Shown: positions 1-40,546 of the stretch, piece by piece
How the letters are laid out: the number at the start of each line of letters is the position of its first letter
Numbering within the stretch: the stretch's first letter is position 1
Assembly (NCBI GenBank): GCA_036397795.1
Contig: DASWIF010000015.1
Coordinates: forward strand, 1-40,546
DNA: 40,546 nt
Source: Candidatus Saccharimonadales bacterium
Lineage (GTDB): Bacteria > Patescibacteriota > Saccharimonadia > Saccharimonadales > DASWIF01
Reading direction: 5' to 3'
Program-made: the position numbers and the translations under genes
Notes under the pieces: model-generated
Database searches by the model: none
Told to the model about the DNA's origin: nothing
The model's input: the letters and a program-made list of their open reading frames with translations, nothing else

Positions 1-1
1 C

Positions 2-910
2 GTTCAGATCTTTGCCTCACAACAGCGGAGTTATAGAGACTTGCCAATCAGGTACATGGAGAACACGACGGACTATCGGGATGAAAAATCCGGCGAACTG
101 CATGGTCTCAGCCGGGTGCGGTCATTAACCCAAGACGACAGCCATGTCTTTTGCACCGATGACCAGCTTGAACAAGAAGTCGGACGATTGCTTAAAGCCG
201 CCAAGACCATGTACTCGGAGCTTGCCATTGCTCTTAAATTCCGTCTGTCGTACCGTGACGACAGCGATGCCTATCTGGGCGATAGTGGTCTGTGGCAGCA
301 CTCGCAGGCAATCCTCAAAAAATTGGCCGACAACAACAAGCTCGATTATTACGAACAGGCCGGTGAGGCCGCCTTTTACGGGCCGAAAATCGACTTTATC
401 GCCATCGACGCTCTGGGGCGGGAGTGGCAGGTGGCTACCGTTCAGTTGGATTTCGTCCAGCCCCAACGATTCAACTTAAACTACACCGATGCCGACGGCC
501 AAGCACAGATACCGGTCATGATCCACTGCGCCTTGCTCGGCACGATCGAACGTTTTTTAAGCGTGTATATCGAACACACCGCCGGCCGATTCCCGTTTTG
601 GCTGGCACCTGAGCAGATTAGAATTTTGACGGTTAACGATAGCGTCAAGGCTTACGTCAAAGAGGTGTCTAACCGGCTAAACGACGTAGTTTTAATGAAA
701 CCGCTTAAATACAATGAGCTACGTTTCGAGGTGGACGATCGCAACGAGTCTTTGGGCAAGAAAATCCGCGAAGCCGAGGAGTCCAAGGTGCCGGTCATTA
801 TTATTCTCGGGCCCAAAGACCAGTCGGTTAAGAAAGTCAGCATCAGACTAAATAATAAAGAGCAAACGGTGGGCTTAGAGCGGCTGGACGAGCTGCTTCT
901 TAAGCTGTGA
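2..910 (+). CDS. thrS: Threonine-tRNA ligase, C-terminal part (5' end outside the window)
   Basis: Charges tRNA-Thr with threonine in the cytoplasm. The frame is open from base 2, so the gene is cut by the window edge; about 302 residues remain. Visible are class II motif 2 (SGELHGLSRVR, then TQDDSHVFC) and motif 3 (GTIERFL), followed by the C-terminal anticodon-binding domain starting near APEQIRILTV. The N-terminal TGS and editing domains and motif 1 lie upstream. A TTG near base 41 reads as a possible start but is internal, because the residues encoded before it (VQIFASQQRSYRDL) match the family. The stop overlaps the GTG of the next gene by 4 bp, suggesting translational coupling. Confidence 0.96.
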   Translation, partial: VQIFASQQRSYRDLPIRYMENTTDYRDEKSGELHGLSRVRSLTQDDSHVFCTDDQLEQEVGRLLKAAKTMYSELAIALKFRLSYRDDSDAYLGDSGLWQHSQAILKKLADNNKLDYYEQAGEAAFYGPKIDFIAIDALGREWQVATVQLDFVQPQRFNLNYTDADGQAQIPVMIHCALLGTIERFLSVYIEHTAGRFPFWLAPEQIRILTVNDSVKAYVKEVSNRLNDVVLMKPLKYNELRFEVDDRNESLGKKIREAEESKVPVIIILGPKDQSVKKVSIRLNNKEQTVGLERLDELLLKL

Positions 911-1518
911 ACGGTAATAAACTTAAACTAGCCCTTGATTTTGACGACACTTTAAAACCTTTCTTGAGACCGTGGTTTGATTGGCACAATGAAACTTATG
1001 AGACTAGCCACGAGGTGCACGAAGTAACTGAGTATGACCTCGGCTCGCTGATGGGACTTAGCAACCAAGAACTACAGAGGCGGGTCGATGAGTTTCAAGA
1101 TTACGAGATGTCGACGGCAAACATTAATATTTTTCCGGAGGCAATCGAAGTACTTAAATCGCTACAGCAATTTTTTCAATATGTAATCATAACTGCTCGT
1201 AAACGGCGGTTTAAGCCCTATACCCTAGATCAACTTCGGCTCGGGATGCCAGATATAGAGTTTGAGATTTATCACCGAGAAGACTACGAGGGGCTGAAAA
1301 TGAGCAAAGCGATATTCGCTAAAACGCTGGGCTGTATCGCGCTGGTTGAAGACCATCCCGGCCACGCGCACGAGGCTCACGAACTGGGACTAGGCGCGAT
1401 ATTATTAACAGCCCAACCAAACCTCAGCTACATCGGGCCAGTTGAGAGGGCGGACAGTTGGTCTCGTGTTGACGAACTGCTACGCCAGATATACAACTCT
1501 GCTACCGGCTCATCATGA
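907..1518 (+). CDS. HAD-superfamily hydrolase, 5'(3')-deoxyribonucleotidase-like
   Basis: A 203-residue protein with HAD motif I at residues 11-15 (DFDDT: nucleophile Asp11, acid Asp13), motif II in IITAR near 94-98, a lysine region (KMSKAIF) and motif IV-like VEDHPGH near 147-152. The layout recalls NT5C-type deoxynucleotidases and related small HAD phosphatases; the substrate cannot be read from sequence. It starts with GTG overlapping the thrS stop (GTGA), so it is probably co-transcribed with thrS. Its end overlaps the convergent pgeF-like gene by 17 bp. Family call is firm, substrate call is inference. Confidence 0.8.
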   Translation: MNGNKLKLALDFDDTLKPFLRPWFDWHNETYETSHEVHEVTEYDLGSLMGLSNQELQRRVDEFQDYEMSTANINIFPEAIEVLKSLQQFFQYVIITARKRRFKPYTLDQLRLGMPDIEFEIYHREDYEGLKMSKAIFAKTLGCIALVEDHPGHAHEAHELGLGAILLTAQPNLSYIGPVERADSWSRVDELLRQIYNSATGSS

Positions 1519-2257
1519 CGATGTTCAAAAATCGTCGGGCAGTCGATAACTTTGCTTGGTTATGGATAAAGTTTGATTCCAGCTCGGGTGCCTCGACGGT
1601 ATTTCTGGGGTCGAGGTCGATATTTTGCCGATTTACGCCTAGATTGGTTAGCTGATTAATATTAAAGCCTTTCAGGTCGATATGGTAGCCTGCCTTGTCT
1701 TTTAATAAATAGTCTTTCCAATCCGGGTCTCTAACCTGGGAAACCGCTTTAAAAACGTAGTATTTAGCCGGGATACCCGGGCCGAAATGAGCCAGTAGAT
1801 TAGTCGGATTGCTATCAAACCGGGCGCGCATTTGATCAACTAGCTTTATCAGCAGTCTGGCGTCTGTCGATTGCCATCCCATATGCGCCAGCGCTAATAC
1901 TCGGTTAATGGGATCATGTATGGTGACAGCGTAGCAATCTGCCGTGGGTAGGATTAAAGCCACGTTTGGCAAATTGGTAACAACGGCGTCAACAATCGGC
2001 GCCGATTGTCGGTTAATCTTAGGGCGGGTCTTGTCGAGCCTGTCGACGATTTCAACCGCGTCGTAGATGTTTCCAGGTTCATGGCCGATTCTCATAAAGG
2101 CATAGCCCTTTATCGGCCAGTCTAGCCGCGCCAAGAAGCGATTAATGTTGTCGTTAGTCTGCTGCTCGTTGATATGGCCGAAGCTCGTGTGCCCATCTCT
2201 TTTATCGGAAGTTGCTTGCCAAACACCACTGGCCGGAAATAATTCAGATCCTCTCAT
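1502..2257 (-). CDS. PgeF/YfiH family (DUF152, laccase-domain) protein, divergent
   Basis: A 251-residue protein of the family once called polyphenol oxidase, now linked to purine nucleoside phosphorolysis/deamination and to removing misincorporated residues from peptidoglycan precursors. The family landmarks are present in altered form: TADCYAV (Cys108), AHMGW (His125, family usually AHAGWRG) and a histidine at 59 in RIGHEPG standing in for the NQVHG motif, so the zinc-binding His/Cys/His set can be assembled. The usual C-terminal Cys-Thr is replaced by DPRNT. Convergent with the HAD gene (17-bp tail overlap) and divergent from the alkyltransferase-like gene, 11 bp away. Fold call good, activity uncertain because of the divergence. 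Confidence 0.75.
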   Translation of the reverse strand: MRGSELFPASGVWQATSDKRDGHTSFGHINEQQTNDNINRFLARLDWPIKGYAFMRIGHEPGNIYDAVEIVDRLDKTRPKINRQSAPIVDAVVTNLPNVALILPTADCYAVTIHDPINRVLALAHMGWQSTDARLLIKLVDQMRARFDSNPTNLLAHFGPGIPAKYYVFKAVSQVRDPDWKDYLLKDKAGYHIDLKGFNINQLTNLGVNRQNIDLDPRNTVEAPELESNFIHNQAKLSTARRFLNIVMMSR

Positions 2258-2268
2258 AGCGGGGATAA

Positions 2269-2601
2269 TTGTATCATTGGAGGGTGAGCGATTTTAAAGA
2301 CGACGTTTACGACTTAGTCTCAATCATCCCAGAGGGCAAAGTAATGACTTACGGCCAGATTGCCGCCCTGTGCGGCCGTCCACAGGCTGCCCGCATTGTC
2401 GGCGGATTGGCGCATTTTGGACCGCCAGAGCTGCCGTGGCAACGTGTTGTAAATAAAAACGGCGGTCTAGCCTCTGGTTACTATGGCGGTAAGCCAGGCC
2501 ACAAACAGGATCTAACGGCTGAAGGAGTAATCGTCGATAACAACTATCAAATCGAAATTAATAAGTATATTTGGTGGCCACCGCCAAGAGAACAAAAGTA
2601 G
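2269..2601 (+). CDS. Alkyltransferase-like protein (ATL), MGMT family without the catalytic cysteine
   Basis: About 110 residues matching the DNA-binding domain of O6-alkylguanine-DNA alkyltransferase: a Tyr motif (MTYGQIA, Tyr28), the Arg-finger helix (AARIVGG) and the active-site segment reading PWQRVV where true transferases have PCHRVV. The Cys-to-Trp change is the hallmark of ATL proteins, which bind O6-alkylguanine without repairing it and flag it for nucleotide excision repair. The start is uncertain: TTG at 2269 or GTG at 2284, the latter with GGAGG touching it, too close for a normal ribosome binding site. Four bases separate its stop from miaA. Confidence 0.85.
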   Translation: MYHWRVSDFKDDVYDLVSIIPEGKVMTYGQIAALCGRPQAARIVGGLAHFGPPELPWQRVVNKNGGLASGYYGGKPGHKQDLTAEGVIVDNNYQIEINKYIWWPPPREQK

Positions 2602-2604
2602 ACT

Positions 2605-3522
2605 ATGACCGATAAACCGTCCATTTCTAATGCTCGACTGACAGCCGCATCGACAAAGCCGTTGGTTGTTATTGTCGGCGAAACCGGCAGCGGTAAATCG
2701 TTACTGGCCTTAAAATTGGCAACGCTACATAACGGTGAAATAATTTGCGCTGACTCCAGAACCATTTATAAAGGTATGGATATAGGCACCGCTAAACCCA
2801 GCAAGGCCGATCAGGCTAAGGTAAGGCACCACCTGCTTGATATCGTCCAGCCAAACGAAATTTTTACCGTAGCTGATTTTAAGCATCGGGCTGTCAATGT
2901 CATTAATGAAATCAGGCAAAGCGGCCGCCTGCCCATTATGGTAGGCGGTAGCGGTCTGTACGTCGACTCGGTCATATTCGACTATGCTTTTAGAAGTCGA
3001 TATAACATCAAAATCAGGCAAGAATTATCGAAAAAGAACCTTATGGAGCTTAGACAATTGGCGGTTGATGAGGGATTTACAACATATTATAACAGCAGTA
3101 ATAGGCGTCATTTAGTCAGGCTTTTAGAATCTGGTGAGTCAACAAACAACGACAGAGCCCAGTTAATAAACAATGTTGTAATTATTGGCCTTTCACTTAA
3201 TCGAGCACGGCTCAGAGCCAACCTGAAGGCCCGAGTAGAGACGATGTTCAGGGCCGGTTTACGACGGGAAGTAGAAGACCTCGTAAAAAAGTATGGTTGG
3301 CAGCAAGAGGCTTTAAGCGGCATCGGTTACCGCGAATTTGAGCCATACTACCAAAAAAAGATTAGCATGTCTGACGTCAAACGGAATATATTTCAACACA
3401 GTTTAAACTATGCTAAACGACAGCGAACTTGGTTTAAGCGCAATTCCGAAATCAAGTGGTTTGACAGCCACCATAAAGTCAGTCGATATCTTAAGAAACA
3501 GTTACAAACCAAGTATAATTGA
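2605..3522 (+). CDS. miaA: tRNA dimethylallyltransferase
   Basis: Transfers a dimethylallyl group to N6 of A37 in tRNAs reading UNN codons. The 305-residue protein has the P-loop GETGSGKS at 25-32 (family usually GPTASGKS), the conserved CADSRTIYKGMDIGTAKP stretch that contacts tRNA and catalytic Asp, HHLLDIVQP, and the GGSGLYVDSV motif, followed by the C-terminal GIGYREF and KRQRTWFKRN segments. Length fits the family. It starts three bases after the ATL stop and ends eight bases before murT, so it probably belongs to a short operon on this strand. Confidence 0.95.
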   Translation: MTDKPSISNARLTAASTKPLVVIVGETGSGKSLLALKLATLHNGEIICADSRTIYKGMDIGTAKPSKADQAKVRHHLLDIVQPNEIFTVADFKHRAVNVINEIRQSGRLPIMVGGSGLYVDSVIFDYAFRSRYNIKIRQELSKKNLMELRQLAVDEGFTTYYNSSNRRHLVRLLESGESTNNDRAQLINNVVIIGLSLNRARLRANLKARVETMFRAGLRREVEDLVKKYGWQQEALSGIGYREFEPYYQKKISMSDVKRNIFQHSLNYAKRQRTWFKRNSEIKWFDSHHKVSRYLKKQLQTKYN

Positions 3523-3529
3523 AGCCTGA

Positions 3530-4816
3530 ATGAAATTTTGGCAGCGTATTACAGTTCTATTTGCGAAAACGGTTATCATCGGCCTGCGCTTGATTGGCCG
3601 TCACGGCACCGCCTTGCCCGGCCTGGTTGCTGAGCGGCTGTATCCTGGACTGTTAAGCAAGCTGATAGGCCAGTTAGAGCAAGGTGTAGTTTTAATAACT
3701 GGCACTAACGGCAAGACCACAACTGCGAAGATTGCCCGTACTTTGCTAGAGCACCGTAACTTAAGGGTTCTCTCCAACCGTTCTGGTAGCAACTTTACCA
3801 GGGGAATTCTAGCCAGCGTTATGGAACAAGCTACATGGAGCGGGCGGCTGGAGTTTGATATCGCCGTTTTTGAAGTCGACGAAGCCTATGCTCGATTGGT
3901 CGCTCGAGAAGTCAAACCGGTCGTCATTGTCGTCTTGAATGTTATGCGGGACCAGTTAGATCGGTATGGAGAGATTGATAAAACGGCTAAGTTGATTGGC
4001 CAAGCGCTCGAGCAGTCACACGCGGCGGTACTCAACGCCAATGATCGGCCCGTGGCCGACCTCGGAACTAAACTAAATGATGATAAAAGAACAACGTATT
4101 TTGGAGTTTCACCCCAGTTACAAACACTCTTACCGTCGGACGAGGGTTTGTTGGTTGGTCCCATGAAAAGTCATCGACAGCCGTCACCAGACGTACTGCT
4201 TAGGCAGTTTGATGTAAGCGGCCAAGCCGAATTTTTGGCTGACGGGTTGTCGCACAAGACAAACTTACAATTTTCAGGTATCCATAATGCCCAGAACGCG
4301 ACCGCGGCCCTGGCATTGATAAATCATCTCTATGGCGCCATAGACCCGGGGGATATGATAGCTTTGAGCCGGGTACGACCAGCCTTTGGTCGGGGCGAGG
4401 AAGTAATCATTCATGGTGTCAAAGCCCGGCTAGCCCTAATAAAAAACCCCAGTGGCTTCAACCAAAACCTAAAAGCCTTCTGCCAGCCGAAAGTCGGCGG
4501 TGTTTTAATTATCATAAATGACCGTTACGCCGACAGCCGCGACGTGTCCTGGTTGTGGGATGTGGACTTGTCACCCCTGTCTCAGATAGCGGGCCGGATT
4601 ACGGTGAGCGGTGCCAGGGCATACGATATGGCTTTGCGGCTGCAATATGAGGGTATGTTATCGGACCCCGAGATGTCACTAAGCTCAGCTCTAAAACGGG
4701 CAATCGATGCCACACCGCTAACAAAAGAACTATTGATTCTGCCGACTTACACCGCGATGCTTGAAGCTAGAAGGCTACTATCCAAAACGGCCGAATTAGA
4801 GAAAATATGGCAGTAA
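3530..4816 (+). CDS. murT: Lipid II isoglutaminyl synthase, Mur-ligase subunit
   Basis: With GatD it amidates the D-Glu residue of lipid II, giving D-isoglutamine in the peptidoglycan stem peptide. The 428 residues show a Mur-ligase ATP-binding loop TGTNGKTTT at 57-65, the central-domain FEVDEA and NVMRDQLDRYGE motifs, and the C-terminal DUF1727 block (NPSGFNQNL, then INDRYADSRDVSWLWD) whose Asp belongs to the amidotransfer site. Oddity: the Cys4 zinc ribbon known in Gram-positive MurT is absent; only one Cys (AFCQPK) exists in the protein. Overlaps gatD by 10 bp, as expected for a stoichiometric complex. Confidence 0.92.
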   Translation: MKFWQRITVLFAKTVIIGLRLIGRHGTALPGLVAERLYPGLLSKLIGQLEQGVVLITGTNGKTTTAKIARTLLEHRNLRVLSNRSGSNFTRGILASVMEQATWSGRLEFDIAVFEVDEAYARLVAREVKPVVIVVLNVMRDQLDRYGEIDKTAKLIGQALEQSHAAVLNANDRPVADLGTKLNDDKRTTYFGVSPQLQTLLPSDEGLLVGPMKSHRQPSPDVLLRQFDVSGQAEFLADGLSHKTNLQFSGIHNAQNATAALALINHLYGAIDPGDMIALSRVRPAFGRGEEVIIHGVKARLALIKNPSGFNQNLKAFCQPKVGGVLIIINDRYADSRDVSWLWDVDLSPLSQIAGRITVSGARAYDMALRLQYEGMLSDPEMSLSSALKRAIDATPLTKELLILPTYTAMLEARRLLSKTAELEKIWQ

Positions 4817-5523
4817 AGATTATTAATTTAGCCCAGCTTTATCCTCGTGAGATGAACATCTATGGAGACACCGGCAACATCAAAGTCCTTCTTTGGCGGC
4901 TTCAGCACCGGGGTTTTAAAACCGCCCTCAGGCCGCTTAATATCGGTGATAAGTTACCGGCTGATACCGATATTATTGTGGGTGGTGGCGGACAGGACTC
5001 AGGCCAGGGTAAGATCATGCCGGACCTGCTTAAAAAAGGGGATGAGCTAAGGGCGATGGCGGGTGATGGGGTGACTATGCTTTTAGTCTGCGGCTTGTAC
5101 CAGCTGTTTGGGCACCGTTTTGTAACTGACGAGCAACAAGAAATTAAGGGCATATCGGTTTTCGACGCCGAAACCTTGGCTGGCCAACGGCGGTTAATCG
5201 GTAACATTGTGGTTCAGTCGCCCTTTGGCCGATTGGTTGGCTTCGAAAACCATAGTGGATTGACCAAACTGGCAAACGATCAATTACCGCTCGGCAAGGT
5301 CATAAAAGGCCAAGGTAACGATGGTTCATCCGGAAAAGAAGGTGCGGTAATGCACAATGTTTTTGGTACCTATCTGCACGGACCAATCTTGCCAAAAAAT
5401 CCCAGATTTGCCGACGAGTTGTTATTAAGAGCGATCAAACGGCGTTACGGCGCGAGTGATTTATCCGAGATTGATGATTCGCTGGCGCTTAGAGCGGCTG
5501 ATATCGCGGCCAAACGGCCCTGA
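4807..5523 (+). CDS. gatD: Lipid II isoglutaminyl synthase, glutamine amidotransferase subunit
   Basis: Hydrolyses glutamine and feeds ammonia to MurT. The 238-residue class I amidotransferase-like (CobB/CobQ type) protein has the nucleophile Cys95 in LLVCGLYQLFG and catalytic His191 in GTYLHGP, matching the Cys94/His189 pair known for GatD. The opening INLAQLYPREMNIYGDTGN is characteristic. It starts inside the murT 3' end (10-bp overlap). The gene ends at 5523; the next gene has its own promoter, so the murein operon appears to close here. Confidence 0.93.
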   Translation: MAVKIINLAQLYPREMNIYGDTGNIKVLLWRLQHRGFKTALRPLNIGDKLPADTDIIVGGGGQDSGQGKIMPDLLKKGDELRAMAGDGVTMLLVCGLYQLFGHRFVTDEQQEIKGISVFDAETLAGQRRLIGNIVVQSPFGRLVGFENHSGLTKLANDQLPLGKVIKGQGNDGSSGKEGAVMHNVFGTYLHGPILPKNPRFADELLLRAIKRRYGASDLSEIDDSLALRAADIAAKRP

Positions 5524-5533
5524 ACAATTATTA

Positions 5534-5562
5534 TTACAAAACCTACCACTTCTTGTTACAAT
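5534..5562 (+). promoter_or_regulatory. Sigma70-type promoter of the wHTH gene
   Basis: TTACAA (5534-5539), 17-bp spacer, TACAAT (5557-5562). Transcription would start near 5569, just before the AAGAGGTGA ribosome binding site at 5571-5579. Confidence 0.6.
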
Positions 5563-5589
5563 GGTGATAATAAGAGGTGAATTGGCTCC

Positions 5590-6183
5590 ATGATTGAGCA
5601 GCTCTTTGGTTCAAAAACCAGAGTAAAATTACTCCAGTTGTTCATGAGTAATCCCAACCGGGCATTTTATGTCCGTGAAATTACTCGGAAAATTGACGAG
5701 CAAATAAACTCGGTTCGGCGTGAACTTGCTAACCTGCTTAACATTGGCATAATTAAGTCTGAAGAGAGTGAAAACAAACTTTATTACGAGGTTAATCAAA
5801 AATATCCTCATTACGCTTCGCTCAAATCAATCTTCACCAACAAAAAAGCTATGGCCCAAAGCGAATTTAAGCTACCACAAAGCGGTATCGCGGCAAAACT
5901 GTCTGAGCTAGGATCGGTCGAGCTGGCGATTTTAAGCGGTACGTTTACGCGAGACGACCAGGCTGGCGCCGATCTATTGATAGTAGGTGATGTTAATCGA
6001 AGCAAATTAGCTAAGTTAATCCAAGAACTTCAGGAAGAAGAAGGCCGCGAACTGGACTTTGCGGTCATGTATCCGGAGGATTTTGACTACCGTCTGAGTG
6101 TTAAAGACCGGTTTATTATTAATTTATTGGGTTCTAAAAAGACTATCGTGATCGATACAAAATCACGCATAAAACAGGAGTAG
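5590..6183 (+). CDS. Winged-helix transcriptional regulator with C-terminal nucleotidyltransferase-like domain
   Basis: A 197-residue protein. Residues 1-75 form an ArsR/MarR-like winged helix (FGSKTRVKLLQLF, then FYVREITRKI and a basic recognition helix). The rest (about 85-190) resembles the degenerate nucleotidyltransferase-fold partner found fused to such winged helices in CPR genomes; the GS...DxD metal motif is not intact (LSGTFTRDDQAGADLLIVG). Probable DNA-binding regulator; ligand and targets unknown. ATG with AAGAGGTGA ten bases upstream. Four bases separate it from the MBL-fold gene, so the two are probably co-transcribed. Confidence 0.75.
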   Translation: MIEQLFGSKTRVKLLQLFMSNPNRAFYVREITRKIDEQINSVRRELANLLNIGIIKSEESENKLYYEVNQKYPHYASLKSIFTNKKAMAQSEFKLPQSGIAAKLSELGSVELAILSGTFTRDDQAGADLLIVGDVNRSKLAKLIQELQEEEGRELDFAVMYPEDFDYRLSVKDRFIINLLGSKKTIVIDTKSRIKQE

Positions 6184-6187
6184 ATAA

Positions 6188-6808
6188 GTGGAAATTTCGT
6201 TTTTAGGCGCCAATGCGCTAGCGCTCAATACCAAAACGGCTAAAATAATCGTCGACCCAGCGGTGCCGGGCTTGAAAGTCGACGCCGCAAAAGCTGATAT
6301 CATCTTGTTGACTCAACCATTTGACATCAGCCCAAAAGAGAGCCAGCTGGTCATAAATACGCCCGGTGAATATGAAGCCAAAACCATATCAATCAAAGGC
6401 ATTGCCTCGCGGGCTCATGTAGAAGACGACGGCCAGCAAGGCGCGACTATTTATCGAATCGACACCCCAGCAGCCCGGGTCGGCATAGTCGGTCACATCC
6501 ATCCCAGTTTGTCAGACGAACAACTTGAGGCTCTGGGGACACTTGACGTTTTGATAGTCCCGGTTGGCGGGCACGGCTACACGCTCGACGCTGAAGGTGC
6601 CGCCCAAGTTGTACGTGCCATTGAACCTCGGGTGGTCATTCCTACCCATTTTGCCGACAAGTCGATCAAGTACGAAGTCCCCCAGTCCGAACTAAAGGAG
6701 TTTACCGATGAGCTCGGAGTTCCACTGCAGGAAGAACAGCGTTACAAAATAAAGCCCGGCTCGTTACCCGAGCAGCTAACAGTAGTTGTTTTGAGCCGGA
6801 CCAGCTAA
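6188..6808 (+). CDS. MBL-fold (UlaG-like) protein without the canonical metal motif
   Basis: A 206-residue protein of the UlaG/YycJ-like metallo-beta-lactamase fold group: the start MEISFLGANALAL, the strand IIVDPAVPG, and the late VIPTHFADKS segment are typical. Where active enzymes carry HxHxDH, this one reads LLTQPFDISP, so the main zinc site is missing and hydrolase activity is doubtful. A histidine in VGGHGYTLD and another in IPTHF remain. Starts with GTG four bases after the regulator stop, so it may be the regulator's partner. Function not known. Confidence 0.72.
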   Translation: MEISFLGANALALNTKTAKIIVDPAVPGLKVDAAKADIILLTQPFDISPKESQLVINTPGEYEAKTISIKGIASRAHVEDDGQQGATIYRIDTPAARVGIVGHIHPSLSDEQLEALGTLDVLIVPVGGHGYTLDAEGAAQVVRAIEPRVVIPTHFADKSIKYEVPQSELKEFTDELGVPLQEEQRYKIKPGSLPEQLTVVVLSRTS

Positions 6809-6843
6809 TATAAGCTTAAGCCCAAACAATCTATTTAAATTAA

Positions 6844-7047
6844 TTACTTGGCGTTTTGAAGAACACCTTTTTTCTTAAGCGTACGGATAGCTTGGGTGGA
6901 TAATTTCATAGTAACTTTCTTGCCATCCATCATGAAAGTTTTCTTCTGTAAGTTTGGCTTCCAGACTTTTTTAGTCTTTTTCTGGGAAAACGGAACATTG
7001 TGCCCAAATTGTTTGCCTTTGCCGGTGATATCGCATTTCTGTGCCAT
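6844..7047 (-). CDS. rpmB: 50S ribosomal protein L28
   Basis: 67 residues beginning MAQKCDITGKGKQFGHNV with the GKxxxxGxxVSxxxxKT-like pattern, then RxWxPNLQ-like KKVWKPNLQKK, and the C-terminal TKAIRTLKKKG-like region (STQAIRTLKKKG). A structural protein of the large ribosomal subunit. Single-gene unit on the minus strand with its own good promoter at 7081-7109. Confidence 0.95.
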   Translation of the reverse strand: MAQKCDITGKGKQFGHNVPFSQKKTKKVWKPNLQKKTFMMDGKKVTMKLSTQAIRTLKKKGVLQNAK

Positions 7048-7080
7048 TTAATGTTTTCCCTAAAACTTAGCAGATTAGAT

Positions 7081-7109
7081 ACTACTGTTTATACCCGTAT
7101 CTGTCAACT
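7081..7109 (-). promoter_or_regulatory. rpmB promoter
   Basis: On the minus strand: TTGACA (7109-7104), a 17-bp spacer and TAGTAT (7086-7081), followed by about 30 bases of leader to the rpmB ATG. Confidence 0.75.
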
Positions 7110-7134
7110 GACTGGCAATTTAGACAAATTGTTA

Positions 7135-7140
7135 TAATGA
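7135..7140 (+). promoter_or_regulatory. -10 box placing a leaderless start for the M50 gene
   Basis: TATAAT ends seven bases before the ATG at 7147, so transcription should begin at or next to the start codon. No convincing -35 is seen. Confidence 0.5.
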
Positions 7141-7146
7141 GCGGCG

Positions 7147-7770
7147 ATGATTGAACTTATTATTATCATAGGCGGCATTTTATTGTCGATTACCATCCAC
7201 GAGGCCGTTCATGCTTTCACCAGTCATTGGCTAGGCGATGACACCGCTATGCGCTTGGGTCGTTTAACCCTTAACCCCCTGGCCCATATTGACCCTTTTT
7301 CGACTATCCTCTTGCCTCTTGTTCTGGTGGCTTTAAACTTCCCACCGTTTGCGGCAGCTAAACCGGTGCCGTTTAATCCCAGCCGGGTCAGGGGTGGCGA
7401 GTACGGTGCGGCGCTAGTCGGCGTTGCCGGGCCGCTGTCTAATTTGCTGATCGCAGTTTTGGTGGGCTTGTGGGGCAGGTATTTTATTGGGTTTGACGGC
7501 GGGGTGGTATCAGACATTCTTGGTCTGTTAGTCCAGCTAAACTTGGCTCTTTTTGTCTTTAATATGATTCCTTGGCCGCCGCTCGACGGTTCGCGTCTGC
7601 TGTATGCCTTTGCCCCTGATGGCCTGAGGCGGATAATGTCCCAAATAGAAAGCTTGGGTCTAGCTGGTATTGGTGTGTTTATGTTCGCGATCTTTCCTCT
7701 GTTATCGCTGACGTTTGTAAGGGCCGTAGAAGTATCATACGAGCTTATCACTGGCGTACATTTGCTATAA
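7147..7770 (+). CDS. Site-2 protease family (M50) membrane metalloprotease
   Basis: A 207-residue integral membrane protein. The zinc motif is HEAVH (His18, Glu19, His22) in the first transmembrane helix, and the third zinc ligand region is NMIPWPPLDGSRLL near residues 140-153, as in the short SpoIVFB-like/Rv-type M50B group without a PDZ domain. Other hydrophobic segments lie around 45-60, 90-110 and 170-190. It cleaves substrates inside the membrane; the substrate is unknown. The stop codon overlaps the -10 box of the downstream 6S-like RNA. Confidence 0.9.
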   Translation: MIELIIIIGGILLSITIHEAVHAFTSHWLGDDTAMRLGRLTLNPLAHIDPFSTILLPLVLVALNFPPFAAAKPVPFNPSRVRGGEYGAALVGVAGPLSNLLIAVLVGLWGRYFIGFDGGVVSDILGLLVQLNLALFVFNMIPWPPLDGSRLLYAFAPDGLRRIMSQIESLGLAGIGVFMFAIFPLLSLTFVRAVEVSYELITGVHLL

Positions 7771-7771
7771 T
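7766..7771 (+). promoter_or_regulatory. -10 box of the 6S-like RNA
   Basis: A perfect TATAAT overlapping the M50 stop codon; transcription would start at about 7778, the first base of the closing stem. The -35 region is poor. Confidence 0.6.
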
Positions 7772-7777
7772 AAGTAA

Positions 7778-7929
7778 GCCCTGCGATAGTGGCGTAAATG
7801 GGACTTTTTCCTAACAAATTATTATCGGGAGCCCAAATGGTTTGTCGCCGTGGCAACGAACTGCGGGTACCCACCTGGCTTTCTCAGGAATCAAGTTTCA
7901 CCTGCGTCCCTAGTCGCGGGGCTGTTTTA
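7778..7929 (+). ncRNA. ssrS: Probable 6S RNA
   Basis: Likely mimics an open promoter and sequesters sigma70 RNA polymerase. What is seen: a -10 box exactly one helix-turn upstream; 5' GCCCTGCGA (7778-7786) pairs with 3' TCGCGGGGC (7914-7922), making a long closing stem; the tail TGTTTTATT follows directly, acting as terminator. The interior has an internally looped rod: GGGAGCCC/GGGTACCC arms, an apical GTTTGT...ACGAAC hairpin, and the CCTGG...TCAGG small hairpin on the 3' side of a large central bulge, the 6S architecture. No reading frame fits. The class is called from structure and remembered sequence style, so another structured RNA is possible. Confidence 0.6.
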
Positions 7930-7979
7930 TTAAAAGTGAAATGACGGGGAGCCGGGCATTGATCGCTCAGCAGAGTGTC

Positions 7980-7997
7980 ATCGCTTGGCCAAGCGAT
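7980..7997. repeat. 18-bp perfect palindrome between 6S-like RNA and tRNA-Pro
   Basis: ATCGCTTGGCCAAGCGAT is perfectly self-complementary. GATCGCT at 7961-7967 can also pair with AGCGATC at 7992-7998, so two hairpins compete. No T-tract follows. Could be an operator or an RNA processing site; function unknown. The rest of 7930-8054 shows nothing else. Confidence 0.5.
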
Positions 7998-8032
7998 CGA
8001 AACTCAAACTGCCAATTAGTGTTTTAGGGGCC

Positions 8033-8060
8033 TTGGTTCGCGCGTATAAATCAGTACAAT
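8033..8060 (+). promoter_or_regulatory. tRNA-Pro promoter
   Basis: TTGGTT (8033-8038), 16-bp spacer, TACAAT (8055-8060), eight bases before the mature tRNA 5' end. Confidence 0.55.
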
Positions 8061-8067
8061 AAGCTGG

Positions 8068-8143
8068 TCGGGGATTGGCGCAGTGGTAGCGCGCACGGCT
8101 GGGGGCCGTGAGGTCGCTGGTTCGAATCCAGTATCCCCGACCA
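8068..8143 (+). tRNA. tRNA-Pro(GGG)
   Basis: Seven-base acceptor stem TCGGGGA/TCCCCGA, D-arm GGCGCAGTGGTAGCGC, anticodon stem CACGG/CCGTG with loop CTGGGGG (anticodon GGG), T-arm with GGTTCGAATCC, and an encoded CCA at 8141-8143. Every part of the cloverleaf is intact. Confidence 0.96.
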
Positions 8144-8171
8144 AAACAAGATAAATAACAGGGTACTAAAT

Positions 8172-8609
8172 ATGACAACTGTAGAGCAAAACACAACAAC
8201 ACATGACCATTTGCAAATTTTCACCGATGGTGGATCGAGAGGAAACCCCGGTCCGTCGGCATCTGGTTATGTCATTATGACTAGTCAAGGCGACCTGCTC
8301 GACCAAGGTGGAGAGTACTTGGGCGTCACCACTAATAACCAGGCCGAATATCAAGCCGTTAAGTTGGCTCTTGAAAAAGCGGCGGAATTTAAGCCTAAGA
8401 AAATTGAGTTTTTTATCGACAGTGAGCTAGTCGTCAAACAAATGAATGGTCAATACCGAATTAAAAACCGGGACTTATGGCCTATACACGCGGCCATAAA
8501 ACAGCAGGTAGCCCAGTATCAATTAGTTAGTTTTGTCCATGTCAGGCGGGAGCTTAACAAGCTGGCCGATAAGGAGGTCAATAAAATATTGGACGAGCAG
8601 GCTGCTTGA
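8172..8609 (+). CDS. rnhA: Ribonuclease HI
   Basis: Removes RNA from RNA-DNA hybrids (primers, R-loops). The 145-residue protein carries all four metal-binding acids: Asp19 (FTDGGSRGNPGP), Glu59 (TTNNQAEYQA), Asp83 (FFIDSELVVKQ) and Asp133 (NKLADKEVN). Length and order are those of single-domain bacterial RNase HI, without the basic handle insertion typical of E. coli. It sits 28 bases after tRNA-Pro, so it may share the tRNA transcript. Its last codons overlap the -35 of rnpB. Confidence 0.95.
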   Translation: MTTVEQNTTTHDHLQIFTDGGSRGNPGPSASGYVIMTSQGDLLDQGGEYLGVTTNNQAEYQAVKLALEKAAEFKPKKIEFFIDSELVVKQMNGQYRIKNRDLWPIHAAIKQQVAQYQLVSFVHVRRELNKLADKEVNKILDEQAA

Positions 8610-8634
8610 AAAAGATGTAAAAATCAGCTACAGT
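8606..8634 (+). promoter_or_regulatory. rnpB promoter
   Basis: TTGAAA (8606-8611), a 17-bp spacer and TACAGT (8629-8634). The -35 overlaps the rnhA stop. Transcription would start at about 8641, at the base of helix P1. Confidence 0.8.
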
Positions 8635-8641
8635 ACTGGCT

Positions 8642-9058
8642 CGCAAGATTGCTATGCGATCGCCCAGCACCTTTTCTTTGTGATAAATAACCAGTTCCAA
8701 ACCTCCTATGGCAAGGAAAAGGTGCTGGGAGGAAAGTCCGGGCAGCACAGGACGACGACAGTTGCTAACAGCAACCGGGGGCAACCCTAGGGAAAGTGCC
8801 ACAGAAACGACACAGCTCGCCAGCTTAACGGCTGGCAGCAATGGTGAAACGAGTGAGGTAAGAGCTCACAGTCTGGCACGGCGACGTGTCAGGGAGGTAA
8901 ACCCTGTCGGCTGCAAGGTGGTAACCTCGAGTTTACTTTTCTTAAAAAGTGAATTGGCTGTCCGCCAGAGGTTACGATATCCGCTTGAATCCGCCAGCAA
9001 TGACGGATCTAGATAGATGATCGTACTCGACAGAACCCGGCTTATCGGCAATCTTGTG
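8642..9058 (+). ncRNA. rnpB: RNase P RNA
   Basis: Catalytic RNA that matures tRNA 5' ends. Helix P1 is visible as CAAGATTGC (8644-8652) pairing with GCAATCTTG (9048-9056). P3 is a long hairpin whose arms CCAGCACCTTTTC and GGAAAAGGTGCTGG flank 8663-8728. Conserved core pieces follow: GAGGAAAGTCCGGGC (8729-8743), AGATAGATGATCG (9011-9023) and ACAGAACCCGGCTTAT (9030-9045). About 416 nt, normal for a bacterial molecule. It has its own promoter and a strong terminator just downstream. Confidence 0.95.
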
Positions 9059-9059
9059 A

Positions 9060-9092
9060 TTAAAAAACCCGACTTATGGTCGGGTTTTTTAA
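9060..9092. terminator. Bidirectional intrinsic terminator between rnpB and rplT
   Basis: AAAAAACCCGAC...GTCGGGTTTTTT hairpin with A-tract and T-tract on opposite sides, so it can end rnpB (+) and the infC-rpmI-rplT operon (-). Confidence 0.9.
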
Positions 9093-9112
9093 TCAACCTT
9101 AATTATTTTTGT

Positions 9113-9460
9113 TTAACTTTTGACTGCTTTTTTAACTATATCAGCAAAAGCTCGCGGTTCATTTACCGCCAGCTCGGCCAATATTTTACGGTTTAAATTA
9201 AGATCAAGCTTTTTTAAACCAGCCATCAATTTACCGTACGTCGCGCCATTTTCTCGCGCCGCGGCATTAATCCGGCTGATCCAGAGAGAACGAAAATCGC
9301 GCTTTTTATTACGACGGTCACGGTATTGATATTGTAAAGACCTGACAATGGCCTGCCGGCCCATCCTGAGGTTCTTTTGCCTGGTCTTGGACATGCCTTT
9401 AGTGGCTTTTTTTATCTTCTTAACCCGTTTGGCTCGGGCAACTGCCGACGTGGTACGCAT
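9113..9460 (-). CDS. rplT: 50S ribosomal protein L20
   Basis: 115 residues with the basic N-terminal extension (RAKRVKKIKKATKGM), the RQKNLRMGRQAIVRSLQYQYRDRR segment that threads into 23S rRNA, and the globular part WISRINAAARENG. Nucleates early large-subunit assembly and in many bacteria represses its own operon. Last gene of infC-rpmI-rplT; three bases separate it from rpmI. Confidence 0.97.
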   Translation of the reverse strand: MRTTSAVARAKRVKKIKKATKGMSKTRQKNLRMGRQAIVRSLQYQYRDRRNKKRDFRSLWISRINAAARENGATYGKLMAGLKKLDLNLNRKILAELAVNEPRAFADIVKKAVKS

Positions 9461-9463
9461 GTC

Positions 9464-9658
9464 TTAAATTCCTAACTGACGTTTCACGTTTTGAATATCA
9501 CTGGGGTCGAACTTGTAATCTTTGGCGTACAACCGCCGCCGGGAACCGCGTTTTTTACTGAGGTTATGATTGCGCCACGCGCGCCGCCGGATTAGCTTAC
9601 CGGAGCCGGTTATCTTGACTCTTTTCTTAAATCCACTATGTACTTTGAGCTTGGGCAT
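9464..9658 (-). CDS. rpmI: 50S ribosomal protein L35
   Basis: 64 residues, MPKLKVHSGFKKRVKITGSG with the KxHxGxxKRxxxTGSGK signature, then a highly basic C-terminal half. Central gene of the conserved infC-rpmI-rplT order, separated from both neighbours by three bases, which implies coupled translation. Confidence 0.97.
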   Translation of the reverse strand: MPKLKVHSGFKKRVKITGSGKLIRRRAWRNHNLSKKRGSRRRLYAKDYKFDPSDIQNVKRQLGI

Positions 9659-9661
9659 AAA

Positions 9662-10174
9662 CTATTTCCTTCTAATTTGCATGCTGAGAAAGCGCCCCGC
9701 CATCTGGGGCTCTTGTTCGACAACCGCACTATCTTCTACGGTTTTTAGCACTCTGTCAAGCAAATCGTAGCCGAGTTCTCGGTGAGCCATTTCCCGGCCC
9801 TTGAAGACGGCCGATATCCTAACTTTGTGGCCATCGTCCAGAAACTCTTTCACTTTCTTCAGTTTGATATTGAAATCATGTATACCAATCTTAAGACCTA
9901 GTCGTACTTGCTTTAGGTCCTGGCTTTTTTGTTTCTTCCGGCTTTTTTGCTGTTGTTTTTGTTTTTGGTAGACGTATTTGCCCCAGTCGACAATTCTGGC
10001 AACAGGTGGCTCGGCTTGAGGCGATACTTCGACCAAGTCCAATCCAGCGGCCTGCGCGCGGCTTAGGGCTTCCTGTCTGGATATGACCCCAACTTGTTCA
10101 CCGTTCTCATCGATAACACGAAGCTCTGAAGCTCGGATAGAGTCGTTTACGCGCGTATTGTCCTTTGTACTAAT
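9662..10174 (-). CDS. infC: Translation initiation factor IF-3, AUU start codon
   Basis: Selects the initiator tRNA and correct start codon on the 30S subunit. From the first ATG (10042) only about 126 residues would be read, losing the N-domain. The frame continues upstream through the typical N-domain (VNDSIRASELRVIDENG, then EQVGVISRQEALSRAQ) to an ATT codon at 10174-10172, which has AAGGAG six bases upstream and no ATG, GTG or TTG nearby. That gives 170 residues, the usual length. AUU initiation of infC is known from E. coli, where IF-3 discriminates against its own start codon and so controls its own level; the same control is likely here. Confidence 0.93.
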   Translation of the reverse strand: MSTKDNTRVNDSIRASELRVIDENGEQVGVISRQEALSRAQAAGLDLVEVSPQAEPPVARIVDWGKYVYQKQKQQQKSRKKQKSQDLKQVRLGLKIGIHDFNIKLKKVKEFLDDGHKVRISAVFKGREMAHRELGYDLLDRVLKTVEDSAVVEQEPQMAGRFLSMQIRRK

Positions 10175-10203
10175 TGAATACTCCTTATTGCTACCCGTTA
10201 GAA

Positions 10204-10232
10204 AGTCTAGCAGCTAGTTTGTCGGGGTTCAA
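10204..10232 (-). promoter_or_regulatory. Promoter of infC-rpmI-rplT
   Basis: On the minus strand TTGAAC (10232-10227), 17-bp spacer, TAGACT (10209-10204). It lies directly behind the comM stop, so the operon is transcribed independently with a leader of only about 23 bases. Confidence 0.65.
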
Positions 10233-10238
10233 CATCTG

Positions 10239-11750
10239 TTAAGCCAAAGCCATGTCCCGTAAGCGGTACTGAAGGGCCTCGCTAGCGTGACGCGGCGCTA
10301 TTTCGGCCGAGGAATCTAGATCGGCTATAGTTCTTGCTACTCGGAGTGTTCTTATGGCTGCTCGAGGAGATAGGTCGAGCTTATCCACGGCCGATTCGAG
10401 TAACGATAGGGTTTCACTATTAGCCTTCAGGCTGTTTCGGAGGAACTTCGCCGGCAGCTGGGAGTTAGCCAGACCGCCGTTTCGCTTTAATTGATGACTC
10501 CTGGCCCTAACGACACGCTGTTGGACGGCCGCGCTGGTTTCAGCCCGGCTGTCGTTGCTGAGTACTCGGCCGCTGCCTACCCGGTCGACTTGAATTATGA
10601 GGTCAATTCTGTCTAATAGGGGCCCGGAGATTCGTTTTTGGTACTGATTTATCTGATAAGCCGTACAGACACAGGCTCGCGTCTCATCGCCGTAATAGCC
10701 ACAAGGACAGGGGTTTTGCGTGGCCACGAACATAAAATCAGCCGGATAACGGACCCGGCGATTAGCTCTGGCTATGTCGACTACCTTATCTTCCAGTGGC
10801 TGCCGCAACACCTCTGTTACTGATCGGGGGTACTCCGGTAATTCATCCATAAACAAAACACCCTTGTGGGCTAAACTGATTTCACCCGGTAAAGCGTCTT
10901 TGCCGCCGCCAACAATTGATATTTGGCTGGCTGTATGGTGCGGCGAGCGAAAGGGGCGATTTATGATAATATCCTCACTCAAGTTTCTGGCTAGACTATA
11001 AATATTAGTCAAATCAATAATATCTTTCTCTTCTAGCGGCGGAAGGATGGTCGGCAGGGCCTTGGCCAGCATAGTCTTGCCAGTTCCGGGCGGACCGGTC
11101 ATCAAAACGTTGTGATGTCCCGCCGCTGCTATCTCTAGCGCTCGTTTGGCCACCTGCTGTCCGCTAATCTCGGCAAAATCGCTTTCTGCCGCAGACGGCG
11201 ACTCAAGTTTTAAAGCGCCAGATCTATGAGGTTGGAGAACCACCGTACCGGTTAAGTGACGATAAATCTGTTTTAGCTCCTGCACTGGCAGAAGTTCGAT
11301 TCCTTTTACTAACGAGGCCTGATAAACGTTATCGGCTGGGACAAATAAGTATTTACAGCCACTGAGCTTGGCGGCCTCGGCATGGATGATTATGCCGGGA
11401 ACAGATTTGATCCGACCGTCAAGCGCTAGCTCGCCGACGAAGGCTGTCGTCGTGAGATCGTTTTCAATTTGTTGTGACGCCAGCAAGATTGATATAGCAA
11501 TTGGTAAATCATAACTTGCGCCATCCTTTGGCAAGTCGGCTGGCGACAGATTTATTGTTATTCGTTTTCTGGGCAGTTCAAGCCCGGAATTTAACAAGGC
11601 GCTTTTAACTCGTTCACGAGCCTCGTCGATGGCTTTTGCCCCCAGGCCGACGATGGTAATGCTGGGCAAGCCATTATTTAAATCACATTCTATCTCGACC
11701 GGTACTCCCTTTAGTCCAAGTGGGGCAGACGATTTAACCTGGGCTACCAT
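10239..11750 (-). CDS. comM: YifB/ComM family Mg-chelatase-like AAA+ ATPase
   Basis: 503 residues in the three ComM parts: N-terminal Lon-protease-fold domain (residues 1-170, VPVEIECDLNNGLPSITIVGLG), AAA+ domain with Walker A GPPGTGKT near 220 and Walker B-like LFMDELPE near 300, and the C-terminal chelatase domain (NPCPCGYYGD; SGPLLDRIDL). ComM is a hexameric helicase that drives branch migration during natural transformation in other bacteria. Saccharibacteria and other CPR often keep competence genes, so a role in DNA uptake is plausible. Divergent from ssrA, 68 bp apart. Confidence 0.92.
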   Translation of the reverse strand: MVAQVKSSAPLGLKGVPVEIECDLNNGLPSITIVGLGAKAIDEARERVKSALLNSGLELPRKRITINLSPADLPKDGASYDLPIAISILLASQQIENDLTTTAFVGELALDGRIKSVPGIIIHAEAAKLSGCKYLFVPADNVYQASLVKGIELLPVQELKQIYRHLTGTVVLQPHRSGALKLESPSAAESDFAEISGQQVAKRALEIAAAGHHNVLMTGPPGTGKTMLAKALPTILPPLEEKDIIDLTNIYSLARNLSEDIIINRPFRSPHHTASQISIVGGGKDALPGEISLAHKGVLFMDELPEYPRSVTEVLRQPLEDKVVDIARANRRVRYPADFMFVATQNPCPCGYYGDETRACVCTAYQINQYQKRISGPLLDRIDLIIQVDRVGSGRVLSNDSRAETSAAVQQRVVRARSHQLKRNGGLANSQLPAKFLRNSLKANSETLSLLESAVDKLDLSPRAAIRTLRVARTIADLDSSAEIAPRHASEALQYRLRDMALA

Positions 11751-11780
11751 TTTAGGGTCGACAACCTAAACATAAGCCTA

Positions 11781-11809
11781 TTGACTCCAATTATTGTTTA
11801 TTGTACTAT
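11781..11809 (+). promoter_or_regulatory. tmRNA promoter
   Basis: TTGACT (11781-11786), a 17-bp spacer and TACTAT (11804-11809), about nine bases before the mature tmRNA 5' end. Confidence 0.75.
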
Positions 11810-11818
11810 ATATTGTAT

Positions 11819-12226
11819 GGGGCTGATATAGCTTCGACATGAGCTCTTTTACATCCCATTTCAGGCGAGCCGCGTTCAGGCGGCGTTACAGTTTGAAAAC
11901 TTTAACTGCAAACTTTACGCAGCGCGTAAGCGATGCCTTAAGCAACCTCAAGGCTGCTTTTTGGGTACCTGCTTTCGCAACAGTTCGGGTCTAATTATCC
12001 GAACCGTTTGACCGCAGATGTCGAATAAGCGGATCAAGCGTCATACATTCGGCTTGGATCAGCCGTTGGCTTAAAGCCAGGACGGCGGTCGACACTAAAC
12101 TGGCATTAACTCTGTGTCCACTTTTCGTTTGGTTTATAGTGTCGCAGTGAATCTAACCAAACTACGCTCGTAGACGAATGGGGAGTAAGCTTGTGGACCG
12201 GGGTTCAAATCCCCGCAGCTCCACCA
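11819..12226 (+). ncRNA. ssrA: Transfer-messenger RNA
   Basis: Rescues stalled ribosomes and tags nascent chains. The tRNA-like ends are clear: GGGGCTG (11819-11825) pairs with CAGCTCC (12216-12222), followed by ACCA, with T-arm GGGGTTCAAATCCCC. The conserved TAGCTTCGAC D-loop-like segment follows the 5' arm. The likeliest resume codon is GCA at 11908-11910, in the usual AACTGCAAAC context; read from there the frame stays open for 28 codons to TAA at 11992-11994, and this stop sits in the loop of a GTTCGG/CCGAAC hairpin, as in helix 5 of other tmRNAs. The tag would begin ANFTQ and end AFATVRV, longer and less ALAA-like than usual. RNA identity is firm, tag frame is inference. Confidence 0.95.
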
Positions 12227-12231
12227 TAAGG

Positions 12232-12259
12232 AATCGAACTTTTACCAGTTCGATTTTTT
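12232..12259 (+). terminator. tmRNA terminator
   Basis: ATCGAAC...GTTCGAT hairpin followed by a T-run, six bases after the encoded CCA. Confidence 0.85.
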
Positions 12260-12389
12260 ATTGAAATAAGCCAAGGATAAATTCACTAAAAAACGTACTT
12301 TATTAATATCCATAATTATTGTCGACCAGCGGTTTGATTGGTGTTTCAGCGCTTTTTATAAAAAACTCGATGATTGTTGACTTGGGCTA

Positions 12390-12483
12390 GCGTCAAATTA
12401 AAACAACCGCCTGCGAGAAGCGGTTGTTTAGATTTATCTTTTTGTTTTTGGCACCTGAATACTTTTTTTATTCAAGCGCTGGT
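12390..12483 (-). ncRNA. Candidate small RNA between ssrA and smpB
   Basis: On the minus strand a promoter (12516-12489) is followed by about 90 nt with no useful reading frame. A first stem-loop, TTGAATA...TATTCAG, lies at about 12455-12477. The 3' end is an intrinsic terminator hairpin, ACAACCGC (12428-12421) with GCGGTTGT (12411-12404), then TTTAATTTG. Promoter, hairpin and terminator are correctly spaced for a discrete transcript. No Rfam family is recognised. It could alternatively be a bidirectional terminator with a chance promoter. Confidence 0.5.
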
Positions 12484-12488
12484 CACAT

Positions 12489-12516
12489 CTTATAGCACTA
12501 GCGAAATAGCTGTCAA
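12489..12516 (-). promoter_or_regulatory. Promoter of the candidate small RNA
   Basis: On the minus strand a perfect TTGACA (12516-12511), 16-bp spacer and TATAAG (12494-12489). Confidence 0.6.
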
Positions 12517-12689
12517 ATCTTTTTTCTTTATTATTCGCCAACCTGTGCATAACTTTGCGGTGAGGACTATCAATTTTTACCCACTTAAGTCGTTAAATGG
12601 CTCAATGTTGGCAAATTTGGCCGTCGGTTTGATTATATAATTGCAGTTCTTAACTTAACTATATAATTTCAGCTACGATATCCTGTCGA

Positions 12690-12718
12690 TAAAACCAGCT
12701 TTGGCCCAAAACCTGGTC
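12690..12718 (-). terminator. smpB terminator
   Basis: On the minus strand ACCAG...CTGGT with inner TTGG/CCAA pairing, followed by TTTTAT; four bases past the smpB stop. Between this and 12517 the DNA is AT-rich with no supported feature. Confidence 0.7.
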
Positions 12719-12721
12719 TGG

Positions 12722-13180
12722 CTATTTGGCTTTGTGTTTAATCTTCTGCAAGGCTTCGCGATCTGCCATGCGTTGCTTAATGCTGTGCCGCTTGTCGTAG
12801 CGTTTTTTACCGCGTCCAATGCCGAGCTCAAGTTTGATAAATCGGCCCTGCTTGCCGATGCTTAGCGGAATAAGGTTCAACCCGGACTGCTTTAAGGCCT
12901 CAACCTTTTTAAGTTGGCGTTTATGGATCAGTAATTTTCGACGGCGATCCGGCTGACTGCCGAGCTGCTCACCGGCCGGCTGGTAGAGCGGGATGTGGAG
13001 ATTATTCAGCCATAGCTCCCCGCCGCTTAGCGTTGCGAAGCCGCCCTTAAGGTCTGCCCGGCCAAGACGGACGCTTTTGACTTCGGGTCCCTGCAAGCTA
13101 ATACCAGCTATGATCCGGTCAGTGATGGCATAGTCATATTTAGCTCGGCGGTTGATAGTGATTGGATTGTAGGCACGCAT
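12722..13180 (-). CDS. smpB: SsrA-binding protein SmpB
   Basis: Obligate partner of tmRNA in trans-translation. 152 residues with the OB-fold motifs NRRAKYDYAI, GISLQGPEVKSVR, GELWLNNLHIPLY and the basic C-terminal tail (GRGKKRYDKRHSIKQR) that enters the mRNA channel. Full length for the family. Encoded opposite to ssrA about 500 bp away, so the two trans-translation partners stay linked but are not co-transcribed. Confidence 0.97.
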   Translation of the reverse strand: MRAYNPITINRRAKYDYAITDRIIAGISLQGPEVKSVRLGRADLKGGFATLSGGELWLNNLHIPLYQPAGEQLGSQPDRRRKLLIHKRQLKKVEALKQSGLNLIPLSIGKQGRFIKLELGIGRGKKRYDKRHSIKQRMADREALQKIKHKAK

Positions 13181-13216
13181 ATTAATAAGTATACGTTGTT
13201 AATAACCCGGCAAACT

Positions 13217-13300
13217 GAATTGTCGTCCAGGACAATCCTATTTAGGCTTGGCCACACAATTAGTACGAGGCAAAGCGCAACATAAGTTGCCTAAATATAA
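13217..13300 (-). promoter_or_regulatory. Structured region upstream of smpB
   Basis: ATTGTC (13219-13224) pairs with GACAAT (13231-13236). TATTTAGGC (13239-13247) pairs with GCCTAAATA (13289-13297), enclosing a competing GGCAA/TTGCC pair. On the minus strand this would be the smpB 5' leader, so it may regulate smpB; alternatively it is a degenerate palindromic repeat. Confidence 0.35.
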
Positions 13301-13376
13301 TTTATCATAGTATTATGAACAACAAACTATGATAACAATCACATCTGATACATGAGTTAATAACAACAATATTATA

Positions 13377-13405
13377 TTGACTATAGGCCCCCCGTGTGCT
13401 ATAAA
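13377..13405 (+). promoter_or_regulatory. Strong-looking promoter upstream of three hairpins
   Basis: TTGACT (13377-13382), exactly 17 bp, TATAAA (13400-13405). No gene follows closely; a transcript would start near 13412 and run into the hairpin array. Confidence 0.65.
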
Positions 13406-13411
13406 CAAACG

Positions 13412-13650
13412 TAGCCGTTCTTTAAAAATAAATATTTTAAAACTTCGTAGGGCACACCGACTCGCAGACACCGTGAGCCGGTGTGCCTTACGAAGCGCGG
13501 CTTTCACGCTTGGTTATGGTTTCTTTGGTTTTTATCCAAGCGTAACTTCGCTCCTCATAGTTTTAATAACTATAAGCGGGCGGTCAGTCAGCTGGAGCGA
13601 CAAGCGCCACAAAAGTCTTAAATGTCGGGCGGTTTTGTCGCTCCAGTAAT
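13412..13650 (+). ncRNA. Candidate structured RNA with three consecutive long hairpins
   Basis: Hairpin 1: 13443-13459 pairs over 17 bp (one G-U) with 13479-13495, and the loop folds further (CTCGC with GTGAG). Hairpin 2: ACGCTTGG (13506-13513) with CCAAGCGT (13536-13543). Hairpin 3: CTGGAGCGACAA (13592-13603) with TTGTCGCTCCAG (13635-13646), a perfect 12-bp stem. CTTCG at 13546-13550 could compete for the 3' arm of hairpin 1, hinting at alternative folds. Reading frames here are by-products of the inverted repeats. It may be a regulatory RNA, the leader of the following membrane-protein gene, or a cluster of palindromic repeats. Confidence 0.45.
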
Positions 13651-13706
13651 CTAACTCATCGCAAAATGACATCCAAAAAACACTAATAGGGTGTTATTTT
13701 TAATTT

Positions 13707-14081
13707 GTGGGCAATATCAAATTGAAAACCATTAAAAACCACAACCAAATTACACGGATAAAACTACTTTTGCTGGCAGTTATTACCACTGGATTAGTCG
13801 CTCTGTTGTTGTTTGGCACCACGCCTGATAGAGCGGGCCCGCTTGGGATATCTTTGTTCTTTATCCTGGTGTTTTTGGCCTTACTGATATGGGGTCAACT
13901 GCTGCGTCATTTGATTTTTAAGCAACCGCAAGGGACCAGTCTGCTTTTAATCGTACTTAGCTCGGCAGGATTGGTCATCGCTTTAGCTATTGGCACCATC
14001 GAAATACAGATGGGCGATATCATATTGTTAACTCTCTTTATCGTGACGTTTACGCTTTATTGGGCCAAGCTTAGAAAGTAG
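13707..14081 (+). CDS. Small four-helix membrane protein of unknown function
   Basis: 124 residues with four predicted membrane spans: about 20-37 (IKLLLLAVITTGLVALLLF), 46-65, 77-96 and 102-120, and a basic N-terminus. No motif recognised. The start is GTG at 13707 without a clear ribosome binding site. It may be expressed from the 13377 promoter, which would give it an unusually long, highly structured leader. Followed by the TraG-like gene pair on the same strand. Confidence 0.65.
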   Translation: MGNIKLKTIKNHNQITRIKLLLLAVITTGLVALLLFGTTPDRAGPLGISLFFILVFLALLIWGQLLRHLIFKQPQGTSLLLIVLSSAGLVIALAIGTIEIQMGDIILLTLFIVTFTLYWAKLRK

Positions 14082-14106
14082 TGCTTCTTAAGCTTTTCTT
14101 CTCTGT

Positions 14107-14112
14107 TATAAT
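14107..14112 (+). promoter_or_regulatory. -10 box giving a nearly leaderless start
   Basis: TATAAT ends ten bases before the ATG at 14122; predicted transcription start is within two or three bases of the start codon. Confidence 0.5.
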
Positions 14113-14121
14113 CTACCTTGT

Positions 14122-14529
14122 ATGGAACCAAACAAGCAAAACTCAGCAGAATCACCCCGCCCGGCAAACCTAAGCCCGGAACGATTGCCAGATACCCAGT
14201 CTCAACCGGAAACGATCACCCCATCCCTGGAAACCATTCGCCCGTCCGGGGATAGCGCCAGTCAAGGTCATATACCGATTGCATTGCCTCCTCCAGTTAT
14301 AGACAGTGATGTAAGCGGCGGACAATTGTCACAGGCGGACCCGACAGCCCAAATTGGACCGGCGGTTGCGGCTGATGTCGATGTAATCGAAAAAGAGTGG
14401 GTGAATAAAGCCAAAGCGATTGTCCACGAACATAAGCACGATCCTTATACTCAAGAAAATGAGGCTAGCCGCCTAAAGGCCGACTACAAGACTAAACGGT
14501 TTAACAAAGTCGTAAAGACAGATGCCTAA
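14122..14529 (+). CDS. Pro/Ser-rich protein preceding the TraG-like ATPase
   Basis: 135 residues. The first 85 are low-complexity, rich in Pro, Ser and Gln, and probably disordered. The last 45 form a charged helix (VIEKEWVNKAKAIVHEHK, then DPYTQENEASRLKADY) that I associate with small proteins encoded next to conjugation-like ATPases in Saccharibacteria. No signal peptide or membrane span. Three bases separate it from the ATPase gene, so the two are probably translated together and may interact. Function unknown. Confidence 0.7.
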   Translation: MEPNKQNSAESPRPANLSPERLPDTQSQPETITPSLETIRPSGDSASQGHIPIALPPPVIDSDVSGGQLSQADPTAQIGPAVAADVDVIEKEWVNKAKAIVHEHKHDPYTQENEASRLKADYKTKRFNKVVKTDA

Positions 14530-14532
14530 ACC

Positions 14533-17451
14533 ATGGTAGGCGTATTGGTAATCTTGTTGTTCTTGGGATTGGGAGGCGCTTTGGTTTATTTTCAGTATCG
14601 CAAACTATTGCGCGAAGCAAAGAATTACGAACGCGGCCTAAAAATGGTCAGTCTTGTCATCCATTTGCCGCCGTCCAGCGAGGATACGGAGCTTGGTTCC
14701 AGAGATACGAGGGATGTGGCCGAAGAGACCATCTCCAAGGCCCAAGTGATGTACAACATTTTAGCCAGTACAGTTGAGGAAGGTTTCAAGCGGCGCTACT
14801 ACGGCCAGCGGCACATTGGCTTCGAGATTGTCGCCAAAAAAGGAGCGGTCCGATTCTACGCCGCGGTGCCGATAACTCTCGTACCAGTAGTGGAGCAAGC
14901 CATCGTCAGCGCCTATCCGAGCGCGCAGGTGGAGGAAGTACCAGAACATAATATTTTCAGCCCGGTCGGCAAGATCAGCGGCACAATCGGCGGCGAATTG
15001 GAGCTAAAAGAAGACTCGGCCAAGCCGATAGCGACCTTCCAGGAAAGTAAGCGAGACGCTCTCCAGGCTATCTTCAACGCATTTTCAAACCTAACAAATG
15101 AAGATGGCGCCGCCTTACAACTCCTAATCAGGCCAGCCGGCAAAGAATGGTCGAAAAGTGCTCTCAAGGTCGCATCTAACATGCGTGACAAGAAAAAGTC
15201 CACGTCCACTGGTTCGGTAGCTAAAGAACTGGCCACGGCGCTTTGGAAGCCGCCAGAGGCAAAGGATGACAAAAAGGAACCGGATAAACCACTGTCAGCG
15301 CTCGAGCAATCGAATATTGAGGCGGTTGAAAGTAAGACCCGACATCCCGGTTTTGAAACATTAATCCGGGTTATAGCCTCTTCTAATACTGCCAGCCGGT
15401 CGCAAAATATACTCAACAATATGGTGGCCACCTTCGCTTTGTTTGATGCGCCCGGTAAAAACGGCTTCAAGTTCTCGCCGGCTAAGGACATCGAAAATTT
15501 TGTCACCGCTTTTATCTTTCGATTCTTTCCTCAGGAGTCGAAGCGGACCATTCTAAACAGCATTGAGCTAGCCACGATATTTCATTTACCGGAACAACGC
15601 GGCACGTCAACTTCATCGCTCGAAAGACAATCCTCAAAACAAGTAGACGGACCCAACAAACTGCCAGAAAGCGGCCCGCTGCTCGGATACAACGTATTTC
15701 GGGGTGTCAAAAAAGAGATTCGCTTGAGCGAGGAAGACCGCCGGCGACATCTTTATATAGTCGGTCAAACCGGTACCGGTAAAACGGTATTGCTCGAGAA
15801 TTTAGCTCTGTACGACATGTTAGATGGTCGGGGTTTTGCCTTTATCGATCCGCACGGCGACGCCGTAGAGCGTTTGATATCTATGGTACCGAAAGAAAGA
15901 ACCGAAGACGTTATTTATTTTTCTCCGGCCGATATGGATCAGCCAATGGGTCTGAATTTATTTGAATTCCAGAACCCGGAGCAGAAGGATTTTCTCATCC
16001 AAGAAGCCATCAATATGCTCTATAAACTCTACGATCCGGGGCATACCGGTATCATCGGTCCGCGCTACGAACACTGGTTTAGAAATGCCGCCCTAACGTT
16101 GATGAGCGATCCAAACGGATCAACTTTCATCGATATTCCAAAAATCTTTACCGATAACCGCTACGCCAAGCAAAAGCTAAAATATGTTACCGACCCAACC
16201 GTCCGCGAGTTTTGGGAGGGCGAGATGGCCAAGACCTCTGACTATCATAAAAGCGAGGTTCTCGGTTGGTTTGTCAGCAAATTCGGTGCCTTTATGAGCA
16301 ACGAAATGATGCGGAATATCGTCGGTCAAACTAAAAGCTCGGTCGACCTTCGGCAGGTTATGGACGAGGGCAAAATTCTGCTGGTAAATCTGAGCAAAGG
16401 CCGTACCGGCGAACTTAACTCGAAGCTGCTGGGTATGATTTTTGTCATGAAGTTCCAGGCCGCCGCCATGAGCCGGGCGGCCATACCGGAAGAGCACCGA
16501 CGGGATTTCTCGTTGTATGTCGATGAATTCCAAAACTTCTCGACCGACTCGTTTGCTACCATTTTGTCAGAAGCCAGGAAGTATCGCCTTAATCTCATCG
16601 TTGCCAATCAGTTCACGACTCAACTGAGCGAAGAAGTAAAAGACGCTGTATTTGGAAATGTTGGGTCAATCGCCGCATTAAGGGCCGGTCCGGATGACGC
16701 GGATTATCTGGTTAAACAATTCTCACCCGTTTTTGATCAAGAAGACATCGTTAAGCTGCCCAACTATAACGCCATCGTTCGGTTGATGATTTCCGGCGTA
16801 CCGTCGCAGCCGTTCAGCCTGGCTACCATTCCGCCGCTTGGCCACCCTAATCCTGAGCTGGGACAGGCTCTTAAACGACTGTCGGCGGCCAAGTACGGCC
16901 GGTCGAGAGCCAAAGTGGAGACGGAGATATTTGAGCGTCTTAAAACAGCGCCAGAGCCACCGATAGCACGCCCGTTCGAATCGCCGTTTGGACAGCCACC
17001 GGCTTTAGGTTCCAGCCGCCGGCCGACACCGCCGGGCGGGACTTCTTTTTTGGACGAGTGGCTGGCCAAAAGACGAACTCAACCGCCAAAACCGGCCACG
17101 GATCAATCAAAGTCCAGCCCGTCTGATTCGACCGCGGAAGCTACCAATCAATCCACGGACCAGAAGACCGACGCCCAGCCAAACCAATCACCAACCGCCT
17201 TTGCGCGGGCTAAGGCTAGCGGCCAGATTAACGAGCCGGAGAGCCAAGTTAGCGGCGCCTTATCAGACAAAGATGAGGTCGCAAACTTGGCTAACCTGGT
17301 AAAAGACAAGATCAGTGAACAACCTAACGCCGAAGTAATGGATAAAGCCGCCGTAGTCTCACCGTCCCAACCGGGGGATGCAGCCAGCGGAGCTGATATT
17401 AAAATCGATGAGCATGGCAACCTAAGCTATGATGAAGGTAAGGCGGCTTAG
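14533..17451 (+). CDS. TraG/VirD4-like type IV secretion DNA-binding ATPase
   Basis: A 972-residue membrane-anchored ATPase. Residues 3-22 form one membrane span. Residues 35-380 are an accessory region without a recognised motif. The motor has Walker A GQTGTGKT at 411-418, the FIDPHGD motif soon after, and Walker B LYVDEFQ near 664, plus the NLSKGRTGE segment. Residues after about 800 are Pro/Ser/Gln-rich and likely disordered. Such proteins couple or pump DNA or protein in conjugation and type IV systems; no other type IV component is in this window, so its substrate is open. The stop overlaps the convergent downstream gene by 4 bp. Confidence 0.85.
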   Translation: MVGVLVILLFLGLGGALVYFQYRKLLREAKNYERGLKMVSLVIHLPPSSEDTELGSRDTRDVAEETISKAQVMYNILASTVEEGFKRRYYGQRHIGFEIVAKKGAVRFYAAVPITLVPVVEQAIVSAYPSAQVEEVPEHNIFSPVGKISGTIGGELELKEDSAKPIATFQESKRDALQAIFNAFSNLTNEDGAALQLLIRPAGKEWSKSALKVASNMRDKKKSTSTGSVAKELATALWKPPEAKDDKKEPDKPLSALEQSNIEAVESKTRHPGFETLIRVIASSNTASRSQNILNNMVATFALFDAPGKNGFKFSPAKDIENFVTAFIFRFFPQESKRTILNSIELATIFHLPEQRGTSTSSLERQSSKQVDGPNKLPESGPLLGYNVFRGVKKEIRLSEEDRRRHLYIVGQTGTGKTVLLENLALYDMLDGRGFAFIDPHGDAVERLISMVPKERTEDVIYFSPADMDQPMGLNLFEFQNPEQKDFLIQEAINMLYKLYDPGHTGIIGPRYEHWFRNAALTLMSDPNGSTFIDIPKIFTDNRYAKQKLKYVTDPTVREFWEGEMAKTSDYHKSEVLGWFVSKFGAFMSNEMMRNIVGQTKSSVDLRQVMDEGKILLVNLSKGRTGELNSKLLGMIFVMKFQAAAMSRAAIPEEHRRDFSLYVDEFQNFSTDSFATILSEARKYRLNLIVANQFTTQLSEEVKDAVFGNVGSIAALRAGPDDADYLVKQFSPVFDQEDIVKLPNYNAIVRLMISGVPSQPFSLATIPPLGHPNPELGQALKRLSAAKYGRSRAKVETEIFERLKTAPEPPIARPFESPFGQPPALGSSRRPTPPGGTSFLDEWLAKRRTQPPKPATDQSKSSPSDSTAEATNQSTDQKTDAQPNQSPTAFARAKASGQINEPESQVSGALSDKDEVANLANLVKDKISEQPNAEVMDKAAVVSPSQPGDAASGADIKIDEHGNLSYDEGKAA

Positions 17452-18005
17452 CGCTTTAGTATTTTTCGCCAAAGGAGTTCTGACAACAAACCGACCAGCC
17501 AACCGATAGCCAAGAATAAAGCAAGTTCCGAACCGGATAGGGCAAAGCCGTTTCGGCGGGCGGCATAGAGCATGATTGCCAGCCCGACGGTAGCAAATAA
17601 ACTGCCGCCGAGTACGGCCGACGGCCTGGCGATTGTCTTCTCCAGCGTCTCGCTCACGCGCTCTACGGCCGGATTATGGATCAATCGGCTGAATGACCGG
17701 CCCGGTGCTCCCAGCTGCCTTTGAACGCGTTTCAGACTCAAATTATAAGCTCGATTTTTATCGGCTTTGGTGATATAGGTTTCGGCTTCTGGTTGATCGT
17801 CATCGGCTAACTGTTCAGCCAGACCGGCACTCTCGGGTGAGCTTTGTCGTATTGATTCGACTTCCCGTCGCCGATCCGCTAGGTTTTCAGCCTCGACCGA
17901 CTTTGGTGGGTGTTCAGCCTCAAATTTTTTAGCCAAGATTTCTTTGTTGGCGGCTCGTTCGTTGGGGCCAAACTTGGTTTCAGTTGAGGATTGTCGTTCT
18001 GCCAT
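17448..18005 (-). CDS. Membrane protein of unknown function with a long polar N-terminal half
   Basis: 185 residues from ATG at 18005; a GTG at 18020 would add five residues but sits inside the upstream gene. The first 100 residues are charged and predicted soluble (AERQSSTETKF, LADRRREVESIRQSS). Two hydrophobic spans at the C-terminus (SAVLGGSLFATVGLAIMLY, and LALFLAIGWLVGLLSELLW) place it in the membrane. Only one base separates the LPXTG gene stop (TAG) from this ATG, so it is the second gene of that unit and may help display or anchor the surface protein. Family not recognised. Confidence 0.7.
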   Translation of the reverse strand: MAERQSSTETKFGPNERAANKEILAKKFEAEHPPKSVEAENLADRRREVESIRQSSPESAGLAEQLADDDQPEAETYITKADKNRAYNLSLKRVQRQLGAPGRSFSRLIHNPAVERVSETLEKTIARPSAVLGGSLFATVGLAIMLYAARRNGFALSGSELALFLAIGWLVGLLSELLWRKILKR

Positions 18006-18006
18006 G

Positions 18007-19725
18007 CTAAGCCCCGCCACTGGCGTATTCTACGCTGACTAGCTTAAGTTCTTTCGTCAACTGGCGGTTACGGCTATAGAAGTAGGCGGACAGCATTATC
18101 AATCCGAAGCTGATAGCCACGTTAGCCGTTGGGCCGGTGTTTGGCAACGATTCGGCCAGTACTTCAGGTGTTTTGACAATCGGACGGGGGACCTTAATCA
18201 CTACGGTTTTATGGTGCCAAACGTTTCTTAACTCAAGGTTATTTGACTCGAGGTTGTTGGCCGGCGATGGGCTGGCGGGGATGGGGTCTTTGATACGGAC
18301 CGTTATTCGTTTGATGATTTCCTGATCTGGTTTGACTTCGATCAGGCCCCAGCTCAGAACGTTACCGTCATCACTGATAGAGGCGTCGTCGCTGTCAATT
18401 AAGTCGGCATACTCCAAAATATCTGCGATGTCCTCCTGGAACAGTACTTCGTCAGCTTGGCTGCCAACATTTTCCGCCGCTATTTCATAAATAATCGTGT
18501 CACCGGGCTGGGCGGTTGTGCCATTGGCGTCGTCTATACCCTGAGTTTCATTCTTAGCCCGCTTGACGAACACGATTAACGGGAAAGGTGTTTCGCAGTC
18601 TTCGTCGTCGATCCACTTGGACGAGTCAGTCGGGCAGGGCAGGCAGCGCGGATCGTCCTTGGGCAGGGTCGGCTTAATCGGACAAGGCGGTTCTTCCGGC
18701 GGTTTGCATTCACTGTCTTTGTACCAGATACCGGGCACAATTTCGCACTCGATGCACTCTTTATCCCGCAGCGTTAAACCCTCCTTGAATGGGCAAGGCG
18801 GCGGTGTGTCAGCACAGTTCGTATCGATTATTTGGTTTCGCGCCAAATCGATATTTTCGCCGCCACCATAGGTATCAATGGCAACTACGGTATAGGCTGT
18901 TTTAAATTCAGCCGATTGTTTAGCCGGCGGTATTGGCGCTCTAAATCCATGGTTGCCGCCGACACTCGCCTTTGGTTCGGGTAAGTTGGCCGCCAGCGTA
19001 AAGCGGGTTGGTTCATCGTCTACGCCTCTTAATTTAATTATTACCTTTACGGTAATCGCGCGGGATTTGGCATTAGGGTCATAGGCCCAGCCAAAAATTC
19101 CCAGACAACTAGCTTCTACTTGTCCCACCGGGTTTTCGGGCGAGGGCGGCGGTTCGTCCACCACCAGGTTGCCACAGTTCATCAAAACGGCGAACCAACG
19201 GCCATCACTGGTCTGTCCCTGGAATACGCGGTAGGTAGAGTAAGGGCCGCTATCCCATGACCACAACCATCTTTCGTAGACCGTCGTCGCGCTATCAGAG
19301 ATGGGAACGGCTACTTCGCCAGCTTTGCCGTAAGGCTTTCGGCCGATTGACCTCAGTTTACGATCACGGTCGGTTGACTTTATCGTTGTTATTTTTGCAT
19401 CTGCAAGGTCATCGCGCGAGATGCCATAGTGAGCAAATATTTGTTGCAGATCTCTGTGCCCATTGCCATCATCGTTTCGATCATAGTGACGGAGCAAGTC
19501 TTCAACTGAGGTAACACCAGTGTAGATAATATTATTTGGTCCGGACGCGATGGTTGCTTCCGGGGGCGAAATTATAGCCAAAGTCTGTAACGCTACCGCT
19601 AGAGCACTGAAAATTAGACCCAAGCGGCGAGTGAACTCCTCTTGCCTGAGCCGTTTGGCATAAAACCCAATGGTCGTAACCATACTTGGGCTGAAAGCCG
19701 CGTTAGCAACTAATTTCTTGAACAT
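18007..19725 (-). CDS. Large LPXTG-type surface protein with DUF11-like domain
   Basis: 572 residues. An N-terminal basic stretch and hydrophobic span (LGLIFSALAVALQTLAII, about 36-53) act as signal or anchor. An EF-hand-like loop (DRNDDGNGHRDL, 82-93) may bind calcium. Residues 300-380 hold a cysteine-rich segment with repeated CP/CIEC patterns. Residues about 385-500 look like a DUF11 beta-sandwich (PGDTIIYEIAAENVG). The C-terminus has LPNTG at 527-531, a membrane span and a polar tail of about 22 residues, the layout of a sortase substrate. No sortase gene is in the window. Likely a cell-surface adhesin or host-contact protein (inference). Confidence 0.8.
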   Translation of the reverse strand: MFKKLVANAAFSPSMVTTIGFYAKRLRQEEFTRRLGLIFSALAVALQTLAIISPPEATIASGPNNIIYTGVTSVEDLLRHYDRNDDGNGHRDLQQIFAHYGISRDDLADAKITTIKSTDRDRKLRSIGRKPYGKAGEVAVPISDSATTVYERWLWSWDSGPYSTYRVFQGQTSDGRWFAVLMNCGNLVVDEPPPSPENPVGQVEASCLGIFGWAYDPNAKSRAITVKVIIKLRGVDDEPTRFTLAANLPEPKASVGGNHGFRAPIPPAKQSAEFKTAYTVVAIDTYGGGENIDLARNQIIDTNCADTPPPCPFKEGLTLRDKECIECEIVPGIWYKDSECKPPEEPPCPIKPTLPKDDPRCLPCPTDSSKWIDDEDCETPFPLIVFVKRAKNETQGIDDANGTTAQPGDTIIYEIAAENVGSQADEVLFQEDIADILEYADLIDSDDASISDDGNVLSWGLIEVKPDQEIIKRITVRIKDPIPASPSPANNLESNNLELRNVWHHKTVVIKVPRPIVKTPEVLAESLPNTGPTANVAISFGLIMLSAYFYSRNRQLTKELKLVSVEYASGGA

Positions 19726-19731
19726 TTTGGT

Positions 19732-19761
19732 TTGTCAGATACCCGGGTTGCGTTTTATAAT
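19732..19761 (+). promoter_or_regulatory. gyrBA promoter
   Basis: TTGTCA (19732-19737), 18-bp spacer, TATAAT (19756-19761). The gyrB leader would be about 110 bases. Confidence 0.55.
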
Positions 19762-19832
19762 ATATGCAACACTCATCGATAATTAAAACACAAGCGGCAA
19801 GCGCTAGGCAAGGTTATTGGTCGCTCGATTGA

Positions 19833-21875
<2,043 letters not shown>

Positions 21876-24428
21876 ATGGCGAACGATAAAGCCAAGATAC
21901 CAGAACCGGAGATCGAAATAACACCGGCCGTTAGCGGGGAGACTGTTCGTAGTATTGAAATGGAGATGGAGGAAAGCTACCTCCAGTATTCCATGAGCGT
22001 TATCGTATCGCGGGCCTTGCCGGACGTACGTGACGGCCTCAAGCCGGTTCACCGCCGTATCCTGCACGTGATGAACAACGAGGGCTTGAGAGCCAGCAGT
22101 TCTTACCGGAAAAGTGCTACTGTGGTCGGCTCGGTTATGGGTGATTTTCATCCTCATGGCGACCAAGCCATCTATGACGCCATGGTCCGGCTGGCCCAAG
22201 ACTTCAACACCCGCTACCTCTTGGTAGACGGACAAGGTAACTTTGGCTCGATGGATGGTGACCCACCGGCGGCAATGCGTTATACCGAAGCTCGCATGAC
22301 CCGGCTAACCGAAGAGATGTTGGCCGACATCGATAAGGAAACGGTTGACTTCCGGCCCAACTACGACGGCCGTAAGCAAGAACCAGTAGTACTGCCGGCC
22401 AAAGTTCCGAATTTATTGTTGAATGGCCAGCTCGGTATCGCCGTTGGCATGGCCACAAATATACCACCCCATAATTTAGGAGAAATCGTCGACGCCGTAA
22501 TCGAACTGATAGACAACCAGGACGCCTCTCTGGACGACCTGCTAAAACACGTAAAGGGGCCGGATTTTCCTACCGGCGGTGTCGTTTATGGTGGCGAACC
22601 CATGCGGGCGGCCTATGGCACAGGCAAAGGCAGCGTAATTATTAGGGCCGTAGCCGAAGTAATCGAGGACGAAGGAAAACGAAACAAAAGTCAGATCATC
22701 ATTACCGAGATACCTTACGGTGTCAACAAGGCCGGCCTGATTGAGAAAATCGCCGATCTGGTGAAGAACAAAAAGATTACGACTATCAGTGACATTCGCG
22801 ACGAGAGCGCGAGAGGCACGGTGCAAATTGTAATTGATCTGAGAAAAGATTCTTACCCGAAGAAAGTTTTGAACCAACTGTACAAACTTACTCCGCTTCA
22901 GACGGCTTTCCATTACAACATGTTGGCACTGGTTGACGGTATTCAGCCGAGGGTTTTAGGTTTGGAGGAAATCTTAAAAGAATATCTTAAACACCGACAA
23001 CAGGTCGTCCGGCGTCGGACCGAGTTCGAACTTAAAAAGGCCGAAGCTCGGGCCCACATCCTCGAAGGCTTAAAAACCGCGTTGGACCACATCGACGAAG
23101 TCATCGACACTATCCGCAAAAGCCAAACAGCCGAAGACGCCCAAGCTAATTTGATCAAGAAGTTTAAACTGTCCGAGCTCCAAGCTCGGGCAATCCTGGC
23201 GATGCAGCTACGCACGCTGGCCGGATTAGAGCGGCAAAAAATCGAAGACGAGCTGACAGAGCTAAAGACTTTAATCAAGGAGCTGAAGACAATTTTGGGC
23301 GACGAAGCCAAGATATTAGGGATTATCAAGGATGAGCTAATCGAGATCAAAGACCGCTTTGGCGACAAACGGCACAGTAAAATAATTACTCAGGAGCTGG
23401 GTAAGTTTAGCGAGGAAGAACTCATTCCCAATGAGCAAGTTGTTGTAACTCTTACAGCGGAAAATTACATTAAACGAAATGCGTTGAATGAATACCGAAA
23501 ACAGGGAAGAGGAGGCAAGGGGAAACGTGGAATTACAACAAAAGAGGAAGATTTAATTGCGCAATTAACATTTGCAAATACGCACGACTTCCTACTCTTT
23601 TTTACTAATCGCGGACGAGTTTTCCGACTCAAGGTTTATGAAATACCAAAGGTTGGACTCAGCGCCAAGGGCGTCGCTATCGTCAACTTGCTGCAGCTGC
23701 AGCCGGACGAGGCCGTTAGCTCAATGATCAGGATGGATAAAGACGTAAAAGCCGTCGATAGCTATTTGTTTATGTGCACCAAATTTGGCACGGTCAAGAA
23801 AACCCTAATTGAAAGTTATCAAAATATACGGACATCCGGCCTGATCGCGATTAATCTTGACGACGACGACGAGCTTAAATGGATTCGCCAAACGACTGGA
23901 GAAAACGAGATTATTATTTCGACTTCCCAGGGGCAGTCAATCCGTTTCCATGAGGGCGATGTTCGCCCGATGGGCCGTACCGCTCGCGGGGTCCGCGGTA
24001 TTCGCTTACGCCAGGGTGACGAGGTGATTGACATGAACACCGTCAAGGCAAACTCGTACATCTTTGTCATCAGTCAAAACGGCTATGGCAAAAGAACCAA
24101 AATCGAGCAATTTACCGCTCATCGACGCGGCGGCGTCGGTATAAAATCGGCGATTGTTAATTCCAAAACGGGTAAATTAGTAGGGGTGAGGACTTTGACC
24201 GATGATGCCGACGAAGTAATTATCATCTCAAAACTAGGCCAGACTATTCGACTCGGGCTCAAGGACATCTCCGCTATGGGCCGGACCACCCAGGGCGTAA
24301 GGATAATGCGGCTTAATCAAGGAGACAGCGTAGCGTCCATGGCCCTTATTAAGGAGCAGGAAGAAAAAGCTGCCGAAGCGAGCGAACAGACTAAACCCGC
24401 GGCACCTAAGCCAGGAAAAACCGCATGA
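21876..24428 (+). CDS. gyrA: DNA gyrase subunit A
   Basis: Breaks and rejoins DNA. 850 residues with the winged-helix core, active-site Tyr136 (AAMRYTEAR), the coiled coil, and the C-terminal beta-pinwheel with a GyrA-box variant (QGRGGKG near 545), so it is gyrase rather than topoisomerase IV. In the quinolone-resistance region the protein reads HPHGDQAIYD: Gln97 stands where E. coli has Ser83, while Asp101 (E. coli Asp87) is kept. About 23440-23660 is visibly more AT-rich, with different codon preferences from its surroundings. The stop overlaps the ATG of the next gene (ATGA). Confidence 0.97.
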   Translation: MANDKAKIPEPEIEITPAVSGETVRSIEMEMEESYLQYSMSVIVSRALPDVRDGLKPVHRRILHVMNNEGLRASSSYRKSATVVGSVMGDFHPHGDQAIYDAMVRLAQDFNTRYLLVDGQGNFGSMDGDPPAAMRYTEARMTRLTEEMLADIDKETVDFRPNYDGRKQEPVVLPAKVPNLLLNGQLGIAVGMATNIPPHNLGEIVDAVIELIDNQDASLDDLLKHVKGPDFPTGGVVYGGEPMRAAYGTGKGSVIIRAVAEVIEDEGKRNKSQIIITEIPYGVNKAGLIEKIADLVKNKKITTISDIRDESARGTVQIVIDLRKDSYPKKVLNQLYKLTPLQTAFHYNMLALVDGIQPRVLGLEEILKEYLKHRQQVVRRRTEFELKKAEARAHILEGLKTALDHIDEVIDTIRKSQTAEDAQANLIKKFKLSELQARAILAMQLRTLAGLERQKIEDELTELKTLIKELKTILGDEAKILGIIKDELIEIKDRFGDKRHSKIITQELGKFSEEELIPNEQVVVTLTAENYIKRNALNEYRKQGRGGKGKRGITTKEEDLIAQLTFANTHDFLLFFTNRGRVFRLKVYEIPKVGLSAKGVAIVNLLQLQPDEAVSSMIRMDKDVKAVDSYLFMCTKFGTVKKTLIESYQNIRTSGLIAINLDDDDELKWIRQTTGENEIIISTSQGQSIRFHEGDVRPMGRTARGVRGIRLRQGDEVIDMNTVKANSYIFVISQNGYGKRTKIEQFTAHRRGGVGIKSAIVNSKTGKLVGVRTLTDDADEVIIISKLGQTIRLGLKDISAMGRTTQGVRIMRLNQGDSVASMALIKEQEEKAAEASEQTKPAAPKPGKTA

Positions 24429-25291
24429 GCATATTTTCCAGCCCATACATAGTTGTACCGTTTGTTAGCTGGTTGATCGCTCAGACAACCAAACTACTCC
24501 TGCAGGCTAGCCACGGCGATTTCAGTTGGAAGTATCTTTATAAATCGGGCAATATGCCCAGTTCACATACCGCCATCGTCATTGCTCTTTTAGTGGTACT
24601 GGCCTTTTTAAATGGGGTCGAGAGCGCCGAGTTCGGTATTGGAGCGGTCTTTTCGCTAATCGTGGTCTATGACGCCTTTGGAGTCCGCCGGGCGGTGGGC
24701 GAGCAAGGAGGAGTTTTAGCCAGGCTCATCGAACTCAGCCGGACACCCAAAGAGCAGCGAGAAGCCTTTAAAATCCGGGAGGTATTGGGCCATACGCCGG
24801 TTGAAGTCGCTGCCGGTGGCTTGATCGGTCTGATGACCAGCGGCGTACTCATGTTTCGACATTGGCCCGAGGGCACACGAGATTTGTTTAACACCATCAC
24901 CGACACCGAGCGGACGGTTTATTACGGATTGTTCATTTTGGTCTTCACCCTCAGTCAGGCTGGTTATCGATTGATTGTCAAGAAAGGTTTGACCAGACTG
25001 CCAACCAGTAAACGCCTAAAACGAACCATACGCTACAGTTTTAGCGCGCCGGCTATATTAGGCCTGGTGGCGGTTTGGTTACAGAGCGAGGGTATCAGGT
25101 TGTTTACAACCAAGTTTTGGGTGTTAGCCGCCATCGGATGGATACTGGCTGTCGGCGGTGTCAATTACTTCCGGGTAGTGCGCCAGGCCAAAGCCGCCCT
25201 AAAAGAAGAGCACGATCACTTCCAGGTGGCAAAGCGAGAAACCCGTCAATCAAAGCGAGCCAGACGGACTAAGCGAAAGCGGAAAAAATAA
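24425..25291 (+). CDS. YuiD-like divergent PAP2-family membrane protein (DUF212) with extra C-terminal helices
   Basis: 288 residues. The first 150 match the DUF212 acid phosphatase/haloperoxidase-related family: GNMPSSHTA, then DAFGVRRAVGEQGG, then LGHTPVEVAAGG. The family is usually about 150 residues; here a second half adds three membrane spans (YYGLFILVFTLSQAGY, FSAPAILGLVAVWL, FWVLAAIGWILAVGG) and a very basic tail (KRARRTKRKRKK). Possibly a lipid or isoprenoid phosphatase, but activity is unproven for this family. Translationally coupled to gyrA by a 4-bp overlap. Confidence 0.8.
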   Translation: MSIFSSPYIVVPFVSWLIAQTTKLLLQASHGDFSWKYLYKSGNMPSSHTAIVIALLVVLAFLNGVESAEFGIGAVFSLIVVYDAFGVRRAVGEQGGVLARLIELSRTPKEQREAFKIREVLGHTPVEVAAGGLIGLMTSGVLMFRHWPEGTRDLFNTITDTERTVYYGLFILVFTLSQAGYRLIVKKGLTRLPTSKRLKRTIRYSFSAPAILGLVAVWLQSEGIRLFTTKFWVLAAIGWILAVGGVNYFRVVRQAKAALKEEHDHFQVAKRETRQSKRARRTKRKRKK

Positions 25292-25315
25292 CAACGTTTA
25301 TCGCCAATTCCATGC

Positions 25316-25344
25316 TTGACCCATCTGTAGTTAACCTGTATGCT
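25316..25344 (+). promoter_or_regulatory. rRNA promoter
   Basis: TTGACC (25316-25321), exactly 17 bp, TATGCT (25339-25344). The start would be near 25351, about 130 bases before 16S. Confidence 0.75.
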
Positions 25345-25396
25345 GGCAGCTGACTCTTGATAAGTTCTTGTGAGGAATACTATTTGGAGCCGAACG

Positions 25397-25424
25397 TTAA
25401 AAGTTTGGTAGTGCAACGTCAACG
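25397..25424 (+). other. 5' arm of the 16S processing stalk
   Basis: Bases 25397-25416 are perfectly complementary over 20 bp to 27241-27260 downstream of 16S; pairing continues with one bulge. This is the RNase III-type stalk that loops out pre-16S. Confidence 0.85.
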
Positions 25425-25463
25425 TCAATTTTGACATTAGACAAACTAGTCTTAAGTCATTTC

Positions 25464-27088
<1,625 letters not shown>

Positions 27089-27240
27089 AGGGAGATGAAC
27101 CAGCCCCTCATGTGACTCTGCGAGAGCACTTGAGGTGAGCTAGGTCGATCCAAGTTGTTGCATCATTTTTGGTATACCAGTAACAACTATCAAGCGAATT
27201 TATTCGCTAAACGGATAGGTAGACCAGACCCGGCGTTGAG

Positions 27241-27260
27241 TTGCACTACCAAACTTTTAA
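27241..27260 (+). other. 3' arm of the 16S processing stalk
   Basis: Perfect 20-bp complement of 25397-25416; CGTTGAG just upstream continues the pairing with CTCAACG-like bases of the 5' arm. Confidence 0.85.
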
Positions 27261-27270
27261 AATGCGCAGC

Positions 27271-27299
27271 TTTAAGGAGGGAGATACCCCCTCCTTAAA
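27271..27299 (+). other. Strong hairpin after the 16S stalk
   Basis: TTTAAGGAGGG (27271-27281) pairs perfectly with CCCTCCTTAAA (27289-27299). No T-run follows. It could be a processing or pausing site. From here to 27552 the spacer is AT-rich with more palindromes (TCAATAAATT/AATTTATTGA near 27326-27358; an 18-bp TATATAATTAATTATATA core near 27480) and no gene. Confidence 0.6.
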
Positions 27300-27552
27300 C
27301 TTCGTGATTCTCCCCTGATTCTGTATCAATAAATTAGAAATGAATTCCAATTTATTGATTATTTTCCTACTAAGTAATGCTTGGGCAAAGTATCACCCCC
27401 TCATTCGGGATCATAAGAATTGAAATTAATTCAATTATCGTAACGATTGTTTACGGATTGAGAAATACAACATGGTTATATAATTAATTATATAGTTTTT
27501 ATATATAACAGATTAGCTCTTAAACAACATAGATATCAACATAGTTATATAA

Positions 27553-27810
27553 CTAAACAGTAATGATATCTTTTAGCGGTGAGAGCAGGAAGCCCATCAG
27601 GTTATCCAACAGGCCTGACATTAGTAAAAAGCCCACTATAATAACCAGCACCGCAGCGACCTGCATAACAAAATAAGTGGCCCCGCTGCCCATATACCGT
27701 TCAAACACATTATTGTGGCTGAACATGTTTGATACCCGGAAATTAAATTTTAGCAGGACGATTCCGACGCCAATTAATATCAAGCCGAGTAGAATGTTTG
27801 CTATTACCAT
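27553..27810 (-). CDS. Small two-helix membrane protein encoded antisense inside the rRNA spacer
   Basis: 85 residues from ATG at 27810. A longer frame back to 27897 exists, but its first 29 residues look random. Two spans: MVIANILLGLILIGVGIVLL and YFVMQVAAVLVIIVGFLLM, joined by a polar loop (FNFRVSNMFSHNNVFERYMGSG). Protein-like composition in a non-coding spacer and clean membrane topology support a real gene. It lies opposite to rRNA transcription between 16S and tRNA-Ala. Family not recognised. Confidence 0.65.
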   Translation of the reverse strand: MVIANILLGLILIGVGIVLLKFNFRVSNMFSHNNVFERYMGSGATYFVMQVAAVLVIIVGFLLMSGLLDNLMGFLLSPLKDIITV

Positions 27811-27945
27811 TAACTTAAAGATAGCAGAAACTGAGCTTGTTAATAAGAGGTATCTTAAGTAGAATAGCGGCGGTTCAAAACCGTCATGGTTGGTCAAAAC
27901 TAGGGAGCGCAGTTAGCCGTTTGGACAACCATATGGAAGAAACAC

Positions 27946-27974
27946 CTGAAAGACTTCAAAGATTCATTTATAAT
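27946..27974 (+). promoter_or_regulatory. Possible internal promoter for the spacer tRNAs
   Basis: CTGAAA (27946-27951), 17-bp spacer, perfect TATAAT (27969-27974), 33 bases before tRNA-Ala. It would let the tRNAs be made independently of 16S. Confidence 0.55.
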
Positions 27975-28007
27975 AAACTCCTGTTAGTCGGCAAGATTTT
28001 CTGACAC

Positions 28008-28084
28008 GGGGCATTAGCTCAGTTGGCTAGAGCACCTGCTTTGCAAGCAGGGGGTCGTCGGTTCGAATCCGACATGCTCCACCA
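28008..28084 (+). tRNA. tRNA-Ala(TGC)
   Basis: Acceptor GGGGCAT/ATGCTCC, D-arm AGCTCAGTTGGCTAGAGC, anticodon stem CCTGC/GCAGG with loop TTTGCAA (anticodon TGC), T-arm GGTTCGAATCC, encoded CCA. A classical 16S-23S spacer tRNA. Confidence 0.97.
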
Positions 28085-28143
28085 CGTCATAATTAACATA
28101 CGAGCTGTACGCTTTTGCTAGATTAGCTCAATCAAAAGCTAAC

Positions 28144-28171
28144 TAGCTCAGTTGGTTAGAGCGCGTCACTG
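28144..28171 (+). pseudogene. 5' fragment of tRNA-Ile, broken at the anticodon
   Basis: 28 bases identical to positions 28214-28241 of the intact tRNA-Ile, covering the D-arm and 5' anticodon strand, and ending right after the first anticodon base. The acceptor strand before it is degenerate, so it cannot fold as a tRNA. Confidence 0.85.
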
Positions 28172-28190
28172 TTCAGACCTTAATAAGTAA

Positions 28191-28295
28191 GTCAATGCCA
28201 GTTGGAGGGGCTGTAGCTCAGTTGGTTAGAGCGCGTCACTGATAATGACGAGGTCCCCGGTTCGAGTCCAGGCAGCCCCACCAACTGTTATTGAC
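28191..28295 (+). other. Extended stalk around tRNA-Ile
   Basis: GTCAAT and CAGTTGG (28191-28205) pair with CCAACTG and ATTGAC (28281-28295), with two mismatches between. The tRNA sits at the tip of this stem; the 3' arm includes the encoded CCA. Confidence 0.6.
28207..28283 (+). tRNA. tRNA-Ile(GAT)
   Basis: Acceptor GGGGCTG/CAGCCCC, D-arm AGCTCAGTTGGTTAGAGC, anticodon stem CGTCA/TGACG with loop CTGATAA (anticodon GAT), T-arm GGTTCGAGTCC, encoded CCA. Intact and flanked on both sides by broken copies of itself. Confidence 0.97.
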
Positions 28296-28330
28296 GAAAC
28301 ATGCTGTGTCGAGTCCAGCTCGACTTGAGT

Positions 28331-28434
28331 TACGAGGTCCCCAGTAAAGCTCGCTGATTTGACGGACAGTTTATCAGCTCGCTATGCTGTATCAAGCGGC
28401 AGTTTGACACTAGTTGAATCCAGGCAGCCCCATC
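28331..28434 (+). pseudogene. Split 3' fragments of tRNA-Ile
   Basis: TTACGAGGTCCCC near 28331-28344 matches the variable region, and TTGAATCCAGGCAGCCCCAT (28413-28432, then CA) matches the T-arm to CCA end with three changes. About 65 unrelated bases separate them. Together with the upstream 5' fragment they make a second, disrupted tRNA-Ile around the intact one. Confidence 0.7.
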
Positions 28435-28455
28435 ATTTCATTTTAGGAGCTCACC

Positions 28456-29379
28456 ATTCCCAGAGCCGAGTACGCTATTACCAGAGACGGATACCTAAAA
28501 GCAGTAAAGTTTGAGAACGCGGAAAAAAATAAATCATCGTTTTGGACTAAACGAAAGTTGGGCGTATTAGCCGTAGCTTTAGTTTTTGCTGCAAGCAATG
28601 CGGACGAAGTCAGCCGTTGGAGCCAATATGATTCGGACGGCCAGATCGTCTTACCGCCTGCTGGCTGCGAGATTGACGGATATCCCATGGACAACGAGCC
28701 AAAAAAGACGGCTGAAACACCGTTGATTGGCACCAAATCAGCTGCCAGACAGTTTACGGCCAGCAGTATAAACCTAGAGAAAATAGTAACCCAAGGTGTC
28801 GAGTACATGTATTCGGCGGTCGAGCACTTCACCATGGACCTATCAGGGATCGAAGTGGTCATACATGCGCCTAGCGGTGTAGAGATAGACCAAATAAAAT
28901 TTGAAGAGTCGTTTCACGCGCCGCTTTCAAACGAAATAGAATATTCACATCCGGAAGTCAATCAGCTTATAGAATGCTTCCGCCGAGATCTAATAGTGCA
29001 GAAAAAGCACGCTGGCAGCGTCTACCACGTACACATTGCACCAGCTGGGCACTGCATCAAAGGGATGCGCTTCCAGCCAATAAACCAAGTCGAGAGATGC
29101 GACGCATCTGGGGCTACCTTGCCACAGATAGAAGTAAGTTTTCTGGGGATAGATCTAGTTAAATACAACTTAATGATGTTAAGTACGCCTCAAACAAACA
29201 GGACGGCCAGCCAATCAATATCAAAAACACTTTTACACGAAACCATTCATGCCTATTTAACGCTAGAAGAAGTGCCGCTCCGTTTAGATCCGGACGAAAA
29301 GCTGGTTAAGCACGTTGAACAGGTTGTTATAAAAACTGTATATCCCGACGGCGTGCCTATAGCCATAAAATATCCTTGA
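28456..29379 (+). CDS. Secreted or membrane-anchored HExxH metallopeptidase-like protein in the rRNA operon
   Basis: Zinc motif HETIHAYL at residues 261-268, in the helix after SKTLL, with a possible third ligand in KHVEQ about 25 residues on; otherwise no family is recognised. The first ordinary start is TTG at 28558, but that cuts the signal segment. An in-frame ATT at 28456 has AGGAG six bases upstream and adds 34 residues, including basic TKRK directly before the hydrophobic stretch LGVLAVALVFAASNA, so I take ATT as start (307 residues). Cysteines in the mature part suit an exported protein. It lies between tRNA-Ile and 23S on the rRNA strand and ends before an intrinsic terminator. Substrate unknown. 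Confidence 0.7.
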   Translation: MPRAEYAITRDGYLKAVKFENAEKNKSSFWTKRKLGVLAVALVFAASNADEVSRWSQYDSDGQIVLPPAGCEIDGYPMDNEPKKTAETPLIGTKSAARQFTASSINLEKIVTQGVEYMYSAVEHFTMDLSGIEVVIHAPSGVEIDQIKFEESFHAPLSNEIEYSHPEVNQLIECFRRDLIVQKKHAGSVYHVHIAPAGHCIKGMRFQPINQVERCDASGATLPQIEVSFLGIDLVKYNLMMLSTPQTNRTASQSISKTLLHETIHAYLTLEEVPLRLDPDEKLVKHVEQVVIKTVYPDGVPIAIKYP

Positions 29380-29439
29380 ATCGACTGGTTTCGTTGTAAC
29401 ATAAACATCTTGTCGATAAAGCCCCTGGCAAACTCTTTA

Positions 29440-29590
29440 CACGCTGGTTGATAGTTGGTACCATGTTAGCCGGTCAAAAGGAGACTTAAGGCGAAGATGA
29501 ATACGACTCTAACATCGAAAGGGGCAACCCAGGCGTAGGTTAGACTGTATTTTTGACACGCTTTGGTCGCCTGAATCAGGCGACCTTTTA
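29440..29590 (+). ncRNA. Candidate structured RNA ending in an intrinsic terminator
   Basis: ATGTTAG near 29463 pairs with CTAACAT near 29509, enclosing about 40 bases. The segment ends in the strong terminator at 29565-29590. No coding frame above a dozen codons. It may be the 3' UTR of the metallopeptidase mRNA or a separate small RNA. Confidence 0.3.
29565..29590 (+). terminator. Intrinsic terminator between 16S/tRNA and 23S
   Basis: GGTCGCCTG (29565-29573) pairs perfectly with CAGGCGACC (29577-29585), loop AAT, then TTTTAAAT. Standing upstream of 23S, it should block or attenuate read-through from the 16S promoter. Confidence 0.8.
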
Positions 29591-29619
29591 AATCTCTGGC
29601 GGACATGAACTTTAACAAT

Positions 29620-29672
29620 TTAGATGGATAGAAAGGTATCTTGTAATCGGTCATACCGATTACTAGTTAACC
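29620..29672 (+). other. 5' arm of the 23S processing stalk
   Basis: 29620-29635 pairs with 36097-36112 (15 of 16), and ACTAGTTAACC (29662-29672) pairs perfectly with GGTTAACTAGT (36013-36023). Thus the precursor of 23S begins here, 420 bases before mature 23S. The span 29673-30040 holds no gene. Confidence 0.75.
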
Positions 29673-30340
29673 AATGCAATTTCCCAAATCGTTTTGCCGC
29701 GTTCGGCCTGCTTGCTGGCAGAGCCAGCAACTCTGCCGATCGCTCATGGCGCATCGCATCGTCAGATGTTTACGGTGCTCACTCTCTGTACTTTACTGTA
29801 CAGTTCGTTCGAGCTCCGCACATCTTCCTTGCGCTGCACTCATGCAAAACAATTTGGAATAGATAGATTCGTAGCGATTGGCTTGGATGTAGCACAAGGA
29901 GAATTCGAGAAGTGTACTGAGGCGTACTAACGTACTCCGAGGGAGCCTCGCAGAGTTCGACGCAGTGATACGCCAAGAGTTTTACAGTGCAACCGGCTCT
30001 GCCGGCTGGCAGGTAAAACGGCCAAACGTTACGAAAACGTAAAAAGTTACTCAAGGGCACGCGATGGATGCCTTGACATAAGACACCGATAAAGGACGTA
30101 GCAGTCTGCGATAAGCTTCGGGGAGCTGACAAGCAAGCTTTGATCCGGAGATGTCCGAATGGGGAAACCCGGCTAGGGTCATGCCTAGTCACTATGCGTT
30201 GAATATATAGGCGCATCAGAGGTAAGCGCGGGAACTGAAACATCTTAGTACCGTGAGGAAATGAAAGTAACAACGATTCCGGTAGTAGCGGCGAGCGAAC
30301 CCGGAAGAGCCCAAACCTTACTTGTTTTCAAGTTAGGTGC

Positions 30341-30427
30341 TTCACACAGGAACTTTCAAACATTTACCATTTCTCATTTGAAATCAATGAAAAATGATAA
30401 TTGTAAATTGAAAATTCTTGTGTGAGG
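30341..30427 (+). repeat. 23S insertion 1 (domain I)
   Basis: A single long AT-rich hairpin: TTCACACA pairs with TGTGTGAG, TTTCAA with TTGAAA, ATTTAC with GTAAAT. Contains the shared words CATTTACCATTT and CTCATTT. Confidence 0.75.
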
Positions 30428-30761
30428 CGCCCCTTGAATAAGGTGGCAGCCGAACACAAGTAACGGGGTTGTGAGAACCAAACGACCAGGCAGGAATACT
30501 CGAGGTTCAATCGAGTCGTCCTGCTTGCGACGAAGCACTGCTATAAGCTTCGATGGAGTTACAAATCGTATGGCTAGCAGAAGTGGCTGGAAAGCCAAGC
30601 CAAAGAGGGTGAAAGCCCCGTACGCGAAAGCCATGCGACTTTAGATTTGGTAACAGTTCGACCTTAAAACCGAACTTCTCGAGTAGGACGGGACACGTGA
30701 AACCCTGTCTGAATCTGGGAGGACCACCTTCCAAGGCTAAATATGTCTTATGATCGATAGC

Positions 30762-30797
<36 letters not shown>

Positions 30798-30849
30798 GGG
30801 AGGGGAGTGAAATAGAACCTGAAATCACGTGCCTACAAGGAGTCGGAGC

Positions 30850-30992
30850 GGGCTCTTCATTGCTGAAGAGCATATTCCATATAGCAAATAACATATAGCA
30901 AAGATTTAGCATATGACATATGACATATGTTATATCTCTGTAATATGACAATTGTAATTTGTAATATGGGCTCATCACCAGTGATGAGCCCG
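30850..30992 (+). repeat. 23S insertion 2 (helix 25, classical IVS site)
   Basis: Hairpin GCTCTTCA/TGAAGAGC, an AT-rich palindrome with CATATTCC, CATATGACATATG and ATATG repeats, then hairpin GGGCTCATCAC/GTGATGAGCCC. Flanks match E. coli 23S around 545, where intervening sequences occur in many bacteria. Confidence 0.8.
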
Positions 30993-31100
30993 TGACGGCG
31001 TGCTTTTTGTAGAACGATCCAGCGAGTTAATTTCTGTGGCGTCAGGTTAAGCGGTTAAAACCGCGGAGCCGTAGTGAAAGCGAGCCTTAATAGGGCGCAT

Positions 31101-31243
31101 TACATGAGACAATACCGAGAGTTTTTCAGTTAGGCTTTGTTACTCATAAATAAAATTTTACGAATTTACTTCGGAAAATTTTATCCTTTTTTGGAAAAAG
31201 AGCAGCGAAGCGATGAGAAAAAACCTTGGTTTTGTCTCATGTA
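31101..31243 (+). repeat. 23S insertion 3 (domain II, near E. coli 650)
   Basis: A perfect 12-bp outer stem TACATGAGACAA (31101-31112) / TTGTCTCATGTA (31232-31243) encloses about 120 nt with an inner TAAAATTTTACG/AAAATTTTATCC helix. Does not share the ATTTACC vocabulary. Confidence 0.75.
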
Positions 31244-31757
31244 GAGTCGCAGGGATTAGACCCGAAACCGGGTGACCTAACCATGGGCAGGTTGAAGCGA
31301 GCGTAACAGCTCGTGGAGGACCGCACCAGTACACCTTACAACGTGTTTGGATGACCTGTGGTTAGCGGTGAAATGCCAATCGAACCCGGAGATAGCTGGT
31401 TCTCCTCGAAATAGCTTTAGGGCTAGCGTCACGAACGTAGTTTGCGGGGGTAGAGCTCTGTTTAGGGATGGGGCGCTTACAGCGTACCCACTCTTGACAA
31501 ACTACGAATACCGCAAAAATTCATCGTGGCAGTCAGAACGGCGGGGCTAAGCTCGTCGCTCAAAAGGGAAACAGCCCAGACCACCAGCTAAGGTCCCTAA
31601 ATATATGCTCAGTGGGAAACGAGGTGGGGTTTCATAAACAGCGAGGATGTTGGCTTAGAAGCAGCCATACATTTAAAGAGTGCGTAACAGCTCACTCGTC
31701 AAGAGACCCTGCGCGGAAAATGTAACGGGGCTTAAGCATATTACCGAAGCTGTGGAA

Positions 31758-31883
31758 CCAGTGCTTTGCACTGGAACTGGCAACTGGCAACTAACAACTA
31801 TCAAGCAACTATTAATCGTTAAAAGTTAATAATTTGTTTGGTGGTTGACGGTTGTTAATTGATAGTTCCAGCGCAGCGCGCTG
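31758..31883 (+). repeat. 23S insertion 4 (helix 45, classical IVS site)
   Basis: Hairpin CCAGTGC/GCACTGG, AT-rich arms (GGCAACTAACAACTATCAA against TTGACGGTTGTTAATTGATA), then hairpin CCAGCGC/GCGCTGG. Flanks match E. coli 23S near 1170, the second classical IVS site. Confidence 0.8.
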
Positions 31884-32177
31884 GTTGGTAGAGGAGCGTT
31901 CCTCGGGCACTGAAGGTCGAGCGTGAGCAAGACTGGAGCGCGGGGAAGTGAGAATGCTGGAATGAGTAACCATATGTGGAGTGAAAATCTCCACCGCCGA
32001 AAGAGCAAGGTTTCCTGGGCGATGTTTATCAACCCAGGGTTAGTCGGTCCTAAGCCGAGGCGTGTAGCGTAGGCGATGGACAACGGGTTAATATTCCCGT
32101 ACCGGTTATATTGTTGCGTGCTAGTGACGCGGCATGGTAACCCGAGCGGTCTCATGGTTATGACCGTTTAAATGTCT

Positions 32178-32323
32178 AGCGCTTCGCACTATGTGCTTCA
32201 GCGCTTATATGTCAGATAGCAGATTCCATATTGCATAGATTTTGCATATAACAGATAACAAATGCTATATGCCAAATGCTATACGACATATGAAGCGGAG
32301 CATGGAGTGCGGAGCGTAAAGCA
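32178..32323 (+). repeat. 23S insertion 5 (domain III)
   Basis: Hairpin AGCGCTTC/GCTTCAGCGCT followed by an AT-rich palindrome (ATATGTCAGATAGCAG, TTGCATAGATTTTGCAT, ACGACATATGAAG) and a GC-rich close. Located in the variable helix 58-59 region. Confidence 0.7.
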
Positions 32324-32521
32324 TGAATAAAACTGCGCGTTAAGCGCGGAATTCGGGTGACCCAAGCTGACCAGAAAAGCTGGCAAGTTTATAGATATAG
32401 CCGTCCGTACCGAAAACCAACACAGGTGCTCAGGTCGAGTAGACCAAGGCGTACGAGCGAACCTTCGTTAAGGAACTCGGCAATACAGCGACCGTAACTT
32501 AGGGATAAGGTCTGCCCCGGC

Positions 32522-32642
32522 GCGTCTCACTGGATGAGACGCACGGTATCAAGGAACTGGTATACAGGAACAAGGAAGACTCATTTTCCATATTCCCAGA
32601 TACTGATTCCCGTATACTGTGCGCCTCTCTTGTGAGGCGCAC
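32522..32642 (+). repeat. 23S insertion 6 (helix 63)
   Basis: Hairpin GCGTCTCA/TGAGACGC, then a helix of GGTATACAGGAA against CCCGTATACTG with TTTTCCATATTCC between, then hairpin GCGCCTC/GAGGCGC. Confidence 0.75.
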
Positions 32643-32819
32643 TGGGGCCGCAGCAAAAGAGTCCAGGCGACTGTTTACCAAAAACACAGGTCTCTGCTAA
32701 CACGAAAGTGGATGTATAGGGGCTGACTCCTGCCCGGTGCCGGAAGGTTAAGGAAGCGGATGTATGTCTGCGACTGAAGCCCCGGTGAACGGCGGCGGTA
32801 ACTATAACCGTCCTAAGGT

Positions 32820-33517
32820 AGAATCGCTGCCTTAGTAAAATTGAACTATATGCTGGAAACCCCGTGGATCTGACGGTACTATGGTATATTTATTCCTTAG
32901 AATAGTATGCCAAGTGACAATCCGGTCAGTGCGGACAATCAGCAGGGAAGACTCAGTTCACAGTGGATTGTTGGGTTTGCCGATGGAGAAGGATGTTTTT
33001 CTGTCAGTATCTTCAAGAATAGAACCAGTAAATTTGGCTACCAGGTGTTTCCGGAATTCGTGATAACCCAAGGCGCCAAAAGCCAGGCTGTTCTCAAGGA
33101 CATACAATCATTTTTCGGGTGCGGGAATATTTACGAGAACAAACGTAAAGATAACCACCGCGAAAGTTTGTATCGGTACTGCGTCAGGTCTAGAAAAGAC
33201 CTGCTGGAAACAATCATCCCTTTCTTTGAAGCCAATCATTTGCGTACCGCTAAGCGATCAGATTTTAAGACGTTTAGCATGGTCGTAAGGATGGTTGAGA
33301 ACCAACAACACATGGCCAATTCCGGTCTAAATCGGATTAGGCGGCTGGCCGGTTCTATGAACCGGCAGAAGCGAAGAACTAGAGAACCCTCAGAGACTAC
33401 ACGTTCAATACGCAACATAAACCATGTAGCGTAAAGATATAGTCCGATCTCTATGGCGACATAGAGGATGCAAAACACGAGAGTGCATCGTAAAAACAAC
33501 TCTAATTAGTCTATTTG
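32820..33517 (+). other. Group I intron at 23S position 1931 (L1931)
   Basis: Upstream exon ends CCTAAGGT and downstream exon starts AGCGAAATTCC, which placed together restore the normal sequence around E. coli U1931. The internal guide GCCTTAG (32829-32835) pairs with exon CTAAGGT with the required U-G at the splice site, and the intron ends in G. The 3' core has AAGATATAGTCC (P7 region) near 33434-33446 and a CTCTATG/CATAGAG P9-like hairpin. The LAGLIDADG gene lies in a peripheral loop. The L1931 site also carries LAGLIDADG-encoding introns in Thermotoga. Confidence 0.92.
32907..33434 (+). CDS. LAGLIDADG homing endonuclease, single motif, in the L1931 intron
   Basis: 175 residues with one LAGLIDADG motif (WIVGFADGEGCFSVSI, residues 20-35), then FPEFVITQ and the LAGLIDADG_1 pattern up to ENQQHMANSGLNRIRRLA. 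A single motif implies a homodimer that cuts intron-less 23S genes near position 1931. The 3' end of the frame runs into the intron core (stop within the P7-proximal GCGTAA), a compact overlap of protein and ribozyme. ATG at 32907 chosen; no strong ribosome binding site. Confidence 0.9.
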   Translation: MPSDNPVSADNQQGRLSSQWIVGFADGEGCFSVSIFKNRTSKFGYQVFPEFVITQGAKSQAVLKDIQSFFGCGNIYENKRKDNHRESLYRYCVRSRKDLLETIIPFFEANHLRTAKRSDFKTFSMVVRMVENQQHMANSGLNRIRRLAGSMNRQKRRTREPSETTRSIRNINHVA

Positions 33518-33556
<39 letters not shown>

Positions 33557-33790
33557 TGGAGTAACGATCTGGACACTGTCTCAACGAAGGACTCGGTGAA
33601 AGTGCATTGGCGGTAAAGATGCCGTCTGTCCGCACCAGGACGAAAAGACCCCGTGGAGCTTTACTACAACTTGACATTGAGTCGGGGTGTATGTCGTGCA
33701 GCATAAGTGGGAGACTTTGAAGCGGATGCGCCAGCGTTCGTGGAGTCGACAAGTGAAATACCACTCTTCATATACTTTTACTCTTACGGG

Positions 33791-33945
33791 AGCCACAAAT
33801 TGTGGAGCAATTCTTAGGCATTTAACATTTTTCATTTTGCATATTTCATAGATTTGTCATATGACATTTGGCACATCTTTGGCATATGAAATCTGGCATA
33901 TGGTATCTGCTGGAATTTGGTCCCCAGTTTCTGGTTTCCGGACCG
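33791..33945 (+). repeat. 23S insertion 7 (helix 79 region)
   Basis: Hairpin CCACA/TGTGG, then AT-rich GGCATTTAACATTTTTCAT and CATATGACATTTGGC repeats, then a GGTCCCC...GGACC close. Shares the ATTTAACATTTTTCATTT and CATATG words with insertions 1, 2, 5 and 8. Confidence 0.75.
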
Positions 33946-34120
33946 TGTCTGGCGGGTAGTTTAACTGGGGCGGTTGCCTCCCAAAGAGTAGCGGAGGCGT
34001 TCAAAGGTTGGCTAGTCTCGGATGGAAATCGAGATGATAGTGCAAACGCATAAGCCAGCTTGACTGCGAGGGCTACAACCCAAGCAGGTACGAAAGTAGG
34101 AGTTAGTGATCCGTCGTTCC

Positions 34121-34248
34121 GTACGCTCTTCACTGCGTGAAGAGCATTTACCATTTTTCAATTTACATTTTTCATTTATGGAAAATACCGACAATGAGAA
34201 TTGAGAAACGATCAATGAAAATTACTCAGCGCGTAGCGATGAGCGTAC
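34121..34248 (+). repeat. 23S insertion 8 (domain V, helix 87-88 region)
   Basis: Outer GTACGCTC/GAGCGTAC stem, hairpin GCTCTTCA/TGAAGAGC, then ATTTACCATTTTTCAATTT and its partner CAATGAGAATTGAGAAACG. The hairpin plus ATTTACC start is nearly the same as in insertions 2 and 9, although these lie in different rRNA domains. Confidence 0.8.
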
Positions 34249-34273
34249 ATGAAAGTGGGATTGACGACGCAAT

Positions 34274-34304
<31 letters not shown>

Positions 34305-34347
34305 TATAGCGCCCAATAGTTCACATAGACGGCGCTGTTTGGCACCT

Positions 34348-35183
34348 TAAACATTGGGGTGCTGCAGGAGCAATCCTGCACCAACAATGTGGCTTATAAC
34401 GGTGAAACCCTAATACCTTTTGTGAAGTATAATAAGAGGTAAGGGCAATACCGTGGGAAGTCTAACGTCAGCACAAAACGCGATTTTAGTGGGTAGTCTT
34501 TTAGGTGATGGAACATTACGCCGGCAAGGCAATCGATTGAATGCTTTGCTCGAGGTAAATCACGCCTACAAGCAGAAAGATTATGTAGATTGGAAATATG
34601 GATATTTCCAGGACTACATACTTGCTAAACCCAAATCACGCCTCGGCAGAGGCACAAGAATCGCATATCGGTTCACAACCCGTAGTTTGCCGTTGTTTAC
34701 GGTTTACTACGAGCAGTTCTACCGAAACGGTAAGAAGATAATCCCGCTGGATTTGAAACTTGATCCGCTATCCTTGGCTGTTTGGTTTATGGATGACGGA
34801 ACCAGGATTCGCTCAGCTTATTATCTGAACACCCAGCAATTTACTTTGCCAGAACAAAAGTTCTTACAAAGTCTATTGTTGAAAAGTTTTGGCCTAGAAT
34901 CAGCTTTGAACCGAGACAAACATTACTTCAGGCTACGATTTACTATAGCTAGCTCAAGGGATTTGCATAATCTAATCGAGCCATACGTAGTAGGATCCAT
35001 GAGGTACAAGCTGAATAATGACCCCGTAACGACTGAGTCGAAAGACGAGATTCCGGTTATTTTGCCGGAATAACACGCCACCTCCTGTCATAAGAAAAGT
35101 TTAGATATGGCCTATCGGTCTAAGTTTAAGCGACAGGGAGAAGATATAGTCTACGCCATATGAAAATATGGAATTAACGACAG
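34348..35183 (+). other. Group I intron at 23S position 2500 (L2500)
   Basis: Upstream exon ends TTTGGCACCT and downstream exon starts CGATGTCGGCTC, restoring the peptidyl-transferase sequence around E. coli U2500. Internal guide GGGTGCT (34357-34363) pairs with exon GGCACCT with U-G at the splice site; the intron ends in G. The 3' core has AGAAGATATAGTC near 35139-35152 and a CCATATGAAAATATGG hairpin. Confidence 0.92.
34453..35073 (+). CDS. LAGLIDADG homing endonuclease, double motif, in the L2500 intron
   Basis: 206 residues with two LAGLIDADG motifs, ILVGSLLGDGTL (11-22) and LAVWFMDDGTR (108-118), the pattern of the LAGLIDADG_2 family (PF03161), and therefore probably acting as a monomer. 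It would cut intron-less 23S genes near position 2500. GTG start at 34453, with GAGGTAAGGG 8-17 bases upstream. It is of a different subfamily from the L1931 enzyme, so the two introns were acquired independently. Confidence 0.9.
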   Translation: MGSLTSAQNAILVGSLLGDGTLRRQGNRLNALLEVNHAYKQKDYVDWKYGYFQDYILAKPKSRLGRGTRIAYRFTTRSLPLFTVYYEQFYRNGKKIIPLDLKLDPLSLAVWFMDDGTRIRSAYYLNTQQFTLPEQKFLQSLLLKSFGLESALNRDKHYFRLRFTIASSRDLHNLIEPYVVGSMRYKLNNDPVTTESKDEIPVILPE

Positions 35184-35250
35184 CGATGTCGGCTCATCAT
35201 ATCCTGGGGGGGAAGCACCTCCCAAGGGTTCGGCTGTTCGCCGATTAAAA

Positions 35251-35292
<42 letters not shown>

Positions 35293-35474
35293 TTATATCC
35301 GGTGTGGACGCAAGGAAACTTGAGGGGAGTCTTCTCTAGTACGAGAGGACCGAGAAGAACGAACCGCTGGTGTACGGGTTGTGGTACCAACTGCATTGCC
35401 CGGTAGCTACGTTCGGACAGGATAAGCGCTGAAAGCATCTCAAGCGCGAAGCCCACCCCAAGATTAGGTTTCCC

Positions 35475-35645
35475 GCAGCTTCTCACTTGCGTGAGAAGTA
35501 TTTACCATTGACCATTTTGCAAATAGCATTAATATTTCATCTGGCATTTTTCATTGCGGTCGCAATTGTTAAAAGCTACATGATAAATAAATGTAAATTG
35601 TGAATTGTAAAATGATAATTGCTCGTCGCGTGGGCGAGGAGCTGC
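35475..35645 (+). repeat. 23S insertion 9 (helix 98 region)
   Basis: Outer GCAGCT/AGCTGC pairing, hairpin CTTCTCA/TGAGAAG, then TATTTACCATTGACCATTTTG and its partner, then hairpin GCTCGTCGC/GGGCGAGGAGC. Shares the hairpin plus ATTTACC pattern with insertions 2 and 8. Confidence 0.78.
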
Positions 35646-36012
35646 AGAGCCCCCTGAAAGACTATCAGGTTGATAGGCGCTAGGTGTAAGTGCGGTAACG
35701 CATTCAGCCGAGGCGTACTAATAGGGCCATTGACTTTTTACGGCCAGGAAATTTTGGTCGCAACACCTGCCCATGAACCAAGTTCATGGCCCGTGTTGCA
35801 TGCGATGCATTTCTTCGTTAGAAGCTTGCATGCTTCGGGCGGCAGTACTTTTGTACAGCCACCCCAGCGCTTCGCTTCTGCCTCGAACTGCATTCGCCCA
35901 AAATTCCCTGGTATAAAGCTAGGATTTTGTAGTTGGATCCCATCCAACCTCAACTCCCTGGTAACAGGTAAATTGCATAACCAGAAATTTCGCATACGTG
36001 CGAGATTCTGGA

Positions 36013-36112
36013 GGTTAACTAGTATTCGGTGTGACTAACCCGCTTTTCAAGCGGGAATAATCAACCACCAATAGCCAATAATCAATTGGCTAAGCACTTT
36101 CTATCCAACTAA
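36013..36112 (+). other. 3' arm of the 23S processing stalk and AT-rich repeat
   Basis: GGTTAACTAGT (36013-36023) and 36097-36112 pair with the 5' arms at 29620-29672. Between them hairpin CCCGCTT/AAGCGGG is followed by AATAATCAACCACCAATAGCC, whose words match the 16S V1 insertion. The 23S-5S spacer from 35741 holds no tRNA or gene. Confidence 0.7.
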
Positions 36113-36178
36113 GTGTGCATCGAGGCCTCGCTTTGAATATTGGTTATTGAATATTGATAATTCGAGCGAAGCGAAGCC

Positions 36179-36286
36179 TCGGTGCCCATAGCGGTAAGGA
36201 AACGCCCGTTCCCATCCCGAACACGGCAGCTAAGCTTACCTGCGGCGATGATACTTCTCTTTAGGGGGAAAGTAGCACGGTGCCGA
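36179..36286 (+). rRNA. rrf: 5S ribosomal RNA
   Basis: About 108 nt; helix I TCGGTGCC/GGTGCCGA, loop B/C segment CCCGTTCCCATCCCGAACACGG (positions about 36206-36227) and loop E/D with AGTAGCACGG. Followed by a terminator. Confidence 0.95.
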
Positions 36287-36293
36287 ATTATAG

Positions 36294-36325
36294 AAAAAGC
36301 CTCCTTTATGGGAGGCTTTTTCTTA
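36294..36325 (+). terminator. rRNA operon terminator
   Basis: AAAAAGCCTCC...GGAGGCTTTTTCTT hairpin eight bases after 5S. Confidence 0.92.
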
Positions 36326-36393
36326 TGAGACACCCCGACCTCCCCCTGGCGGAATAAATCCGCCAGGGAACCTGGAGGTCCGGGTTTCTCATT
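36326..36393. repeat. 68-bp near-perfect hairpin after the rRNA terminator
   Basis: ATGAGACACCCCGACCTCC pairs with GGAGGTCCGGGTTTCTCAT (two mismatches), and inside CCCTGGCGGA pairs with TCCGCCAGGG. No coding capacity. Could be a second terminator, a palindromic mobile repeat or a chromosome-structure element. Confidence 0.65.
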
Positions 36394-36420
36394 ACTCTTC
36401 CCGAGCTGCTCATTAAAGAA

Positions 36421-37116
36421 TTATTTTTCGAGCGAAGTTTTTGTGCCGGTAAGAACTTTAAGCTTTAAACCGATATTGGATTGAGATAAACGAAGATTAA
36501 TTTCACCTATATACAACTTCGCATCGTCGATAGTTTTTTGCGGGGTATAACCAAACCGGCCTTGTTTACTCATGTAGATTTCGTCGAATTTTTCAGTAAG
36601 GTCATTGAATTTAATAATCACATCCTTATCTTCTACGCTCGGAGTCTGTACTGTACCTGTTAACTCTTCAGCCGATTCTTTTGATAAATCTGCTAAAATC
36701 CGCTGCTTGTTGGAACGTATTTGCTCAACATCATTCCAGAATGAAGCATTGTTATATCTTATGGTCTCGTCTAAGAGCATACATTTATTGTAAAAATCTG
36801 TTAGTGAGTCCCACTCATTTCTGTCAAAGTCCTTAATGAACAGGTAGTTATTTTTACTCCAACTCTCATTAGGTAAAAGCCGTAAATCAGGCGGCAGTGT
36901 AGGTGGATCTTTTGCAAGACCCTTTTTAATTAACTGAAGTATTCTTTCGGCACTCTGTATTTCCAATAAGATAATATTTGCCGCTTCTCGTTTTCTGTCT
37001 CGTTGCTGAATTCTGTATACAACGTAAGCCGCAGTTCCAACCAATAATGTCGTGAGGGCAATAAAGAAACTTGAGTTAAAGAAAGGATATAAATAGTTTT
37101 GCAAAAACTCAGACAT
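36421..37116 (-). CDS. Single-span membrane protein of unknown function
   Basis: 231 residues. One membrane span near 15-34 (SSFFIALTTLLVGTAAYVVY) is followed by a basic helix (RIQQRDRKREAANIILLEIQ) and a mostly helical cytoplasmic domain of about 190 residues with the motif FIKDFDRNEWDSLTDFYNK. The pattern resembles small phage- or plasmid-borne membrane proteins of unknown role, but no family is recognised. AT-rich relative to the housekeeping block, suggesting acquisition. Stands alone on the minus strand next to the rRNA hairpin. Confidence 0.7.
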   Translation of the reverse strand: MSEFLQNYLYPFFNSSFFIALTTLLVGTAAYVVYRIQQRDRKREAANIILLEIQSAERILQLIKKGLAKDPPTLPPDLRLLPNESWSKNNYLFIKDFDRNEWDSLTDFYNKCMLLDETIRYNNASFWNDVEQIRSNKQRILADLSKESAEELTGTVQTPSVEDKDVIIKFNDLTEKFDEIYMSKQGRFGYTPQKTIDDAKLYIGEINLRLSQSNIGLKLKVLTGTKTSLEK

Positions 37117-37162
37117 CTCATTATTTTGAACTTAGAAATTAACTACTGCAAGCATAAGCACC

Positions 37163-37201
37163 TCTGTTTAGTCGGCTCATCTTGCTTTTGAGGCGACTAA
37201 G
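37163..37201 (-). terminator. Hairpin after the Nudix gene
   Basis: TTAGTCG/CGACTAA with inner CCTC/GAG pairs, overlapping the Nudix stop. No clear T-run, so termination is uncertain. Confidence 0.4.
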
Positions 37202-37694
37202 ATTTGAGGGTGGGGAGCTTTTCTAAAGCTCGCTCCACCATTCTTTCGCCAACGGGTCCGTAGTCTATTAGTTTGTTGACCTCGTTTGGCTCAATGAACT
37301 TAAAACCCGTTACAGTGCCGGCGGGGTCAGGAGTTTGTTCGGTCTTTGGTCGAATGGTAGCCACAACTCTAAGCTGGTACTTTTTATTTTCTTCAATGTT
37401 GGTCGCAAACTGGTAGCCAATGGGGGACATATCAATAACTTCCATACTTAGTTCCTCGTCAATTTCCCGCCTGAATCCGTCTTGCCAGCTCTCGCCAGCG
37501 TCTATCTTTCCTCCCGGTAGATTGGGCTTATCCTTCTCGTATTCCACGATAGCTACCTTGCCGTCCAGAAAGCACAAGCCATAAACCTGGTGTGTTTCAT
37601 TGCTAGGAATATCTTCAAAACTGTCGTCATCTCGATACTCGATTTCGATTGTCCGTCCGCCGTATTCAAAGCTGTCTTCAATAGTCTTTAACAT
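37197..37694 (-). CDS. Nudix hydrolase
   Basis: 165 residues. The Nudix box is GKIDAGE (62-68) followed seven residues on by REIDEEL (76-82); the usual Gly near the end of the box is Ser. It hydrolyses a nucleoside diphosphate linked to another group, substrate unknown (NTP clean-up, ADP-ribose or NADH are options). It shares one base with the upstream EEP gene (TAATG), so the two are translationally coupled and may act on related phosphate esters. Confidence 0.9.
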   Translation of the reverse strand: MLKTIEDSFEYGGRTIEIEYRDDDSFEDIPSNETHQVYGLCFLDGKVAIVEYEKDKPNLPGGKIDAGESWQDGFRREIDEELSMEVIDMSPIGYQFATNIEENKKYQLRVVATIRPKTEQTPDPAGTVTGFKFIEPNEVNKLIDYGPVGERMVERALEKLPTLKS

Positions 37695-38374
37695 TAGCTT
37701 GATATCTCGACTGTTAGCGGTGCGTGGTCTGACAGTTGGGTGTCATCTGCAGATACTGATTTGTATGAGAAACCGTTAGGAACTAAGGCATAATCCAGCG
37801 TTTCCGATTTGGATGGATAGGATACATATTCTTTGAAATCACGCGAGCTTTGATAGCCGTCTCCAGCCAGCTGGCTAACATCTTCCGGACTCATATTAAA
37901 GTCGCCAATGATTATGCGTTGCTCGTGCCTTGCAGATAACAAGTCCGTTAGTTCGCTCAACTGCATCCTGGAATATTCATTGTTGGAAAAGTGGGCGTTA
38001 GCCAGTCTGATAGTGCCGGAATCTGTTTCAACCTCTGCTAGTAAAGCAATTCTTTGGTGCTTGTCATCCGGCATTTTGACGTGTGTGAAGCCCTCTACAT
38101 TAGAGAGCGGATGTTTGGATATAATAGCCAAGCCCTCTTTGTATGCATCTCCTTTGGAAGTTACGTAATACCTGGTGATTAGTTCAGTGATGTGCGGGAA
38201 ATTCAGAACATTATTTATCTGTCTGGCCTGAGAGTAGGGAGACGCATCTTCTTGAAGCATCACTTCCTGCAGGCAAGTTACATCTGGAGAACTCCTGCTC
38301 AAATAACCGGTAATACTTTCTAAGCGGCTGGCAAAATCATTGTTGCCGCCAATGTTTAGAGACACAATCTTCAT
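37694..38374 (-). CDS. Endonuclease/exonuclease/phosphatase (EEP) family phosphodiesterase
   Basis: About 226 residues with the EEP motifs in order: LNIGG (Asn), CLQEV (Glu), GLAIISKHPL, ANAHFSNNEY, GDFNM (Asp, Asn), LDYALV, SDHAPL (Asp, His). Short for the family; DNA repair nuclease, RNase or lipid/sugar phosphatase cannot be told apart. Start: TTG 38380, ATG 38377 or ATG 38374 are possible; TATACT (38386-38381) lies so close that the mRNA would begin at about 38374, making ATG 38374 a leaderless start. Confidence 0.85.
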   Translation of the reverse strand: MKIVSLNIGGNNDFASRLESITGYLSRSSPDVTCLQEVMLQEDASPYSQARQINNVLNFPHITELITRYYVTSKGDAYKEGLAIISKHPLSNVEGFTHVKMPDDKHQRIALLAEVETDSGTIRLANAHFSNNEYSRMQLSELTDLLSARHEQRIIIGDFNMSPEDVSQLAGDGYQSSRDFKEYVSYPSKSETLDYALVPNGFSYKSVSADDTQLSDHAPLTVEISS

Positions 38375-38406
38375 CATCAAAGTATATCAGCCAGACTCGG
38401 GGGCAA

Positions 38407-38440
38407 TGGGATTTAAATATCCGCTGGGGTGTTTAGCTTG
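38407..38440 (+). repeat. Direct repeat copy 1
   Basis: TTTAAATATCCGCTGGG followed by a few bases and TTAGCTT. The same block recurs at 40290-40320 on the same strand, and a scrambled version lies at 39892-39925. Confidence 0.6.
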
Positions 38441-38503
38441 GAAGATTGAAGCTTAAGAATTCTCGGCTGCCTGATAAGATAATATCGATTGCTAGGAGAT
38501 TTT

Positions 38504-39313
38504 TTGAATCAATATGCTCGTGTCAACATTCAATTAGCCCACGAAATAGGCAGAATCGCCAAACAGTTGGTAAGTGGTCTATTGCTCTCCGGTTCTAACA
38601 CCTATGGCGCGGACACTGCGGTCACAGAGCAGTCTGACATTGATTTGCTGATTGTGGTAGAAACACCCGCTCAGGCCGCTGGACTCATTAAAAATCTCAT
38701 TGCGGCAGCTTACCTCAAACCGTATGAATATGATCGGTTCGAAAAGTTCCTGAGCCTTTATCAAGCAGGGCAAGCATCAACCTTTTCAGTCGCCACGAAG
38801 TATATAAACTCGACAATCAGCATGGATATCATGGACAAAGTGACCCTAAAGTATATAGCGTCCCTAAATTCTTTGGATGAAGTTTGCACTGATTACGGTC
38901 TGGATGGCACTTTGCACATTAGAACGCTCAAAGAGTTTCGTTCGAATAAGCCGAAGCTTGGCGGCTACACTTTAGATTCGTTGAGCACGGGTGAGAAAGT
39001 GATTTATCATCCGAAATATAGAACCGTGGAGGGCTCTGACGGGAATCTGCTGGGTTACCTGTCAGCGACGTTAGTGGATGGATTTGTTGAGCACGGGCGG
39101 GTACGGAAATATTTTATGGGCGTTTATTCTTTTTTCCTGACCGTGCAGCCGGAAATCTTGTTTGACAATGACGGTGAGCTCACTGCAGCGATACAAACCA
39201 TGCAGTCAAACGTGAGGAACACTCTTATCAGTCCTCCAACCTACATTACGCGCCAAGAAAGAATGTCAAAACAAACACTTAATGAAGTAAAAAAGACACT
39301 AAGTGAAGCATAA
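38504..39313 (+). CDS. Nucleotidyltransferase-fold protein
   Basis: 269 residues. The N-terminal domain has the polymerase-beta-type motif LLLSGSNTYGADT followed by SDIDLLIVV, i.e. the GS...DxD metal site, so a nucleotidyl transfer reaction is plausible (aminoglycoside- or toxin-type minimal NTase). The rest is alpha-helical and unrecognised. I choose TTG at 38504 because AGGAG lies five bases upstream; the TTG at 38489 would contain that ribosome binding site. No HEPN antitoxin/toxin partner of known type is adjacent, but the unknown gene at 39401 is on the same strand. Confidence 0.8.
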   Translation: MNQYARVNIQLAHEIGRIAKQLVSGLLLSGSNTYGADTAVTEQSDIDLLIVVETPAQAAGLIKNLIAAAYLKPYEYDRFEKFLSLYQAGQASTFSVATKYINSTISMDIMDKVTLKYIASLNSLDEVCTDYGLDGTLHIRTLKEFRSNKPKLGGYTLDSLSTGEKVIYHPKYRTVEGSDGNLLGYLSATLVDGFVEHGRVRKYFMGVYSFFLTVQPEILFDNDGELTAAIQTMQSNVRNTLISPPTYITRQERMSKQTLNEVKKTLSEA

Positions 39314-39400
39314 GCACTCCTGCTATCTAACCTTGGACCATAACTTTTTAAGTAGACGTTACATTGATCGGGTTGTACACTAACTTAAAGAGGAGAACAG

Positions 39401-39832
39401 ATGAGCAAGCAGCTATCATGGCGAGAGGCAGAGACATATGATGAAAATCTACAACTAGAGCGGGAGTTTATGGCTAGTCTAGACTCAAAGTCGATTAAAG
39501 TTGCCTCGCCACGTGATGAATGGGGTATAGTACGTTATTTAGGAGAATTTACGGCCGAGAACGAGCGGTATAAATTCTTGTTATTATGGACTAACCATCG
39601 AATACGGGGAACTCAGGTAGTAGCAGTGAGACTTGATGTAGCTGACTATGATAACTTAGAAGAATTTACGCAAACTTTGTGTAGCGACACTTCGTTTATT
39701 CCGAAATCATTTGATCCTCCACACTCGTTTACGCTAATAGAAAACGGAGTAGCTAGTTCTGTAGAAAATGTCGCCGCAAACCCTGGACGGAGAATGCGTG
39801 CAGTTAAGTTTGACGAAGAAGGCTTCTTCTAG
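39401..39832 (+). CDS. Protein of unknown function
   Basis: 143 residues, acidic, no signal or membrane span. A strong ribosome binding site (AGAGGAGAA) precedes ATG 39401, which supports the start. A region of alternating strands (GIVRYLGEFT, RYKFLLLWTN, GTQVVAVRLD) suggests a small beta-rich domain. No motif recognised. It follows the nucleotidyltransferase gene after 87 bases, with a possible promoter (TACACT at about 39376-39381) in the gap. Confidence 0.65.
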   Translation: MSKQLSWREAETYDENLQLEREFMASLDSKSIKVASPRDEWGIVRYLGEFTAENERYKFLLLWTNHRIRGTQVVAVRLDVADYDNLEEFTQTLCSDTSFIPKSFDPPHSFTLIENGVASSVENVAANPGRRMRAVKFDEEGFF

Positions 39833-40122
39833 CAGACGCATTGAAAAAAATGATTTAAATTACTTCCAGCGTCGGGGTGGGATGGAAATATGATTTAAAT
39901 CATATTTAGCTTGGAATCCGCTGTCCAGCGGAGTGGGAAAATGGTTTTGCCCAAGGTGTGACTAGTTCTTGTGGGGGACATCAACAATCTTTTATTCATA
40001 CCGCCTCTGGCCAAACCGGTATTGAACGAATGAAGCGAACAATAATGTAACGAGGACTGTTTGATCGAGCGAAGCGAGAGAGTTCCGCAAGTTACTGATT
40101 GAGAGCTAGTGAGTTCAACCCA

Positions 40123-40205
40123 GAGTTTGGCCAGCTGGCGGTCGCTTCTTTCCTCTATTTCTTGTCGGCACAAGAAATAGAGTCGCCAAAGCTGGCGTAG
40201 CCAGC
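40123..40205. repeat. Nested inverted repeats in a non-coding stretch
   Basis: CTCTATTTCTTG pairs perfectly with CAAGAAATAGAG (about 40152-40181) inside weaker TGGCG/CGCCA and GCTGGC/GCCAGC pairs. The whole 39833-40367 stretch holds no convincing gene. Confidence 0.6.
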
Positions 40206-40289
40206 GGTGAAAGGGACTTTGCCTTTCAAAAAGACAGTCCCAGGGCGCCGGGAAAAGGCGCATTACCTTTCTGGCAAAACAGAAAGAAG

Positions 40290-40320
40290 GGTTTAAATAT
40301 CCGCTGGGAAAATTAGCTTT
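40290..40320 (+). repeat. Direct repeat copy 2
   Basis: TTTAAATATCCGCTGGG then TTAGCTT, matching 38407-38440. Confidence 0.6.
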
Positions 40321-40367
40321 GGCATGATGCTAGGGTGGGGTTAAGCCTGTGTCGAAGAGAAAGGAAT

Positions 40368-40546
40368 TTAATGTTCTGGTTCGATACCTAGGAATTCTTC
40401 CAAGGAAACGCCTTTAGGTAACTGGCGCAGAGATAACCTGTGGCCATTCTTTATTTCCACCCACGTATCGTTGATACCACCCGCATATAAACTGGCGTCA
40501 ATGTGGTGGCCGAATGAACCGCCGTTAGTATAGCGAAGTTTACTCG
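40368..40546 (-). CDS. C-terminal end of an unknown protein (5' end outside the window)
   Basis: An open frame on the minus strand from the window edge to TAA at 40370-40368, about 59 residues: GGSFGHHIDASLYAGG, then TWVEIKNGHRLSLRQL and a tail ending GIEPEH. Composition is protein-like and the frame is the only one open throughout. Too little remains to name a family. Confidence 0.55.
   Translation of the reverse strand, partial: SKLRYTNGGSFGHHIDASLYAGGINDTWVEIKNGHRLSLRQLPKGVSLEEFLGIEPEH

Follow-up and report, generated by a model that had tools for sequence, protein, structure and literature searches.

Sequence elements at a Candidatus Saccharibacteria rRNA locus point to three neighbouring transcription units in place of a single operon

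In an rrn operon of the E. coli type, the Ile and Ala tRNAs lie between 16S and 23S, and leader-trailer helices enclose the rRNAs (PMC10250234). How, then, is a locus transcribed in which the 16S and 23S genes are still adjacent and collinear but are separated by 2,953 bp (16S end 27086, 23S start 30040)? The window analysed here, a stretch of 40,546 nucleotides, constitutes contig C15 of a metagenome bin (779 kb, 80 contigs). This genome carries a single 16S and belongs to Candidatus Saccharibacteria, a name taken from the relatives of its GyrA. 16S, tRNA-Ala, tRNA-Ile, 23S and 5S all lie on one strand, and we confirmed the layout of the gap given in an earlier note on this DNA: an antisense membrane-protein gene, the two tRNAs, a gene for a putative metallopeptidase and a hairpin resembling a terminator (Table 1). 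With Rfam, only tRNAs and low-scoring matches under the gathering scores were found in the gap and in the spacers of two relatives.

Table 1. Features of the rRNA locus, in window coordinates
Feature	Position	Strand	Remarks
16S promoter-like site TTGACC-N17-TATGCT	25316..25344	+	score 13.4; 0/30 shuffles reach 13.4
16S processing stem, 5' arm	25397..25426	+	begins with boxA-like TTAAAAGTTTG
16S rRNA	25484..27086	+	genome's only copy
16S processing stem, 3' arm	27232..27260	+	
Hairpin at conserved 16S-terminator position	27271..27299	+	-15.6 kcal/mol; without U-tract
AT-rich hairpin, then TTATTTTC	27325..27366	+	-8.9 kcal/mol
Small membrane protein, 84 aa	27553..27807	-	divergent from tRNA-Ala; possible upstream start TTG 27897
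tRNA promoter-like site CTGAAA-N17-TATAAT	27946..27974	+	10/12 matches
tRNA-Ala(TGC)	28008..28084	+	
Pseudo-tRNA fragment	28144..28171	+	identical to tRNA-Ile positions 8-35
tRNA-Ile(GAT)	28207..28283	+	
tRNA-Ile 3' end fragment	28416..28435	+	18/20
Putative zinc metallopeptidase (HExxH)	28456..29379	+	start ATT 28456 or TTG 28558
23S promoter candidate TTTACA-N17-TACCAT	29436..29464	+	extended -10 (TGgTACCAT); score 13.0
Structured 23S leader	29466..29600	+	z -3.9
Terminator-like hairpin inside 23S leader	29565..29589	+	stem 29565-29585
boxA-like motif CTTTAACAATTTAG	29610..29623	+	
23S processing stem, 5' arm	29618..29685	+	pairs with 35967-36114
23S rRNA	30040..35742	+	with intron-like inserts
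23S processing stem, 3' arm	35967..36114	+	
5S rRNA	36178..36288	+	

Unlinked rRNA genes were described by Brewer et al. 2020 (as cited in PMC8172020 and PMC7761764), and CPR cases by Lui et al. 2021 (PMC8172020). The distance threshold for unlinked genes is a spacer above 1,500 bp (PMC7761764), which the gap of the window passes. Lui et al. define a type D by more than 2,000 bp with opposite-strand genes between, and for that reason one promoter cannot serve both 16S and 23S (PMC8172020); with its length and its conserved antisense gene the gap is of this type as well. Two Saccharimonadial genomes were classed as operonic in that study. The locus resembles the unlinked genes of Brewer and Lui in its spacer above 1,500-2,000 bp and its intervening and opposite-strand genes, a state common in CPR. 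Their classification goes by distance and gene strand, whereas the promoters and terminators described here suggest a split even under 1 kb.

The rRNA loci of ~100 genomes of the order, all from families other than the window's own, were surveyed. gyrA is found just upstream of 16S throughout, and in the 66 genomes with both rRNA genes on one stretch the spacer measures 666-7,000 bp (median 1,856) and exceeds 1,500 bp in 40. G292, whose 273-bp spacer without tRNAs likely reflects a misbinned contig, was left out of most tests. In others the 23S gene lies 9-138 kb distant, is encoded by the other strand (G220) or is carried by a different contig.

A separate processing helix encloses each rRNA. 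For 16S, 25397-25417 and 27240-27260 form a perfect 21-bp pairing (29 pairs in the co-fold), and the stem or its arm motif is kept in 63 of the 64 genomes of the order that were checked for it; across the order the 3' arm ends 130-237 nt past 16S, with tRNAs and genes lying beyond it. Directly after this stem, a terminator (a hairpin of at least 6 pairs and -7 kcal/mol or lower, with a U-run of at least 5 T in 6) was found in 58 of 65 linked genomes, where 6.3 were expected, and in 16 of 17 unlinked ones, where 2.7 were expected. The U-run lies at a median of 195 nt after 16S, just past the processing stem, of which a few of the counted hairpins may be pieces. Terminators 85-320 nt from 16S recur in 23 of 30 loci of other Patescibacteria classes (3.0 expected), and the same test found no terminator after 16S in E. 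coli rrnB. The lack of any terminator between 16S and 23S that would mark a single transcript is thus contradicted by the order-wide 16S terminators. The window's own candidates between the genes, 27271-27366 and 29565-29589, are weaker, and its AT-rich hairpin is more likely than the one at the conserved position to terminate the 16S unit.

Upstream of unlinked 23S genes, a clear promoter is followed by a leader hairpin, boxA-like TTAACAATTTG and a stem arm ending near ACTAGT; the elements come in this order ahead of linked 23S genes too, even where the spacer is shortest. Taking from each of 81 genomes the highest sigma-70-type score within 270 nt upstream of boxA, we obtained a 23S median of 13.1 versus 8.0 in shuffles, with 59 of the 81 at or above 29/30 shuffles; the 16S control gave 14.1 versus 7.7. 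At this conserved position the window has a 23S promoter candidate of its own, which scores close to its 16S counterpart and compares with 7.6 in shuffles, 1 of 30 of which reaches its score. A boxA-like motif, also conserved, follows the candidate and precedes the predicted processing stem (29618-29637/36094-36114, 29649-29672/36013-36036 and 29674-29685/35967-35978). The earlier note's remark that no clear 23S promoter is seen after the terminator is literally true, but the candidate precedes that terminator, at the place where the promoters of relatives lie.

The hairpin in question had been described as a perfect intrinsic terminator. Its stem is indeed a perfect 9 bp with 7 G-C pairs, but "perfect" is too strong for the terminator because its tail is only TTTTAAATCT and a terminator scan of the gap returned 4 sites versus 2.9 expected. 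Nor does its location fit the closing of an upstream unit, since it sits within the 23S leader between the promoter candidate and the boxA-like motif, 25 nt from the latter; G014 is laid out alike, with a hairpin at the same place and a better U-tract. An upstream 6-mer (AGGCGA in the window, GGCGAC in G014) can pair with the 5' arm of the hairpin, which suggests that in these two genomes it may serve as an attenuator, by a pairing short enough to be due to chance. Among 27 genomes from families other than the largest, the 23S leader hairpin, for which no Rfam match was found, is backed by covariation, with double changes in 8 of 12 pairs (0/500 shuffles). For the third leader element a conserved alternative pairing is no more than suggestive, at 14 of 27 sequences with p<0.05.

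Between these putative units, the -10 and -35 that the tRNAs had been said to possess were recovered as a promoter-like site. Terminators follow sense tRNA groups in 25 of 56 order genomes, versus 1.8 expected, and inverted groups in 7 of 9; the Ile/Ala pair is antisense in nine order genomes, including spacers of only 919 and 993 bp. Alternatively, the locus might be one operon in which polymerase that starts at the 16S promoter passes every terminator by boxA-dependent antitermination and reaches 5S, with internal promoters merely adding to this. boxA-like motifs occur in both the 16S and the 23S leaders, E. coli, whose rRNA genes form a true operon, likewise carries a second boxA set ahead of 23S (PMC10250234), and most genomes have kept 16S and 23S collinear. 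Fixed-place terminators after 16S and after the tRNA group would, however, be pointless in such an operon, which is also at odds with antisense tRNA pairs and genes in the spacer and with the retention of the same elements in unlinked genomes, and we regard it as improbable.

The antisense ORF is a real gene. Its homologues in G014 and G033 occupy the same place on the same strand, and the comparison of the window with G014 (dN 0.35, dS saturated) shows a sequence signature of purifying selection. A single-sequence search found the gene in 3 of 393 order genomes, each time antisense within the spacer, and a profile built from those three sequences, which was searched without use of genomic location, matched in 53 of 240 phylum genomes. 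When 40 of these places were fetched, 34 were in rRNA-locus context and 30 had a co-oriented tRNA-Ala(TGC) close behind the gene, the usual order being 16S, tRNA-Ile, gene, tRNA-Ala. A larger profile, seeded by location-chosen hits and hence biased towards rRNA context, detected the family in 128 of 286 sampled Patescibacteria genomes and gave 28 of 40 further places in that context. In an ORF search of the order's spacers and of 6 kb after unlinked 16S genes, the gene was found in 28 of 83 genomes, a count inflated by relatedness, and was antisense in all 28; a reversed-sequence control produced zero matches below E 0.01. The confident structural model (pLDDT 87) predicts two long hydrophobic helices and short amphipathic ones. 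Fold search with this model returned zero PDB matches at E<=0.001, no above-cut-off family match was found in Pfam and NCBIfam, and no earlier report of the protein was found in literature largely outside subscription journals. A chemistry-based or mobile-element origin was ruled out by the phylum-wide position. Judged by sequence and position, the gene is an old resident of the locus across Patescibacteria and not an intruder.

The same adjacency bears on whether assembly or binning has joined unrelated pieces here, as might happen in an 80-contig metagenome bin. The pairing of membrane-protein gene and tRNA-Ala recurs in independent genomes, the gyrA-16S synteny is common to the order and both processing stems pair across sequence flanking the gap, all of which leaves such an artefact with a negligible probability.

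The ATT start of the metallopeptidase ORF has a Shine-Dalgarno, its HExxH reads HETIHAYL, and its SprT-like Pfam match is below the gathering threshold (E 0.0014, 18.9 bits versus a cut-off of 25.6). Distant homologues occur in 2 other genomes among 198 searched, and none was found in a scan of genome contigs. That this is a conserved spacer gene was ruled out, as those two genomes are the only ones of the 198 with a homologue and have no tRNA or rRNA nearby; the gene looks like a lineage-specific insertion or cargo. The two tRNA-Ile fragments of Table 1 flank the insertion.

An insertion of this kind fits the proposal that gene insertion has recently produced an intermediate between a linked operon and unlinked genes, as do the expanded spacers neighbouring some unlinked lineages. 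On the 16S tree, which was built by a quick method and has some weak nodes, the minimum is at least 27 changes of spacer class, at least 9 of unlinking and at least 9 of tRNA strand. Unlinked G248 (26 kb) neighbours G181 (4.5 kb spacer), and the unlinked g52/g87/g155 clade neighbours G301 (4.7 kb) and g71 (3.1-3.2 kb). The neighbours of unlinked G079, G071 and G220, however, have short spacers, the antisense gene is ancient, and the split layout predates insertions, being present in compact spacers of 0.7-1 kb without an inserted gene. A recent intermediate is accordingly rather unlikely in our estimation. The gene-order comparison with relatives proposed in the earlier note did reveal expanded spacers and unlinking nearby, but the compact spacers and the locus-resident antisense family do not agree with an operon broken up by genes, and the arrangement of the window itself is old and possibly stable.

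Taken together, the order-wide terminators, the tRNA-unit terminators and the promoter, leader, boxA and stem of 23S make ancestrally separate 16S and 23S-5S units the most likely reading, and the separate transcription predicted by the earlier note is supported by these elements and by the repeated unlinking nearby. The locus very probably consists of three adjacent transcription units, not one operon, in a division that would be ancestral in the order and perhaps beyond it; the elements and their conservation can be read from sequence, and their action in vivo we infer. The first unit would be 16S, with its own promoter, boxA, processing stem and a terminator just past the stem. The second would be tRNA-Ala and tRNA-Ile under their own promoter, with the membrane-protein gene in front in the opposite direction, and the third 23S-5S, with its own promoter, structured leader, boxA and processing stem. 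If the division is ancestral, the space between units would tolerate insertions, tRNA inversions and finally the separation of 23S, and the metallopeptidase insertion and full unlinking would both be consequences of the three-unit state.

Some observations weigh on the other side of three units. In the window the usual 16S-terminator hairpin has no U-tract and the nearby hairpin that has one is AT-rich. Polymerase modified via boxA might not stop at some of the terminators, and the 23S-leader hairpin would also halt 23S transcripts unless weak or regulated.

The locus is like that of E. coli in having Ile and Ala tRNAs between the rRNA genes, leader-trailer helices and boxA before 16S and before 23S (PMC10250234), and unlike rrnB, which is one transcript, in that each part appears to have its own promoter and terminator. 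Independent transcription of 16S and 23S-5S would also have precedents. Thermus and Helicobacter have separate 16S and 23S-5S units. So do Buchnera and Wolbachia, as cited in PMC7761764/PMC8172020. In those four the genes are far apart, whereas here the units are adjacent, and what lies in the interval is a short tRNA unit and a resident protein gene. No report of split transcription with adjacent rRNA genes in Saccharibacteria was found in literature searched largely outside subscription journals, and the literature found, which judges unlinking by distance, offers no mechanism for it in CPR.

For Patescibacteria as a whole, we think it probable that the rRNA genes as a rule do not form an operon, 16S having its own terminator close behind its processing stem and 23S its own promoter, that the hitherto unnamed membrane protein next to tRNA-Ala(TGC) is a conserved resident of ancestral date, and that the pre-existing split is what allows the frequent drifting apart of rRNA genes. 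Where separate promoters and terminators exist while the genes are adjacent, unlinking would be a neutral later step, and split units could explain the frequent scattered rRNA genes in these bacteria. The balance of 16S and 23S would then have to come from matched promoters and not from one transcript, and distance-based "operonic" calls and long 16S-ITS-23S amplicon designs would mislead in this group. The split-unit model can be tested now in cultured Saccharibacteria, and the locus-bound membrane protein gives a phylum rich in unknown genes a new and widely conserved subject of study.

Across Patescibacteria, genes of a small membrane-protein family with the motif FG..xWAExxLGgGGTYxxxKLxG adjoin tRNA-Ala(TGC), 16S or 23S (fetched loci L237-L286 and L317-L356), lying antisense in Saccharimonadia and in sense orientation, in the Ile-Ala interval, in other classes. 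The family is uncharacterised, its proteins are ~70-90 aa long, and the window member is encoded at 27553-27807 (−). In some spacers a tRNA-Val(TAC) gene has been gained beside those for Ala and Ile, in varying order (loci L154, L165, L138 and others; largest family in the order, f35).

Further features of the window locus are listed below. The partial tRNA-Ile copies may be the trace of an integration event or of a tandem duplication. The two LAGLIDADG endonuclease ORFs imply two introns in the 23S gene, and some of the AT-rich inserts look related to one another.

Features of the rRNA locus in the window
Feature	Coordinates	Position or content	Support
Partial tRNA-Ile copies	28144-28171; 28416-28435	One either side of tRNA-Ile, the second immediately ahead of metallopeptidase gene	
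Structured 23S leader	29466-29600	Terminator-like hairpin and possible antiterminator	z -3.9
Insert, about 350 bp	29686-30034	Separates conserved 23S leader arm from mature 23S	
LAGLIDADG endonuclease ORFs	32907-33434; 34453-35073	Within 23S	PF00961, E 7e-26; PF03161, E 8e-42
AT-rich hairpin-like inserts	25588-25680; 30345-30425; 30870-30970; 31770-31870; 32190-32320; 33800-33900	Variable parts of 16S and 23S	

Within the insert that precedes mature 23S, positions 29883-29980 share 72% identity with a stretch of the 23S leader of another genome, G032 (locus L049, oriented 4362-4460), and this segment may be a mobile hairpin element found in rRNA loci. The structured leader is a candidate 23S rRNA attenuator.

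Follow-up and report, generated by a model that had tools for sequence, protein, structure and literature searches.

tRNA-Ile(GAU) genes nested within tRNA-Ile genes broken at the anticodon in Saccharimonadales and other CPR bacteria

Recognition of the anticodon arm is common among tyrosine integrases. In the part of the Islander database account considered here (PMC4383910), the anticodon loop figures as one of the usual crossover sublocations. The known system closest to the arrangement described below is tRNA-dependent lysogeny, for which the excerpted text of Guerrero-Bustamante and Hatfull (2024, PMC10865867) gives a core of 8-11 bp, a tRNA gene that is not rebuilt and a cognate tRNA borne by the element; the authors speculate there that the incoming tRNA could itself become the site of another integration. 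Here we analyze a stretch of 40,546 nucleotides from a Candidatus Saccharimonadales bacterium (GenBank assembly GCA_036397795.1, contig DASWIF010000015.1; referred to as the window), in which an intact tRNA-Ile(GAU) gene lies inside a second tRNA-Ile gene broken at its anticodon, and compare it with similar nests in other genomes. Among the listed results of a full-text literature search, with subscription journals mostly outside its scope, no account of tRNA genes nested in one another in bacteria of the Candidate Phyla Radiation (CPR) came up.

The nest in the 16S-23S rRNA spacer of the window

The window carries an rRNA operon with a spacer of 2953 bp that holds a tRNA-Ala and a tRNA-Ile gene (Table 1). 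ARAGORN finds a single, intact tRNA-Ile(GAU) in the window, and across the assembly as a whole (G000, of 779 kb, 80 contigs and 95% completeness) it was likewise the only match of this kind seen; the other identifiable genome-wide matches are tRNA-Ala(GGC), tRNA-Met and the outer 5' half. An earlier note, made from the letters of the window, had described this gene as nested within a broken tRNA-Ile, with a 28-base exact copy of the 5' half ending after the first anticodon base on one side and pieces of the 3' half on the other, and all three statements hold. The upstream copy ends at G34 and has an E-value of 2.5e-8 in the spacer, its 7-nt acceptor strand being degraded, and the 3' pieces follow in order downstream. 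Scores of 28.5 for the 5' piece and 16.5 for the 3' terminal piece compare with a maximum of 13.5 among 30 dinucleotide shuffles of the flanks; the remaining two 3' pieces (13.5 and 12.0) do not exceed this value and draw their weight only from their order and from the relatives. A further match to tRNA-Ile at 28284-28318 (25/35) is weak and not significant.

Table 1. Features of the window around the nested tRNA-Ile genes.
Feature	Position	Strand	Remarks
16S rRNA gene	25484-27086		
Segment resembling a tRNA-Ala T arm	27868-27888		score 13.0, shuffle best 12.5; at the start of a doubtful minus-strand ORF
tRNA-Ala(UGC)	28008-28084	+	ARAGORN; upstream spacer partner, un-nested
Outer tRNA-Ile, 5' half	28144-28171	+	positions 8-35, D arm and 5' anticodon arm, end CACTG; 28/28 against the intact tRNA
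Insert, left arm	28172-28206	+	
Intact tRNA-Ile(GAU)	28207-28283	+	CCA encoded
Insert, right arm	28284-28330	+	small hairpin: 17-nt GTCGAG..CTCGAC segment, z -3.7
Outer tRNA-Ile, first 3' piece	28331-28345	+	variable region and 5' T stem; 28332-28345 = positions 42-55, 13/14
Second insertion, in T loop of outer 3' half	28346-28414	+	69 nt, by alignment
Outer tRNA-Ile, last 3' piece	28415-28435	+	T stem, acceptor strand, CCA decayed to TCA; 28416-28435 = positions 58-77, 18/20
SprT-like metallopeptidase ORF	28456-29376	+	Pfam PF10263 below cut-off, E 0.0014; in the 16S-23S spacer, no obvious ATG start
23S rRNA gene	30040-35742		stretched to 5.7 kb; two LAGLIDADG endonuclease ORFs, 32907-33434 and 34453-35073

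The two arms of the insert are partly complementary (28191-28205 with 28281-28295, 13/15, counted by eye). The whole-arm duplex reaches -14.2 kcal/mol, a value matched by 78/300 shuffles (0.025 with fixed flanks), and taken alone this pairing is weak evidence. The second insertion, in the T loop of the outer copy, has a weak hairpin tendency (z -1.7, 14/200 shuffles as low). The metallopeptidase gene downstream, which the earlier note had pointed out as a neighbour, looks unrelated to the nest. Its relatives occur in 2/391 other genomes of the order, in ordinary chromosomal neighbourhoods with no tRNA within 1.5 kb, and one scan of genome contigs returned none; we therefore rejected the ORF as cargo of the insert.

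Nests in other genomes, their break point and their arms

Nests of one common order (5' half, short arm, intact tRNA-Ile, short arm, 3' half) are found in eight genomes of the order, namely at the window (G000), L010 (G014), L007 (G032), L092 (G078), L062 (G081), L059 (G093), L058 (G097) and L127 (G125), and outside the order in Nealsonbacteria (L110), Kerfeldbacteria (L112 and L114) and Parcubacteria (L113). Every nest contains an intact tRNA-Ile(GAU). Seven of the eight in the order are those of the 78 order tRNA-Ile loci with an outer half broken at the anticodon (7/78: the window, L007, L010, L058, L059, L062 and L092), a non-random sample in which likeness to the window tRNA decided the choice of about half of the loci and diversity that of the others, L084 and L085 come from one genome, and the duplicates L105-L108 were left out. 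Five further loci of the order (L012, L013, L014, L072 and L086) hold a shorter 5' relic, and L127 came from a pattern search. tRNA-Ile-like matches are present in 230/392 genomes; L093 and the L022-L033 group (except L025) have no intact tRNA-Ile. G125 has two tRNA-Ile(GAU) loci, the nested L127 and the plain L199 (C1:734500-736419). In L041 (G032 C2:208000-222000), positions 1444-8586, the rRNA spacer holds tRNA-Ala and the nested tRNA-Ile in reverse orientation relative to 16S and 23S.

When 84,980 species genomes were scanned for an outer 3' half placed shortly after the end of a tRNA, 15 matches came up. Five of them adjoin an intact tRNA-Ile, all in CPR (Saccharibacteria, which the order contains, Nealsonbacteria, twice Kerfeldbacteria, Parcubacteria), and ten have no tRNA beside them. 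The nest rates are lower bounds because this pattern misses longer arms and other stem sequences. In a phylum-wide scan 2/361 genomes matched, one with the Nealsonbacteria nest (locus L130, with the junction as in L110) and the other, which was discarded, with coding-like sequence without a tRNA. A second pattern based on the 5' half matched 5/392 genomes, comprising four nests and one match without a tRNA. None of the 66 tRNA-Ala genes taken as control is nested; isolated fragments were the only finding there (for example in L055 and L092).

The breaks fall at the anticodon, usually at GA^T. Most outer 5' halves have G34 or A35 as their last base, and most outer 3' halves have T36 as their first (L007, L010, L059, L062, L110, L113 and L114), some break positions and arm pairings having been read by eye; in L059, L110 and L112 the outer 5' half shows more decay or stops earlier. 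In L092 the 5' half comprises positions 1-42 and the 3' half positions 35-77 (43/43), which places an 8-bp direct repeat, GATAATGA, on both sides of the insert. This is the only clean direct repeat among the nests; L062, L113 and L114 are cleanly split without one. The twelve measured inserts span 115-175 bp, tRNA included, and beyond tRNA matches no copy of the L092 insert was found elsewhere in its genome. In the window, L092, L062 and L127 the outer halves stay apart, and no functional tRNA is rebuilt at either junction.

Across 12 nests, pairing is stronger between the left and right arms of one insert than after arms are swapped between inserts (means of -16.2 vs -7.8 kcal/mol, with arm junctions picked by eye), and the pairing within an insert is matched by at most 10/300 shuffles in 7/12 nests; this is not so in the window, L007, L010, L059 and L110. 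Similar and equally strong arms flank some un-nested tRNA-Ile genes, which rules them out as a mark of nests only. L017 and L081 hold an intact tRNA-Ile between the arms of a long inverted repeat, with two or three consecutive occurrences of the right arm downstream. A search for the donor locus of every insert linked only L062 to L113 and, weakly, L007 to L010 (24 vs shuffle maximum 20). L062 and L113 share arm sequence (28 vs shuffle maxima 17 and 16) around differing tRNA bodies, and their hosts belong to different CPR groups as labelled in their records; this shared arm is the best hint of transfer.

The broken tRNA copies often carry further short inserts in their D and T loops. Short hairpins in the D, T or anticodon arms of broken copies were noted in L010, L012, L014, L055, L059, L086, L092, L112, L113 and L114. 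They may reflect the same insertion process, or decay.

Origin of the nests

The earlier note had proposed looking for an empty site in close relatives. No same-family genome is among the listed relatives of G000; for the L127 nest such a site was found within its own family. The outer flanks of L127 match those of the uninterrupted tRNA-Ile in L017 and L081 (33 and 31 vs shuffle maximum 21), and by this flank similarity the two loci are identified as the empty site. L110 and L114 are doubly nested. In L114 the middle tRNA is interrupted at GA^T by a further, newer tRNA that is intact, and its counterpart, the inner tRNA of L112 (158 bp, 75%), is unbroken. On a GyrA tree, chosen since several loci come without enough 16S and run a second time without the outgroup G566, the eight nested genomes are scattered, such that seven changes are needed, at least five of them forced by supported branches. 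G000 and G014 are sisters on this tree and may share one common event, and a single ancestral nest followed by many losses is compatible with the tree for some of the cases.

As to the source of the inner gene, the outer halves of the window, L007, L092 and L127 resemble no other tRNA more closely than their own inner tRNA, with ties being common and with the 5' half only scored for L127 and the 3' half only for L007. In L010, L058, L059, L062, L110, L112 and L114 other tRNAs are closer for at least one outer half. In L062, L059 and L110 the acceptor of the inner gene is not that of the outer one. In L062 the outer acceptor strands, GGGGTTA and TAACCCC, are complementary to one another but differ from the inner acceptor; therefore the inner gene is not a hybrid. 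Bodies are often identical between inner and outer copies where acceptors differ, which suggests later gene conversion.

Taken together, we favor insertion with rescue by a short unit bearing tRNA-Ile(GAU), directed at the anticodon of the resident gene, and assign this reading a probability of roughly 0.6. A resident tRNA-Ile(GAU) would be split in its anticodon by a short DNA consisting of a complete tRNA-Ile(GAU) between partly complementary arms, and the incoming tRNA would take over at once, so that the target is disrupted and rescued in the same event. Such an insertion would survive only because the incoming tRNA replaces a target that is usually single and presumably essential. The inner gene would be the one in use, and the old gene would decay, often with additional hairpins arising in its D and T loops. 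Because the new tRNA holds the same target, the process could repeat and give rise to nests of the Russian-doll type. The cutting would be done by a recombinase, probably provided in trans or by a lost parent element, and the arms would be its sites; by analogy with known integrases we favor an enzyme that would recognize the anticodon arm, the stem of which is an inverted repeat.

We propose more tentatively that the inserts are a compact mobile unit, a tRNA-Ile hairpin of about 150 bp that repeatedly invades the anticodon of its own gene across CPR, disrupting an essential gene and substituting for it in a single step as a natural disrupt-and-rescue element mobilized in trans. In our ranking, a compact unit moved in trans stands before the remains of a larger element, and these before a local template switch.

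The earlier note had envisaged an element that enters the anticodon loop with its own tRNA copy. Recurrence, the exact break point, the 8-bp direct repeat, the empty site and serial nesting all speak for the entry itself, whereas no integrase-bearing element was found and the inserts are short. A pattern for orphan 3' halves gave five matches among 360 genomes; four are nests, all with a tRNA within 100 bp, and the fifth, an ordinary tRNA-Thr, was set aside, leaving no integrase-carrying element at tRNA-Ile fragments. No nest contains an integrase, phage genes or a long element, and two pattern scans and one arm scan of viral contigs found no nests. These results also bear on the possibility that the nests are fossils of a large integrative element or phage with tRNA-dependent integration, which entered at a short core and of which, after deletion of the body, only the indispensable tRNA and stubs of the attachment arms were left. 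The repeat of L092 fits the core of tRNA-dependent lysogeny, and that system, as far as the excerpted source goes (PMC10865867), likewise leaves its target tRNA unrestored and brings in a cognate tRNA. We nevertheless consider this origin unlikely, as all 12 measured inserts fall into a size range too uniform for random deletion remnants, the arms are often complementary to their ends, and neither integrase-bearing intermediates (0 among 360 genomes) nor viral matches (0) were obtained.

Somewhat less probable still is an origin without any mobile element, in which replication or repair, on reaching the palindromic anticodon arm, would have changed template and placed a copy of the resident tRNA gene and its flanks within that gene, with the hairpins as further products of this error-prone process. 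In its favor, the anticodon arm forms an inverted repeat, the inner tRNA of the nest is nearest or tied nearest to the outer halves in the window, L007, L092 and L127, as a local copying error would give, one arm of L112 is an exact reverse copy of the other that runs into the tRNA, and the loops of broken copies hold many small hairpins (18 segments, picked by eye, mean z -3.5 vs shuffles). However, the acceptor differences in L062, L059 and L110, the arm sequence common to the distant hosts of L062 and L113, the absence of remnants of the original flanking sequence beside the inner copy of the window (read by eye) and the tRNA-Ala control (0/66 nested despite the same kind of arm) all argue against local copying.

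Tandem duplication of tRNA-Ile with subsequent decay of the outer copies, which the earlier note had set against its own interpretation, is very improbable: several kinds of tRNA debris do occur in these spacers, but instead of head-to-tail copies with independent break points we find a common anticodon break, so that both outer copies would repeatedly have to lose opposite halves at the same base, and the 8-bp overlap of the L092 halves and the empty site with conserved outer flanks do not fit either; the break points largely refute it. Least credible of all is a selected RNA structure, a long hairpin in which the inner tRNA would be enclosed by the arms and outer halves and which would aid precursor processing, as enclosing stems are seen in several nests and at some un-nested loci, but most tRNA-Ile loci checked have no nest, outer halves decay freely, and no rRNA was found on the examined contig stretches of L112, L113 and L114, for which reason a ribosomal-spacer structure was rejected as sole cause.

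If insertion with rescue is the correct reading, an essential tRNA gene is broken and replaced in a single insertion, repeatedly, in minimal-genome bacteria and without splicing or target rebuilding. This would point to a recombinase that reads the anticodon arm of tRNA-Ile.

Comparison with known systems

Interruption in the anticodon loop is shared with tRNA introns (group I and archaeal bulge-helix-bulge introns), from which the nests differ in that the insert holds a complete tRNA and most outer halves are degenerate; a covariance search of seven nested loci with E-values up to 1 gave no intron family. Small hairpin elements, such as the repetitive hairpin-forming elements of sponge mitochondria described in the excerpt of PMC2800124, resemble the nests as palindromic inserts that spread in a compact genome. 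They are not tRNA-bearing according to that excerpt, and their relation to the D- and T-loop hairpins is only an analogy.

With tRNA-targeting genomic islands the nests have in common the crossover in the anticodon loop and a tRNA fragment that marks the end (PMC4383910, in part). In the same partial account islands restore the host gene as a hybrid and leave one displaced fragment, with the island in between, whereas in the nests both halves are displaced, an entire gene lies between them and there is no island. In place of a hybrid of host 5' and island 3' parts, L062 shows outer acceptors that match each other.

The likeness is greatest with tRNA-dependent lysogeny, in which, in the part of PMC10865867 drawn upon here, an essential tRNA gene is split, is not rebuilt at the junction and is met by a complete incoming tRNA of the same isotype; a short shared core is a further likeness, seen here in L092 only. 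The nests differ in their size of about 150 bp, with no long insert and neither tyrosine integrase nor phage genes between the halves, in the use of tRNA-Ile(GAU), in their CPR hosts and in the serial nests seen in nature. By this analogy the nests look like compact or fossil relatives of tRNA-dependent lysogeny, which would extend the trick of actinobacteriophages to CPR bacteria and provide a natural counterpart of disrupt-and-rescue designs.
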